Below, piece by piece: positions 1 through 50,389 of a stretch of 50,389 nucleotides of DNA. The stretch comes from Yoonia sp. (GTDB lineage: Bacteria; Pseudomonadota; Alphaproteobacteria; Rhodobacterales; Rhodobacteraceae). The notes under the pieces were generated by a model that did no database searches, had not been told where the DNA came from, and was given only the letters and a program-made list of their open reading frames with translations. The translations under genes and the position numbers were made by a program. The stretch is taken from assembly GCF_030731595.1 (NCBI RefSeq), contig NZ_JANQTS010000050.1:1-50389 (forward strand), in the 5' to 3' direction. The first letter of the stretch is position 1. Every line of letters begins with the position of its first letter.

Positions 1-579
1 CCGATCTGGGAGGGCGTTACGGTTATTGCCGTTTATCGCCACCCGCTAGACGTCTTTTTTTCCTTGCGAAAACATACCGCCAACAGGAGCGAAGCCAGTG
101 ATGACGATCTGTATAAATGGCCCGTCCCGCGCTCAATCCGTGCCTATGTCAGCAACGTGTCGGATTGCGACAACTTTGGCCAAGAGACCCTGATGACGAT
201 GGCGATACACTATACCAATACGGTGCTTTCCGGTAGGTTGCCTGATCTCAAGGTATTCCATTATTCCGACATGGTTCGTGACGGTCGGGGCACGGTCGCG
301 GCATTGGCAGCCGCGGCAGGGATCGAAGCGAGTGCCAGCGTGATCGACAAGGTGGCCAAGGCCACAGCTTTTGGCGCGATGAAGGCCAAGGCAGCCGACT
401 ATGCGCCGGTGGGCGGCACGGGGTTCTGGAAAAATGACGCGAACTTCTTTGACTCTGCCAGTTCCAAGAAATGGGATGGAAAGCTTTCCGACGAAGAACT
501 CGCGCTTTATCGCGCGCGGCTCGAAGAGTTAATTCCGGATGTCCGGGCGCGCGACTGGCTTGAAGGCGGTGCCGGATAG
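1..579 (+). CDS. Sulfotransferase family protein, 5'-truncated
   Basis: The reading frame is open from base 1, so the gene starts left of the window and only the last 192 codons are seen. The visible N-terminal stretch VIAVYRHPLDVFFSLR matches the 3'-phosphate-binding segment of PAPS-dependent sulfotransferases (RHPxDxxxS), and the later FHYSDMVRD and the C-terminal GFWKNDANFFD segment fit the same family (Sulfotransfer_1). Such enzymes move a sulfuryl group from PAPS to a hydroxyl or amine acceptor; the acceptor cannot be read from the sequence. The 5'-phosphosulfate loop (PKSGTT-like) would lie off the window, so whether the enzyme is intact cannot be judged. An internal TTG at 64 is not a convincing start because family motifs continue upstream of it. 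It is the only gene in its neighbourhood on the plus strand. Confidence 0.8.
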   Translation, partial: PIWEGVTVIAVYRHPLDVFFSLRKHTANRSEASDDDLYKWPVPRSIRAYVSNVSDCDNFGQETLMTMAIHYTNTVLSGRLPDLKVFHYSDMVRDGRGTVAALAAAAGIEASASVIDKVAKATAFGAMKAKAADYAPVGGTGFWKNDANFFDSASSKKWDGKLSDEELALYRARLEELIPDVRARDWLEGGAG

Positions 580-849
580 GCTGCAAGAGCGCGCATTCAA
601 TCGGGATTGGATTATTGTCCGTCCGCTTCGTCCCGCTATGCTGACCTAGGCACCGGGCCGCCGCGAATGCACTCTTCCGCCCGAACTGACCTCACCCCGT
701 GCGAAATCCCCGGTCGCATGCCCCACCCAAGCAACCACGGCTTTGGGCCTCGTGTGACTGATTTTACCGTCGGAATGTCTGTTCGCCAGATGCAGCGCAG
801 GGCCAATTTGAGCCCATTGTGTGTGATGCTGCATAGCAAACGAATGTCG
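580..849. other. Intergenic stretch with no supported gene
   Basis: This stretch lies between the sulfotransferase stop and the convergent MFS stop. Short open frames exist on both strands, but none has a ribosome-binding site, coding-like composition or recognisable residues. I see no clear terminator hairpin with a T-run. Confidence 0.4.
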
Positions 850-2127
850 CTACGTCATTCTTCTGGCCAACACGCCCATCAGGAGCAGTGCAAATACAAG
901 GAAGGTGGCCCCTGCCATCCACGCGGTGGGCGTTGTGTAAACTTCGGCAACTGCTCCAGCCACGATCAAGCCAAGTGCAGCCCCCAATTGCTGTAGGAGT
1001 GAGCGCAGTGACAACATTGTAGACCGCTGTCGATTTTCAACGCAGGCATGCAGAATGCTGCTGGCAGGCGTTTCGCTCGCGCCCAAGATGACCGAGTAGA
1101 GGACGAAGATCGCAACGAAGCCAATGATATTGCCCTGTAACGCCAACGCGATTTGAACGGCCGCAAGACAGGCAAAAATCACTGATAATGTGATCGCGTG
1201 CCGGCGTCTGAAAATCCGACTGATCCGAGAAGACAGTGACGCTCCAAAGGCAATTGAGAAAAAGTAGATCGCCGTCAGTGCGCCAATTGCAGTATTGGCG
1301 TAGCCTTCGCTCAGCATACCCTTGACGTGGGTGGGCCAGAATACTTCGACCGGGTTCGTTGCCATCAAAAACAACGTCAACGCCAGTAAAAGCATCGACA
1401 GTGAAGGATGCTTCAAGGCAAGGAAACCAGCCTCCTTTATCACGGCAGGAACGTTCGTGAAGCCCTGCAAAAGCGCCTTGGGATGCAGCGGGCGCGGCTC
1501 TTCTGTGATGGCAAAGAGGGTGTAAAGAAACAAGACAGTCATCATAATGAAGCTTGCAGCGTAGGAGACATCGTAAATGCTGAACCCTAGCCTGACTGCG
1601 GTTGCGCCGAATGCGTCGGGCAACAAGCCCCCGCAGATCGCACCGAAGGCCAGACCCATTGCGTTTGCCCATTGGGCCTTTGCGAGGGCGGGCTGAATAT
1701 CGACGTTCGGGGCCATGACACCAAAGTTCTCAACAAACCATGCGTCGAGTGTTCCCGAGCGCAAAGCACGGCCAAACCCAATAAACGCGAACGACAATGC
1801 CAGAACATAGAAATCGCTCGACGACAGGAAAAGACCCAGCGAGATCAAGCTTGCAACGACCGCAGACAGGAAGACGGGCTTGCGGCCGATGTTGTCAGCC
1901 AGACCGCCAAAGGGCAGTTCCATCGTCATGGTTGTGACTGAATACACACCAAACAGCAGCGAAATCTGGAAAAGGTCCATGCCGCGGTCGATCAAGGCGA
2001 GCGCGACAACTGCCACCGTCAAGCCCATCGCAAAGCGGTCCAGAAACTGGTGAATCTGGAAAACCCGAATGTGCCGCCGGGCGGAACGGGTGAGCTGAGC
2101 GAAGGAGAATGCGATGTCGGCGGGCAT
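850..2127 (-). CDS. MFS transporter
   Basis: A 425-residue protein with about twelve hydrophobic segments, typical of the major facilitator superfamily. After TM2 it carries GGLADNIGRKPVF, the classic loop 2-3 signature (G-x-L-A-D-x-x-G-R-[KR]). It is an inner-membrane secondary transporter, more likely an exporter of the drug:H+ antiporter type, but the substrate cannot be read. It lies 112 bp downstream of the BetI-like tetR gene on the same strand and could be its target, as in many TetR-efflux pairs. The ATG at 2127 has only a weak upstream GGA; no better start is seen. The G+C content by eye is lower than in the 5-22 kb block, which may mean a different origin. Confidence 0.85.
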   Translation of the reverse strand: MPADIAFSFAQLTRSARRHIRVFQIHQFLDRFAMGLTVAVVALALIDRGMDLFQISLLFGVYSVTTMTMELPFGGLADNIGRKPVFLSAVVASLISLGLFLSSSDFYVLALSFAFIGFGRALRSGTLDAWFVENFGVMAPNVDIQPALAKAQWANAMGLAFGAICGGLLPDAFGATAVRLGFSIYDVSYAASFIMMTVLFLYTLFAITEEPRPLHPKALLQGFTNVPAVIKEAGFLALKHPSLSMLLLALTLFLMATNPVEVFWPTHVKGMLSEGYANTAIGALTAIYFFSIAFGASLSSRISRIFRRRHAITLSVIFACLAAVQIALALQGNIIGFVAIFVLYSVILGASETPASSILHACVENRQRSTMLSLRSLLQQLGAALGLIVAGAVAEVYTTPTAWMAGATFLVFALLLMGVLARRMT

Positions 2128-2239
2128 AATTCCAGTCTTGGCATTTCCCCATATGCAGCGCTAGGGACGTTCAAAAATTGATGTGATCCCCGAAATCGCG
2201 GACGGCTCAGTGGAACAGGGCGCTCAGCCTGCCTTGAAC

Positions 2240-2860
2240 TCAGTCATTCTGCGGTCGGATCGGTCCAAGAAAGGCTTCCAGCAGATCATAACAGGCCTGC
2301 CGGACGTCGGCCCGTGAAAGCCTTTCGGGGTCCAGGCAGCGTTCGAGCCAGAGTCCATCCACCATCGAGATGAACAGTGTCGCCAGAGCATCTTCGGAGA
2401 TCGCAAGAGTCCGGCCATCCGAAGCCTCGCGGATCGCCTGCACCACGCGCTGCAGATAGTGGTCATAATAGCGTCGGTGTTCCAGCATTAGGTCTGGGTC
2501 ATTGGCCACCTCGCCCCACATCGCCAGCCATGCCCGAAGCGTGCCTTGGGATGTGTAGTCATCAGACAAAAGCGCCTCGATCATCTCGGTCAATGAGGTC
2601 TGCGCAGAACCGCCCGGGGCCGCTGCCCCCAACATCCGGTCATAGGCAGTCGCATAGCAGGCGCGCAGCAATTGCTGTTTGGACCCGAAATGATGTGTAA
2701 TCAGCCCGCGCGATGCCCCCCCGGCCGCTTCACAAATCCGGTCGATGGTAAAGCCCGAGACACCGCCGTCGGCAAGGCAGGCAAGCCCGGCCTCGACCAG
2801 CATTTCGCGGCGTTCGGGGGCCTCGTATCGGCGGTATTTCGGAGTGTGTGCTGTCATCAC
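2240..2860 (-). CDS. TetR-family transcriptional regulator, BetI-like
   Basis: About 206 residues with an N-terminal TetR helix-turn-helix (residues 14-60; FTIDRICEAAG followed by SRGLITHHFGSKQQLL) and a ligand-binding region resembling BetI (LRAWLAMWGEVANDPDL). BetI itself senses choline and represses betaine genes, so a quaternary-amine or related cationic ligand would suit the TMA-dehydrogenase- and MttB-like genes nearby; that is inference. Translation starts at GTG 2860 or ATG 2857, directly after the TAG stop of the CocE-type hydrolase, so the two genes are coupled. It is my leading candidate for the protein that binds the 16-bp element found at 4889-4904 and 22477-22492. Confidence 0.87.
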   Translation of the reverse strand: MMTAHTPKYRRYEAPERREMLVEAGLACLADGGVSGFTIDRICEAAGGASRGLITHHFGSKQQLLRACYATAYDRMLGAAAPGGSAQTSLTEMIEALLSDDYTSQGTLRAWLAMWGEVANDPDLMLEHRRYYDHYLQRVVQAIREASDGRTLAISEDALATLFISMVDGLWLERCLDPERLSRADVRQACYDLLEAFLGPIRPQND

Positions 2861-4870
2861 CTAGATCATGTCACGTGGAATGCGGTCATGCCAGTCTCGC
2901 GCAAAGACTTCTTGTCCGTTTTCTGACAGGCGCACCTGCATCTGGACGATGAAATGCGTCGCGTCACAGGTCAGGCTGCCGGTCGAGTGGTGCAGGATCG
3001 TGGTATCCTTGCGCCGGATTTCAACGCGGTTGTCCGTATAGGTCGCAGCACTCAACGGATCGCCTTCGGTGATTTCATGGCGGCAAGTACCGGTCGAGAT
3101 TTGGGTCTGTTCGATATCCGTCATCTCCATCGCGTAAGTCCAGCGCGGGAAATCCACGACGATCGTGCCATTCAGCAGGTCGCGGGTGATGCGTCGACGG
3201 TTTGTGGCAGGGCTGGAGTGATGCACAACGGGCGTTTGGGCGGCCTCTTCGGGCGGATCGAAGGGGCGTAGCGTGTCATCCTCGGGACGTGGGGGACGTA
3301 TCGGCAGTTGGAGTTCGGACGCGCCGCAATGGATCGTCAAGGTCACCAGTTCGGGGGAAGGCCAGACCAGTGGGTAATAAACCGTCGACAAGGCCACAGC
3401 GATCCGGTGCCCAGCGGGGAAGTGATGTGCGATGTCATCCATTTCGACGACAGCGTCATAGTCCTGCCCCGGTTCAAGGGGGGTCGGGTGTTCATGGCTG
3501 TCCCGATGGGTCAGGTTCAGCAGGCCAAGGCCCACGCGCGTCGTACTGCCATCTGGCCGGACATCGTTTAGCCGGGCCGAGACCAGCGCCAAGGGCTTGT
3601 CAGAGCAAAAGCGCAAAGCAATCCGCGGTGCGCCAAGGATCTCGACGGCCTCGGGTAGCGGGTCCGACAGAAAAACCAGACTGCCGCCATCGTCTTCGCG
3701 CTGGTCGCCGGGCCAATCCGCATCTTCGCCATAGCGCCCGACTTCGCCGGAATTCATGCCAACCCACAAGGGCGAGCATATGCTGCGCGTCCCTGCGGTG
3801 TCACTGAACCGCCCGTCCGCGCCAAGCGGCAGGCGTCGCATCGTGATCCGGGGCGAAGGCCAGCTGTCCTCGGCGACCCAGCGCCCCGGACGGGTGCGGT
3901 AGCAGGTCGCCGGTGGCACGCTGTCCTGCATCCAGACGCGATACATCGGCTCTTGCATGATGCCGGTGTCACGCCCCTTCATCCAGTGATCGCACCAGCG
4001 CACGACCTCTTGCAGCCAGCCGATCGCGGGTTCCACGGTCACGTCATGCGGGTAGGAATGCGCCCAAGGTCCGATCAGCCCGCGCCGTGGCACGCTCAGA
4101 CCGGCAAGCAGGCGCGGAACGCTTTCGGAATAATTGTCCGCCCAGCCCGACACCGCGTAGACGGGAACCTTGATCGCGCTGAAGTTCTCGCAGACCGACC
4201 CTTGTTTCCAGAAATCATCGCGCCGCTGGTGGTGCAGCCAATCGGTGATCCATGGCCGTTGATGCGCCATCCGCGCCTGCCACATCGCGCGCCAGTTCTC
4301 GCCCACGACATCGGGATCAGGGGGCAGGTCGTTGGTGGCCATCATCGTGGCCGACCAGTCAAAGTTATCCTTGCTTAAGCAGCCGCCAATCCAGTGGATG
4401 TCGGTGGCATAGCGGTCGTCGGTGGACCCCACGGTGATGATCGTCTTGAGCGCGTCAGGCTGCCGTGCCGCGATCTGCAAACCGTTGAAACCGCCCCAGG
4501 AGATGCCGATCATCGCCACCTGACCGTCGCACCAGTCCTGTGCGGCCAGCCATGCGATGGCGTCGCATCCGTCCAACTGCTCTTGCACGGTATATTCGTC
4601 GTCGATCAGGCCTTCGCTGTCTCCCGATCCTCTGATGTCGAGCCTGACGCAGGCATAGCCATGTCCTGCAAGATATGCGTGCATCCCCTGATCGCGGTAA
4701 CGCGTCCCGTCGCGCTTGCGGTAGGGCAGGTATTCCAGAATGGCAGGCACGGGGCCTGCGCCTTTTGGACGCCACAGCTTGGCGGCCAGCCGTGTCCCGT
4801 CGGGGAGCGGAACAAAAATGTTTTCGATCACTTCCACAGGATAGGGAAAATCAGTTCTGACGTTTGGCAT
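2861..4870 (-). CDS. CocE/NonD-type alpha/beta hydrolase (X-Pro dipeptidyl-peptidase S15 family)
   Basis: A 669-residue protein with the CocE/NonD layout: an N-terminal alpha/beta-hydrolase domain with nucleophile Ser124 in GISWGG, a probable catalytic Asp in VSGWADN and His in GPWAHSYPHD, then a C-terminal jelly-roll domain (X-Pro dipeptidyl-peptidase C-terminal type). Relatives hydrolyse esters, glutaryl-amides or Xaa-Pro peptides. There is no signal peptide, so it acts in the cytoplasm. The ATG at 4870 is preferred over an upstream in-frame start at 5011 because GAGGTG lies just upstream, family homology begins there, and the longer form would overlap the divergent flavoprotein. A promoter with the shared 16-bp element sits 19 bp upstream. 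With a prolyl-oligopeptidase and a peptide importer in the same locus, a role in trimming an imported amide or peptide is likely. Confidence 0.9.
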   Translation of the reverse strand: MPNVRTDFPYPVEVIENIFVPLPDGTRLAAKLWRPKGAGPVPAILEYLPYRKRDGTRYRDQGMHAYLAGHGYACVRLDIRGSGDSEGLIDDEYTVQEQLDGCDAIAWLAAQDWCDGQVAMIGISWGGFNGLQIAARQPDALKTIITVGSTDDRYATDIHWIGGCLSKDNFDWSATMMATNDLPPDPDVVGENWRAMWQARMAHQRPWITDWLHHQRRDDFWKQGSVCENFSAIKVPVYAVSGWADNYSESVPRLLAGLSVPRRGLIGPWAHSYPHDVTVEPAIGWLQEVVRWCDHWMKGRDTGIMQEPMYRVWMQDSVPPATCYRTRPGRWVAEDSWPSPRITMRRLPLGADGRFSDTAGTRSICSPLWVGMNSGEVGRYGEDADWPGDQREDDGGSLVFLSDPLPEAVEILGAPRIALRFCSDKPLALVSARLNDVRPDGSTTRVGLGLLNLTHRDSHEHPTPLEPGQDYDAVVEMDDIAHHFPAGHRIAVALSTVYYPLVWPSPELVTLTIHCGASELQLPIRPPRPEDDTLRPFDPPEEAAQTPVVHHSSPATNRRRITRDLLNGTIVVDFPRWTYAMEMTDIEQTQISTGTCRHEITEGDPLSAATYTDNRVEIRRKDTTILHHSTGSLTCDATHFIVQMQVRLSENGQEVFARDWHDRIPRDMI

Positions 4871-4888
4871 CGCGACACCTCGCTGTTG

Positions 4889-4923
4889 TTGGACGACTGT
4901 ACAATATGGGCCTTTTGGCGCAA
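4889..4923 (-). promoter_or_regulatory. Predicted promoter with 16-bp operator-like element (hydrolase/flavoprotein divergent region)
   Basis: On the minus strand TTGCGC (4923-4918), a 16-nt spacer and TACAGT (4901-4896) form a sigma70-like promoter about 20 nt upstream of the CocE-type gene. Overlapping the -10 is the 16-mer TTGGACGACTGTACAA (plus strand, 4889-4904), whose ends form the dyad TTGGAC/GTACAA. The same 16-mer with two changes overlaps the -10 of the importer operon at 22477-22492 in the same register. The divergent flavoprotein operon begins 97 bp away on the plus strand and could share control. Basis: seen in the sequence; the regulator is inferred. Confidence 0.55.
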
Positions 4924-4988
4924 CGCCGATGTTGCCCTGTTTCGATTGACGCAGCCTCTTTGCGCAGCTTATGATATGTTTATTCAAC

Positions 4989-5001
4989 AAGGAGACTGTC
5001 T
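4989..5001 (+). promoter_or_regulatory. Ribosome-binding site that decides a TTG start
   Basis: AAGGAG at 4989-4994, a six-nucleotide spacer and TTG at 5001 form a near-ideal initiation site. The upstream in-frame ATG at 4971 has no such site, and the ten extra residues it would add (MICLFNKETV) do not resemble the family N-terminus. Confidence 0.7.
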
Positions 5002-7064
5002 TGGCCCGCAATCCCCAGTACGATCCGTTGTTTCAGCCGCTCAAGATCGGGCCCAAAACCACAAAGAACCGCTTTTTTCAGGTGCCACACGCCAGTGGCA
5101 TGACCAATGCGGCCCCGCATGTGCGTGCGGCCTTTCGCGGGATGAAGGCAGAAGGGGGCTGGGGCGTGGTCTGCACCGGAGCGGCCTCGGTCGATCCGTC
5201 TTCTGACGACAGCCCGTTTCCTTGCGCCACGATCTGGGATGATGCGGACATCCGCGCCCACGCCCTGATGACCGATGCTGTCCATGCCCATGGGGCCCTT
5301 GCGGGGATCGAACTTTGGCACGGCGGGGCTGCATCGGTGAACCGGACCAGCCGGATTGCACCTCTCAGCCCTTCCGGCGTGCCTTGGATGCCGACCCATG
5401 TGGGGTTCATGTCCGCGCAACGCCCAAAGATCATGGATGCAGAGGATATTCGCGCCTTGATCCAATGGCATGCCGATGCGGCGGTGCGGGCCGAACAGGC
5501 CGGTTTTGATATTCTCTATGTCTATGCCGGTATGGGTTATCTGCCCTATCAGTTCTTGCTGCCCGACTATAATCACCGCACCGATGCCTATGGCGGATCG
5601 GTCCGCAATCGCGTGCGTCTGGTCGAGGAATTGCTGGACGCCGTGCGCGAAGCGACACACGGGCGCTGTGCCGTGGCGCTGCGGATGTCGATGCAGGAAC
5701 TGCGCGCGCGACCCTCCGAAGTGGCCGAAAGCGAGGCGCATGAGGTGGTTGGCCTGCTCAAGGACGCCCCTGATCTGTTCGACGTCAAGATGGACTATTC
5801 CGCCTATGACTGCGCGCCGTCGCGGTTCGCCGCCGAAGGCAGCCACGAGCCGGTGATCGACTTTATGAAATCCGTCACGGACAAGCCCGTGGTCGGGGTG
5901 GGGCGGTTCACATCGCCCGATACCATGGTGGGCATGATCCGTCGCGGCGTGCTTGACCTGATCGGTGGCGCGCGCCCCTCGATCGCTGATCCGTTTCTGC
6001 CCCAAAAGATCGACGAAGGCCGCGAGGAAGATATCCGCGAATGTATCGGCTGCAATATGTGCATCGCCTCGTGGCATGACGGTGTCTGGGTGCGCTGTAC
6101 GCAAAACCCGACGGCGGGCGAAGAATGGCGGCGCGACTGGCATCCCGAGGTCGTCACGCGGGATCGCGCGGGGCAGGTGCTGATCGTCGGCGGCGGGCCT
6201 GCGGGGCTGGAGGCAGCATTGACCGCAGCACGGCGCGGTTTTGATGTGGCCTTGGCCGAGGCACGGGACGATTTTGGCGGGCGGCTCTTGTTCGAAAGCG
6301 CGCTGCCCGGTCTGCGGGCATGGATGCGTGTGGCCGAATACCGTCTGGGCCAGTTGCGCAAGCTGCCCCATGTGTCGCTCTATCCGGCCAGCCCGATGAC
6401 CGACGCGGATGTGCGCGATTTCGGCGCCGATCACGTCATTGTCGCCACGGGCGCACGCTGGACCACACGGCTTTGCGGGGCCAACGAACTGCCGGTTGCG
6501 GGACTGGAGGCGCCACGCATCCTCACACCTGATGATCTGGCGCGGGGCCAAGTCCCTGAAGGGCCGGTCGCTGTCTTTGACTTTGACAATTACTATCTGG
6601 GGACGGCCATTGCCGAACATCTGGCCACGCTTGGCTTGCAAACCACCTATATCACGACGGGTGGTGCCGCTGGCGCATGGGGCATCATGACCAACGAGCA
6701 ACCGGGTATGCATCAGGCGCTTGAACGGTTGGGTGTCGCCTTGCGCACAAGTGAAATCGTGACCGGCTTTGACGGGGTCACACTGGACCTGGCCCATGTG
6801 TTTTCAGGGGCGGCGCGGCAGATCGCGGCCCGCAGTCTTGTGATCGTGGGTCAACGGGCAGGGGGTAGCGCGCTCTTTGACAGTCTGGCAGGGGGCAGAG
6901 ATGACAGCTTCTCCCTTTCTGTCACCGGTGACGCGCGCGCGCCCGGTGCCTTGGTGCATGCGGTCTATCAGGCGCATGAGACAGCCCGCGGCCTTGATCT
7001 GGCCCCGTCCAATGCCGCGCTGCGCCGCGACGGGCCTGTCCCGCTGACCGAGCCTGTGACGTGA
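5001..7064 (+). CDS. Trimethylamine-dehydrogenase/DgcA-like Fe-S flavoprotein (N-demethylase candidate)
   Basis: A 687-residue protein with the three-part layout of trimethylamine dehydrogenase, 2,4-dienoyl-CoA reductase, DgcA and stachydrine demethylase. Residues 1-340 are an old-yellow-enzyme-like FMN barrel (starting YDPLFQPLKIGPKTTKNRF), followed by a [4Fe-4S] motif with Cys348, Cys351, Cys354 and Cys366, then an FAD/NAD-binding part starting VLIVGGGPAGLEA near residue 393. Family members oxidatively remove N-methyl groups or reduce enoyl-CoA; N-methyl oxidation is favoured here because an MttB-family methyltransferase follows with a 4-nt overlap. Translation most likely starts at TTG 5001. 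It is the first gene of a six-gene operon ending at 12437. The true substrate (tertiary amine, N-methylated amino acid) cannot be read from the sequence. Confidence 0.88.
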   Translation: MARNPQYDPLFQPLKIGPKTTKNRFFQVPHASGMTNAAPHVRAAFRGMKAEGGWGVVCTGAASVDPSSDDSPFPCATIWDDADIRAHALMTDAVHAHGALAGIELWHGGAASVNRTSRIAPLSPSGVPWMPTHVGFMSAQRPKIMDAEDIRALIQWHADAAVRAEQAGFDILYVYAGMGYLPYQFLLPDYNHRTDAYGGSVRNRVRLVEELLDAVREATHGRCAVALRMSMQELRARPSEVAESEAHEVVGLLKDAPDLFDVKMDYSAYDCAPSRFAAEGSHEPVIDFMKSVTDKPVVGVGRFTSPDTMVGMIRRGVLDLIGGARPSIADPFLPQKIDEGREEDIRECIGCNMCIASWHDGVWVRCTQNPTAGEEWRRDWHPEVVTRDRAGQVLIVGGGPAGLEAALTAARRGFDVALAEARDDFGGRLLFESALPGLRAWMRVAEYRLGQLRKLPHVSLYPASPMTDADVRDFGADHVIVATGARWTTRLCGANELPVAGLEAPRILTPDDLARGQVPEGPVAVFDFDNYYLGTAIAEHLATLGLQTTYITTGGAAGAWGIMTNEQPGMHQALERLGVALRTSEIVTGFDGVTLDLAHVFSGAARQIAARSLVIVGQRAGGSALFDSLAGGRDDSFSLSVTGDARAPGALVHAVYQAHETARGLDLAPSNAALRRDGPVPLTEPVT

Positions 7065-8575
7065 GGCGGGGCAAATCCCGCGAAGGGCGGATGATCGGCG
7101 TGGTGAACCAGCCGCCCTTTTCGCAACTCACCCGCCCCTATGATCCGGTAGCGGTGCTGAGTGATGATCAGGTCGCGATGATCCACCAGGCTGCGTTACG
7201 GGTCTTGGCAGAAATTGGGATGAAAGTGCTGCACCCCCCCGCGCGGGATCATTTCCGCGCGGCAGGGGCAACGGTCCAAGGCGATATGGTGCAGTTCGAT
7301 CCCGATCTGATCCCCCGGCTTATTCAGACCGTGCCACGGCATTTCACGCTGGAAGCCCGCAATCCGGCCCGCAACCTGCGGCTTGGCGGGCGCGATCTGA
7401 TTTTCGGCGCGGTGGGCGGGCCCGCTTATGTGATGGACAACGACCGTGGCAAGCGTGACGGCACCTTTGCCGAGATGTGCGACTACATGCGCGTCATTCA
7501 AAGCCTGAACATCCTGCACCAAGAGGGCGGCGGACCCTTTGAGCCGATGGACCTGCCCGCCGCAACGCGGCATCTGGATATCTTTCGGGCGCAGATCACC
7601 CTGCTGGACAAGAACTGGCAAACCCAGACGCTCGGTCATGCGCGCACGATGGACGGAATCGCACTTGCCGCGCTTGCGCTGGGCACCACCCCTGACGGGC
7701 TGAAGGACAGGCCGACGCTTTTGGGGATCATCAATACCAATTCGCCGTTGCAGCTTGATATCCCGATGGCCGAAGGGCTGATCTGTCTGGCGACCTATGG
7801 TCAGGTCAATGTGATCACGCCTTTCACGCTGGCGGGGGCGATGTCGCCTGTGACTTTGGCGGGCACGCTCGTCCAGCAACATGCAGAAGCTTTGGCAGGC
7901 ATTGCCCTGACCCAGATCGTCAGGCCCGGTGTCCCGGTGATGTATGGTGGTTTCAGCTCTAACGTGGATATGCGCTCGGGTGCGCCTGCCTTTGGCACGC
8001 CCGAATACGTCAAGGCGGCACAGGCCAGCGGGCAACTGGCCCGCTCTATCGGTGTGCCTTTCCGGTCGTCGAATGTGACCGCTGCGAACGAGGTCGATGC
8101 ACAGGCGGCATACGAATCGCAGATGTCACTTTGGGGGGCCTGCATGGGCGGGGCGCATCTGGTCAATCATGCCGCGGGCTGGATGCATGGCGGGCTGACG
8201 GCCAGTTTTGAAAAGCTGATCCTTGATGCCGAACTGTTGCAGATGATGGCGGCCTATTTCGACCCCATCGTGGTGACGCCCGATACCTTGGCGGTCGACG
8301 CGATTCGTGCGGTCGGGCCTGCCGGCCATTTCTTTGGCGCGGACCACACGATGAGTCGCTATGAGACCGCATTCTACACACCGCTTTTGTCGAATTGGGA
8401 CAACCACGGACAGTGGCTTGAAAACGGGGGTATCACCGCACGAGAACGGGCCAATGGGGTCTGGAAACAGCTCCTTGCCGATTACGAGCAACCCCCGCTT
8501 GATCCTGCGCGGCTTGAGGCCATCGACGCCTATATCACCCGCCGCAAAGCCGAAGGCGGCGCGCCGATGAATTGA
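7061..8575 (+). CDS. MttB-family (trimethylamine:corrinoid-like) methyltransferase, non-pyrrolysine
   Basis: About 504 residues of the MttB superfamily, with N-terminal VLSDDQVAMIHQAALRVLAEIGM and the glycine-rich core LAGAMSPVTLAGTLVQQHAE. The frame has no in-frame amber codon, so this is the non-pyrrolysine branch, whose studied members demethylate glycine betaine, proline betaine, carnitine or butyrobetaine and pass the methyl to a corrinoid protein. No corrinoid-protein or RamA-like gene is in the window, so the methyl acceptor is an open question. The GTG at 7061 overlaps the previous stop (GTGA) but lacks a good ribosome-binding site; ATG 7091, preceded by GAAGGG, would give 494 residues. 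The pairing with a TMA-dehydrogenase-like enzyme suggests two successive N-demethylation steps (inference). Confidence 0.9.
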   Translation: MRRGKSREGRMIGVVNQPPFSQLTRPYDPVAVLSDDQVAMIHQAALRVLAEIGMKVLHPPARDHFRAAGATVQGDMVQFDPDLIPRLIQTVPRHFTLEARNPARNLRLGGRDLIFGAVGGPAYVMDNDRGKRDGTFAEMCDYMRVIQSLNILHQEGGGPFEPMDLPAATRHLDIFRAQITLLDKNWQTQTLGHARTMDGIALAALALGTTPDGLKDRPTLLGIINTNSPLQLDIPMAEGLICLATYGQVNVITPFTLAGAMSPVTLAGTLVQQHAEALAGIALTQIVRPGVPVMYGGFSSNVDMRSGAPAFGTPEYVKAAQASGQLARSIGVPFRSSNVTAANEVDAQAAYESQMSLWGACMGGAHLVNHAAGWMHGGLTASFEKLILDAELLQMMAAYFDPIVVTPDTLAVDAIRAVGPAGHFFGADHTMSRYETAFYTPLLSNWDNHGQWLENGGITARERANGVWKQLLADYEQPPLDPARLEAIDAYITRRKAEGGAPMN

Positions 8576-8663
8576 CCGCGCGACAACGGTCCCCGTTCAG
8601 GAGGCCCCTTCTCAAACGTCCTTTGTCATGCAACTCTTGACCATCCGTGGAGAATTCAGCGCC

Positions 8664-10022
8664 ATGTCACCCGATACCCTGCGCAACAGACCATCCTACC
8701 TGTTCTACCAGACCGAGCACCCCCGACCGATGCTGGACAGGGCCGAAGGCATTTACATGTGGGACACCCAAGGGCGGCGGTTCATTGATGGATCGTCCGG
8801 GGCGATGGTCTGCAATATCGGCCACAGCAATCCTGCCGTGCTGGAAGCGATGCGCGCCCAGATGGACAAGTCGACCTTTGGCTACCGCCTGCATTTTGTC
8901 ACCGAAGCCTCTGAAGCGCTGGCCGAGCGCACGGTCGAACTGGTCTGGCCCGGCATGAACCGCGTGTTCTTTGTCTCGGGCGGATCAGAGGCCGTGGAAT
9001 CGGCGATGAAGCTTGCCCGCGCCTATGCGGTGGCGGTGGGAGAGGGGAGCCGCTGGAAAGTGATCTCGCGCTGGCCGTCTTATCATGGCTGCACGCTGGG
9101 GGCGCTTTCGGTGACAGGCTATGACAGCCTGACCGATCCTTTCGCGCCGATGATGCAGGCCATGCCCAAGGTGCCTGCACCGCGTGCATGGCTGGACGGT
9201 CTGGACCCAGCCGATCCGGCCACCGGAGCGCATTACGCCGACATGCTGGAGGCGGCGATCCTGGCCGAAGGGCCGGACACGGTTCTTGCCTTCCTACTCG
9301 AGCCGATTGGCGGTGCCTCGACAGGGGCGCTTGTCCCGCCTGCGGGGTATATGGAGGCCGTCCGCGACATCTGCACCCGTCACGGCGTGCTCTTGATCCA
9401 TGACGAGGTGATGTCGGGTGGCGGTCGCACAGGGCGCTTTCTGGGCGGGCAGCATTGGGCAGGCGCACCCGATATTCTGGCGTTGTCCAAGGGTTTCGGG
9501 GCGGGCTACATCCCCCTTGGTGCCATTGTCGCACGCGGCGAGATTGTCGAGGCGGTGATGGCCAAAGGCGGCTTTGCCCATGGCTTTACCTATGCAGGCA
9601 ATCCGCTGGCCTGCGCGACGGGTCTTGCGGTGCTGGATGAAATCATCCGGCAGGACATGATGCGCAATGCTCAAGTCGTGGGTGACCACCTCAAGCGTGG
9701 TCTGGTGGGACTGATGGACCGGTTTCCCTTCATCGGCGATGTGCGCGGCATGGGTCTGCTGCTGGCGATCGAGCTTGTCTCCGACCGTATCACACGCGCG
9801 CCTTTGCCACCGGCGATGAAAGCCTACGACCGCCTGACCGAGGCCGCCTATGCCCTTGGCCTGATCGTCTATCCGCGCCGGTCCCGGGGTGGATACGAGG
9901 GGGATCACATCCTGATTGCCCCCCCGATGATCACCACGATCGAACAGGCCGACGAGATCGTGGCGCTACTGACCGACGCGCTGACGGCCTTTGCCATCGC
10001 ATCCGAATTGCCGCTGTCATGA
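8664..10022 (+). CDS. Class III PLP-dependent aminotransferase
   Basis: A 452-residue fold-type I aminotransferase of class III. Visible are the substrate-entry segment DGSSGAMVCNIGHSNP, the PLP-phosphate stretch FVSGGSEAVESAMKLAR, the cofactor aspartate in LIHDEVMSGGGRTG and the Schiff-base Lys276 in ALSKGFGAGY. Class III enzymes typically transaminate omega- or beta-amino groups with pyruvate or 2-oxoglutarate. ATG 8664 (GGAGA about nine nt upstream) is preferred to ATG 8628, which adds 12 unlikely residues. An 88-bp gap separates it from the MttB-like gene, while the next gene overlaps by ATGA. In the proposed pathway it would convert an N6-acetyl-beta-lysine-like amine to the 3-keto acid that the adjacent BKACE cleaves; this is inferred from gene order. 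Confidence 0.9.
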   Translation: MSPDTLRNRPSYLFYQTEHPRPMLDRAEGIYMWDTQGRRFIDGSSGAMVCNIGHSNPAVLEAMRAQMDKSTFGYRLHFVTEASEALAERTVELVWPGMNRVFFVSGGSEAVESAMKLARAYAVAVGEGSRWKVISRWPSYHGCTLGALSVTGYDSLTDPFAPMMQAMPKVPAPRAWLDGLDPADPATGAHYADMLEAAILAEGPDTVLAFLLEPIGGASTGALVPPAGYMEAVRDICTRHGVLLIHDEVMSGGGRTGRFLGGQHWAGAPDILALSKGFGAGYIPLGAIVARGEIVEAVMAKGGFAHGFTYAGNPLACATGLAVLDEIIRQDMMRNAQVVGDHLKRGLVGLMDRFPFIGDVRGMGLLLAIELVSDRITRAPLPPAMKAYDRLTEAAYALGLIVYPRRSRGGYEGDHILIAPPMITTIEQADEIVALLTDALTAFAIASELPLS

Positions 10023-10945
10023 GCAAGATCCTGATCACCTGCGCCATCACCGGATCTATCCACGTGCCGTCGCAGTCGCCCTATCTGCCGATTACGGCCG
10101 CGCAGATCGCTGAACAGGCCATCGGGGCTGCTGAAGCGGGTGCCGCTATCTTGCATCTGCACGCGCGTGACCCTGCCACCGGACGCCCGTCATCGGACCC
10201 CGATCATTGGGCCGGTTTCCTGCCACAGATCGCTGTGGGTACCGATGCGGTTGTGAATATGACGACGGGTGGTTCGGCGGTCATGACGCTTGACCAGCGA
10301 CTGGCAGCACCCCGCGCTGTCGCACCCGAAATGTGCAGCCTGAACATGGGCACGATGAATTTCGCGCTTTATCCCATGATCCCCCGGATCAAGACTTTTT
10401 TGCATCCGTGGGAGAAACCCTTTCTGGAAGGCACGGACGATCTTGTCTTCAAGAATACGCCGCGCGATATCGCGCAGGTTCTCGACGAGATGGGGACGCA
10501 GCGCGGCGCAAGGTTCGAGTTCGAATGTTACGACCTGTCGCATCTGACCATGCTGCGCCATTTCGTGGATCGCGGATTGGTCAAGCCGCCCTATTTCATC
10601 CAGTTCGTCTTTGGCGTTCTGGGCGGGATGGCGGCCGAACCGGATACGCTGACCCATTTGGTGCGGACCGCCGACAGGCTTTTCGGCGATGACTATCTGT
10701 TTTCTGTCCTCGCAGCAGGCCGGATGCAAATCCCTATGGCAACGATGGCCGCCGCGATGGGCGGGCATGTCCGCGTGGGGCTCGAGGATAATCTATATCT
10801 GGACAAAGGGGTGCTGGCCCCGTCGAACGCTGCACAGGTGTCCCGGATCCGCACGATCGTCGAAGGGTTGGGACGCGAGGTGGCCACGCCTGCCGAGGCG
10901 CGCGCGATGCTCCACCTCAAGGGACGGGCGGGGGTGGGCGTTTGA
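10019..10945 (+). CDS. Beta-keto acid cleavage enzyme (BKACE, Kce family)
   Basis: A 308-residue zinc-dependent TIM-barrel enzyme of the BKACE family (formerly DUF849). The metal ligands are visible as the two His of HLHARDP and the Glu of RVGLEDNLYL; FEFECYD carries the family acidic residue. Known members condense a beta-keto acid with acetyl-CoA, giving acetoacetate and a shortened acyl-CoA; characterised substrates include 3-keto-5-aminohexanoate (lysine fermentation) and dehydrocarnitine. Specificity cannot be read from motifs, but the neighbours (aminotransferase before, acetyltransferase and deacetylase after) suggest a 3-keto-6-acetamidohexanoate-like substrate. ATGA overlap with the aminotransferase and TTGA overlap with the next gene imply coupled translation. 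Confidence 0.93.
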   Translation: MSKILITCAITGSIHVPSQSPYLPITAAQIAEQAIGAAEAGAAILHLHARDPATGRPSSDPDHWAGFLPQIAVGTDAVVNMTTGGSAVMTLDQRLAAPRAVAPEMCSLNMGTMNFALYPMIPRIKTFLHPWEKPFLEGTDDLVFKNTPRDIAQVLDEMGTQRGARFEFECYDLSHLTMLRHFVDRGLVKPPYFIQFVFGVLGGMAAEPDTLTHLVRTADRLFGDDYLFSVLAAGRMQIPMATMAAAMGGHVRVGLEDNLYLDKGVLAPSNAAQVSRIRTIVEGLGREVATPAEARAMLHLKGRAGVGV

Positions 10946-11424
10946 CCGTCGGCTATCGCAGGGCGGTCGCGGCGGACGTGGCGGCGATCCATGCGCTTTT
11001 GCAGCAGATGGCGGCCGAAGCGGGCCGCAGTATCGCGGGGTCTGACACGGCCCTGCGCAAGTACGGCTTTGGCCCTGAACCGCGGTTTCGGGCGGTTCTG
11101 GCCGAACGTGAAGGGCAAAGCATCGGGCTGGCGCTGGTCTTTCCCGAATACTCAAGCTGGCGTGGTGCCCTGGGGCTTTATGTGCAGGACCTTTATGTCC
11201 AGCCAGCGGCGCGGGGGCAGGGCGTGGCCTCTGCCTTGATCGGTGCGGCGCTCGCTTGCTGTGAGGACTGGGACCCCAGCTATGTGACGCTGATGGTGGA
11301 TCAAGACAACATCACGGCACAGGGCTGGTACGCCAGACAGGGTTTCGCCCTGCGCGAACGCGGCGATTTATTGATCCTTGACGGGGCAGCGCTGGCGCGT
11401 TTCGCGCGGAAAGTCAGCGCATGA
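10942..11424 (+). CDS. GNAT-family N-acetyltransferase
   Basis: A 160-residue GCN5-type acetyltransferase. Motif A, the acetyl-CoA pyrophosphate loop, is seen as VQPAARGQGVASALI (R/Q-x-x-G-x-A), preceded by LYVQDLYV, and the C-terminal NITAQGWYARQGFA is the usual motif B. It starts with TTG at 10942 inside a TTGA overlap with the BKACE stop, with a G-rich stretch just upstream as ribosome-binding site. It probably acetylates a small amine in the cytoplasm. In the beta-lysine route of Pseudomonas an acetyltransferase protects the omega-amine before transamination; the location of this gene between BKACE and a deacylase fits that role. Protein or antibiotic acetylation cannot be excluded. Confidence 0.87.
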   Translation: MTVGYRRAVAADVAAIHALLQQMAAEAGRSIAGSDTALRKYGFGPEPRFRAVLAEREGQSIGLALVFPEYSSWRGALGLYVQDLYVQPAARGQGVASALIGAALACCEDWDPSYVTLMVDQDNITAQGWYARQGFALRERGDLLILDGAALARFARKVSA

Positions 11425-12437
11425 TCGCAGTCTTTGATCCGCGTCAGGCGGCGCATGATCCGCAGTTCTTTCTGTCGTCCGGTGCGCCGCAGCCATGCCC
11501 GGAAAAGCCTGACCGGGCGCAAGCCTTGCTCGAGGCTGTCACGCAGCTTGGGCTGACCGTCAAGCAACCAACGGATCGGGGCGTGGCCCCAATCGAGGCC
11601 GTCCATCCCGAACGCTATTTGACTTTCCTGAAGAATATCCACCAGCGCTGGCAACGCATCGCAGGCGCCAGTGCCGAGGTCATCCCGAATATCCACCCCG
11701 ACCACCGGCTTGTGGGGTATCCCGCTTCGGCCGTCGGGCAGGCGGGCTATCATATGATGGATACGTCATGCCCCATCGGTCCCGCCACCTGGGAGGCGGC
11801 CTATGCCAGTGCGCAGACCGCCCTAGAGGCCGCCGATCTGGTGCGGTCTGGCGCACGCGCGGCCTATGCGCTGTGCCGTCCGCCCGGCCATCACGCCTTT
11901 GCCGAACTTGCGGGTGGCTTTTGCTATCTCAATAACAGCGCCATCGCAGCGCAAAGCCTGACAGGGCAGGGCGCGCGCGTGGCGATCCTGGATGTTGACC
12001 TGCATCACGGCAACGGCACCCAAGGCATATTCTACAGCCGTGGTGACGTTCTGACGGTGTCGATCCATGCGGATCCCGTCCGCTATTACCCGTTCTTCTG
12101 GGGCTATGCGACTGAAACGGGGGAAGGTGCGGGCGAAGGGGTCAACCTCAACCTGCCGCTGCCGCGCGGGACGGGCGATCACGGGTTTCTGGCGGCCTTG
12201 GATATGGCCCTTGGTCGTGTGGCGGATTTTGCGCCCACGCATCTGGTGCTTGCGCTGGGGCTTGATGCCTTCGAAGGCGATCCATTTGCGGGCCTTGCCG
12301 TGACCACGCAAGGATTTGCCCGGATCGGCCAAGCCATTGCGGCGCTCGGCTTGCCTGTGGTGATCGTGCAAGAGGGCGGGTATCTTTGCCCGGAACTCGG
12401 CCAGAACCTTGACGCGGTGTTGCGGGCCTTCCTTTAG
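11421..12437 (+). CDS. Acetylpolyamine amidohydrolase-like (HDAC superfamily) deacetylase
   Basis: A 338-residue zinc amidohydrolase of the arginase/deacetylase superfamily, the same length class as bacterial acetylpolyamine amidohydrolases. The catalytic pair His157-His158 lies in CRPPGHHA, zinc ligands Asp193 and His195 in ILDVDLHHGNGTQ, a further Asp in LALGLDAFEGDP, and the catalytic Tyr in VQEGGYL. These enzymes hydrolyse acetyl-amides of diamines and polyamines. In this operon it could remove the acetyl group from 4-acetamidobutyrate or its CoA ester after BKACE cleavage, releasing GABA, or act on an acylated starting compound. It begins inside an ATGA overlap with the GNAT gene, and its TAG stop overlaps the stop codon of the opposing dimethylformamidase-like gene. 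Confidence 0.9.
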   Translation: MIAVFDPRQAAHDPQFFLSSGAPQPCPEKPDRAQALLEAVTQLGLTVKQPTDRGVAPIEAVHPERYLTFLKNIHQRWQRIAGASAEVIPNIHPDHRLVGYPASAVGQAGYHMMDTSCPIGPATWEAAYASAQTALEAADLVRSGARAAYALCRPPGHHAFAELAGGFCYLNNSAIAAQSLTGQGARVAILDVDLHHGNGTQGIFYSRGDVLTVSIHADPVRYYPFFWGYATETGEGAGEGVNLNLPLPRGTGDHGFLAALDMALGRVADFAPTHLVLALGLDAFEGDPFAGLAVTTQGFARIGQAIAALGLPVVIVQEGGYLCPELGQNLDAVLRAFL

Positions 12438-14011
12438 CGCCAAGGCTGTAGCAAGACCCGTCGCGTGACCTCTTCCACCGGTTCATCAGCCGCGATCAGC
12501 CCTGCGACCCATTCGCAAGAGGCCGCGTTAAAGACCGCCCCTTTGCCGCGCCTGTATTCCGCGATGCAGCCGTTCCCCCGTGATGCCCTGCCCAGTGCCT
12601 CCGGATCGGTGCTGCCAAAGACCCGCAAGGCCAGATCCTCGGCATCGGCTGAACCAATGAAGCCGTCGGCGTCGTCCGGCCCTGTGGCATGGGCCAGCGT
12701 CGTCGCAGGCGACAAGGCGATGATCGTCAGATCACCGGCAAGTCCGGTTCCGTCTGCGGGAGAGGGCAGACCGTGGGTCATTGTATAGTCGATCCCGTCC
12801 ACCTCGTAGCCAAAGACCCGCGCGGCAGCGCCCAAGATATCGCCATAGCCCAGTCCGGTATCGCGCAAGGCCCAATGATCAGGGCGATAGACCGTGAAAC
12901 CGCCTGTGCCATGGGCGGCGCAGCGGCTCCAACCGGCATAGACCCCTGCGCTGCCGGTCAGCCCCATGGTTGCCACCGCAGGGCGCCCCACGGCGGGGTG
13001 ATCCCAATAGGAGGTCAGGTGCTGGGGGTCCGCGACATCATCCTCTGCTTCGGCGCGTGACTTGTGGCAGGTCTGGATGCTCAGATCGTCAGACAGGCGG
13101 GTTTGCCAAAAGAAATTGCCGGCAAAGCGCGCGAGTTCCCCACCTGCATCGACCCATGCGTCCAGATGGTCGCGCATGTTCCATGTCCAGTATTCATCAT
13201 GGCCGACAATGACGGCGCGGCGATAGGCGGCAAGGGCCGAAGGGTCATGGTGAAGATCATGCTGGGTGATGACATCGCAGGCGATGTCTTGCGCTGCGCA
13301 CCAGTGCATAAAGGGTCGCTCGAAGGCGGCCCAGCCGGAAGACGCGTATTTCTTTGAGACCCCTTCGGCGCGTGCGAATTCCATATGCGGATAGCGCGGT
13401 CTTGTCCGCAAAGGCGAGGCATGGGGGATGCGCGGTGCCGCCGAAGGCCATTGCGCGAACCCCGTGGCCCAAGGGCGGTGGAGCGATACATGCGCCGCAA
13501 ATTCATGACCCGAAGGCCCGCTAAGACCTTGATAGTGGTTCGACCCGCCCCAGTCGTTGTAGGCACACCAAGTGCCAGTACACAGGATCATCACCAAAGG
13601 CGCGGCCCGGTCCTTTGCCCGCAGTGCAAAGACATGCTCTGACCGATGCCCCGGCACATCGCAGGTGATGCGGTAAACACCCGACCGCCAATGATCGGGG
13701 ATCGTGATGGCCGCCCGCTGTGGCCAGTCGCAGCCGCGCATCGCGCAATCGGGTGGTGTGGGGGCAAAACCGCCGGGGATCGTGGAAGAAAGCACCGTGT
13801 CAGGGACCAGATCATCGCGCCAGATTGTGACAGCGATCTGGTCGGTATGGGAGATCGCATGCAGGCGCAGCACCTCGCCCGGCGCATAGCTGATCTTGTC
13901 GGTATAGGCCCAGACCTGCGGGCGGGCAGGGTCATCGGATGCGGTCTCGTAATAATGTCCGGTGACCGGATCGCCGTCATCCAGTGGTCCCGCGACGAAA
14001 AAGCCTTTCAC
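12434..14011 (-). CDS. N,N-dimethylformamidase large-subunit-like protein
   Basis: A 525-residue protein resembling the C-terminal region of the N,N-dimethylformamidase beta (large) subunit. A short N-terminal sandwich-like part (APGEVLRLHAISH, WRSGVYRI) is followed from about residue 130 by the glutamine-amidotransferase-like domain with TGTWCAYNDWGGSNHY and VIVGHDEYWTWNMRDHLDAWVDAGG. Dimethylformamidase releases dimethylamine from DMF and needs a small subunit, which is not visible in this window. Start is GTG 14011, overlapping the S9 peptidase stop (GTGA). It is the last gene of the importer operon. Amide hydrolysis that frees an N-methylated amine would feed the demethylases of the opposing operon; DMF itself need not be the substrate. 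Confidence 0.8.
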   Translation of the reverse strand: MKGFFVAGPLDDGDPVTGHYYETASDDPARPQVWAYTDKISYAPGEVLRLHAISHTDQIAVTIWRDDLVPDTVLSSTIPGGFAPTPPDCAMRGCDWPQRAAITIPDHWRSGVYRITCDVPGHRSEHVFALRAKDRAAPLVMILCTGTWCAYNDWGGSNHYQGLSGPSGHEFAAHVSLHRPWATGFAQWPSAAPRIPHASPLRTRPRYPHMEFARAEGVSKKYASSGWAAFERPFMHWCAAQDIACDVITQHDLHHDPSALAAYRRAVIVGHDEYWTWNMRDHLDAWVDAGGELARFAGNFFWQTRLSDDLSIQTCHKSRAEAEDDVADPQHLTSYWDHPAVGRPAVATMGLTGSAGVYAGWSRCAAHGTGGFTVYRPDHWALRDTGLGYGDILGAAARVFGYEVDGIDYTMTHGLPSPADGTGLAGDLTIIALSPATTLAHATGPDDADGFIGSADAEDLALRVFGSTDPEALGRASRGNGCIAEYRRGKGAVFNAASCEWVAGLIAADEPVEEVTRRVLLQPWR

Positions 14012-15822
14012 CGCCGCCCCTTTGCAAAAGCGCGTTCCAGAAACGCGGCTGTCCTTTCCAGATAGGCGGTCAGATTGGCACGCCGCGTCACCCCGTGGCC
14101 TTCGTCGGCAAACAGCATCACCTCGTGCGGGATTCCGGCCGCCGTCAGTTCGCGCACGGCGACATGGGTGTTTTCCGGTCCCACGTTGCTGTCGGCCAGG
14201 CCATGCACGACCATCACATGCCCGCGGATCTGGTCGATGAAATTGCCGGGGCTTGCATTGGCATAGCGTTCAGGCACCTCATCAGGCGAACCGCCCATCA
14301 TTTCTTCGCTGTAGGCACGCCCCCAAGGCATTTCGGTCGCGTTATAGTCGATGTCGAGCTTGTACATCCCGCACATCGGGATCGCCGCAGTCACAAGATC
14401 GGCGTGGCGCGTGATGGCGTACCAGCTTGAAAAGCCGCCATAGGAATTGCCTGCAACGGCGATCTTGTCTGTGGGTGCGACGCCCATGGCGATCACCGCT
14501 TCGGTGCCTGCACGGATGTCGGCCTGTTCGCGTCCGCCCCATCCGTCTTCCTTGACCTTTTCGCGCCAGCGCATGCCGCGTCCGGTCGAGCCACGGTAAT
14601 TGGGGTCAAGCACGGAATAGCCCAAAGCGACCCAGAACTGGATCTTGGGGTTCACCCAGTCTTCGGAATGCCAAGTCGGCCCGCCGTGGACATAGGTGAT
14701 ATGCCCGCGCACCGGACCCTTTGGACGATAAAGCCAGCCTTGGATGGTTTCACCATCGGGGGCTGTCCAATGCAGGCTTTCCGGCACGCTAAACAGTGCT
14801 TTGGTCGGGGCGGAGGCCAGCGTTGTGCAGGTGCCATCAGGTCCGATGTGGACAACGTCGTGCGGGGCAGAGGCGTCATAGCCTTCGGCCAGCCAGCCAC
14901 CGTCCGGTAGACCTGCCAGCGGCAAGAGCGACCGCCTGCCAGAACGGTTGGGCAGCGGTGCATAGGTGCCATCGGTGAACACGACGGTTTCAAGCGCCGC
15001 ATCGGTAAAGCTGTGACAGGCAAACTGCCCGTTTGCGCCAATCACCAGCGTTTGCGGGCGCAGTTCCGGCTCTGCCGCCAGCCATGTGATGGCCCCGTCA
15101 GCCAGGGTCACAATGCCGACACGGTCGCCCTCTGCCCCATCCGCCACGACAGCAATGCGGTCGGCATCCAGCCACCAGCCCGTTGCGACGGCTTTTTCGC
15201 CCAGACAAACCAGTTCCCGCGGAGCGCTACCATCAGCACCGATCACCCAGATTTGCGTGGCGCCGGGGGCCAGGCGATGGCGATGCCACAAAAGATGCTG
15301 CCCGTCGGGGCTCCATTCCGTGCCAGCGCCGAAGGGGTCGGGGTTGCGGAACAGGATTTTCCGCGCTCCGGTCTCCAAGTCGTGCAGATAGATCAGATTG
15401 CCCGCGATGACCTCTTGGGCCTCATCATCATAGTCGCTGATATAGCTGATGGAGCGCCCGTCTGGCGAAAACTGACCGCCGTAGACATAGTGATCCCGCT
15501 GGAGCGGGGTGAGCGGTGTGAGGGCATTCCCCTTGTCGCGGTCGAGCAATAGCAGTTGATCGTGTTCGCAGCTATCGGGCGAATGGGCGAGGATCAGGCG
15601 GTGGCCATCGTGGCTCACATCACGGAGTGTCAGGTGGTCGGCACTGTCTTTGGTCAGGGGCATTGGCGGGGATGACCCATCGGTGGGGGCCATCCAGATT
15701 TCAGAGACCTCAGACAGGCCGGACCATGACCAAAAGGCCCATGCCCCATCGCCCGAGGCACGCAGCGTTTCGATCTGGGGTAGGGCGGCCCATGTTCGGG
15801 CAAGGGTCTGAACAGGTGTCAT
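14008..15822 (-). CDS. S9-family prolyl-oligopeptidase-like peptidase
   Basis: A 604-residue serine peptidase with an N-terminal beta-propeller (WD40-like blades such as LTLRDVSHDGHRLILAHSP and GGQFSPDGRSISYISDYD) and a C-terminal alpha/beta-hydrolase domain. The catalytic triad can be placed at Ser460 (AGNSYGG), Asp544 (HGLADSNVG) and His576 (DEGHGVT). There is no signal peptide, so it should act on small imported peptides or amides in the cytoplasm. ATG 15822 is chosen because it overlaps the stop of the ABC ATPase gene (ATGA) behind GAGGTC; an in-frame start at 15936 would run 115 nt into that gene. Co-transcription with a peptide-type importer strongly suggests it processes the transported compound. 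Confidence 0.92.
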   Translation of the reverse strand: MTPVQTLARTWAALPQIETLRASGDGAWAFWSWSGLSEVSEIWMAPTDGSSPPMPLTKDSADHLTLRDVSHDGHRLILAHSPDSCEHDQLLLLDRDKGNALTPLTPLQRDHYVYGGQFSPDGRSISYISDYDDEAQEVIAGNLIYLHDLETGARKILFRNPDPFGAGTEWSPDGQHLLWHRHRLAPGATQIWVIGADGSAPRELVCLGEKAVATGWWLDADRIAVVADGAEGDRVGIVTLADGAITWLAAEPELRPQTLVIGANGQFACHSFTDAALETVVFTDGTYAPLPNRSGRRSLLPLAGLPDGGWLAEGYDASAPHDVVHIGPDGTCTTLASAPTKALFSVPESLHWTAPDGETIQGWLYRPKGPVRGHITYVHGGPTWHSEDWVNPKIQFWVALGYSVLDPNYRGSTGRGMRWREKVKEDGWGGREQADIRAGTEAVIAMGVAPTDKIAVAGNSYGGFSSWYAITRHADLVTAAIPMCGMYKLDIDYNATEMPWGRAYSEEMMGGSPDEVPERYANASPGNFIDQIRGHVMVVHGLADSNVGPENTHVAVRELTAAGIPHEVMLFADEGHGVTRRANLTAYLERTAAFLERAFAKGRR

Positions 15823-16796
15823 AGGACCTCGGCAAAGTGACAGGCAGCGTTGTGCCCTGACGTAATTTCGCGCAACGCGGGCCGCGCTGTATTGCAGCGC
15901 TGGACGACATGCGGGCACCTGCTGGCAAAGACGCACCCGGGTGGCGGGGCAAGGACAGACGGCAATTCACCCGGCAGCGATTGGCCCAAACGTGCATGTT
16001 CGCGAACCGGATCAGGCTCCGGAACTGCCGCCATGAGTGCTTGGGCATAGGGATGCAGTGGGCCTGCGTAAAACGCATCCCGCCCCGCTGCTTCGACCGT
16101 GCGGCCAAGGCACATCACCATGACATCATGGCTGATATGGCGCACCACAGACAGGTTGTGCGAGATAAAGATCAAGGCCAGCCCCAGCCGGTCTTGCAGG
16201 TCCATCAGAAGGTTAACCACCTGCGCCTGTATCGACACATCGAGGGCCGAGACGGGTTCGTCGCAGACGATCAGCTTTGGCCCCGCGATAATCGCGCGGG
16301 CAATGCCAATGCGCTGGGCTTGCCCGCCCGAGAGTTCATGCGGATAGCGGGCCGCGTAATCCGGCGACAGGCCCACAAGGCGCAGGGCCTCGGCCGCGCG
16401 CTCGTGCAGGGCTGCGCGGTTCAGGCCCGGCTCGAAGGTGATCAGGGGCTGGCTGACGATCCGGCCCAATGTCATGCGCGGGTCAAGTGCGGCGACTGCA
16501 TCCTGAAAGATGATCTGGAATTCCGACCGTCTTTTGCGCAGGGCTTTGGGGGGCAGTTGGCCAAGGTCCTCGCCTTCCCACAAAACCTGACCGGAAACAG
16601 GTGGGAGCAAATGCAGGATCGCCCGTCCCAAAGTGGATTTACCGCAGCCGGATTCCCCGACAATCCCCAAGGTCTGCCCTGCCTGAAGCGTGAAAGACAC
16701 ATCATGGACGATGGGCAGGTGACGCGGACGCGAAAACAGACCGCTTGCAAGCGGATAGCCTGCGTTCAGATTGCGTACCTCCAGCAGCGGGCTCAT
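15819..16796 (-). CDS. Oligopeptide/nickel-type ABC transporter ATPase, DppF-like
   Basis: A 325-residue nucleotide-binding subunit with Walker [14 protein letters not shown], signature [15 protein letters not shown] and Walker [13 protein letters not shown]. The C-terminal oligopeptide-transporter extension [15 protein letters not shown] carries the cysteine pattern typical of Dpp/Opp ATPases, in which some homologues bind an iron-sulfur cluster. It energises the importer together with the DppD-like subunit. The start at ATG 16796 overlaps the previous stop (ATGA); a start at 16913 would extend well into the upstream gene. It is the fifth gene of the importer set, directly before the S9 peptidase. 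Confidence 0.94.
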
Positions 16797-17767
16797 GCGG
16801 TCTCTCCCGTCAGGTGGCAGGCGGCAAGGCGTCCGGGTGCAATGGCCTTTAAGGGTGGCGGGGTCGTCTGGCAGATGTCGATCCGCTGGTCGCAACGGGG
16901 GGCAAAGGGGCAACCGGGCAGCATCGCACCGCCCGCACGCGGTGCGCCCGCTATCGTTTCCAAGCGTGGCGTAAGTGGCGCCGCAATACGCGGCGTGGCG
17001 TGCAAAAGCCCCTTGGCATAAGGGTGTGCGGGGGCTGCGAAAAGGGGTGCTGCGGGACCTTCTTCCATGATCCGCCCGCCATAAAGCACGATCACCCGAT
17101 CACAAAGCCGGGCGACAACCCCCAGGTCATGGGTCACAAAAATGATCGCTGTGCCTATCTCGCGGGCCAGTTCGGCAAGAATATCAATGATTTGCGCCTG
17201 AATTGTCACATCCAGCGCCGTCGTCGGCTCGTCCGCCAGCAAAAGCCGGGGTTTCACCAAAAGCGCCATCGCGATCATGACCCGCTGGCGCATGCCGCCG
17301 GAAAACTCGTGCGGATAGGACCGCGCGCGCCGCGCCGCGTCGGGAATGCGCACACGGTCCAGCATCCGCACAGCCTCGCGCCCCGCATCGCGCCGCGACA
17401 GGCCCTTGTGCACGATCAGCCCTTCGGCAAGTTGATCTCCGACACGTTTGTAAGGGCTGAGAGAGGTCATCGGATCCTGAAAGATCATCGACATCGCCAC
17501 GCCGCGCACATGATCCAGCGCGCGCGGCGACATCGCCAGCAGATCCTGCCCCGCGAAATGTGCCGCCCCGCTGACCCGTCCATTTCCGGCCAGCAGTCCC
17601 ATCAGGCTAAACAGGATCTGGCTTTTGCCCGAACCGCTTTCGCCGACGATGCCCAAAACCTCGCCCGGGGCCACGTCAAAGCTGACATGGTCCACGGCGG
17701 TCACTTCACCTTCGGGCAGGCGGAACCGCACGCTGAGGTCGCGGACGCGCAGCAGGCTATCTGTCAT
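16793..17767 (-). CDS. Oligopeptide/nickel-type ABC transporter ATPase, DppD-like
   Basis: A 324-residue nucleotide-binding subunit with Walker [10 protein letters not shown], signature [15 protein letters not shown], Walker [13 protein letters not shown] and the C-terminal extension [15 protein letters not shown], as expected of DppD/OppD. It pairs with the DppF-like ATPase on the inner face of the membrane. Translation probably starts at ATG 17767, giving an 11-nt overlap with the DppC stop; an ATG five codons upstream (17782) is also possible, and neither has a strong ribosome-binding site, which points to translational coupling. Confidence 0.94.
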
Positions 17768-18629
17768 TGGGATCAAAGGCATCGCGCAGCCCGTCCGCTA
17801 TGAAGTTGAGACAGAAGAGAACAGTTGCCAGCATACCTGCGGGCAGCAAGAGCAGGCGGATATCGGTGCTCATCGCTGCTGTGCCGCTTTGGATCAGGTT
17901 GCCCCAACTGGCCTGCGGTTCCTTGATGCCGATGCCAAGGAAGGACAGAAAACTTTCCGACAGGATCACCTCGGGGACCAACAGGCTGGAATAGACGATC
18001 ACGGTGGACAGGGTGTTGGGCACGATATGGGTCACGATGATCTGGCCGTCAGTCATGCCGCCTGCCCGGGCGGCCTCCACGAATTCGCGCCGGGCCAGCG
18101 ATTGGGCCTGGCCGCGTACGATCACGGCAGGGGTCAGCCAGAGCGTGAACACGATGGCCGCAAACAGCGCGATATTGCCGCCGCCAAAGAGCAGCGACAG
18201 CAGGATAACAAGGATCACATAGGGAAAGCCGTAAAGGACCTCGACCAGACGCATCATGATCCGGTCGATCCTGCCGCCGATAAACCCCGAGATCGCGCCA
18301 TAAAGCACGCCGATGAGCGCCGCCACCAGCGCCCCCAGAAATCCGATCGTCAGTGAAACGCGGCCCCCTTCCAGGGTGCGGACCAGCAGATCGCGCCCAA
18401 AGTTATCGGTGCCAAACAGATGGATCGAAGTGAAATCGACCCCCTGATTGATGGCGTCGAAATTTGCATCCTCGCCTGTGAAGGGAAAGAAGAATGGCCC
18501 GATAAAGCACGCCAGAATGATCGCTGTCAGCACCACGATACTGGCCATGGCCAAGCGGTTTTGCCGAAAGCGGCCCATCTGAAGCGACAGGGTGCTTTGC
18601 GGGATCGGGGCGAGGCTGGTGTCACTCAT
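17757..18629 (-). CDS. Oligopeptide/nickel-type ABC transporter permease, DppC-like
   Basis: A 290-residue inner-membrane permease. It has the N-terminal helix and FGTDNFGRDLLVRTLEGGRVSL segment seen in DppC/OppC proteins, about six membrane spans, and the cytoplasmic EAA loop (EAARAGGMTDGQIIVTHIVPN) that docks with the ATPases. ATG 18629 gives an 8-nt overlap with the DppB stop, and the six extra codons from 18647 are less likely. It forms the translocation pore with the DppB-like protein. Confidence 0.94.
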   Translation of the reverse strand: MSDTSLAPIPQSTLSLQMGRFRQNRLAMASIVVLTAIILACFIGPFFFPFTGEDANFDAINQGVDFTSIHLFGTDNFGRDLLVRTLEGGRVSLTIGFLGALVAALIGVLYGAISGFIGGRIDRIMMRLVEVLYGFPYVILVILLSLLFGGGNIALFAAIVFTLWLTPAVIVRGQAQSLARREFVEAARAGGMTDGQIIVTHIVPNTLSTVIVYSSLLVPEVILSESFLSFLGIGIKEPQASWGNLIQSGTAAMSTDIRLLLLPAGMLATVLFCLNFIADGLRDAFDPNDR

Positions 18630-19542
18630 TGCGCACCCTCGGGTCAAGCCAGCCGCGCAGGATATCGGCCAGAATGTTGAACACGATCAGGAAACCGCCG
18701 TAAAGGATCGTGATCCCCATCACCAAAGGATAGTCGCGGTTCAGTGCCGCATCCACGAAATGACGCCCGATGCCGGGCAAGGCAAAGATCGTCTCGATCA
18801 CGATAGACCCGGTGATGATCGCCGCTGTTGCGGGCCCAAGATAGGCGACCACCGGCAAGACAGCACCGGTCAAGGCGTGGTTCCAGACAACCCTGCGGCC
18901 GCCGATCCCTTTTGCCACCGCGGTGCGGATATAGTTCTCGCGCAATGTCTCGATCATTGCGGCACGGGTCAGCCGCGAAATATAGGCGATATTGGGCAAT
19001 GACAGCGCTACGATGGGCAGCACCAGATTGCGCCAGCTGTCGCCCCATCCGCCCACCGGCAACCAGCGCAGTGTCAGGGCGAAGTAGACTTGCATCAGCG
19101 GGGCCAGCACAAAGATGGGCACCGCGATGCCGATCACAGCGATGACGCCGGCCGAATAGTCGATGATCGAATTGCGCTTGAGCGCACCCAGAATGCCCAG
19201 CGTCACCCCCGTGACCGTGGCCACCATGACGGCCCAGAACCCGATGGTCAGCGAATAGGGCAATCCAGAGATCAGGATATCGGCGACGGAATAATCCCGA
19301 AAACGGATGGAAGGGCCGAAATCGAACCGCACGACGCCCCAGACATAACGCAGGAATTGCTGCAAGAGCGGCTCGTCCAGATGATAGGTCGCCTCGATAT
19401 TGGCCAAGATATCGGGGGAAATCTTGCGGTTGGAGGAAAACGGACCGCCCGGGGCAAGCCGCATGACGAAAAACGTCAGCGTCACAAGTGCCGCCAAGGT
19501 CAGAATTCCGTCGCCCGCCCGTTTGGTCAGAAATCTTAGCAT
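18622..19542 (-). CDS. Oligopeptide/nickel-type ABC transporter permease, DppB-like
   Basis: A 306-residue inner-membrane permease whose N-terminus MLRFLTKRAGDGIL and following hydrophobic helix are typical of DppB/OppB. Further signs are the periplasmic loop after TM1 with YHLDEPLLQQFLRY and the EAA loop TLRENYIRTAVAKGIGGRRVVWNHAL. ATG 19542 lies behind AGGGAT and is preferred to 19584. It is separated from the binding-protein gene by 51 nt that contain a 9-bp stem-loop (19561-19582), so it is probably expressed at a lower level than that protein. Confidence 0.94.
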   Translation of the reverse strand: MLRFLTKRAGDGILTLAALVTLTFFVMRLAPGGPFSSNRKISPDILANIEATYHLDEPLLQQFLRYVWGVVRFDFGPSIRFRDYSVADILISGLPYSLTIGFWAVMVATVTGVTLGILGALKRNSIIDYSAGVIAVIGIAVPIFVLAPLMQVYFALTLRWLPVGGWGDSWRNLVLPIVALSLPNIAYISRLTRAAMIETLRENYIRTAVAKGIGGRRVVWNHALTGAVLPVVAYLGPATAAIITGSIVIETIFALPGIGRHFVDAALNRDYPLVMGITILYGGFLIVFNILADILRGWLDPRVRNE

Positions 19543-19560
19543 ACCATCCCTGCGATAAAC

Positions 19561-19582
19561 GGGGCGCGGCGGACCGCGCCCC
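19561..19582 (-). terminator. Intercistronic stem-loop after the peptide-binding-protein gene
   Basis: The arms GGGGCGCGG (19561-19569) and CCGCGCCCC (19574-19582) pair perfectly over 9 bp around a 4-nt loop, between the stop of the binding-protein gene and the start of the permease gene. No T-run follows, so a role in mRNA stabilisation or partial termination is more likely than full termination. Confidence 0.7.
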
Positions 19583-19593
19583 AATGCCGATTG

Positions 19594-21192
19594 TTATTCC
19601 AGCGTCAGGTATTGGCTGTTGTGATAGCCCACTGGCGATTCCACCCAGCCGCCGACCCTTGGGCTGACCATCTGCCGTGTGGGGATGATCGAGATCGGAG
19701 CGACGATGTAGTCATCCAGCAGGATCTTTTCCGCAACCGCCAGCGCATCAAGCCGCGCTTGCGGGTCGGTCTGCGCCGATGCCACGTCCATTGCCGCCTC
19801 GTATTCAGGCGAGACCCAGTTGTAACCTGCCTCTGCACTTGGGCGCATGTAAGGAAGGAATGTCTCTGGCCCCGGGAAATCACCCACAAGGTTATCGGCA
19901 AAGACGTCCCATGTGCCGGCATAGAAGGCATCAAGCCATGCTTTGCGTTCCTGTGGTTCGACCACCGCATCGACGCCCAAAACCTGTTTCCACATCAAGG
20001 CGATCCCCTGCGCTCTGCGCACGGATTCTTCGGCGACGGTCGGCAGGATGTTGATCGTCAAAGGGTTGTCCGGCCCATAGCCTGCGGCGGCATAGAGTTC
20101 TTGCGCCAAGGCGTTACGTTCTTCCTGTGTCATCGCGGCTTCGTCAAAGACCGGCATGTTGTAGTTCGGGTCAAAACCGCCCGAGAAGGAATAGTTGGGC
20201 GTAGCCCCCGAACGCACAATCCGCCCTTCCAGCGTTTCGCGGTCGATCGCAATGGTCAGCGCACGGCGCAGGTTGATGTCCTGAAACGGCTCGCGCAGCA
20301 GGTTGAACGAATAATAGACAATATCGACACCTGCTGTGATCTTGACCTCGTCAGGAACCGTGGCTTGCAAGCTTTCCATCTGGGCGAGCGGAATATCATA
20401 GGTCACTTCCAATTCACCCGCCTGATAGCGCAGCAATTCGGTCGAGGCGTCCTCGGTCACATGATACTTCACGAAAGGAATAGAGACATTGGCCGCGTCC
20501 CAGTAGAGCGGGTTGCGTTCCAGAAGCACATGGCTTTGCGGGACGATCTCGCGGATGAGATAGGCGCCGTTGGTGACGACGCGCGCGGGATCGACAAAGA
20601 CACCCGCACCACCCGCATCAACGCTGGGGCTGTGCAGCGGTGGCATCGAAAAGGCCCCGCCCAGAATGTTCATGACATGGGGTGCAGGATTTTCCAGCTG
20701 GATCACGACAGTCCGGTCATCCGGTGCTGTCATGCCAAGGCCGGATGCATCTGTCGCATCGCCGTTGATGATGTCAGCAGCGCCCACGACTTGCACAACC
20801 GAAGTAAAGTAATAGCCGCGCTCTGATCCGGTATCGGGCAGCAGCGTGCGCATCAGCCCGTCCACATAATCCTGGGCCACCAGCGGATCGCCGTTTGACC
20901 AGACCAGTCCCTCGCGCAGGTTGAATGTATAGGTCAGACCGTCTTCGCTGACCTCCCAGCTTTCGGCAGCACCGGGCAGGATGTCGTAGCCGTTATAATT
21001 CACAAGGCCCTCATAGGCATCGCTGAGGATGGACCCTGCGGCGGCGTCAAAGTTCACATGCGGATCCATTGACGACCATTCCGACCCGATCCCGCGATCA
21101 AGCGTGTCGTCTTGCGCAAATGCAGGCGCCGCAAAGGCGCAAGCCAGAGCCAGCCAACTGCCAGCCAAGATAGAAAGTCGTGTCGTGGTCAT
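19594..21192 (-). CDS. Peptide/nickel-type ABC transporter substrate-binding protein (SBP_bac_5)
   Basis: A 532-residue cluster C binding protein. It has an N-terminal signal peptide (Thr/Arg start, hydrophobic core to residue 22, likely cleavage AFA|QDD after residue 26) without a lipobox. Family motifs seen are DPHVNFDAAAGSILSDAYEGLV, WEVSEDGLTYTFNLREGLVWSNGDPL and RRALTIAIDRETL. It would capture a peptide-like or cationic ligand in the periplasm and deliver it to the DppBC-like pore. ATG 21192 is preceded by AAAGGAGG at ideal spacing, the strongest ribosome-binding site of the operon. It follows the aspartoacylase-like gene after 19 nt. Confidence 0.95.
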   Translation of the reverse strand: MTTTRLSILAGSWLALACAFAAPAFAQDDTLDRGIGSEWSSMDPHVNFDAAAGSILSDAYEGLVNYNGYDILPGAAESWEVSEDGLTYTFNLREGLVWSNGDPLVAQDYVDGLMRTLLPDTGSERGYYFTSVVQVVGAADIINGDATDASGLGMTAPDDRTVVIQLENPAPHVMNILGGAFSMPPLHSPSVDAGGAGVFVDPARVVTNGAYLIREIVPQSHVLLERNPLYWDAANVSIPFVKYHVTEDASTELLRYQAGELEVTYDIPLAQMESLQATVPDEVKITAGVDIVYYSFNLLREPFQDINLRRALTIAIDRETLEGRIVRSGATPNYSFSGGFDPNYNMPVFDEAAMTQEERNALAQELYAAAGYGPDNPLTINILPTVAEESVRRAQGIALMWKQVLGVDAVVEPQERKAWLDAFYAGTWDVFADNLVGDFPGPETFLPYMRPSAEAGYNWVSPEYEAAMDVASAQTDPQARLDALAVAEKILLDDYIVAPISIIPTRQMVSPRVGGWVESPVGYHNSQYLTLE

Positions 21193-21211
21193 TTCAATCC
21201 TCCTTTAATGA

Positions 21212-22306
21212 TTAATCTGTTAACAAGTGACCCGCACGCAGGACGTCTTTTCCCGCGATATGGGCAAGGCTTTGTCCGCGCAGGCACGACGGCCAGAGTT
21301 CGATGCGAAACAACAGACCGGTGGTAACGGCTTGGACGGGCGCACGCACCCGCGTGACCGGATCAAGCACTTCGCCGATGATGTCGCCTTTGGTTACCCA
21401 ATCGCCCGGCGCGGCCCGCCAAAGCACGACTCCGCCTTGTGGCGCAAAGATTTCACCGGCTCCGCCCAGCGGCAAAACAGGGGCTTCTTCAAAGGCGGGT
21501 TGCGACTGACCGTTGACAGCTCCGATTGCTCCCAAGAACACCATCAATTCTGCGGCATCCTTTGTGGCTAACGCGTCGCTCACATCGTTCTGGCCGCGAT
21601 ATTCCAGCGTGACGGAAAAGCAGCCCGCCGGGATCGGGAAGCTCTTGCCGAAACGCTGGCGCAGGCTGGCCCAAGGGGCAGTATGCGCTTCGTCAAAGGC
21701 ATTGCCGCCGGATACTTCTTGCTCCAGCACCAGCTTTGCACCTGTGGCGCGACTCAGCAGGGCTGTGTCCTTTGGGCGCGCCGGTGACGCGTAAAAGTGC
21801 AAGACCGCCTGATGGTCGCAATGCAGGTCGAGGACGTAATCGGCATCATGCGACCACGTCAAAAGGGCCAGTTGGAGGTCCGCCAGCGCATTGCCGCGCG
21901 GCAAAGCGGCCAAAGCCTCTCCAAAAGCGCGGCGGATCAGGGTCAGGTTCTCGGTTTCCGATCCGGTCAGCACTGGTTCCAAGGCGTCTGCTGCCAGTGC
22001 GGCGAGATCAGGAAAGCCCCGGTTGAAATTGCGCATCGCAGTCAGGTCCTGACGCCCTTGCGGTTTATGCGCGATCCATTGTTCCAGACCGATCGGGTTT
22101 GCGATGGGCACAAGCCATATCTCGCCCGTGATCTGTCCTTGCGCCTCTGCCGCGTCCAGCATTTCCGTCAGATGATCGGCTACCAGAATGCCCGGCATTT
22201 CGTCTGCATGCAGACCGGCTTGGATGTAAACCTTTGGGCGGGCGTCGCTTTTGCCCCAGACCCGGGCATCAAGCGTGCGGGTCGTGCCGGGGCTGTCCCC
22301 GGCCAT
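21212..22306 (-). CDS. Succinylglutamate desuccinylase/aspartoacylase-family (M14-like) amidohydrolase
   Basis: A 364-residue zinc hydrolase of the AstE/AspA family. The metal site is visible as His33 and Glu36 in GLHADEMPG, with the third His in LDLHCDHQ, and NFNRGFPD supplies the usual substrate-binding Asn-Arg. Members cleave acyl groups from N-acyl amino acids or related amides. No signal peptide is seen, so it is cytoplasmic. It is the first gene of the importer operon, about 170 nt downstream of the promoter at 22484-22511. ATG 22306 is the only start after an in-frame TGA; its best SD sequence lies upstream of a 20-nt hairpin (see 22316-22335). Within the locus it probably de-acylates the imported compound. 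Confidence 0.87.
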   Translation of the reverse strand: MAGDSPGTTRTLDARVWGKSDARPKVYIQAGLHADEMPGILVADHLTEMLDAAEAQGQITGEIWLVPIANPIGLEQWIAHKPQGRQDLTAMRNFNRGFPDLAALAADALEPVLTGSETENLTLIRRAFGEALAALPRGNALADLQLALLTWSHDADYVLDLHCDHQAVLHFYASPARPKDTALLSRATGAKLVLEQEVSGGNAFDEAHTAPWASLRQRFGKSFPIPAGCFSVTLEYRGQNDVSDALATKDAAELMVFLGAIGAVNGQSQPAFEEAPVLPLGGAGEIFAPQGGVVLWRAAPGDWVTKGDIIGEVLDPVTRVRAPVQAVTTGLLFRIELWPSCLRGQSLAHIAGKDVLRAGHLLTD

Positions 22307-22315
22307 GATATGGCG

Positions 22316-22335
22316 GACCGACCTTATGGTCGGTC
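22316..22335 (-). promoter_or_regulatory. Perfect inverted repeat in the leader of the importer operon
   Basis: GACCGACC (22316-22323) and GGTCGGTC (22328-22335) are perfect 8-bp arms around TTAT, 9 nt upstream of the ATG at 22306. The SD-like AGGAG (22339-22335 on the minus strand) abuts the far side of the hairpin. The repeat may be an operator, or an RNA hairpin that brings AGGAG to a working distance from the start codon. Both readings are inference; the repeat itself is seen directly. Confidence 0.5.
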
Positions 22336-22473
22336 TCCTAGATGATGGGACGCATCAACTGAAATAGGCATCCCCGGCAAGACTGATTGCCTGGCTATTC
22401 GGGGAATGTCCCACCGGTTATTTGGCATCAGGCAGCGCCTAAATCATGATGTCAGGGATGCTGGCAGCTCCAG

Positions 22474-22641
22474 CTATTGAACGACTATACAACGCGCCAA
22501 GAAGCCGTCAACGTGAAAAGCCGCGACCTCTGGCACCCGCGCCAAATCGCGCGTCAGGCGTCGGATATTGTCAGCTTCCGCATCGTCCTCTTTGATCACC
22601 GCCGTTTGCTTGTCTTCGCTCTGCGGGCCAGACCAGTCCAA
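22474..22641 (-). other. Possible small ORF or gene remnant (55 codons)
   Basis: Between the SLC13 stop and the importer promoter, a TTG-started frame (LDWSGPQSEDKQTAVIKEDD, later ADNIRRLTRDLARVPEVAAF) has codon choice like the neighbouring genes and overlaps the SLC13 3' end only slightly (by no more than the start region's flank). I recognise no family. Its last codons overlap the -10/operator element, which argues against a functional gene; it may be a leftover 3' end of a lost gene. No clear ribosome-binding site is seen. Confidence 0.2.
22477..22511 (-). promoter_or_regulatory. Predicted promoter with 16-bp operator-like element (importer operon)
   Basis: On the minus strand TTGACG (22511-22506), a 16-nt spacer and TATAGT (22489-22484) form a good sigma70-type promoter. 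The -10 is covered by TTGAACGACTATACAA (plus strand, 22477-22492), which differs at only two positions from the element at 4889-4904 and sits in the same register to -10 and -35. A repressor bound here would block RNA polymerase. The BetI-like TetR at 2240-2860 is the candidate regulator (inference). Confidence 0.6.
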
Positions 22642-22648
22642 AACCCGG

Positions 22649-24514
22649 TCACAACGGCCAGACGATCAACAGCAGCGGTATGCTGACAACAACCACGATG
22701 ACCTCGACCAAAAGTCCCAGCCGCCAGTAGTCACCGAACCGGAATCCACCGGGACCCAGGATCAGCGTGTTGTTCTGGTGTCCGATCGGGGTAAGAAACG
22801 CGCAAGACGCGCCAATTGCGACCGCCATCAGGAAACTGTCCGGATTGACGCCAAGTGTCGCGGCAATCCCAAGGGCGATGGGGCACAGGATGGCGGCGGT
22901 GGCGGCGTTGTTCATCACGTCCGACAGGAACATCGTGGTGATCAACACCACGGCCAAGGCGGCGATCGGATTGCCTTGTGCGATGGTCCCGACCAGAAAC
23001 CGCGCCAGCATGTCGGCGGCTCCGGTGGTCTGCATCGCGCCCGCAACTGGGATCAGCGCCGCCAGCAGGACGATGATCGGCCAATCAATTGTCGTATAGA
23101 TTTTCCGCAGCGGGACCGTCCGCAAAAGCATGGAGGCCAGAACCCCAAGGGCAAAGCCCACCGGTGCAGGCAGCAGACCCAGCGTGACAATGCCGACAGC
23201 GCCCAACATGATCGCGCCCGCGATGATGGCCATGCGCTTGTCGGGGATGCGCAACTCGCGCTCGCCCAGAGGAACGCAGCCCGTGTCGTTGATAAATTCG
23301 GCCATCATCTCGGCCGGGCCCTGCAAGAGCAGCAGATCACCGGATTTCAGTTTTAGTTTGCGAAGCCGCGCCTGTGGCTGGCGCCCTTCCCGCGAGAGGG
23401 CAAGCAGATTGAGCCCATATCGGGTGCGCAGGCGCAGATCGCTGGCCGAACGCCCGACGATCGTCGCGCCCGGCAGGACGGCGAGTTCCCGCAAGACAAT
23501 ATCTTCGTCACGCTGATCGCTTTGATCGGCGTCGGCGACCTTGTCCGTCTTGCCGGTGGAAGTTTCCGCTTTGGCCGTTTTCGATGTCTTCCCGGGCGCA
23601 TCGTCTTTGTCACGCGGGGCGGTTTGCTGTGCCTCAAGCGTGATCCCAAAGACCGACAAAGCTTCGGCCAATGCGTCGACATCGGCCTGTATCACCAGAA
23701 CGTCCCCTGCATGAATCTTGCGCGCACCATGCGGCGCGGTCATGCGCACCTCGTTGCGCACCAGACCGACGATCTGTGCGCCGCTGTCGTCGATCTCGGC
23801 CTCGAAACCGCGCATTGTCAGGCCGACGGCCTTGCCTTTCTCGGGCACGCGGACCTCGGTCAAATAGGTGCCTGTGTCAAAACTGCTGCCGGCGGCAGAT
23901 TTGCGCGCAGGTACCAAGCGCCAACCGATGATCGCGACAAAAAGAACGCCCGTGATTGCAACCGCCAAGCCCACTGGGGCAAAGTCGAACATGGCAAACT
24001 GGCCCAGTCCGGCCTCTTCGCGAAAGCCTGATACGATCAGGTTCGGGGGCGTGCCCACAAGCGTCGTCATGCCGCCCAATATCGTCCCGAAGGCAAGCGG
24101 CATCAGGATTTGTCCGGGCGCTAGTCCAAGCCTGTCAGACACCTGCACGGCGATAGGCATCAAAAGCGCCATAGCACCCACGTTGTTCATGAAACCCGAC
24201 AGCGCGGCACCCAGTCCGATCAGCGCCAGCATCGTCGTGATCCGTCCGGCATCGCGCGGCAGGAGACTCCGCGCCAGCCAATCCACAGCACCTGTGTTGC
24301 GCAATCCCTGACTGAGCACCAGCACACAGGCCACTGTGATCACCGCCGGATGGCCAAAGCCCGCGAAGGCAGCGTCTGGCGGGACCAAGCCCGCGATGAC
24401 ACAGGCCAAAAGGGCAGCGAGGGCTACCACGTCATGGCGAAACCGCCCCCAAAGGAACAGCCCCATCATGGCAGCAATCATCGCGAAAATCAGAATCTGT
24501 GGATCGGTCAACAA
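22649..24514 (-). CDS. SLC13/DASS-type anion transporter with two RCK_C (TrkA-C) domains
   Basis: A 621-residue inner-membrane protein. Hydrophobic halves lie at about residues 1-200 and 415-621, with SGFMNNVGA (106-114) and VGTPPNL (153-159) matching the SNT-type substrate/Na+ sites of the sulfate-transporter-like branch. Between them are two RCK_C domains, about 215-293 (with the IHAGDVLVIQA strand) and 339-420 (LKSGDLLLLQGP), joined by an unusual charged, Lys/Asp/Thr-rich linker at 298-338. Relatives move sulfate, taurine or small dicarboxylates. The start at 24514 overlaps no other gene. It lies upstream of the importer operon on the same strand but is separated from it by 342 bp with its own promoter, so joint regulation is not implied. 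Confidence 0.88.
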   Translation of the reverse strand: MLTDPQILIFAMIAAMMGLFLWGRFRHDVVALAALLACVIAGLVPPDAAFAGFGHPAVITVACVLVLSQGLRNTGAVDWLARSLLPRDAGRITTMLALIGLGAALSGFMNNVGAMALLMPIAVQVSDRLGLAPGQILMPLAFGTILGGMTTLVGTPPNLIVSGFREEAGLGQFAMFDFAPVGLAVAITGVLFVAIIGWRLVPARKSAAGSSFDTGTYLTEVRVPEKGKAVGLTMRGFEAEIDDSGAQIVGLVRNEVRMTAPHGARKIHAGDVLVIQADVDALAEALSVFGITLEAQQTAPRDKDDAPGKTSKTAKAETSTGKTDKVADADQSDQRDEDIVLRELAVLPGATIVGRSASDLRLRTRYGLNLLALSREGRQPQARLRKLKLKSGDLLLLQGPAEMMAEFINDTGCVPLGERELRIPDKRMAIIAGAIMLGAVGIVTLGLLPAPVGFALGVLASMLLRTVPLRKIYTTIDWPIIVLLAALIPVAGAMQTTGAADMLARFLVGTIAQGNPIAALAVVLITTMFLSDVMNNAATAAILCPIALGIAATLGVNPDSFLMAVAIGASCAFLTPIGHQNNTLILGPGGFRFGDYWRLGLLVEVIVVVVSIPLLLIVWPL

Positions 24515-24561
24515 AACGGCTTTCGTGCTGGGTCTTGGCTTAGCGCAGGTTTTGCGACGTG

Positions 24562-24581
24562 GTGCTGATCCGGGTCAGCAC
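24562..24581. promoter_or_regulatory. Inverted repeat upstream of the SLC13 gene
   Basis: GTGCTGA (24562-24568) and TCAGCAC (24575-24581) are perfect 7-bp arms around TCCGGG, 48 bp upstream of the SLC13 start. No T-run follows on either strand, so a regulator-binding dyad is more likely than a terminator. The rest of the 303-bp gap 24515-24817 holds no gene that I can support. Confidence 0.35.
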
Positions 24582-24795
24582 AGCAGACCCTTTCTGATCA
24601 AATGGCATTGGGCGATCACGGTCCACTCGCCGGGTTTGCGTCACGAAAGCAAGTTTCACTCTTACGCCCAACGTAAAGCTAGCGCATGTGACCGGTGCTG
24701 TGCAAGGCAATGGGCTTGACCGCGCTTTGCGGCAGGCGCGGGGTGAGGCCGACGTCAGCACCCCTGCGCAGGTCTATGCCGACAAGCGGTTAGCC

Positions 24796-24809
24796 ACAGT
24801 GGCCACTGT
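24796..24809. repeat. 14-bp perfect palindrome after the glutamine-synthetase-like gene
   Basis: ACAGTGGCCACTGT is its own reverse complement and lies 8 bp past the stop codon at 24818. It could be a regulator site or the stem of a weak terminator; no T-run accompanies it. Confidence 0.3.
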
Positions 24810-24817
24810 CCCAGACC

Positions 24818-26206
24818 CTAGATCGTATGCAGATAGAGATCATAATCCACATCAGGGATCGTGCGGGCGACGCGCGCATATTCGGCGGCCTTCACGGCGG
24901 TAAAGGTACGGTGCATTTCTTCCCCCAAGGCATCCTTTAGGAAAGCTGATGCTTGGGCCGCAGCAATAGCCGCGTTCCAGTCTCGCGGCAGCGCGCGGCT
25001 TGTGTCCGCGTCATAGCCGTTGCCGGTGGTTTCCGGGCCGGGCTCAATCTGTTCGGTGATGCCTTTGCGCATGGCGGCCAGCACGGTGGCGGCGACCAGA
25101 TAGGGGTTGGCATCGACGCCGGACAGACGATGTTCGACCCGGCGGGCAGACCGCGCACCAGCGGGGACACGTACCGCGACAGAGCGGTTGTTGACGCCCC
25201 ACGTCGGCGCGACCGGCGCATAGCTTTGATTGGCAAAGCGGCGCCAGCTATTGGCGTGCGGGGCAAACACCAGCATACTTTCTCCCATTGTGGACAGCAT
25301 ACCGCCAATGGCGTGACGCAAGATGTCGGTCCAGCCCGCGTCCGGTTCTTCGGCCAGTCTGTTGTGGCCCGCCGCATCGCAAAGGCTCACGTGCAGGTGC
25401 ATGCCGGAACCGGCATAATCCGCAATCGGTTTTGCCATAAAGCAGGCGACCACACCGTGCCGTCGCGCCTGCGCGCGGACGATCCGTTTGAGCCGCACCA
25501 GATCGTCTGCGGCCTGCATGATGTCGGCGCGGTGGTGCAGCGTCAGTTCGTATTGCCCGGGCGCATATTCCGAAATCAGCGTTTCCACCTTGATCCCGGC
25601 CAGGGCTGCCCCCGCATAGATATCCGCAAAGAGCGGCTGCATACCGATCAGGTGGTCCACGGAATAGACTTCGGTCTTGCGCGATCTGCGTCCGTCCACG
25701 ACATCGCGCGCTGGCTGCACGCGGCCTGCGCTGTCGCGCTCTGGATCAAGCAGGAAAAACTCAAGCTCGAGCGCCGCGGTCGGGTGCAGACCAAGGGTCG
25801 CCATCGCATCGATCTGACGGCGCAGCGCATGGCGCGGGTCTGACAGCATCGGCGTGCCATCAAGATGGTACTGCGACAACAGCAGTTCGGCGCGCGGCGG
25901 CATCGTGCCATGCTGGGCCACCAGCGAGCCCGGCACAGGCCAGGCCCGCAGATCACCATCACCGGTGTCCCAGATCAGCCCGGTCTCGTCCACATCCTCG
26001 CCAACCACATCAAGGCCAAGGATCGAGATCGGCAAATGCCGCCCGCTCTTGTAAAGCGCTTCGAGTTCGTGGCGGCGGATAATCTTGCCGCGCCCGATCC
26101 CGTTGGAATCGAGCAAGACGATGTCGATGGCTTCAATCTGGGGGTGGGCCGCAAGGAAATCGGTGGCCTCTTGCAGGCTGGCGCCCGACGGGCAGGTATC
26201 AGGCAT
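24818..26206 (-). CDS. Glutamine-synthetase-family ligase (gamma-glutamyl-amine synthetase type)
   Basis: A 462-residue GlnA-fold protein with the N-terminal beta-grasp region (IDIVLLDSNGIGRGKIIRR) and the catalytic barrel; ALELEFFLLDP, PGQYELTLHH and GSGMHLHVSL contain the metal- and glutamate-binding residues, and VPAGARSARRVEHRLSGVDANPYL the Arg-rich ATP/glutamate site. The family joins glutamate to ammonia or to amines such as putrescine (PuuA). It ends with a short tail lacking the GlnA adenylylation motif. Its start overlaps the stop of the upstream aminomutase-type gene by 8 nt, so the pair is one transcription unit. Gamma-glutamylation of an amine whose amino group is then moved or oxidised is the likely theme; the exact amine is unknown. 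Confidence 0.9.
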   Translation of the reverse strand: MPDTCPSGASLQEATDFLAAHPQIEAIDIVLLDSNGIGRGKIIRRHELEALYKSGRHLPISILGLDVVGEDVDETGLIWDTGDGDLRAWPVPGSLVAQHGTMPPRAELLLSQYHLDGTPMLSDPRHALRRQIDAMATLGLHPTAALELEFFLLDPERDSAGRVQPARDVVDGRRSRKTEVYSVDHLIGMQPLFADIYAGAALAGIKVETLISEYAPGQYELTLHHRADIMQAADDLVRLKRIVRAQARRHGVVACFMAKPIADYAGSGMHLHVSLCDAAGHNRLAEEPDAGWTDILRHAIGGMLSTMGESMLVFAPHANSWRRFANQSYAPVAPTWGVNNRSVAVRVPAGARSARRVEHRLSGVDANPYLVAATVLAAMRKGITEQIEPGPETTGNGYDADTSRALPRDWNAAIAAAQASAFLKDALGEEMHRTFTAVKAAEYARVARTIPDVDYDLYLHTI

Positions 26207-27599
26207 GAATGGCTCCGTTAAGTTCTGTGATCACCGCTGTGAAGGCCGCGATCAACCTGTCGATTTGCCGGTCGGTGGTCACGGGGCTGACCAGCATCAT
26301 GTTGTGGAAAGGCGCGATCAGACAGCCGCGGTTCAGCAGGCCCAGATGCACGGCACCTTCCAGCGCCGGATGATGCGCCGCCGCTGCTTGGCTGCCATTG
26401 AGCAACGGCCCCGGGGCGCAGATGAATTCCACCCGCGCGCCCACGCGCACCACATGCCAAGGCAGCCCCGCCTGCGCAATCGCTGCGCGCAGTCCTTCGG
26501 CAAGACGCGCGGCACCGGTATTCATATGATCAAAGGCCTCGGGCGTTGCGACCTCTGACAAGGTCGCTTCCAGACAGGCGAACTGCATCGGGTTGCCGGC
26601 CAATGTGGTCCCCATGCCCGAATGCCCCGAGGGACGGGCCGCGTCATAGGTTTGGAACCGCTTTGCCACAGCATCTGTCATACCCCAAAGAGCCGTTGGC
26701 ATCCCGCCCGCCACGCATTTGCCGATCACAAAGATGTCGGGCGCAAGGCCGTGCTGGCCGGTATACCCGCCGTGCCTCGTCGATTGCGTGTGGGTTTCGT
26801 CAATAATCAACAGCGCACCATGCGCATCGGCCAGGGCGCGCAAGCCGTCCAGAAATCCCGGCTGCGGCAAGACCATGCAGGAATTTGTCATCACAGGTTC
26901 GGTCAGGATCGCAGCCACGTCGCCTTTGGACAAAGCGGCAGCAACCCCCTCCAGATCATTGAATTCAACGCAAACGGCCCCTTCAACAAGATCAAAGCCT
27001 TGCCCCACCAGACCTGCCCGCGCGACGGTCTGGCCTGCGTGCAGCTCTACCATCGTGTCCTCCAGCGTGCCGTGATAACAGCCGTTGAACACCAGAACCT
27101 TGCGTCGCCCTGTGATGGCACGGGCCACGCGCAAGGCATTGCGGTTTGCGTCTGTCGCGCTCAGCGTCATCTGCCAGATGAAATCGCCGAAATGCGCGGA
27201 CATCAGCGCCCCCGCCCGCAGCGCCGCTTTGGAGGGCAGCATATAGGTCAACCCACGCCGGGCCTGACGGCGGATGGCGCGGGCCACGGCGGGGGGCGCG
27301 TGACCGAACATTGATCCGGTATCCCCAAGGCAGAAATCATCCAGCCTGTGACCATCCAGATCCGTCAATCGCGCGCCTTTTGCCGTCTTCACAACCAAAG
27401 GAAAGGGTGAGGGCCAGTCGCGCATCCAGTGCATCGGCACCCCGTTCAGCCAAGGGGCCGCACCCGCATCAAGTGCGGCCCGGCTGCGGGGGCGCGCGGC
27501 CTCGAAACGGGCGGCTTCCTTGGCGCGGAAAGCCTCAAGCCGCTGTCCATGCACACCGGCCACGGTGGCCATTGCGAAATCAGGAGAAAGTGTTGACAT
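26199..27599 (-). CDS. Glutamate-1-semialdehyde-2,1-aminomutase-type class III aminotransferase
   Basis: A 466-residue PLP enzyme. The Schiff-base Lys lies in IFVIGKCVAGGMPTALWG, the cofactor Asp in LLIIDETHTQSTRHGG, and GDTGSMFGHAPPAV is the N-terminal substrate loop characteristic of the HemL-like branch. As HemL is normally a housekeeping gene with glycine-rich motifs close to E. coli GsaM, this divergent copy beside a glutamine-synthetase-like ligase is more likely a catabolic aminotransferase or aminomutase. ATG 27599 behind GGAG is preferred to the in-frame start at 27701. It is the first gene of the two-gene unit ending at 24818; I see no convincing promoter in the 149-bp upstream gap. 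Confidence 0.87.
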   Translation of the reverse strand: MSTLSPDFAMATVAGVHGQRLEAFRAKEAARFEAARPRSRAALDAGAAPWLNGVPMHWMRDWPSPFPLVVKTAKGARLTDLDGHRLDDFCLGDTGSMFGHAPPAVARAIRRQARRGLTYMLPSKAALRAGALMSAHFGDFIWQMTLSATDANRNALRVARAITGRRKVLVFNGCYHGTLEDTMVELHAGQTVARAGLVGQGFDLVEGAVCVEFNDLEGVAAALSKGDVAAILTEPVMTNSCMVLPQPGFLDGLRALADAHGALLIIDETHTQSTRHGGYTGQHGLAPDIFVIGKCVAGGMPTALWGMTDAVAKRFQTYDAARPSGHSGMGTTLAGNPMQFACLEATLSEVATPEAFDHMNTGAARLAEGLRAAIAQAGLPWHVVRVGARVEFICAPGPLLNGSQAAAAHHPALEGAVHLGLLNRGCLIAPFHNMMLVSPVTTDRQIDRLIAAFTAVITELNGAIHA

Positions 27600-27748
27600 A
27601 AAAGCTCCGAAAGGCGGTGCAACAACCCTATTCGCGTGCAACTGCCTTGCCAAGCATCTGGCGCATGTGCGGCGCGTCAAGGCGCGGACCACACCACACA
27701 AAGTCGCAGGCTTGGGATAGGGCAGGGCAGAGGGTGCCGCTTGTTAAA

Positions 27749-28921
27749 TCAGCCTTTCGTGCTGGTCCTGTAAAGCGATTTTGCAAGCCATTCCGGATTC
27801 AGCTCTACACCCCAGCCGGGCGCCTGAGTGACGACCGCTTGGCCATCCTCGATCCTGTAAGGATCATTGCGGAACAGGTCGCGCTGCCAAGGATAATAAT
27901 CGTCGCCCTCAATCGAAAACTCGAGATAGCGGCCCGGATTGGGCATGGCGCGTAGCAGGTGCATGGTAAACAGGGTGACAAGGGACAGGTTTGCAGCGTG
28001 CGGCGTGCAGGGCAGACCCTGTGCATGTCCCATGCGGGCCACGTCCATGGCAAGTGACATGCCGCCGACATAAAGGATGTCGGGCTGGATGATGTCCACC
28101 GCACACAGCGCGATCATCCGTTTCCAGTTCTGAAGGTCCCAGTCCTGCTCGCCTCCTGCGACATCAATCGACAGGGCGCGCGCCACTTCCGCGGTCTGTT
28201 CCAGTTCCCAATAGGGGCAGGGCTCTTCAAAGTGTTCATAACCGTTGTCTTCGAGCATCCGGCCCACCTTGATGGCGCGGGCAGGGCTAAAGCCGGAGTT
28301 GCCGTCAACCAGCAGCGCTGCGTCAGGTCCCAGCGCCTTGCGGATCGCAGGAATGATCGCTTCGGTGCGGCCCGGCCATTCATCGCGGTCCTGCCCGCAT
28401 TCCGCTCCAACGCGGACCTTGAACGCATCAAATCCCTGCGTGTCGCGCAAAATGGACAGACGTCTTGCCTCATCCTCGGGCGTGATATCGCGCCGCATCG
28501 AGGACGCATAAGCCCGCACCGGACCCGCCGCGCCCCCCAGCAGCTCCGCCACCGGCTTGCCTGCCGCTTTGCCACGCCAATCCCAGACCGCCGTGTCGAG
28601 CCCGGCCATGGCTCTGCGCAGGTAGGTGCCGGGGTATTTGTGTTCGCGCAGCGGAATTTCGGCAATCACCGCCTCAAGTGCATCCATGCCGCGCCCCAGT
28701 GCCCAGGGGGCGACCTGACGGTGCAGGATCTCGCAGGTCAGATCACTGTTATAGGTCGAAACCTGACCCCAGCCGGTAGACCCGTCTTCGGCAGTGACGC
28801 GCACGAAACCGACCAGTGGAGTGCAGAATGTCTCGATCTGGCTGATCCGCAGGCCGGTGTCATCCTTGCCACGGTCAAAACTGACGGGTACGGCACCGGA
28901 GGATGAGTAAGGGGTGCTCAA
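27749..28921 (-). CDS. Mandelate-racemase/muconate-lactonizing-enzyme family protein (enolase superfamily)
   Basis: A 390-residue enolase-superfamily protein. The N-terminal capping domain (ISQIETFCTPLVGFVRVTAEDGSTGWGQ) is followed by the barrel, with the KxR catalytic motif in FKVRVGAE, metal ligands in LLVDGNSGF, FEEPCPYWE and VAGGEQDW, and PHAANLSL near the C-terminus. Such enzymes abstract an alpha-proton from a carboxylate and dehydrate or epimerise sugar acids or hydroxyprolines. TTG 28921 is the likely start: GGAGG lies 7 nt upstream and it overlaps the GMC gene stop (TTGA); longer in-frame starts read deep into that gene. It is paired with the GMC oxidoreductase, suggesting an oxidation-dehydration sequence on a sugar-acid-like compound (inference). 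Confidence 0.88.
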   Translation of the reverse strand: MSTPYSSSGAVPVSFDRGKDDTGLRISQIETFCTPLVGFVRVTAEDGSTGWGQVSTYNSDLTCEILHRQVAPWALGRGMDALEAVIAEIPLREHKYPGTYLRRAMAGLDTAVWDWRGKAAGKPVAELLGGAAGPVRAYASSMRRDITPEDEARRLSILRDTQGFDAFKVRVGAECGQDRDEWPGRTEAIIPAIRKALGPDAALLVDGNSGFSPARAIKVGRMLEDNGYEHFEEPCPYWELEQTAEVARALSIDVAGGEQDWDLQNWKRMIALCAVDIIQPDILYVGGMSLAMDVARMGHAQGLPCTPHAANLSLVTLFTMHLLRAMPNPGRYLEFSIEGDDYYPWQRDLFRNDPYRIEDGQAVVTQAPGWGVELNPEWLAKSLYRTSTKG

Positions 28922-30531
28922 TGTGCATCCTCCAAAATGAGGTCTGCTGCGCGGTGAGCGAGCATCATGGTCGGTGCATTGGTATTGGCCGAGGTGATAT
29001 TTGGAAAAACCGACGCGTCCACAACGCGAAGCCCTGCGAGCCCATGCAATTTCAGCCGTGGCGACACCACCGAGGTCGCTGAATCCGCGCCCATCCGGCA
29101 GGTGCCTACAGGGTGAAACACGGTGCCGCACCGCTGCCGAAAATCGGCAAGTATGTCGTCTGGTGACATGCTGTATAAATCCGGCGCGACCGCGCTTTCG
29201 ACCAGTTGCTTGAGGGCGGATGTGTTCATCAGTCTCTGGCACAATTGGCCACCGGCGACGACCTGCTTGCGATCCTCCTCAGTTGCCAGCGAATTGGGAC
29301 AGATCAGCGGCGGTGCATCGGGGTCGTTTGCACGAATGTCGATGCGTCCACGACTGGTTGGCCGCGACGGCTGAAAGCTGATGATAAAGCCGGGGAAGGG
29401 ATCGGGACGCACCACGCTGCGTTTTCCGACAGGCAGGGTGGTATAGGTGACAGGGTTGAAATAAAGCTGCTGGTCCGGCTGGGCCAGATCCGGTGCAGAG
29501 CGGAAGTAACCCCCGCACTGGTTGACCGACAGCGACAATGGCCCCCGCCGGCTGAGCGCAAACTGCAAAGCGGCGCGGACCTTCCCGTGAAAAGGGCTCA
29601 GCACGTTGTTCAGTGTTGGTTCAGTGGCGCGGAAATAGTAATTGATGCCCAGATGGTCCTGCAGGTTGCCGCCGACGTGCGGCGCATTCAAAATAGGCGC
29701 AATGCCCAGACCCTTCAGCGTTTCTGCCGGACCGATCCCGGAAAGCTGCAGGATGCTGGGCGATGCCACAGCACCCGCAGACAGAATGATTTCACGTCCG
29801 GCGCGCAGGGTCACGGTCCGCCCCTTGTGGCGCAGCACGACTGCGCTGGCGCGTCTGTCCTCAAAAACGATCCGTTCGACAAAAGCGCCTGTCATCAGCG
29901 TGACATTGGGTCTTTTCAGGGCCGGACCCAGAAAGGCGCGGGCCGAATGCATCCGCCGCCCGCCACTCGTGTTGATCCGGTAGACCGCGGCCCCTTCGTT
30001 CTGGGCACCGTTTATGTCGTCCGTAGCCGGAAGGCCCAGTTCCTTGGCAGCAGCAAAGAAAAACCGGTTCGCGTGATGGATCTGGTCCGAGACATCCTGC
30101 ACATGCATCGGCCCATTCCCCCGCCGGGTGCCATCTGCGCTGACTTGGGTTTCCATCGCCTCGTATGTTTGGCGTACTGTCTCCCAACCCCAGCCCGAGG
30201 CTCCGGCGGCAACCCAATCGTCAAAATCGCGCGGCAGTCCGCGCGCATAGACCAAGGCGTTGATCGCCCCGGAGCCGCCGACCACCTTGCCGCGGGGCCA
30301 ATAGCCTGCGCGACCTGCGAGCGTTTCTTCCGGTTCGGAATGGTATTTCCAGTTCACGCGCGGATCAAAGTAAGTCTTGCCATAGCCCAGCGGCAAACTG
30401 ATCCAAGGCGACCGGCCGCGCCCGCCCGCTTCAAGAACAAGCACCTTGTGGCGTCCCGACGCACTCAGTCTTTCCGCAAGCACACAACCGGCTGATCCCG
30501 CGCCGATGATGATGTAATCAAAGTCTGCCAT
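28918..30531 (-). CDS. GMC-family FAD-dependent alcohol/choline dehydrogenase-like oxidoreductase
   Basis: A 537-residue GMC oxidoreductase. The FAD-binding dinucleotide motif is at the N-terminus (YIIIGAGSAGCVLAERL), GMC signature 1 at GKVVGGSGAINALVYARG and the C-terminal signature around VFHPVGTCRMG and NTNAPTMMLAHRAADLI, which carries the active-site His and Asn. It oxidises an alcohol to an aldehyde or ketone, passing electrons to the respiratory chain or oxygen; choline is only one of many family substrates. ATG 30531 behind AGGGG is used; 30642 is an extension without support. Translation is coupled to the enolase-family gene by TTGA. Confidence 0.92.
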   Translation of the reverse strand: MADFDYIIIGAGSAGCVLAERLSASGRHKVLVLEAGGRGRSPWISLPLGYGKTYFDPRVNWKYHSEPEETLAGRAGYWPRGKVVGGSGAINALVYARGLPRDFDDWVAAGASGWGWETVRQTYEAMETQVSADGTRRGNGPMHVQDVSDQIHHANRFFFAAAKELGLPATDDINGAQNEGAAVYRINTSGGRRMHSARAFLGPALKRPNVTLMTGAFVERIVFEDRRASAVVLRHKGRTVTLRAGREIILSAGAVASPSILQLSGIGPAETLKGLGIAPILNAPHVGGNLQDHLGINYYFRATEPTLNNVLSPFHGKVRAALQFALSRRGPLSLSVNQCGGYFRSAPDLAQPDQQLYFNPVTYTTLPVGKRSVVRPDPFPGFIISFQPSRPTSRGRIDIRANDPDAPPLICPNSLATEEDRKQVVAGGQLCQRLMNTSALKQLVESAVAPDLYSMSPDDILADFRQRCGTVFHPVGTCRMGADSATSVVSPRLKLHGLAGLRVVDASVFPNITSANTNAPTMMLAHRAADLILEDAH

Positions 30532-30693
30532 TTTACCCCTGCAGGACACAACGCACCCGAACACGACCAATGAGTCGCGGTCTTTCAAATCCAAACTGGA
30601 GTTGGTCGGGAATTGCCAGAGCAAAGTCACAAGGCGGGCCACAACAGCGACAGTTTAGACGGTGCTTGGCCCTAAAGAAGCGCCGCACCTGCC

Positions 30694-30712
30694 AAAAACA
30701 AAGGAACCTTTG
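30694..30712 (-). terminator. Probable terminator of the sugar ABC operon
   Basis: On the minus strand, CAAAGG-TT-CCTTTG is followed by a run of T (TTTTT at 30698-30694), 22 nt past the stop of the ATPase gene. The stem is short, but position and T-run fit a rho-independent terminator; an outer ACCTGC/GCAGGT pair could extend the fold. Confidence 0.5.
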
Positions 30713-30733
30713 CCGCAGGTCAGGATGGATTGG

Positions 30734-31804
30734 TCATCGGGTTTCGGGGAAGATATGCGCCCGGTTCGGATCAAAGTCGAAGTTGGCGGCAGTGCCGGGT
30801 GATTGAATGCTGTCCTCAGCCAATGCCGCGATGATCTTGCTGCCATCGGCAAGCACGACTTCGATGACGGTCTCGCTGCCAAGCCGTTCGGTCAGGATGA
30901 CTTTGCCATGCAGCTTGCCGGCTCCGTCGCCGGCTGGCTGCAGATACTGCGGTCGCACCCCCAAGGTTGCGGTTTGCCCGACGGTGAAAGGACGTCCTTT
31001 ATGCGGCACCTCGATCCGGTCCAGTGACGGATTACTGACCGCAACAGTCGTGTCGTTGACCGCATTGACCGTCACATCCATGAAGTTCATCGAGGGAGCC
31101 CCCAGAAAGCCCGCGACAAACAGGTTGGCCGGTTCGTGATAAAGCTCCATCGGTGCGCCGGTTTGCATCACTTGCCCATCCTTGAGGACCACGATCTTGT
31201 CTGCAAGCGTCATCGCCTCGACCTGATCATGCGTGACATAGATCATCGAGGCGCCAAGGTCCTGATGCAGCTTGCCGATCTCCATCCGCATGTCCATGCG
31301 CAGGGCGGCATCAAGGTTCGAGAGCGGTTCGTCGAATAGAAAAACCTTGGGGTCACGCACGATTGCACGGCCGATTGCGACGCGCTGCCGCTGACCGCCC
31401 GACAATTCAGAGGGGCGGCGATCCAGCAGGTTTTCCATTTGCAAAATGCGGGCTGCTTCTGCCACCTTCTTTTCTTTTTCGGCTTTGCTGGCTTTCTTGA
31501 TCGTCAATCCGAAAGCCACGTTCTCGCGGACGGTCATATGCGGGAAGATGGCGTAGGACTGGAATACCATAGCAATGCCGCGTTTGGACGGCTCAAGATC
31601 ATTGACGCATGTGCCGTCAATTTCAAGCGTACCGTCGGTGATATCCTCAAGGCCCGCTATCATCCGCAGCAGGGTGGATTTGCCGCACCCCGAGGGGCCG
31701 ACAAAGACGACGAATTCTCCATCGTTGATATCGATATCGACGCCCTTGATGACCTCCACCTTGCCATAGTTCTTGCGGATGTTGCGCAATCTGACGTTGG
31801 CCAT
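30734..31804 (-). CDS. Sugar ABC transporter ATPase, UgpC/MalK-type
   Basis: A 356-residue nucleotide-binding subunit with Walker [15 protein letters not shown], signature LSGGQRQRVAIGRAI, Walker B VFLFDEPLSNLD and the switch His in YVTHDQVEAM, then the C-terminal OB-type (TOBE) regulatory domain of MalK/UgpC proteins (TLGVRPQYL). It is the last gene of the operon that starts with lacI and follows the glycosidase gene after 3 nt. It should energise the two MalFG-like permeases. Confidence 0.95.
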   Translation of the reverse strand: MANVRLRNIRKNYGKVEVIKGVDIDINDGEFVVFVGPSGCGKSTLLRMIAGLEDITDGTLEIDGTCVNDLEPSKRGIAMVFQSYAIFPHMTVRENVAFGLTIKKASKAEKEKKVAEAARILQMENLLDRRPSELSGGQRQRVAIGRAIVRDPKVFLFDEPLSNLDAALRMDMRMEIGKLHQDLGASMIYVTHDQVEAMTLADKIVVLKDGQVMQTGAPMELYHEPANLFVAGFLGAPSMNFMDVTVNAVNDTTVAVSNPSLDRIEVPHKGRPFTVGQTATLGVRPQYLQPAGDGAGKLHGKVILTERLGSETVIEVVLADGSKIIAALAEDSIQSPGTAANFDFDPNRAHIFPETR

Positions 31805-31807
31805 GAT

Positions 31808-32791
31808 CTACTCCGCCGCTTTGAGGCGGGGGACAATTCTCAGCAGCCCCTCCGAGGTGACTTCGACGGGGTCCGGGTCCATCACATGGCCGATGAAGTC
31901 GACCCCGTCCGGCCTGTCAGCAAAGCCCAATATGACCAGACCGTCGCCCGTATCCACAATGCGGGCGGCGTAGCGGCGGCATGGCAGATCACCATCAAGG
32001 AAACCGGGGGCGATCCGCCACGGACCGCGCGGACCGTCGCCGACCAGATAGTGGTTTCCGGTCACCGGCGTCGTCTTTGCGGCCTGCTCTTTGGAAAAAT
32101 GTTCATCTGCGGTGCAAAACAGGCAATACCACGTGCCGTCCACTTCAAAGACCTGCGGCACCTCAAGCTGCCCGAACCCGCCGACAAACACGGGAGGTTG
32201 CAATGTCCACGCATATCCGTCGGGCGAGGTTGCAAAGCCGATGCAGCCGCCTGCATTCGCCTCTGACACGCCATCCGCGCGGGCGGTAAAGTACATCAGC
32301 CAGCCTTCGCTCTCCGGGTCCTTCATCACCCAAGGGTCCCGCATGGCGCGGTCGTGCCATTTTCCGGTGTGGTCCGCTTCGTAGTGGTGTGCGTTAGGTC
32401 CCACCAGATCGAGGATCAGACCATCCCCGACGCGGGTCCAATTGTGCAGATCGGTCGAAGTCGCGTGACCGATCCGTTGCTTCAGGCCCTGTTCAGCCTT
32501 GCAACTGCCCGTGTAGTAGAGGTGCCACAAGCCGTCGTCGCCTTTCACGGTCGAACCCGTCCATGTCGTGTAATCGTCCCATGCCGGCCCTTGGCTTGGC
32601 TGGAAGGTCTCGCCCAGATGGGCCCAGTTTGTCAGGTCATCGCTGACCGCATGACCATAGCTGACATTGAAGTGGCGCAGTTCGGGGTTGCCGATCGACC
32701 GCGGTGCCTTGAGGAAAAAGCCGTGCCACCGGGAGCCGTCGTGGATATACCAGCTATCCCAGACAAAATGATCTTTAAGTGCGAGAACCAT
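31808..32791 (-). CDS. Clan GH-J-like (GH32/GH68-type) five-bladed beta-propeller glycosidase
   Basis: A 327-residue protein whose three acidic motifs resemble those of GH68/GH32 enzymes: Asp12 in FVWDSWYI (nucleophile position), Asp in AMRDPWVMKD (the RDP stabiliser) and Glu in GQLEVPQVFEVDG (acid/base position). Repeated propeller strands such as GHAVSDDLTNW and GHATSTDLHNW support the fold. It has no signal peptide and is too short for the beta-sandwich module usual in GH32. Encoded between permease and ATPase genes, it probably hydrolyses the imported oligosaccharide, perhaps a fructoside, in the cytoplasm. A GH43- or GH130-like assignment is the main alternative. Confidence 0.72.
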   Translation of the reverse strand: MVLALKDHFVWDSWYIHDGSRWHGFFLKAPRSIGNPELRHFNVSYGHAVSDDLTNWAHLGETFQPSQGPAWDDYTTWTGSTVKGDDGLWHLYYTGSCKAEQGLKQRIGHATSTDLHNWTRVGDGLILDLVGPNAHHYEADHTGKWHDRAMRDPWVMKDPESEGWLMYFTARADGVSEANAGGCIGFATSPDGYAWTLQPPVFVGGFGQLEVPQVFEVDGTWYCLFCTADEHFSKEQAAKTTPVTGNHYLVGDGPRGPWRIAPGFLDGDLPCRRYAARIVDTGDGLVILGFADRPDGVDFIGHVMDPDPVEVTSEGLLRIVPRLKAAE

Positions 32792-32794
32792 CGT

Positions 32795-33673
32795 TCAACC
32801 TTTCACACCAGTTGAGGCAATCGAGGCGATAAACGCCCGTTGCAAGACAAGATAAAACGCCAGAACCGGGACCGTGATGATCGTCAGATAGGCCATGATT
32901 TCTCCCCATGCTGTGTTGAGCTGAAAGAAGTATTGCAGCCCGACCATCACAGGGCGGTAGGTTTCCTGCTGGACCACGATCAGCGGCCACAGGTATTGGT
33001 TGTACATCACAAGGAATTTCAGGATTGCGGCAGTGGCGATCACCGGGCCGGCCAGGGGCATGACAACCTTAAGATAGATTTGCAGCCAAGACGCGCCTTC
33101 AACGCGGCTTGCTTCGATCAGATCGCGCGGCAAGTCCTTGAAATATTGCACAAAAAGAAAGATCGTCAGCCCGTCAGCGATCCACGGAATGATCTGTACC
33201 CGATAGGTATTCAGCCAACCGACCTGAAATCCCTCCAGCCCGATCCATGGCATCTGGCTGACCAGCAGCAGCAATGGAATTGCGATCGTCTCGAACGGGA
33301 CGATCAGCGTCGCCAGAATGATCGACAACAAGACATCGCGCCCCTTCCAGTTAAGAAACACGAAACTGAAGGCTGCAAGTGAACATGCAAGCAAGGACAA
33401 CAGGACCGTCACCCCCGTCACCAGAACAGAGTTAAAGACAAAGGTCCCGATAGGAACGCGGCTGGATGCGTCGCGGTAGTTGTCGAAACTCAAATCTCCG
33501 ACAGGCAGAAACGCCCGAATGCTGGATGTATCGCGCAGCAGTTGCAGGTCCGGTTTGAAGCTGGACATCACCATGAACACCAGCGGAAACATAAAGATGA
33601 TCGCTATGAGGGTCAGAACGACATAGCGCATGATCAGGCGCAGGCCGTGGTTGTCTTGTGTGATGGCCGCCAT
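32795..33673 (-). CDS. Sugar ABC transporter permease, MalG-like
   Basis: A 292-residue inner-membrane permease with six predicted helices (first at about 13-35) and the EAA loop DLIEASRVEGASWLQIYLKVVMPLAGP of CUT1-type carbohydrate permeases. It is 1 bp from the MalF-like gene upstream and 3 bp from the glycosidase gene downstream. It pairs with that MalF-like protein. Confidence 0.94.
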   Translation of the reverse strand: MAAITQDNHGLRLIMRYVVLTLIAIIFMFPLVFMVMSSFKPDLQLLRDTSSIRAFLPVGDLSFDNYRDASSRVPIGTFVFNSVLVTGVTVLLSLLACSLAAFSFVFLNWKGRDVLLSIILATLIVPFETIAIPLLLLVSQMPWIGLEGFQVGWLNTYRVQIIPWIADGLTIFLFVQYFKDLPRDLIEASRVEGASWLQIYLKVVMPLAGPVIATAAILKFLVMYNQYLWPLIVVQQETYRPVMVGLQYFFQLNTAWGEIMAYLTIITVPVLAFYLVLQRAFIASIASTGVKG

Positions 33674-33674
33674 C

Positions 33675-34742
33675 TTATTTCTCCCGCGTGAGATAGCGTT
33701 GGATCAGGCTGATCGACAGGACCAGCAAGAACAGGATGACCGAGATGGCAGAGCCGCCAGAGATGTCCTGCTTGCCGTAGCCGCGTTCAACCGCTTGGAA
33801 CACGACAGTCGTCGTGCTGTCCAACGGGCCGCCATTTGTCATCACGTCGATCTGAGCGAACAGGGCAAAGGCCTGCATGGTGATCACGATCAGCACCAGA
33901 ACAGCCGTGTTGCGCAGTCCCGGCCATGTCACATAGCGAAAGGTCTGCCATTTGGACGCACCTTCGATGGACGCCGCTTCGTACAACGTCGGCGAGATTG
34001 TTTGCAGCCCTGACAGCCAGATCACCATGTGAAACCCGACAGCCTGCCAGATCGACATCGCCTTGATGGCCCCCAAGGCTGTGTTTTCATCGCCCAGCCA
34101 ATCGCGCCCTTCGAACAGTCCGAAGCTGAACGCGCTCAGGATTGAATTCAGCAATCCCTCTTCAGCGTAAAGGAACCGCCAGAGCAGGGACACGACGACG
34201 ATCGAGACCACCACAGGCATGAAATAGATGGCGCGGTAGATGTTTATGCCCCGCAGTTTCTGGTTGATCAGCAGCGCAAGGCCAAGCGCCAGCGCGCCCT
34301 GCACCGGTGCGACAACCAGAACGAACATCAAAGTATTACGCAGCGATTTCCAGAACACGACATCGGTGGCCACAACGACTTTGGCCGTGTCCCCGCTGTG
34401 CCAGCGGAACCATTCGCGCATGCCAGCATATTGAGGATAATCTGGATTATCGCGGGTGAAGGTCCGCACGCGGGGATACGCGAGATTGCCATCAGCGTCG
34501 CGGATCAGAGCGCCTGTCTCGTCGACTTCAGGTTCAATGGACAGCACGCTGATGCTCAGAAGATTGCGGTAATTTTCCAGCCCGACGAACTCGGTCGGGT
34601 TGGGGGAAATGAGGCGCTGGTTGGTCAGCGACAGGTAGAAGGCGAAAAAGAAGGGCACCACGATGAACAGCGCGATCAGGCCAAAGCCGGGCAGGGCAAA
34701 GGCCCAGCCTGCGCGGTTCGAGGTTGTCAGCTTGGATGCCAT
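33675..34742 (-). CDS. Sugar ABC transporter permease, MalF-like, with periplasmic insertion
   Basis: A 355-residue CUT1-type permease, longer than the usual ~300 residues. TM1 (about 14-37) is followed by an extra hydrophilic segment of roughly 65 residues (about 65-130) containing acidic, proline-rich stretches such as RDADGNLAYPRV and RDNPDYPQYAG, before the second helix. MalF of E. coli also has a large periplasmic loop that contacts the binding protein, though not an obviously related one. The EAA loop is YEAASIEGASKWQTFRYVTWPGL. It lies 63 bp after the binding-protein gene, across a strong stem-loop. Confidence 0.92.
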   Translation of the reverse strand: MASKLTTSNRAGWAFALPGFGLIALFIVVPFFFAFYLSLTNQRLISPNPTEFVGLENYRNLLSISVLSIEPEVDETGALIRDADGNLAYPRVRTFTRDNPDYPQYAGMREWFRWHSGDTAKVVVATDVVFWKSLRNTLMFVLVVAPVQGALALGLALLINQKLRGINIYRAIYFMPVVVSIVVVSLLWRFLYAEEGLLNSILSAFSFGLFEGRDWLGDENTALGAIKAMSIWQAVGFHMVIWLSGLQTISPTLYEAASIEGASKWQTFRYVTWPGLRNTAVLVLIVITMQAFALFAQIDVMTNGGPLDSTTTVVFQAVERGYGKQDISGGSAISVILFLLVLSISLIQRYLTREK

Positions 34743-34767
34743 TGTTTTGCTCCTTCACGCGGATGTC

Positions 34768-34793
34768 CGGGGGCGGCGTTTGGGCCGCCCCCG
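34768..34793 (-). terminator. Intercistronic stem-loop after the sugar-binding-protein gene
   Basis: CGGGGGCGGC (34768-34777) and GCCGCCCCCG (34784-34793) are perfect 10-bp arms around a 6-nt loop, between the binding-protein stop and the permease start. It lacks a T-run, so mRNA protection or partial termination is likely. Confidence 0.72.
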
Positions 34794-34805
34794 ACCAGGG
34801 AAGTA

Positions 34806-36065
34806 TCAGTGACCGTAGCCGCCGTTGCGTTCGATATCGGTGTTGATTTCATCAACGGCCGCATCCAGCGTATCGGCCACATCAGCGCCATTGGCGATGT
34901 CGGCAAGCGCCTTTTCAAAGACCTTCGCGCCGACCACATACCCGGGTGTGACAGGGCGCACCAAAGCCTGAGCTTTTGTCAGGTCGTAGAACACGGCCAT
35001 CGCACCATCGGGACCATAGTTTTCGGTCATTGCGGCAGATGTGGTCGTCGGCGGGATCAGGCCAATGCCATCAGAGAAGGCGGCAAGGTATTTGTCCTGC
35101 AAAGCGAATTCGATGAACGCAGACGCGCCTTCGGGATGTTCTGAGGCGGAAGACACACCAAACTGCCAAGAAGCGGCCCCGATCTTCGGTCCATTGCCAA
35201 AGTCGGGGGCTGGCAGAAACAGCGTATCGTCATGGGCGTTCAAAGCCCCCAATGCGGCCCAGTTCCCGTTCCACGAAAAGGCATATTTGCCGTCAATGAA
35301 ACCTGTGTCGCGGTCTGCGGGGTCTTGACTGGTGCCAGGTGCGTATCCCTCTGTGAACAGGGTCTGCCACCATTCGCCGAATGCCAGTGCTGCATCGCCG
35401 TTCAAGGCGCCTTCTGCTGTCAGATAGGTTGAGCGATCAACAATATCTCCTCCGAAGGACTGCAGAAACGGGCTGAACGCATATGGGTACCATTCGCCGG
35501 TCCAAGCCATGCCCAGATCAAGGGGATACTCATAGTTGCCGGATGCTTTGGCGGCATCAAGGGCGGCCATGAATTCATCGCCTGTCCAAGGCTGATCCAG
35601 TGTGGGTGTGCGCAGGCCGAGTGCGTCAAGCGTGGATTGACGTGTGACCAGCGCAACGGCCGCATCCCACAGACCGATAGAGTAAAGCTGGCCATCCCAA
35701 TACCCCTTTGGGCCGGGCAGGAAGCCTTCGATGATGCTTTCATCAATCGTCAATGGCTGCAGGTAACCTGACCAGGCCCAGTTTGGCATGACGGGGCCGT
35801 CAACATCGATGATGTCAGGCAGGTTTCCAGCAAGGGCTGCAGCGACGACAGAGTCGTTATAGCTTTCCTGTGGGAAGCTTTCGACCACGACGGTCCAATC
35901 GGATTGGCTTGCGTTGAAATCAGCGACGATCCCGTTGAGAATATTGGCCTCAACCTCGTTGCCCGCTCCGTGATACCACATGCTCAGTTCTGTTTGCGCC
36001 GCGGCCAGACTGGCCCAGCTGACGGATGCAACAAGCGCTGCACCAAAGGTTAATCCGAGTTTCAT
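34806..36065 (-). CDS. Sugar ABC transporter substrate-binding protein (SBP_bac_1)
   Basis: A 419-residue cluster D binding protein with a Sec signal peptide (hydrophobic core 5-20, likely cleavage AAA|QT after residue 23). The mature start TELSMWYHGAGNEVEANIL and GKYAFSWNGNWA segment fit carbohydrate-binding proteins of the CUT1 class. It binds an oligosaccharide in the periplasm for the MalFG-like pore. The start overlaps the lacI stop (ATGA) and its GGGAGG ribosome-binding site lies within lacI, so regulator and transporter are co-transcribed. Confidence 0.94.
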   Translation of the reverse strand: MKLGLTFGAALVASVSWASLAAAQTELSMWYHGAGNEVEANILNGIVADFNASQSDWTVVVESFPQESYNDSVVAAALAGNLPDIIDVDGPVMPNWAWSGYLQPLTIDESIIEGFLPGPKGYWDGQLYSIGLWDAAVALVTRQSTLDALGLRTPTLDQPWTGDEFMAALDAAKASGNYEYPLDLGMAWTGEWYPYAFSPFLQSFGGDIVDRSTYLTAEGALNGDAALAFGEWWQTLFTEGYAPGTSQDPADRDTGFIDGKYAFSWNGNWAALGALNAHDDTLFLPAPDFGNGPKIGAASWQFGVSSASEHPEGASAFIEFALQDKYLAAFSDGIGLIPPTTTSAAMTENYGPDGAMAVFYDLTKAQALVRPVTPGYVVGAKVFEKALADIANGADVADTLDAAVDEINTDIERNGGYGH

Positions 36066-37153
36066 TGAGTCGTCCTCCCTATTGACGAAAGTTTGGTGAT
36101 AGGTGCCGGCAAGTTGCGAACGGAATTGCCGGGGGTGACGGGGCCGCTGACCAAAATCGGCGCAGAGGGCTCGTCGGTGGTGCCGTTGATCATCCCCAGC
36201 AACAGTTCTGTCGCGCGAATGCCGATGGCGGCGTAAGGCAACTCGGCAGAGGTCAATGTGGGGTAGAGCGTTTGCGTGATCAGTTTGTGATTGTCATAGC
36301 CCGCAACCGACAAATCCTCGGGCAAGGACAACCCGCGGCTGCGCAAGATGCCATAGGCACGCATTGCCATACGGTCATTGCCAAAGCAGATGACAGTGGG
36401 CGGTTCCGGCAGGGCCAGTACGCGGTCAATGGCATCCCAAAGCAGTTGAACCTCGGCATCACTGTCAGGGTTGTCGATATCGGCCGCGACCAGAAGCGAA
36501 GAATCGAAAGCGATTCCAGCAGCTTCCAAGGCGTCCTTATACCCAGCCGAGCGATGCCGTGTCGCAACCAGGCGCGGACTTAGCGTCAGATAGGCGATGC
36601 GGCGGTGGCCCTTGGCGATCAGGCTTTTTACCAAATTCAGCTGGCCTTGGTAATCGTTCGGCACAACAGCGGGCGTGCCCTTTGTGTCGTAGCAATTTGC
36701 CAGCACCAGTTTGGTTGTCTTCGACACGGGCGGCAGTGATACCTCTCTGTGATGGTCGGCCACATAAAGGAGGCCTTCCACACGGTGCTCTTCAAAGGTG
36801 CGGATCAGTTCAGGCACGCGGTCCATGCGCCCGCCTGTGTCAGCGATCAGCAGCGTTTTGCCGCTGGACTCCATCGCCTTTTGAATGCCTTGCACGATGA
36901 ACAGATCGGGCAAACCCGAATTGTCGGTCCGGCTTGGCGACAAGGAGATGGCCCCGGTAATGAGCCCGACCAAACCTGACCTGTTAGAGCGCATCGCGCG
37001 GGCGGCTGTCGAGGGCACATAACCCAATTCAGCGATGGCCTTTTCGACGGCATCTTTGGTGGTCTTCTTGACCGCTCCATCCCTGTTGATCACGCGGCTG
37101 ACTGTTTTGGGCGATACCCCGGAGGCACGCGCAACATCATAGATCGTCGCCAT
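36062..37153 (-). CDS. LacI-family transcriptional regulator
   Basis: A 363-residue repressor: N-terminal LacI helix-turn-helix (ATIYDVARASGVSPKTVSRV) with hinge helix (PSTAARAMRSNRSG), then a periplasmic-binding-protein-like sensor domain. GGAGG precedes the ATG. It is the first gene of the sugar operon and lies about 50 bp downstream of a tandem palindromic operator (37203-37247), so autoregulation and control of the whole operon are strongly suggested. The inducer should be the sugar taken up or a product of the glycosidase. Confidence 0.95.
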   Translation of the reverse strand: MATIYDVARASGVSPKTVSRVINRDGAVKKTTKDAVEKAIAELGYVPSTAARAMRSNRSGLVGLITGAISLSPSRTDNSGLPDLFIVQGIQKAMESSGKTLLIADTGGRMDRVPELIRTFEEHRVEGLLYVADHHREVSLPPVSKTTKLVLANCYDTKGTPAVVPNDYQGQLNLVKSLIAKGHRRIAYLTLSPRLVATRHRSAGYKDALEAAGIAFDSSLLVAADIDNPDSDAEVQLLWDAIDRVLALPEPPTVICFGNDRMAMRAYGILRSRGLSLPEDLSVAGYDNHKLITQTLYPTLTSAELPYAAIGIRATELLLGMINGTTDEPSAPILVSGPVTPGNSVRNLPAPITKLSSIGRTTQ

Positions 37154-37202
37154 CTGAGTATCCTCCCAAACCTCATCGGGCGCGCCTCAGAATCGACGAT
37201 GC

Positions 37203-37247
37203 CCATAATGACACCGATGTCATGACACCGATGTCATTATGGTGTCA
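37203..37247. promoter_or_regulatory. Tandem palindromic operator of the LacI-type regulator
   Basis: The 14-mer TGACACCGATGTCA occurs twice back-to-back (37209-37222 and 37223-37236); each copy is a near-palindrome (TGACAYCGRTGTCA) with the central CG usual for LacI operators. The pair sits inside a 40-bp palindrome (37203-37242), in which 18 of 20 pairs match. A further half-site GGTGTCA (37241-37247) overlaps a perfect -35 hexamer TTGACA (37248-37243, minus strand); I see no good -10. Confidence 0.8.
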
Positions 37248-37385
37248 AAGCATTTTTTTCGTTTTTCGATTGCATGAAGCGCGGCCTTGACCCTGTGGCC
37301 CGCAAAGTCTCTTGGCTACAATTTGTGGGACACTGATTGGGAGAGGGCAGTCACGCTGTCTTTTCACAGTCGCTGTCCGGGCGTT

Positions 37386-37403
37386 GCGCTCGTGAATGAG
37401 CGC
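37386..37403. other. Inverted repeat between ridA-like and lacI genes
   Basis: GCGCTC-GTGAAT-GAGCGC is a perfect 6-bp hairpin 53 bp past the RidA-family stop. It could end the RidA-family transcript, but no T-run follows. The 302-bp gap 37154-37455 otherwise holds only the lacI promoter/operator. Confidence 0.25.
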
Positions 37404-37455
37404 TGCACATCACTACTGACCCGGGCGACAAGGGCTGGCGAAAAGCGTTGGTCGG

Positions 37456-37851
37456 TTAGGGTGCTTTCGCTGCTGTCACTTCTACTTCGACCGTGAATTC
37501 CGGCCGCGTAAAGCCCGCAACGATCACCAAAGTCGATGCAGGCAACTGTGTGCATCCCGCGGTAAAGAGATCACGCGCGGCCATGTAGTCGGCCATGTGC
37601 GTCCGGTCCGTCACGAAAGCATTGATCCGAACAACATCTGCCGCAGACATCCCCGCCGCTTCAAGGATAGCGGCGCAATTGGCAAAGCACAGCTGTGCCT
37701 GCGCGAAGGTCGACGCAGGGATTTGCCCTGCTGCATCAATGCCCAACTGCCCCGAGGTGAACACGAAACGGCTGCCCGCAGGCACCGCGACCCCATGGGC
37801 GTATTTGGCGAAAGGCGGTGGCATACCGACAGGCGAAAGCGATTTGTTCAT
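37456..37851 (-). CDS. RidA/YjgF/UK114-family protein
   Basis: A 131-residue RidA-family protein (FVFTSGQLGIDAAGQIP, later RINAFVTD and FTVEVEVTA). Archetypal RidA hydrolyses reactive enamines and imines released by PLP enzymes, using an Arg near the C-terminus; here RPEFTVEVEV replaces the usual RLPKDALVEIE, so the activity may differ (Rid2-7-like). It is divergent from the heterocycle operon and shares a 222-bp promoter region with it. Rid-like proteins are often found in pyrimidine- and heterocycle-degradation clusters, which fits the neighbours. Confidence 0.9.
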   Translation of the reverse strand: MNKSLSPVGMPPPFAKYAHGVAVPAGSRFVFTSGQLGIDAAGQIPASTFAQAQLCFANCAAILEAAGMSAADVVRINAFVTDRTHMADYMAARDLFTAGCTQLPASTLVIVAGFTRPEFTVEVEVTAAKAP

Positions 37852-38073
37852 GGATTCTCCTGCTGCATGATTGCCTCTTGCGGGGCAGTTGGCATCATCA
37901 GCTTTAGGTTAACGAAGACCCAAGGATAAATCGCACATTATTTGGACGGCGCCCATGCGTATTGCTGATGAAACGTGCAATCGAACAGGGTTTGCAAAGG
38001 TTCACCTTCATGGGGCTTCCCAACGCATCGCTTCTTTCATTCGCTAAGAGAAGAGTTTTCTGAGGGGAAAAAA

Positions 38074-39060
38074 ATGCTGAACAAAAAAACAATTTTGACT
38101 GTGATTGGTGCAGTCGCTGCTGCCACCACAGCCAGCGCGCAAAACACCGCTGTGACGTTCGGGACCAACTGGGTCGCGCAGGCAGAGCATGGTGGCTTCT
38201 ATCAATCCGTCGCAGATGGCACCTATGCCGCCTGCGGTCTTGATGTGACCATCGTTCCGGGTGGTCCTCAGGTGAACAATCAAGCCCTGATGGTGGCAGG
38301 TCGCCTTGATTTTTACATGGGCGGCACTCTGGATGCCTTCTTTGGGATCGAGCAGGGTCTGCCGATCGTCAACGTGATGGCTTCTTTCCAGAAGGACCCG
38401 CAGGTCATCATTTCGCATCCGGGCAAAGTGAGCAGCTTTGAGGGGCTTAAGGACCTCACCATGATCGTGCAGGACGGGGCGACGTATTATGAATGGATGA
38501 AAGCGGCCTATGGGTTCAATGATGCACAGCGCCAGCCCTATACCTTTAACGCAGCCCCGTTCTTGGTGAATGAAGAGTCCGCAATGCAGGGCTATCTCTC
38601 GTCCGAACCCTATGCAATCACCAGCGAAACGGGCATGGTGCCCGATGTTTGGCTGATTGCGGACGCAGGGTTCAGCGCCTATTCGACGACGATCCAGGCC
38701 ACACGCGAAACAGTTGAAACCCAGCCCGAGGTTGTAAAGTGCTTTGTCGAAGGCTCTATCCTGGGGTGGTACAATTACCTGTATGGCGACAATGCTGCGG
38801 CCGACGCGCTGATCCTGACTGACAATCCCGACATGTCGCAAGACAAGATCGACTTTGCCATTTCCAAGATGAAGGAAGAGGGCATCGTTGACAGCGGCGA
38901 CACGCTGGAACTGGGCATTGGTGCGATGACGGATGCGAGGATGCAGGATTTCTATAGCAAGATGGTCGACGCAGGTGTGATTTCCGGCGGGCTGGATATC
39001 ACCGCATCCTACACGACCGCATTCGTCAATGCGGGGCTTGGTCTTGATCTGCGCCCCTAG
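38074..39060 (+). CDS. NMT1/ThiY-like ABC transporter substrate-binding protein
   Basis: A 328-residue periplasmic binding protein with signal peptide (cleavage likely ASA|QN after residue 22) and the NMT1/THI5-like layout: TNWVAQAEHGGFYQSVADG at the mature N-terminus, VPGGPQVNNQALMVAGRLDFYMG and a conserved IVQDGATYYEW segment. Relatives bind pyrimidines such as HMP and formylaminopyrimidine, or other small N-compounds (nitrate, taurine, riboflavin). ATG 38074 with GAGGGG upstream is preferred to 37975. First gene of an eight-gene operon; an 11-bp stem-loop follows its stop. Confidence 0.92.
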   Translation: MLNKKTILTVIGAVAAATTASAQNTAVTFGTNWVAQAEHGGFYQSVADGTYAACGLDVTIVPGGPQVNNQALMVAGRLDFYMGGTLDAFFGIEQGLPIVNVMASFQKDPQVIISHPGKVSSFEGLKDLTMIVQDGATYYEWMKAAYGFNDAQRQPYTFNAAPFLVNEESAMQGYLSSEPYAITSETGMVPDVWLIADAGFSAYSTTIQATRETVETQPEVVKCFVEGSILGWYNYLYGDNAAADALILTDNPDMSQDKIDFAISKMKEEGIVDSGDTLELGIGAMTDARMQDFYSKMVDAGVISGGLDITASYTTAFVNAGLGLDLRP

Positions 39061-39074
39061 TTGATACCGGTCCT

Positions 39075-39099
39075 TCAGGCGGGTGATCCACCCGCCTGA
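39075..39099 (+). terminator. Intercistronic stem-loop after the NMT1-like binding-protein gene
   Basis: TCAGGCGGGTG (39075-39085) and CACCCGCCTGA (39089-39099) are perfect 11-bp arms around ATC, between the binding-protein stop and the ATPase start. Only two T follow, so it probably protects the upstream mRNA or attenuates read-through. Confidence 0.75.
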
Positions 39100-39121
39100 T
39101 TCCTCCATCAAAGGCTGCCTC

Positions 39122-39922
39122 ATGACCAAACACGACCGATCCATTCCGCCCATCGGCCAACGCGAACCCGTCTTGCGCCTGCAAGAGGTGGACAAGACGT
39201 TCAACGGCGGCATCGTCGCGCTGCGCCGTCTGTCGTTGACGGTCAATCAGGGCGATTTCATATCGCTCTTGGGGCCATCGGGTTGCGGCAAATCGACGGC
39301 CCTGCGGCTGATCGCCGGCCTGATGCGCCCGTCTTTGGGGCGTATTCTGTGGGAAGGCGGGCAGGGCAGCGATGATCTGGGTGTTGTGTTTCAGGAACCC
39401 ACTTTGATGCCTTGGGCGACCGTGGCCCAGAATGTCTACCTGCCGTTCCGGTTGCGCGGTAAGTCCTATGCCTCGGTCAAGGACCAGATTGCCGAAAGCC
39501 TCGCCCTTGTCGGTCTTGAGAAGTTCGCAAACAGCTATCCGCGCGAACTGTCGGGGGGTATGAAAATGCGTGTGTCCATTGCGCGCGCACTGGTGACCAA
39601 CCCGCGCCTGATCCTGATGGACGAGCCCTTTGCCGCACTGGACGAGATCACGCGCCAGAAGTTGAACGATGATTTGTTGGCGTTGAAGGCAAACATGGGG
39701 GCGACAGTTATTTTCGTCACCCATTCGGTCTTTGAAAGCGTTTTCCTCTCGGACCGCATTCTTGTGATGGCCGCGCGTCCCGGTCGGATCGTGAAAGAGA
39801 TCGTCGTTGATGCACCTTATCCGCGCGGGCTGGATTGGCGCACATCGCCCGAATACGCCCGCATCGCCCGTGAAACGTCAGATACGCTGACAAGCACCCT
39901 CCGACCCGAGGAGATCCACTGA
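39122..39922 (+). CDS. ABC transporter ATPase, ThiZ/SsuB/TauB-type
   Basis: A 266-residue nucleotide-binding subunit with Walker A GPSGCGKSTALRLI, signature LSGGMKMRVSIARAL, Walker B LILMDEPFAALD and H-loop FVTHSVFES, the pattern of nitrate/taurine/pyrimidine-type importers. The start at ATG 39122 (AAGG upstream) is preferred to 39083, which lies inside the stem-loop. Its stop overlaps the permease start by one base (TGATG). Confidence 0.94.
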   Translation: MTKHDRSIPPIGQREPVLRLQEVDKTFNGGIVALRRLSLTVNQGDFISLLGPSGCGKSTALRLIAGLMRPSLGRILWEGGQGSDDLGVVFQEPTLMPWATVAQNVYLPFRLRGKSYASVKDQIAESLALVGLEKFANSYPRELSGGMKMRVSIARALVTNPRLILMDEPFAALDEITRQKLNDDLLALKANMGATVIFVTHSVFESVFLSDRILVMAARPGRIVKEIVVDAPYPRGLDWRTSPEYARIARETSDTLTSTLRPEEIH

Positions 39923-40800
39923 TGGCCGTCGTCGAAGACACCACCGGAAAAGCCGTGAACGAATCTGGCGCTGGCCCAATGTTCGACGCCGAAGAAGAGC
40001 GGTTCGCCCGCGCGCAACGCATTGAATCGATTGCAAAATGGGTGCTGCCGATCTTTGTGATCTCGTTGACGATCTGGTTGTGGGACCGTGTCGTGGTCTG
40101 GAACGAGATCCCGCATTACATCTTGCCGGGTCCGGGGCTTGTTGTCCAAACCTTGATCGAGGATCGCGTTACCTTAGGGTGGTCCTTGCTCGTGACGCTG
40201 CAGATCACCTTCATGGCGCTTGCGGTCGCGATCATCGGCGGCGTCGGGCTTGCGGTACTCTTTGCGCAAAGCCGCTTTGCCGAGATGTCATTCTCGCCTT
40301 TTGCGGTGATCCTGCAAGTCACGCCCATCGTCTCGATTGCGCCGCTGATCTTCATCTATGTCGAAAGCCGTTTGGTGGGATTGCTGCTTTGCGCTTGGAT
40401 CGTGGCCTTTTTTCCGATCCTCGCGAATACCACGCTGGGGCTGAAATCTGCGGATCACAACTTGCGGGACCTGATGACCATCTACAAGGCAACCCGCTGG
40501 CAGCGGTTGCGCTATTTGCAATTGCCTTCCGCTTTGCCCTATTTTCTGGGCGGTTTGCGCATTGCGGGCGGTCTGGCGCTGATCGGTGCGGTTGTGGCCG
40601 AATATGTGGCGGGCACCGGCGGGATCGGGTCCGGTCTGGCCTTCCGTATCCTGGAGGCGGGGTACCGATTGAATATTCCGCGCATGTTCGCGGCATTGCT
40701 GTTGATTGCGCTGACGGGGGTCGTGATTTTCGCGACCACGTCGCTGATCAGTCACCTTGCCTTGCGCAAATGGCATGAAAGTGCGGTGAAACGCGAATGA
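39922..40800 (+). CDS. ABC transporter permease, ThiX/SsuC/TauC-type
   Basis: A 292-residue inner-membrane permease with about six helices and the EAA-like loop DLMTIYKATRWQRLRYLQLPSALPYFLGGLR. The N-terminal ~35 residues are a hydrophilic extension before TM1. It forms the membrane channel with the ATPase upstream. The stop overlaps the amidohydrolase start (ATGA). Confidence 0.94.
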   Translation: MAVVEDTTGKAVNESGAGPMFDAEEERFARAQRIESIAKWVLPIFVISLTIWLWDRVVVWNEIPHYILPGPGLVVQTLIEDRVTLGWSLLVTLQITFMALAVAIIGGVGLAVLFAQSRFAEMSFSPFAVILQVTPIVSIAPLIFIYVESRLVGLLLCAWIVAFFPILANTTLGLKSADHNLRDLMTIYKATRWQRLRYLQLPSALPYFLGGLRIAGGLALIGAVVAEYVAGTGGIGSGLAFRILEAGYRLNIPRMFAALLLIALTGVVIFATTSLISHLALRKWHESAVKRE

Positions 40801-42077
40801 CCCAAGGCTTTATGACACTACCCAACGCCGGCGCAGTGCAGCTGGACCAGTTGACCGTGCCCGGCTGTTTGATCGGCGTAGCTGAACCGCTGGCGCAGAT
40901 CAGCCTGACCATTGCGGATGGCAAGATCACCGATGCACGCTCCGATGCGCAGGTCGTCGATATGGGCGGGGCGATGGTTTTTCCTGCCTTTGTCGATATG
41001 CACACGCATCTGGACAAAGGCCATATCTCGCCCCGCAACCCCAATCGGGACGGGACCTTTGACGGGGCGATCAATGCCGTCCGCGCCGATGCCCCTGCCA
41101 ATTGGAGCGCCGATGATCTGCGCGCGCGGATGTCGTTTTCCTTGCGCAGCGCCTATGCCCATGGCACGCGGGCGATCCGCACGCATCTGGACAGCCACGC
41201 CCCGCAGGACAGCATCAGCTGGCCCGTTTTCGAGGAAATGCGCGCAGTCTGGGCTGACAGGATTGCCCTGCAAGCGGCCTGCCTGATGTCATGTGACTAT
41301 GTCGATGACCCTGCCAATTTCCGCGCCACCGCAGATCGTGTGGCCGCCGCAGGTGGCGTGCTTGGGATGGTCACCTATCCGACAGCGAACCTAGCCGCCC
41401 AGATCGACGGTTTTTTTGCGGCAGCTCTGGATCGCGGACTGGCGGTGGATTTCCACGTCGATGAAACGATGGACCCGACCGTCAATACCCTGCGTGATCT
41501 TGCGCAGAAGGTCCTTGATATCGGCTTCACAGAGCCCGTCGTCGTGGGCCACCTGTGTTCTCTGTCCACCATGCCAGAGGCCGAGGCGCTGCATACTCTT
41601 GATCTCGTCGCCCGCGCGGGCCTGCACGTGGTCAGCCTGCCGATGTGCAACCTTTATCTGCAAGACCGGCACGCCAGCCGCACACCCCGCAATCGCGGGA
41701 TCACCCTGGTGCATGAAATGAAGGCGCGCGGGATCAATGTCAGCTTTTCGTCGGACAATACCCGCGATCCCTTTTATGCCTATGGCGACATGGACATGAT
41801 CGAGGTGATGCGCGAGGCCACCCGCATCGGGCATCTGGATCACGCTGATCCCGATTGGACCCATGCCTTTGTCACAAATCCCGCCAAGGCCTGCGGGTTC
41901 GACGCGCCCAGCCTGAGGCCGGGCGCCTCTGCCGATCTTGTGATCTGCAAGGCCCGCAACTGGACCGAGCTTTTTGCCCGCCCGCAGTTTGACCGCATCG
42001 TCCTGCGTGCAGGCGAGGCGATTGATACCACACTGCCCGAGTACGCCGAACTTGACCCATTGATGAGGACCGCATGA
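40797..42077 (+). CDS. Cytosine-deaminase-like amidohydrolase
   Basis: A 426-residue metal-dependent amidohydrolase of the CodA/AtzC-like group. Metal ligands are His69 and His71 in DMHTHLDKGH, then His in DFHVDE, His in VVVGHLCSLS and Asp in SFSSDNTRDPFYAYGDMDM, a segment closely comparable to the cytosine deaminase active site. Such enzymes deaminate or hydrolyse cytosine, isocytosine, creatinine or N-substituted triazines. Encoded directly after an NMT1-type importer, it likely performs the first hydrolytic step on the imported heterocycle. ATGA overlaps couple it to the genes on both sides. Confidence 0.9.
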   Translation: MTQGFMTLPNAGAVQLDQLTVPGCLIGVAEPLAQISLTIADGKITDARSDAQVVDMGGAMVFPAFVDMHTHLDKGHISPRNPNRDGTFDGAINAVRADAPANWSADDLRARMSFSLRSAYAHGTRAIRTHLDSHAPQDSISWPVFEEMRAVWADRIALQAACLMSCDYVDDPANFRATADRVAAAGGVLGMVTYPTANLAAQIDGFFAAALDRGLAVDFHVDETMDPTVNTLRDLAQKVLDIGFTEPVVVGHLCSLSTMPEAEALHTLDLVARAGLHVVSLPMCNLYLQDRHASRTPRNRGITLVHEMKARGINVSFSSDNTRDPFYAYGDMDMIEVMREATRIGHLDHADPDWTHAFVTNPAKACGFDAPSLRPGASADLVICKARNWTELFARPQFDRIVLRAGEAIDTTLPEYAELDPLMRTA

Positions 42078-43480
42078 CCGCCCCACATATCGCCGCCGCC
42101 ATAGAGGCGCTCTCGCATCTGGACGTTGAGACAAACCCTGCTGCGGTCAAATCGAAGAGCCGCGATTTTTTCTGGTACTCGCCGGTGCTGAAAGACCGGC
42201 TTGACGGGGTTGTGGCGGATTTCGTGGTCTCGCCCAAATCAGAGGCCGAGGTGATCGAGGTGCTCAAGACTTGCTATGACCTTGGCGTGCCCGTGACCAC
42301 ACGCGGGGCAGGCACTGGCAATTACGGTCAGGCGATGCCACTGGCGGGGGGCTGCATCCTGCATCTGCACAAGATGGCGGCGGTCAAGGAAATCCACCCC
42401 GGACGGGTCATTGTTGAACCGGGCTGCCTGCTCAAGGATATCGACGCGGCCTGCAAGGCAGACTCCGGTCAGGAAATCCGCATGTTTTCATCCACTTGGG
42501 CCACTGCAACCATTGGCGGCTTCATTGCCGGCGGCTCTGGAGGGGTGGGGTCCGTGCGCTGGGGCAGTCTGCGTGACGTGGGCAATATCATCCGGCTACG
42601 CGTGGTGACGATGGAGCAAACCCCCCGCGTGATCGAGATCACAGGCGATGATCTGCACCGCGTCAGCCATGCCTATGGCACCAACGGCATCATCACAGAA
42701 ATCGAGATACCGCTGGCTCCGGCCTACGAGTGGATCGACCTTTTCGTGACTTTCAAGGATTTCAAGGAGGCGCTGCACTACAGTTACGATCTGGCCGCTT
42801 GTGACGGGCTGCTGATCAAGCTTGCCACCGTCTTCGAGGCCCCGATTTCAAAGGACTATTTCCAGCGCGTCGCCCCCTACGTCGATGCGGATGACGCGAT
42901 GGTCGCTCTGATGGTGGCCCCGCACGCCATGCCCGGGTTCGAGACCTTTACCAAGGGTTTCCCGAATGCAAAGGTGATCTATCGGTCTGACGATCACGAT
43001 TGGGCGCGCCATCCGGGCCATGCCTTTGAATACGGCTGGAACCACACGACTTTGCGTGCGCTCAAGGTGGACCCCACGATCACCTATTTGCAGGTGGGCT
43101 ATGGTGCCGATGACCCCATTGCCTTGGTTGAAAAGATACGCGGCATCTTCTCGCCCGAGGTCTTGCAACACGTCGAAGTCACCCGCCAGCAGGGGCGTGT
43201 GGCGATGGGCGGGCTGAGCCTTGTCAAATACACGACCGAAGCGCGGCTGGACGAGATTGTCGCCCTGCACGAAGACAACGGCGCGATGATCTTCAACCCG
43301 CACCGCTATACGCTAGAGGAAGGCGGGCGGCAGTCCACCGACGAACGGCAGTTGGCATTCAAGCGCGAGGCCGACCCCAAGGGATTGCTCAACCCCGGCA
43401 AGATGATCGCATGGGATGATCCTGATTGGAGCTATGACGGCATGTATGCCTGGCCCGGACTGACAAAGGCCGCCGAATAA
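42074..43480 (+). CDS. FAD-binding (PCMH-type) oxidoreductase
   Basis: A 468-residue protein of the FAD_binding_4 / GlcD-like family. The FAD-binding PCMH domain spans about residues 50-230 (VTTRGAGTGNYGQAMPLAGG, FSSTWATATIGGFIAGGSGG), followed by a substrate-binding and cap region ending in LLNPGKMIAWDDPDW. The ATIGGFIAGG stretch is the usual pyrophosphate loop. Family members oxidise 2-hydroxy acids, alcohols or amines, and some oxidise heterocycles. Together with the two flavodoxin-fold reductases it suggests a redox step in the pathway between the deaminase- and creatininase-type hydrolyses. Confidence 0.88.
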   Translation: MTAPHIAAAIEALSHLDVETNPAAVKSKSRDFFWYSPVLKDRLDGVVADFVVSPKSEAEVIEVLKTCYDLGVPVTTRGAGTGNYGQAMPLAGGCILHLHKMAAVKEIHPGRVIVEPGCLLKDIDAACKADSGQEIRMFSSTWATATIGGFIAGGSGGVGSVRWGSLRDVGNIIRLRVVTMEQTPRVIEITGDDLHRVSHAYGTNGIITEIEIPLAPAYEWIDLFVTFKDFKEALHYSYDLAACDGLLIKLATVFEAPISKDYFQRVAPYVDADDAMVALMVAPHAMPGFETFTKGFPNAKVIYRSDDHDWARHPGHAFEYGWNHTTLRALKVDPTITYLQVGYGADDPIALVEKIRGIFSPEVLQHVEVTRQQGRVAMGGLSLVKYTTEARLDEIVALHEDNGAMIFNPHRYTLEEGGRQSTDERQLAFKREADPKGLLNPGKMIAWDDPDWSYDGMYAWPGLTKAAE

Positions 43481-44061
43481 TGCCACGCGTTCTGGTCGTC
43501 TATGCCCATCCCTGCGCCGAAAGCTTCAGCGCCGCTCTGCATGAAACGACGGTTCAGGCCCTGACGAAAGCAGGGTGGGAGGTGGATGATTGCGACCTGA
43601 ACGCAGAAGGCTTTAGCCCCGTGCTGACCGCAGAGGAACGACGCAATTACCACAATACCGAGATCAACACCGCCCCCGTGCAGGGCTATGTGGACAGGCT
43701 GCGCGCCGCTGACGCGATGGTGCTGGTTTTTCCGGTGTGGAACTTCGGCTATCCGGCAATCCTGAAAGGCTATTTCGACCGCGTGTTCATTCCCGGCGTA
43801 TCGTTCAAGCTTGAAAACGGTGGTGTCCAGGGGTGCCTGACCAATATCCGCAAACTGGCGGCGGTAACGACCTATGGGGCCACGCCCATGCGGGCCTTTC
43901 TGGCGGGTGATCCGCCGCGCAAACTGATCAAACGGGCGGTCTGGGGTGTGACCAAGCCCGGCAAGGTCCGCTATCTGGCCTTGCATGACATGAACAACGC
44001 GACAGCCGATCAACGCGGCACGTTCCTGAAAAAAGTGAGCGCGGAAATGGCGGTGTTCTGA
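43480..44061 (+). CDS. Flavodoxin-fold NAD(P)H:quinone oxidoreductase (first of tandem pair)
   Basis: A 193-residue flavodoxin-2 family protein. The FMN-phosphate region is VYAHPCAESFSAALHE, and FPVWNFGYPAILKGYFDRVF is the diagnostic segment of NQO1/KefF/MdaB-like reductases. It would transfer hydride from NAD(P)H to FMN and a quinone or other acceptor. It starts one base inside the preceding stop (TAATG), and the next gene is a paralogue that starts in the same way, so the pair probably arose by duplication. Confidence 0.9.
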   Translation: MPRVLVVYAHPCAESFSAALHETTVQALTKAGWEVDDCDLNAEGFSPVLTAEERRNYHNTEINTAPVQGYVDRLRAADAMVLVFPVWNFGYPAILKGYFDRVFIPGVSFKLENGGVQGCLTNIRKLAAVTTYGATPMRAFLAGDPPRKLIKRAVWGVTKPGKVRYLALHDMNNATADQRGTFLKKVSAEMAVF

Positions 44062-44699
44062 TGCGTGCGCTCGTCGTCTATTGCCATCCCAAAGAAGGCA
44101 GCTTCAATGCGGCGATCCGTGATCTTGTGCTGGAAAAACTGGGGCAGGCGGGTGCGGAAACGCGGCTGATTGACCTTTACGCCATGGGTTTCCAGCCGGT
44201 GCTGACACCCGACGAATGGACCGGCTACGAGGACGCGCCGACAAATCGCGCACCGGTTGCCGAGCATTGCGACGACCTCAAATGGTGCGACACGCTGATC
44301 TTTGTCTATCCCACTTGGTGGTATGGCCTGCCTGCGATGCTCAAGGGCTGGCTGGACAGAGTGATGCTGCCCGATGTGGCCTTTATGATGCCTGATGCGC
44401 AGAACGAGACTATTCGCCCCGGGCTGCTGCACATCGACAAACTGGGCGTTTTCACGACCTGCGGTGCAAGCTGGTGGCTGACCTTCTTTGTCGGCGCACC
44501 CGGCAAGCGCACGCTACTGCGCGGTGTGGGTCTGCTGCTGCGTCCGCGCGCCAAAAAGGTGTTTGCTGCTCATTTCCTGATGGACAGTTCGACCGCGGCC
44601 AGCCGCGCCAAGCATCTGGCGCGCGTCGCGCGCAAAATGGATCAATTGATCGGCACCAAATCCAGCCCCGCCCCCCAACACACAGAGGTCACATCATGA
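44061..44699 (+). CDS. Flavodoxin-fold NAD(P)H:quinone oxidoreductase (second of tandem pair)
   Basis: A 212-residue paralogue of the preceding gene, with VYCHPKEGSFNAAIRD and VYPTWWYGLPAMLKGWLDRV. It is about 20 residues longer, with a basic segment (LLLRPRAKKVF) and a hydrophobic patch (GASWWLTFFVGAPG) not matched in the first copy, so the two may use different acceptors or form a heteromer. Its stop overlaps the creatininase-family start (ATGA). Confidence 0.9.
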   Translation: MRALVVYCHPKEGSFNAAIRDLVLEKLGQAGAETRLIDLYAMGFQPVLTPDEWTGYEDAPTNRAPVAEHCDDLKWCDTLIFVYPTWWYGLPAMLKGWLDRVMLPDVAFMMPDAQNETIRPGLLHIDKLGVFTTCGASWWLTFFVGAPGKRTLLRGVGLLLRPRAKKVFAAHFLMDSSTAASRAKHLARVARKMDQLIGTKSSPAPQHTEVTS

Positions 44700-45490
44700 C
44701 AGCCCGCGACTGGAAAGACTTCCGCGCCCCCGAGTTTCTGGACATCGACCCCATGCGCACCATCGCCGTGCTTCCCACAGCCGCGATTGAACAACACGGG
44801 CCGCATCTGCCTGTGGGCACTGATACGATCATCAACGAAGGTCTGCTGGACGCGCTCAAATCCCAATGCCCCGACGATCTGCATTTGCGGTTGATACCGG
44901 TGCAGACCGTGGGCAAATCCAACGAACATCTCTGGGCTGCTGGCACGCTGACATTGACGGCCGAGACCGCACTGAAGGCTTGGGTCGAGATCGGGTTGTC
45001 GGTGGCGCGCGCTGGCATCCGCAAGATGCTGATCGTGAACAGCCACGGCGGCAATACCGATCTGATCTCGATTGTCGCGCGCGAGCTGCGGGTCAGGGCG
45101 GGCATGTATGTGGTGCGCACCGGTTGGGGCGCTTACGGGTTGCCAGAGGGCCTTTACGGGGATCAGGAACGCGGTTTCGGCATTCACGGCGGGGATGTGG
45201 AAACATCGCTCGTGCTGCATTTTCGGCCAGAGACAGTGGATATGGCGGCGGCACAGGATTTCCGGTCGTCCGCTGAAACGACGCTGATCCCGCCGGTGGG
45301 TCCGGTGGCCTATGGCTGGATCGCCTCTGATGTGAACCCGCATGGGGTGGTGGGCGAGGCGCATCTTGCGACGCCGGACAAAGGGGCGGCTACAGCGGAT
45401 AAAATGGTCACGGATATGATCGGCCTGCTGCGCAAGATCGAAGCGACCCCACTGGAGAGTTTCGCGCCCGTGAACGCGCCCTTTACCTGA
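44696..45490 (+). CDS. Creatininase-family amidohydrolase
   Basis: A 264-residue metal-dependent amidohydrolase. The family motif PTAAIEQHGPHLPVGTDT supplies Glu32, His34 and Asp43 as metal ligands, and NSHGGNTDLIS and IHGGDVETSLVLHF supply the remaining His and Glu. Family members open creatinine, deformylate formamidopyrimidines (FAPy) or trim peptides. At the end of this operon it is likely to hydrolyse an amide or lactam formed by the preceding steps. ATG 44696 (GAGGT upstream, ATGA overlap) is preferred to the far upstream start at 44474. Confidence 0.93.
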   Translation: MTARDWKDFRAPEFLDIDPMRTIAVLPTAAIEQHGPHLPVGTDTIINEGLLDALKSQCPDDLHLRLIPVQTVGKSNEHLWAAGTLTLTAETALKAWVEIGLSVARAGIRKMLIVNSHGGNTDLISIVARELRVRAGMYVVRTGWGAYGLPEGLYGDQERGFGIHGGDVETSLVLHFRPETVDMAAAQDFRSSAETTLIPPVGPVAYGWIASDVNPHGVVGEAHLATPDKGAATADKMVTDMIGLLRKIEATPLESFAPVNAPFT

Positions 45491-45504
45491 GGTGGGACAG
45501 GAAC

Positions 45505-45525
45505 CAAGGACCGCATCAGTCCTTG
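45505..45525 (+). terminator. Weak stem-loop after the heterocycle operon
   Basis: CAAGGAC and GTCCTTG are perfect 7-bp arms around a 7-nt loop, 15 nt past the creatininase-family stop. The absence of a T-run makes it a weak candidate terminator. The remaining 117 bp up to the next gene should hold the promoter of the polyamine-type operon, but I cannot place it with confidence. Confidence 0.35.
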
Positions 45526-45642
45526 ACCAGTGGAACGGGGCGGCAAAAATCCTTCTTGTGACTGCTCGAGAGCGACTGGTGTTGTAAAGTCATCAATCAA
45601 CTGTTTAGGTGTTCGAAGCCACTGGGGAGTGCTCGCGCTGAT

Positions 45643-46734
45643 ATGAAGGACCTTGAAACAGATACATTTCTTCGTTTCGACAATGTGAAGAAAAGCTATG
45701 ACCAAAAGAATCTGGTCGTAAAGGGCTTTGATATGGACGTGAAGCAGGGTGAGTTCATTACCCTTCTCGGTCCGTCAGGCTCTGGTAAAACGACAGTTCT
45801 GATGATGCTTGCCGGATTTGAAAGTGTCACCTCAGGCGATATCGCTATCAGTGGTCAATCGATAAACAAAACCGCTCCGAACAAGCGCAACATCGGCATG
45901 GTCTTCCAGAACTACGCCTTGTTCCCGCATATGACGGTGGCTGAAAATCTCGCCTACCCTTTGAGTGTGCGCAAGATGCCGAAGGCCGAAATAAAAGAGC
46001 GCGTCGCGCAGTATCTTGCACTGGTCGAGTTGTCAGATTTTGGCAATCGTCGCCCCGGACAACTGTCGGGCGGTCAAAAGCAACGTGTTGCCTTGGCGCG
46101 TGCGATGATTTTCCAACCCTCGCTGATCTTGATGGATGAACCCCTTGGTGCGCTGGACAAGAACCTGCGCGAACAGATGCAATTTGAAATCACGCGTCTG
46201 CACAAGCAGATCGGATTCACTGTCATCTACGTCACCCACGACCAGACCGAGGCCCTGTCGATGTCTGACCGCATTGCTGTGTTCAACGATGGCGTTGTGC
46301 AGCAATGTGCGCCTCCGTCCGAGCTTTATGAGCGGCCCGTGAATGCTTTTGTCGCTGATTTTATCGGTGAAAACAACTTTATAGCGGGTGAAGTTACACG
46401 AACGGCTGATGGCTTCGCAAAGGTGAAAACGGACGCGGGTACAATTGCTGCGCGTCCGGCAGAGGGGCTCAGGGATGGTGCGGCATGCCGCGTTTCGATC
46501 CGTCCGGAGAAACTGTTTATTCATCCCACAGACCATGCGTATGACAACGCCCTGACGGTGAAGTTCAACACGCGCATCTACGTTGGTGATTTCATTCGCT
46601 ACTATTTCGAACTGCCCGACGGTACGGATATTATCGTCAAGGTTCTGAACGATTTAGCCGCACCTGAATTTGACGAAGGTGCGCAAGCCCAGCTTCTTTC
46701 GCTGGCGAAAGATTGCACCGCCTTTCCAGCGTGA
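45643..46734 (+). CDS. Spermidine/putrescine-type ABC transporter ATPase, PotA-like
   Basis: A 363-residue nucleotide-binding subunit with Walker A GPSGSGKTTVLMML, signature LSGGQKQRVALARAM, Walker B LILMDEPLGALD, H-loop YVTHDQTEAL and a C-terminal TOBE domain (CRVSIRPEKLFIHP). These are typical of PotA/FbpC-like importers for polyamines and related cations. It opens a four-gene operon in the order A-D-B-C. Its wording is less G+C-rich than the 5-22 kb region by eye. Confidence 0.93.
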   Translation: MKDLETDTFLRFDNVKKSYDQKNLVVKGFDMDVKQGEFITLLGPSGSGKTTVLMMLAGFESVTSGDIAISGQSINKTAPNKRNIGMVFQNYALFPHMTVAENLAYPLSVRKMPKAEIKERVAQYLALVELSDFGNRRPGQLSGGQKQRVALARAMIFQPSLILMDEPLGALDKNLREQMQFEITRLHKQIGFTVIYVTHDQTEALSMSDRIAVFNDGVVQQCAPPSELYERPVNAFVADFIGENNFIAGEVTRTADGFAKVKTDAGTIAARPAEGLRDGAACRVSIRPEKLFIHPTDHAYDNALTVKFNTRIYVGDFIRYYFELPDGTDIIVKVLNDLAAPEFDEGAQAQLLSLAKDCTAFPA

Positions 46735-46795
46735 AAGGCGACCTCAGGGCAAACCGGGGCTCTGCAAATCACCCGGATATGACAAGGAGAAACCG

Positions 46796-47842
46796 ATGAG
46801 AAAACATCTGACGTTACTGGCCACGACCGCGGCGCTGACTGCCAGCCCGCTTGTGGCGCAAGACCTGACGGTCACATCATTTGGCGGGGCTTATGGCGCT
46901 GCACAAATGGAACATATGATCGCGCCTTTCATGGCTGAAACCGGCGTGAATGTCCTGTTCGAAGACTACGGCGGTGGCATCGCCGAGATGAAGGCACAAG
47001 TCGAAGCTGGCAATATCCTGTGGGACGTGGTCGACGTCGAAGTGATCGACCTCGAGCGTGCCTGCGCGGAAGGCTATCTTGAAGTGATCGACCAAAGCGT
47101 GCTGCCTGCCGGCGACGATGGGGTTGCGGCTGCGGATGATTTCATCCCCGATGCTTTGGCCAATGAATGTGGCGTCGGCAATATTGTTTGGTCCATTGTC
47201 TTTGCGACAAACACGACCAACGGACCTGGTCCGCAGACGATCGCAGAGTTCTTTGACGTCGAAGCCTTTCCAGGCAACCGTGGTTTGCGCAAGCGTCCAC
47301 AGGTCAATATGGAATGGGCGCTGATCGCCGACGGCGTGGCGCCAGAGGACGTCTATGAAACACTGGCGACCGAAGAAGGGCAGGCGCGCGCATTTGCCAA
47401 GCTCGACACCATCAAGGAAAACATCGTTTGGTACGATAGCTGGTCGCAAGCCCCCGTTCTGCTGAATGACGGTGGCGCCGCTATGGTGCAATCTGCCAAC
47501 GGCCGTATCTTTGCCGCGATCCAAGATGATGGCGCCCCGTTTGAGATTGTTTGGGACAGCCATGTCTACGACCTTGACGTCTGGGCGATCATGAAGGGTA
47601 CAGAGAACTTGGATCTGGCCATGGACTTTATTAAGTTTGCAACGCGCACTGTGCCGCTATCGGGCATGCAAGATGTGGCTTATGGTCCAACGCGTCTTTC
47701 TGCACAGGCGCTTCTGCCTGAGAGCATCAAGCAAGATCTGCCAACAGCGCACCTTGAGCAAGGCCTGAAAGCCGATGGTATCTTCTGGGCTGACTTTGGC
47801 GAGAGCCTTGGTGAAAAGTTCAACGAATGGCTGCTGCAATAA
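46796..47842 (+). CDS. Spermidine/putrescine-type ABC transporter substrate-binding protein, PotD-like
   Basis: A 348-residue binding protein with a Sec signal peptide (cleavage likely LVA|QD after residue 21). The mature start LTVTSFGGAYGAAQMEHMIAP and VLFEDYGGGIAEMKAQVEAGN match the PotD-like/SBP_bac_8 group of roseobacters, and VEVIDLERACAEGYLE follows. ATG 46796 lies behind AAGGAG at six nt; the open frame from 46670 overlaps potA and is rejected. Ligand could be a polyamine or a related amine or organic acid. A 13-bp stem-loop follows the stop. Confidence 0.92.
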   Translation: MRKHLTLLATTAALTASPLVAQDLTVTSFGGAYGAAQMEHMIAPFMAETGVNVLFEDYGGGIAEMKAQVEAGNILWDVVDVEVIDLERACAEGYLEVIDQSVLPAGDDGVAAADDFIPDALANECGVGNIVWSIVFATNTTNGPGPQTIAEFFDVEAFPGNRGLRKRPQVNMEWALIADGVAPEDVYETLATEEGQARAFAKLDTIKENIVWYDSWSQAPVLLNDGGAAMVQSANGRIFAAIQDDGAPFEIVWDSHVYDLDVWAIMKGTENLDLAMDFIKFATRTVPLSGMQDVAYGPTRLSAQALLPESIKQDLPTAHLEQGLKADGIFWADFGESLGEKFNEWLLQ

Positions 47843-47848
47843 GCAGCC

Positions 47849-47877
47849 TTCCCCGCGCCGGTATCCGGCGCGGGGAA
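47849..47877 (+). terminator. Intercistronic stem-loop after the PotD-like gene
   Basis: TTCCCCGCGCCGG (47849-47861) and CCGGCGCGGGGAA (47865-47877) are perfect 13-bp arms around TAT, the strongest hairpin of the window. It lies between the binding-protein stop and the permease start, without a T-run. Confidence 0.78.
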
Positions 47878-47896
47878 TACTTGAAAATAGCATCAC

Positions 47897-49138
47897 ATGA
47901 CCAACATCTCCCAAACTCTTGCCCCTGAGGACGCGCGCAATGCCGCGCGTGAAGTGCGCAGGCAGCGCCTGAAAGCGTTTCTTTTTGTGGTGCCTTTGCT
48001 GGTCTTTCTGATCTTTGCCTTCGTCGCACCGATCACGACGATGCTGTACCGCAGTATCTACAACCCGACAGTTGCAAACCTCGTGCCGGAGACTTTGACA
48101 GCTCTTGAGGATTGGTCTGGCGAAGGTGTGCCGGATGATGCGGTTTTGATTCAATTTGCCACCGACATGAAGCGCATGGCGAATGACCGCACGTCCGGTC
48201 AGCTTGCCGATGAAATCAACCGCGCTTTGCCGGGGATGTCGAGCGTCACAAAATCTACGGCGCGTGACCTGCGCCGCGTTGAAGATACCGACATCGCAAC
48301 GAACGGGGCTGCTTTGCTGCTTGAGGCTGACGATCGTTGGGGCGAAGCTGCAACTTGGCGGGCCATACGGGATGCGGGGGCGATCTATTCAGCCAGCTAC
48401 TACCTGACATCCGTTGACCTTGAACGCGATAGAGACGGCAATATCGTCCAGCGTGACACGCAGATTTACGTGCAGCTTTACACCAAAACCCTGAAGATGG
48501 CGCTTATCATCACCGGATTGACGATCATCTTGGGCTATCCGCTCGCCTTTTTCATGGCACATGCGTCAAGCGGTCTGGCAAATTTTCTGATGGTGTTTGT
48601 CCTGCTGCCCTTTTGGACGTCGCTTTTGGTGCGCACAACCGCCTGGATTGCCTTGCTACAAACGGGTGGCGTGGTGAATTCAACCCTGCAATGGCTAGGT
48701 ATCATCGATGAACCGCTCGAGCTTTTGTACAACGAATTTTCGACGATCCTCGCGATGACGCATATCCTGCTGCCATTCATGGTCTTGCCCCTTTACGCCG
48801 TGATGCGTGGGATCGACAGCAGCTTTATGCGCGCCGCGATTTCCATGGGAAGCTCGCCACTCGGGGCATGGTCCAAGATCTATCTGCCCATGAGTTTGCC
48901 GGGCCTTTCTGCGGGAGCGCTCTTGGTGTTTATCATCTCGATCGGCTATTACATCACGCCAGCCTTGGTCGGCGGCACGGATGGGCAAATGATCTCGAAC
49001 ATCATCGCTTTCCACATGCAAGTGTCCAACAACTGGGAACTCGCAGCGGCTTTGGGGTCCCTTCTTCTGTTGCTGATTTTGGTTCTTTACTGGTTGTTCG
49101 ACCGCTTCGTCGGCACCGACAACTTGAAGCTGGGATAG
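47897..49138 (+). CDS. Spermidine/putrescine-type ABC transporter permease, PotB-like, with large periplasmic insertion
   Basis: A 413-residue permease, well above the ~290 residues usual for PotB. TM1 (about 27-50) is followed by an insertion of about 130 residues (56-190), rich in charged and helical stretches such as DMKRMANDRTSGQLADEINRAL, before TM2 at about 198. The remaining five helices and the EAA loop MRAAISMGSSPLGAWSKIYLPMSLPG are standard. The insertion must face the periplasm and may contact the binding protein. The next gene follows after 3 nt. Confidence 0.92.
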   Translation: MTNISQTLAPEDARNAAREVRRQRLKAFLFVVPLLVFLIFAFVAPITTMLYRSIYNPTVANLVPETLTALEDWSGEGVPDDAVLIQFATDMKRMANDRTSGQLADEINRALPGMSSVTKSTARDLRRVEDTDIATNGAALLLEADDRWGEAATWRAIRDAGAIYSASYYLTSVDLERDRDGNIVQRDTQIYVQLYTKTLKMALIITGLTIILGYPLAFFMAHASSGLANFLMVFVLLPFWTSLLVRTTAWIALLQTGGVVNSTLQWLGIIDEPLELLYNEFSTILAMTHILLPFMVLPLYAVMRGIDSSFMRAAISMGSSPLGAWSKIYLPMSLPGLSAGALLVFIISIGYYITPALVGGTDGQMISNIIAFHMQVSNNWELAAALGSLLLLLILVLYWLFDRFVGTDNLKLG

Positions 49139-49141
49139 ATC

Positions 49142-49990
49142 ATGAAGCGCTTTCCAGAGTATTATTCGTTCTGGCATATTGCAGGTCACTATGGTCTGCG
49201 GGTCACCGCATTCGTGGTGCTGATCTTTTTGATGCTGCCAATCATCGTCATCATGCCCTTGTCGTTCAACGCAGAGCCATTCTTTACCTTTACCGAAGGT
49301 ATGCTGTCACTTGATCCCGAGGCCTATTCGATGCGCTGGTATCAAGCGATTGTCGACGATCAGAAATGGCTCATTGCGATCCGCAACAGTTTTGTTGTGG
49401 GTATCGCCGCGGCATTGATTGCGACGATCCTTGGCACAATGGCCGCTGTTGGATTGGCGTCCCCCTGGATGCCCTATAAACGGGTGATCACAGCGCTATT
49501 GCTGTCGCCAATGATCATCCCGTTGATCATTATCGCGGCGGGGATGTTCTTTTTCTACACGCAGTTCAATCTGGTCGGCACCTTCACCGGTCTGATCATC
49601 GCTCACGCCGCCCTTGGCGTGCCATTCGTCATCATTACGGTCACCGCGACCCTGAGTGGTTTTGACCGTTCGCTCTATGTCGCGGGCCTGAGCCTTGGAG
49701 CCTCGCCGATAAAAGTGTTTTGGGACGTGGTGATCCCGTTGATCCGCCCCGGCGTGATTTCCGGCGGGCTCTTCGCATTCGTGACGTCCTTTGACGAAGT
49801 CGTCTTGGTGCTGTTCCTTGCCGGACCGGAACAGCGGACAATCCCGCGTCAGATGTTTTCTGGACTGCGCGAACAGATCAATCCAACGATCTTGGCCGTA
49901 GCAACGCTTCTGGTCGTGCTTTCTGCGGCAATGCTTTTCACCCTAGAGGCTCTGCGCCGCCGATCTGTGCGATTGGGTGGAACGGGATGA
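49142..49990 (+). CDS. Spermidine/putrescine-type ABC transporter permease, PotC-like
   Basis: A 282-residue inner-membrane permease of normal length with about six helices and the EAA loop LYVAGLSLGASPIKVFWDVVIPLIRPG. It completes the importer with the PotB-like protein. No clear terminator is seen between its stop and the IS remnant that begins 23 bp later. Confidence 0.94.
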   Translation: MKRFPEYYSFWHIAGHYGLRVTAFVVLIFLMLPIIVIMPLSFNAEPFFTFTEGMLSLDPEAYSMRWYQAIVDDQKWLIAIRNSFVVGIAAALIATILGTMAAVGLASPWMPYKRVITALLLSPMIIPLIIIAAGMFFFYTQFNLVGTFTGLIIAHAALGVPFVIITVTATLSGFDRSLYVAGLSLGASPIKVFWDVVIPLIRPGVISGGLFAFVTSFDEVVLVLFLAGPEQRTIPRQMFSGLREQINPTILAVATLLVVLSAAMLFTLEALRRRSVRLGGTG

Positions 49991-50013
49991 CCCGTAGGCT
50001 GACCCGCAAATAA

Positions 50014-50247
50014 ATGGCTGATAATTTGGGTGTCGGAGTGTCGATGCTGAACAGATGGGTTACACCTTATCCTCAAGGATGCGCGGGACATCCCAAAAGA
50101 GCGACGCAGTTCTTTGCAAGACCAAAGCCCAGAGGTCTAGGGGTGAAGACGATAGAAAAGATCACATGGGCCATCCGCGGAAGCCTTAGTCCTGTGAACA
50201 TTGATCTATTGGCTGCACATCCAATGTCTTGCGCCGTGCCCGGTTGA
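50014..50247 (+). pseudogene. Decayed IS3-family transposase OrfA fragment
   Basis: The start ADNLGVGVSMLNRWV resembles the helix-turn-helix of IS3-type OrfA proteins (DLGVGxSTLxRWV), and HPKRATQFFARPKP resembles their C-terminal end (KKATQFFASQKP). About 45 residues that normally lie between these are missing, and an in-frame TAA directly precedes the first codon, so the N-terminus is lost too. The rest of the frame (from GLGVKTIEKITW on) is not recognised. No OrfB or terminal repeats are visible in the window. Confidence 0.55.
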
Positions 50248-50389
50248 AAATCCCTCGCTCTTTTTGCGGTATTTCACCGTATCCGTAGACTGTGAAGGTA
50301 TCTCTGCAGCCTGAAGCAAGTTGACCATGCAACTCTTCTCTAGACTTGGAGAAACGTTGAAGGCGGGAACTATCCGATGCCGCTCTCGC
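50248..50389. other. Right-end intergenic stretch
   Basis: No gene, RNA or repeat that I can support lies in the last 142 bases. It may be the upstream region of a gene outside the window. Confidence 0.3.

Follow-up and report, generated by a model that had tools for sequence, protein, structure and literature searches.

A recurring four-gene block in Yoonia sp. with a proposed role in acetylated beta-lysine catabolism

Genes of the block and its flanks

The window analyzed here is a stretch of 50,389 nucleotides from Yoonia sp. (contig NZ_JANQTS010000050.1, positions 1 to 50,389). It carries four consecutive genes for a class III aminotransferase (AT), a BKACE-family enzyme, a GNAT acetyltransferase, and a deacetylase of the HDAC fold, which are listed below with their neighbors.

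2861..5011, minus strand: CocE/NonD (X-Pro peptidase-like) hydrolase, TIGR00976 236.2 bits against a cut-off of 66.3, divergent from the block
4971..7064, plus strand: flavin amine dehydrogenase of the trimethylamine/histamine dehydrogenase kind, best PDB matches 6l6j, 3k30, 6de6, and 1djq
7061..8575, plus strand: MttB-family methyltransferase, PF06253 625.6 bits, stop codon 88 nt before the AT start
8664..10022, plus strand: AT, 452 aa, 48.5 kDa, open reading frame 8628-10022 with ATG 8664 as the likely start
10019..10945, plus strand: BKACE, PF05853 360.5 bits, NF053538 481.5 bits against a cut-off of 430
10942..11424, plus strand: GNAT acetyltransferase, 160 aa, TTG start, PF00583 48.7 bits
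11421..12437, plus strand: HDAC-fold, acetylpolyamine amidohydrolase-like deacetylase, 338 aa, 35.75 kDa, PF00850 250.9 bits
12434..14011, minus strand: N,N-dimethylformamidase-beta-like amidohydrolase, PF20254 221 bits, convergent with the block
14008..15936, minus strand: S9 prolyl-oligopeptidase-like peptidase, PF00326 132.4 bits
15819..21192, minus strand: Opp-type oligopeptide ABC importer (two ATPases, two permeases, and a binding protein)

The junctions of the block, read from the window sequence, were ATGA, TTGA, and ATGA, giving three 4-nt overlaps, and each of the four proteins scored above the gathering score of its Pfam family (Aminotran_3, BKACE, Acetyltransf_1, and Hist_deacetyl). 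The claim of a sequence-only reading that four enzyme families follow one another with 4-nt overlaps was thus borne out by open reading frames, junction letters, and Pfam.

Downstream of the block, the formamidase-like protein is a candidate amide hydrolase for freeing the substrate, and matches to it were present at 13 of the 65 loci that we tabulated. The true start of the S9 peptidase probably lies near 15822, as judged from the overlap with the adjoining open reading frame. The best NCBIfam matches of the importer were OppD, OppC, OppA, and OppB, all below their cut-offs, and the second ATPase was assigned by clustering only. On the other side, the CocE/NonD hydrolase was retained in L035 and L036. 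The flavin amine dehydrogenase gene overlaps the next gene by GTGA and is perhaps on the transcript of the block. The MttB-family protein scored 275 bits against TIGR02369, the pyrrolysine trimethylamine type, below the cut-off of 525. Because these two genes lie directly upstream on the same strand, and are kept in L035 and, divergently, in L037, they could demethylate a methylated amino acid whose product the four enzymes then process. We give this explanation very little credence, since the flavin amine dehydrogenase was close to the block, and the pair present, at only 3 of the 65 loci (the window, L035, and L037), which makes the pair at most an extra in a few species.

Family assignment of the four enzymes

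The AT (PF00202, 304.7 bits) contained K288, which we take to be the catalytic residue. Its top NCBIfam matches, PRK07483 and PRK06917, were both below cut-off, and the same two models also led for the AT of the Bacillus subtilis kamA operon. In an AT tree with a small outgroup, built from 12 ungrouped rows only and with the PRK07483 family left out, the block AT and the Bacillus kamA-operon AT formed sister groups (97/94); identities, together with this small-outgroup tree, placed the window AT in the YodT clade. An acetylornithine-type AT beside the Deinococcus radiodurans aminomutase fell outside this clade. The top solved-structure match of the window AT was 3i4j, which is also the closest listed structure for B. 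subtilis YodT in PMC6522883, where YodT is called putative. We propose that the window AT is a YodT-like N-acetyl-beta-amino acid transaminase.

From its family membership (PF05853 and NF053538), the BKACE is predicted to cleave a beta-keto acid with acetyl-CoA. It contained H46, H48, and E256, presumably the catalytic residues of the family. Four NCBIfam models matched, none of them of the carnitine type, and only NF053538, a family named for 3,5-dioxohexanoate, exceeded its cut-off. The best PDB matches were 3e49, 3e02, and 8rio. The last of these is BKACE15, a close relative that, according to PMC11961710, takes neutral C5-C6 beta-keto acids, with activity confirmed for beta-ketohexanoate, 3,5-dioxohexanoate, and two similar acids. 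The subgroup comparison called for by the sequence-only reading gave no sign of the carnitine-type substrate that would have spoken against it and pointed towards neutral C5-C6 acids, so we rank a carnitine reading lower, although the specific substrate is beyond what the sequence can give.

The GNAT, proposed here to mask the second amine, contained RGQGVA, which we assume to be the expected family motif. It reached no NCBIfam cut-off, the AblB model was absent among its matches listed up to E 10, and a further AblB check of this genome also placed it outside the AblB family. The HDAC-fold enzyme, whose best PDB match by sequence was 3men, an acetylpolyamine aminohydrolase, has the fold family and the metal site of acetylpolyamine amidohydrolases. 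H157, H158, D193, H195, D282, and Y321, in our assumption the catalytic residues of the family, were invariant in 22 aligned rows; these residues and PF00850 point to a deacetylase with an intact active site.

Recurrence and gene replacement

GNAT was matched in 33 of 198 genomes of the same family, its own included. The same-family search returned 30 GNAT loci, one of which was the window itself; at 24 of the 29 others, matches to AT, BKACE, and/or HDAC adjoined GNAT, with L030 (29% AT match) scored as a miss. This recurrence agrees with the earlier judgment that the match of activities is unlikely to be due to chance. The block was also found in other alphaproteobacterial families and on named plasmids of Shinella PSBB067 and Phyllobacterium zundukense, in whose records the genes carry unconnected labels (aspartate aminotransferase, 3-keto-5-aminohexanoate cleavage protein, GNAT, and histone deacetylase). 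Among the 65 tabulated loci, GNAT was present at 36 of the 38 with this AT, most loci having been chosen by GNAT; AT occurred without GNAT at 2, and BKACE, GNAT, and HDAC occurred without AT at 6 (L064 being on a short contig). The phylum search gave 30 HDAC loci, 14 of which had neither a nearby AT nor BKACE, and 4 of the remaining 16 (L204, L211, L220, and L221) had no GNAT match. HDAC relatives on Azospirillum, Comamonadaceae, Qingshengfaniella, and Paracoccus plasmids were surrounded by other gene sets, so HDAC alone is not diagnostic. GNAT relatives on Rhizobium BT04 and Klebsiella aerogenes plasmids, and GNAT matches at L052, L062, L063, L131, L135, and L142-L145 in the fetched genomes, had unrelated surroundings.

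The strongest evidence for the chemistry of the block is the gene replacement seen at the 38 AT loci. Beside AT, BKACE was present at 31 loci and a 3-oxoacid CoA-transferase at 4, never both, with neither at 3. The HDAC-fold enzyme was present at 29 and an unrelated ArgE/DapE deacylase at 4, again never both, with neither at 5. L047, L129, and L264 had the CoA-transferase and the ArgE/DapE deacylase instead of the BKACE and HDAC fold of the window, and a thiolase was added at two of the four CoA-transferase loci (L129 and L264). L264 and L157 share a frame of amino acid importer, AT, amidohydrolase, and alanine racemase, whereas their back ends differ. Both deacylases occurred together at L156 and L158, from which AT is absent; two further loci, L220 and L221, possibly hold both, as an ArgE-like gene (40-44%), of which the edge is visible, occurs there besides HDAC. 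Since the substitutes are equivalent in chemistry, the swaps argue for an N-acylated beta-keto acid, and a predicted N-acetylated beta-keto acid intermediate, which would give rise to such swaps behind a constant AT, is well supported in kind.

These counts bear on two other explanations. The BKACE might act on 3,5-dioxohexanoate or on aromatic-derived keto acids with incidental neighbors, as suggested by the NF053538 score and by the genetic context of BKACE15, interpreted as aromatic degradation in PMC11961710. This seems hardly credible, because BKACE stands beside AT at so many loci and the CoA-transferase at 4 of the other 7, and because the in vitro substrates may be stand-ins for the natural one. 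Alternatively, GNAT and the HDAC-fold enzyme could acetylate and deacetylate polyamines supplied by a Pot-like importer, with AT and BKACE serving something else. The resemblance of the HDAC-fold enzyme to acetylpolyamine amidohydrolases among solved structures and the Pot-like permeases ahead of the block in many relatives are consistent with a polyamine module, but we regard it as very unlikely: importers near the core exchange (Pot-like, polar amino acid, branched-chain, and Opp) while the core stays constant, the ArgE/DapE type can substitute for the deacylase, and the polyamine model PaiA matched only two GNAT relatives, weakly (E 0.025 and 0.28), and not the window GNAT.

Proposed route and its relation to beta-lysine

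On balance, we think it probable that the block serves the catabolism of a beta-amino acid bearing another, distal amine, beta-lysine (3,6-diaminohexanoate) being the leading candidate. GNAT would acetylate the distal amine, and AT, judged by family and clade, would turn the 3-amino into a 3-keto group to give 3-keto-6-acetamidohexanoate. Cleavage with acetyl-CoA is the reaction type of the BKACE family and would here yield acetoacetate and 4-acetamidobutyryl-CoA. The acetyl group may keep the amine uncharged, as would suit a BKACE that takes neutral C5-C6 acids, and may also block cyclisation. The HDAC-fold enzyme would then remove it, leading towards 4-aminobutyrate, which some omega-transaminase and succinate semialdehyde dehydrogenase could convert to succinate. 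Succinate semialdehyde dehydrogenase was over cut-off in the genome of the window; no GABA transaminase was, the best match of that model being the block AT itself (215 bits). Nor did this genome, estimated to be 96.28% complete, contain a match to lysine 2,3-aminomutase, so the cell probably takes its substrate up from outside; it may arrive in peptide or amide form, with the neighboring Opp importer, S9 peptidase, and formamidase-like protein handling it. The description of the gene set as complete was accordingly an overstatement, as this genome had no match to a beta-lysine-making enzyme or, at cut-off, to a GABA transaminase.

Decades ago, Barker and co-workers reportedly described an acetylation route of beta-lysine in Pseudomonas. 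In family terms it resembles the block (acetyltransferase, transaminase, acetyl-CoA cleavage, and deacetylase), but it is known as enzymes, whereas the alphaproteobacterial block is known here from genes alone. To our knowledge, these enzymes were purified without genes, and N6-acetyl-beta-lysine transaminase and 4-acetamidobutyryl-CoA deacetylase have EC numbers without sequence. We found no assignment of the block genes in the openly accessible literature that was covered. The osmolyte genes ablA and ablB, which make and store N-epsilon-acetyl-beta-lysine according to PMC1224877, have in common with the proposed route that beta-lysine is acetylated at its distal amine; AblA and AblB were both unmatched in the genome of the window. 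Kce and BKACE15 share PF05853 and catalytic residues with the block BKACE, but occur in lysine fermentation and aromatic contexts rather than beside AT, GNAT, and HDAC.

The link to beta-lysine itself is indirect, through the AT clade shared with the Bacillus kamA-operon AT and one rhizobial aminomutase-like neighbor. Plasmid records showed that Bacillus kamA operons contain AT, CoA-transferase A and B, a deacylase, ablB, and the aminomutase (the names YodT, YodS, YodR, YodQ, and YodP are presumably those of this operon). The variant gene set with CoA-transferase and ArgE/DapE resembles this lysine 2,3-aminomutase operon, with identities of 36-40% for AT, 43-49% for ScoA, 46-48% for ScoB, and 33-36% for ArgE. 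Like the block, the Bacillus operon combines a same-clade class III AT, an acetyltransferase, a deacylase, and a step activating a beta-keto acid. In contrast, the window has no aminomutase and a non-AblB GNAT, and uses BKACE and an HDAC fold where Bacillus has CoA-transferase and ArgE/DapE. An aminomutase-like gene of Rhizobium sp. C104 (TIGR03822, above cut-off) ends 435 nt before a related ScoA-ScoB-ArgE-thiolase-GNAT operon on the same strand; where an AT was seen in aminomutase-linked rhizobial operons, it belonged to a different class III branch. Searches of 385 genomes of the class and 398 of the phylum gave no lysine 2,3-aminomutase over cut-off, and the short flanks of 30 class and 23 phylum aminomutase loci contained no AT, BKACE, GNAT, or HDAC. 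A scan of viral contigs with an aminomutase alignment, intended to reach the flanks of Bacillus prophages, yielded 38 loci, and the other query genes had no match at any of them.

The same chemistry might serve another omega-amino beta-amino acid, such as beta-ornithine or a 3,4-diamino acid, in which case the product would be beta-alanine or an alpha-amino acid rather than 4-aminobutyrate. Chain length is not fixed by sequence, and some relatives carry D-amino-acid enzymes next to the block: a DauA-like dehydrogenase, accompanied by RidA at some loci, a DgcA/DgcN-like pair (below cut-off), and alanine racemase. These downstream enzymes act on alpha-amino acids and would fit a D-amino acid as released product or companion; the proposed beta-lysine route has no use for them, which counts against it. 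We consider another substrate unlikely, although a serious contender, because the Bacillus operon, the closest full counterpart of the block, includes a true lysine 2,3-aminomutase and because a close BKACE relative accepts neutral C5-C6 chains. The suggestion of a beta-lysine route or a close relative is thus partly supported: likely in its chemistry, by virtue of the gene replacement, and unproven for beta-lysine, the leading substrate. Against it stand the missing aminomutase in this genome, a GNAT outside the AblB family, and relatives that carry D-amino-acid enzymes or have no AT or no GNAT.

If the beta-lysine route is correct, the block would supply candidate genes for N6-acetyl-beta-lysine transaminase and 4-acetamidobutyryl-CoA deacetylase, explain a recurring, piecemeal-labeled gene set, suggest a possible function for Bacillus YodT, and represent one pathway whose identical chemical steps are performed by unrelated enzymes. 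More speculatively, and with a low probability in our view, alphaproteobacteria might trade beta-lysine, probably peptide- or amide-bound, which aminomutase-like and ATP-grasp genes of symbiotic plasmids would make and the module would consume. Back ends (BKACE or CoA-transferase with thiolase; HDAC fold or ArgE/DapE), importers, and amide hydrolases would then be interchangeable, and the window would represent the consumer side, its Opp importer, S9 peptidase, and formamidase-like enzyme serving to free beta-lysine.

The four-gene block and its distribution

The sequence-only reading placed four enzyme families in one overlapping row, which the following features bear out:

8628-10022 (+), class III aminotransferase (AT) ORF, likelier start ATG 8664; Pfam Aminotran_3
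10019-10945 (+), BKACE ORF; Pfam BKACE
10942-11424 (+), GNAT acetyltransferase ORF; Pfam Acetyltransf_1
11421-12437 (+), HDAC-fold deacetylase ORF; Pfam Hist_deacetyl

All four Pfam matches were above the gathering score, and the three 4-nt overlaps in the window sequence read ATGA, TTGA, and ATGA. Flavin amine dehydrogenase and MttB-family genes, overlapping each other at GTGA, lie 5' of the block on the same strand, with 88 nt between the end of the MttB gene and the AT. The dehydrogenase (pair at 4971-8575) is of the trimethylamine/histamine dehydrogenase kind, and its partner scored below the pyrrolysine-type cut-off. We tabulated 65 loci, picked via GNAT, HDAC, or deacylase matches and including close relatives; only three carried this pair near the block. 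Convergent genes 3' of the block encode a dimethylformamidase-like protein, an S9 peptidase, and an Opp-type importer. A glutamine-synthetase-like gene (type III/gamma-glutamylputrescine synthetase kin) adjoins a PRK07046 transaminase at 24818-27701, a pair also seen in locus L040.

The GNAT, the least conserved of the four members, matched in 33 of 198 same-family genomes (own included). Thirty GNAT loci were listed from these, one being the window itself; AT, BKACE, and/or HDAC homologues adjoined the GNAT in 24 of the other 29 and were absent in five. The block was also present outside the family in the phylum sample (genomes G811, G239, and G655, and several members of family f174) and on named plasmids of Shinella sp. 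PSBB067, Phyllobacterium zundukense, and Ensifer canadensis (the last record without a gene table). The plasmid records examined label the block genes singly and generically. An HDAC alignment matched 68 of 398 phylum genomes at E 1e-100. Among 30 listed HDAC loci (own included), 16 had an AT or BKACE of at least 50% identity in short flanks and 14 had neither, indicating that the HDAC family also occurs in other settings.

Interchangeable back ends and the aminotransferase clade

In 38 of the 65 loci there was an AT with 50% or more identity to one of the block ATs. BKACE occurred in 31 of these, both 3-oxoacid CoA-transferase subunits in four (L047, L050, L129, and L264), neither in three, and the two together in none. 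Likewise, the HDAC-fold enzyme occurred in 29, an ArgE/DapE deacylase in four (L047, L129, L130, and L264), neither in five, and both in none. GNAT was found in 36, a count favored by the choice of loci. Outside the 38, L156 and L158 carried both deacylases without such an AT, and L220 and L221 combined AT, BKACE, and HDAC with one end of an ArgE-like gene. CoA-transferase and deacylase identities were given by NCBIfam (TIGR02429, TIGR02428, and PRK06837, above cut-off). In L137 and L138 (f174 genomes), formamidase-like, AT, GNAT, and HDAC genes were present, and BKACE was absent from the fetched 20 kb.

An amino acid importer leads the Rhodobacteraceae M382 locus (L264); the genes after it are AT, both CoA-transferase subunits (A, then B), ArgE/DapE, a thiolase (acetyl-CoA C-acyltransferase), an amidohydrolase, and alanine racemase. 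Parasedimentitalea marina pW43C (L157) keeps this frame, but BKACE and HDAC replace CoA-transferase A/B, ArgE/DapE, and thiolase, and a LysR gene sits between importer and AT. In L129, the deacylase is followed by a thiolase. CoA-transferase plus thiolase and BKACE are alternative ways of cutting a beta-keto acid, and ArgE/DapE and HDAC-fold enzymes are unrelated deacylases. Because both replacements are chemically equivalent, the block looks selected to cut an N-acylated beta-keto acid. This supports the kind of chemistry in the acetylated beta-lysine route proposed for the block from sequence alone; beta-lysine itself stays a candidate substrate. That route has already been described biochemically; the block supplies candidate genes for it and shows that its back end comes in a second, interchangeable form.

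The plasmid records of both B. velezensis and Cytobacillus spongiae list consecutive genes for an aspartate aminotransferase family protein, the two CoA-transferase subunits (A and B), and a peptidase, followed by ablB and ablA; the B. subtilis record has the same first five genes, then an aminomutase-matching stretch without a listed gene. This row is the kamA-yod operon. The best solved-structure match of the window AT was 3i4j. One study describes YodT as putative, SigE-controlled like KamA, and closest to structure 3I4J (39%; PMC6522883), so that both enzymes share their closest structure. PRK07483 and PRK06917 were the two leading NCBIfam models for both the window and B. subtilis ATs; only the Bacillus protein passed a cut-off, that of PRK06917. 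Maximum-likelihood analysis of 35 aminotransferases (small outgroup without PRK07483) placed the three Bacillus ATs as sister to the 20 block ATs (97/94), with four paralogues of the window genome outside that group. CoA-transferase loci were placed at two points inside the BKACE loci; well-supported branches force one back-end change, and the best tree has two (one mislabelled row excluded). Pairwise identity to Bacillus was 36-40% for AT, 43-49% for ScoA, 46-48% for ScoB (CoA-transferase subunits A and B), and 33-36% for the deacylase; block GNATs gave no match to AblB at E 1e-3 in pairwise comparison.

Proposed route and candidate substrates

The amine would be masked by acetylation, the product transaminated, cut with acetyl-CoA, and unmasked. 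This scheme draws on observed gene order, families, catalytic residues, conservation, back-end replacement, and AT clade; every substrate in it is presumed. The window BKACE passed NF053538, a family named for 3,5-dioxohexanoate, in which BKACE15, acting on neutral C5-C6 beta-keto acids, is placed from the family name. Acetylated 3-keto-6-aminohexanoate would be uncharged at that end, so a neutral-substrate group would fit acetyl masking and speak against a substrate that is of carnitine type or has a free amine.

Neither lysine 2,3-aminomutase nor AblB had a match in the window genome, and no aminomutase exceeded the cut-off in 385 class or 398 phylum genomes. The substrate would therefore be taken from outside the cell. 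Nearby genes suggest that it is bound as an amide or in a peptide: a formamidase-like protein is encoded in 13 of 65 loci (ahead of AT and codirectional with it in f174 loci, close to the operon in S. medicae) and a creatininase-like protein in 3 of 65, besides the S9 peptidase and Opp importer. The formamidase-like protein is dimethylformamidase-beta-like, ~525-550 aa long, and recurs near the module (window 12434-14011; L132-L134, L136-L138, L141, L231, and L262); the window copy had no sequence match in the PDB. No GABA transaminase exceeded the cut-off in the window genome; SSADH is present.

Beta-lysine alone does not readily account for the D-amino-acid partner genes. Three alternative sets occupy one position, adjoining the HDAC gene or farther down the operon: a DauA (D-arginine dehydrogenase) homologue (7 of 65 loci; also L211, L213, L220, and L221), a DgcA/DgcN-like pair below cut-off (3 of 65), and alanine racemase (L157 and L264). 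By locus, the operon-end sets were L048, L051, L053, L057, L060, L061, and L127; L054, L056, and L059; and L157 and L264. The DauA-like set occurs with or without RidA. BKACE, GNAT, and HDAC lacked an AT in six of 65 loci (L064 being a short contig), and AT lacked GNAT in two; L204, L211, L220, and L221 had AT and BKACE with no GNAT match.

Rhizobial operons with aminomutase-like genes

Rhizobium sp. C104 carries an aminomutase-like gene whose end lies 435 nt 5' of a same-strand run of genes for both CoA-transferase subunits (A and B), a deacylase, a thiolase, and a GNAT. It exceeded the cut-off of TIGR03822, a family of hypothetical function that is not established as lysine 2,3-aminomutase. 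A comparable R. bangladeshense operon lies ~7 kb from an aminomutase-like gene with an ATP-grasp gene. Rhizobial ScoA, ScoB, and ArgE were 61-68% identical to those of L047, and the thiolase 62-64% to that of L129. The three rhizobial ATs placed in the tree lay in a branch separate from the block, near HemL; beta-transaminases of HemL-like type exist, Kat being one (PMC3149608).

Genes of aminomutase-like and ATP-grasp type are found repeatedly on plasmids of rhizobia, within tens of kb of such operons (L258, NZ_CP071615.1 62000-108000; L259 and L261, S. meliloti ml46 pSymA; L263) and accompanied by Opp importers and peptidases, an arrangement that looks like paired synthesis and breakdown of a beta-amino acid compound; TIGR03822 was checked for the S. 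meliloti and C104 genes. One S. meliloti CoA-transferase copy is fragmented. Lysine 2,3-aminomutase relatives were also encoded on 38 viral contigs (L161-L198), some >200 kb.
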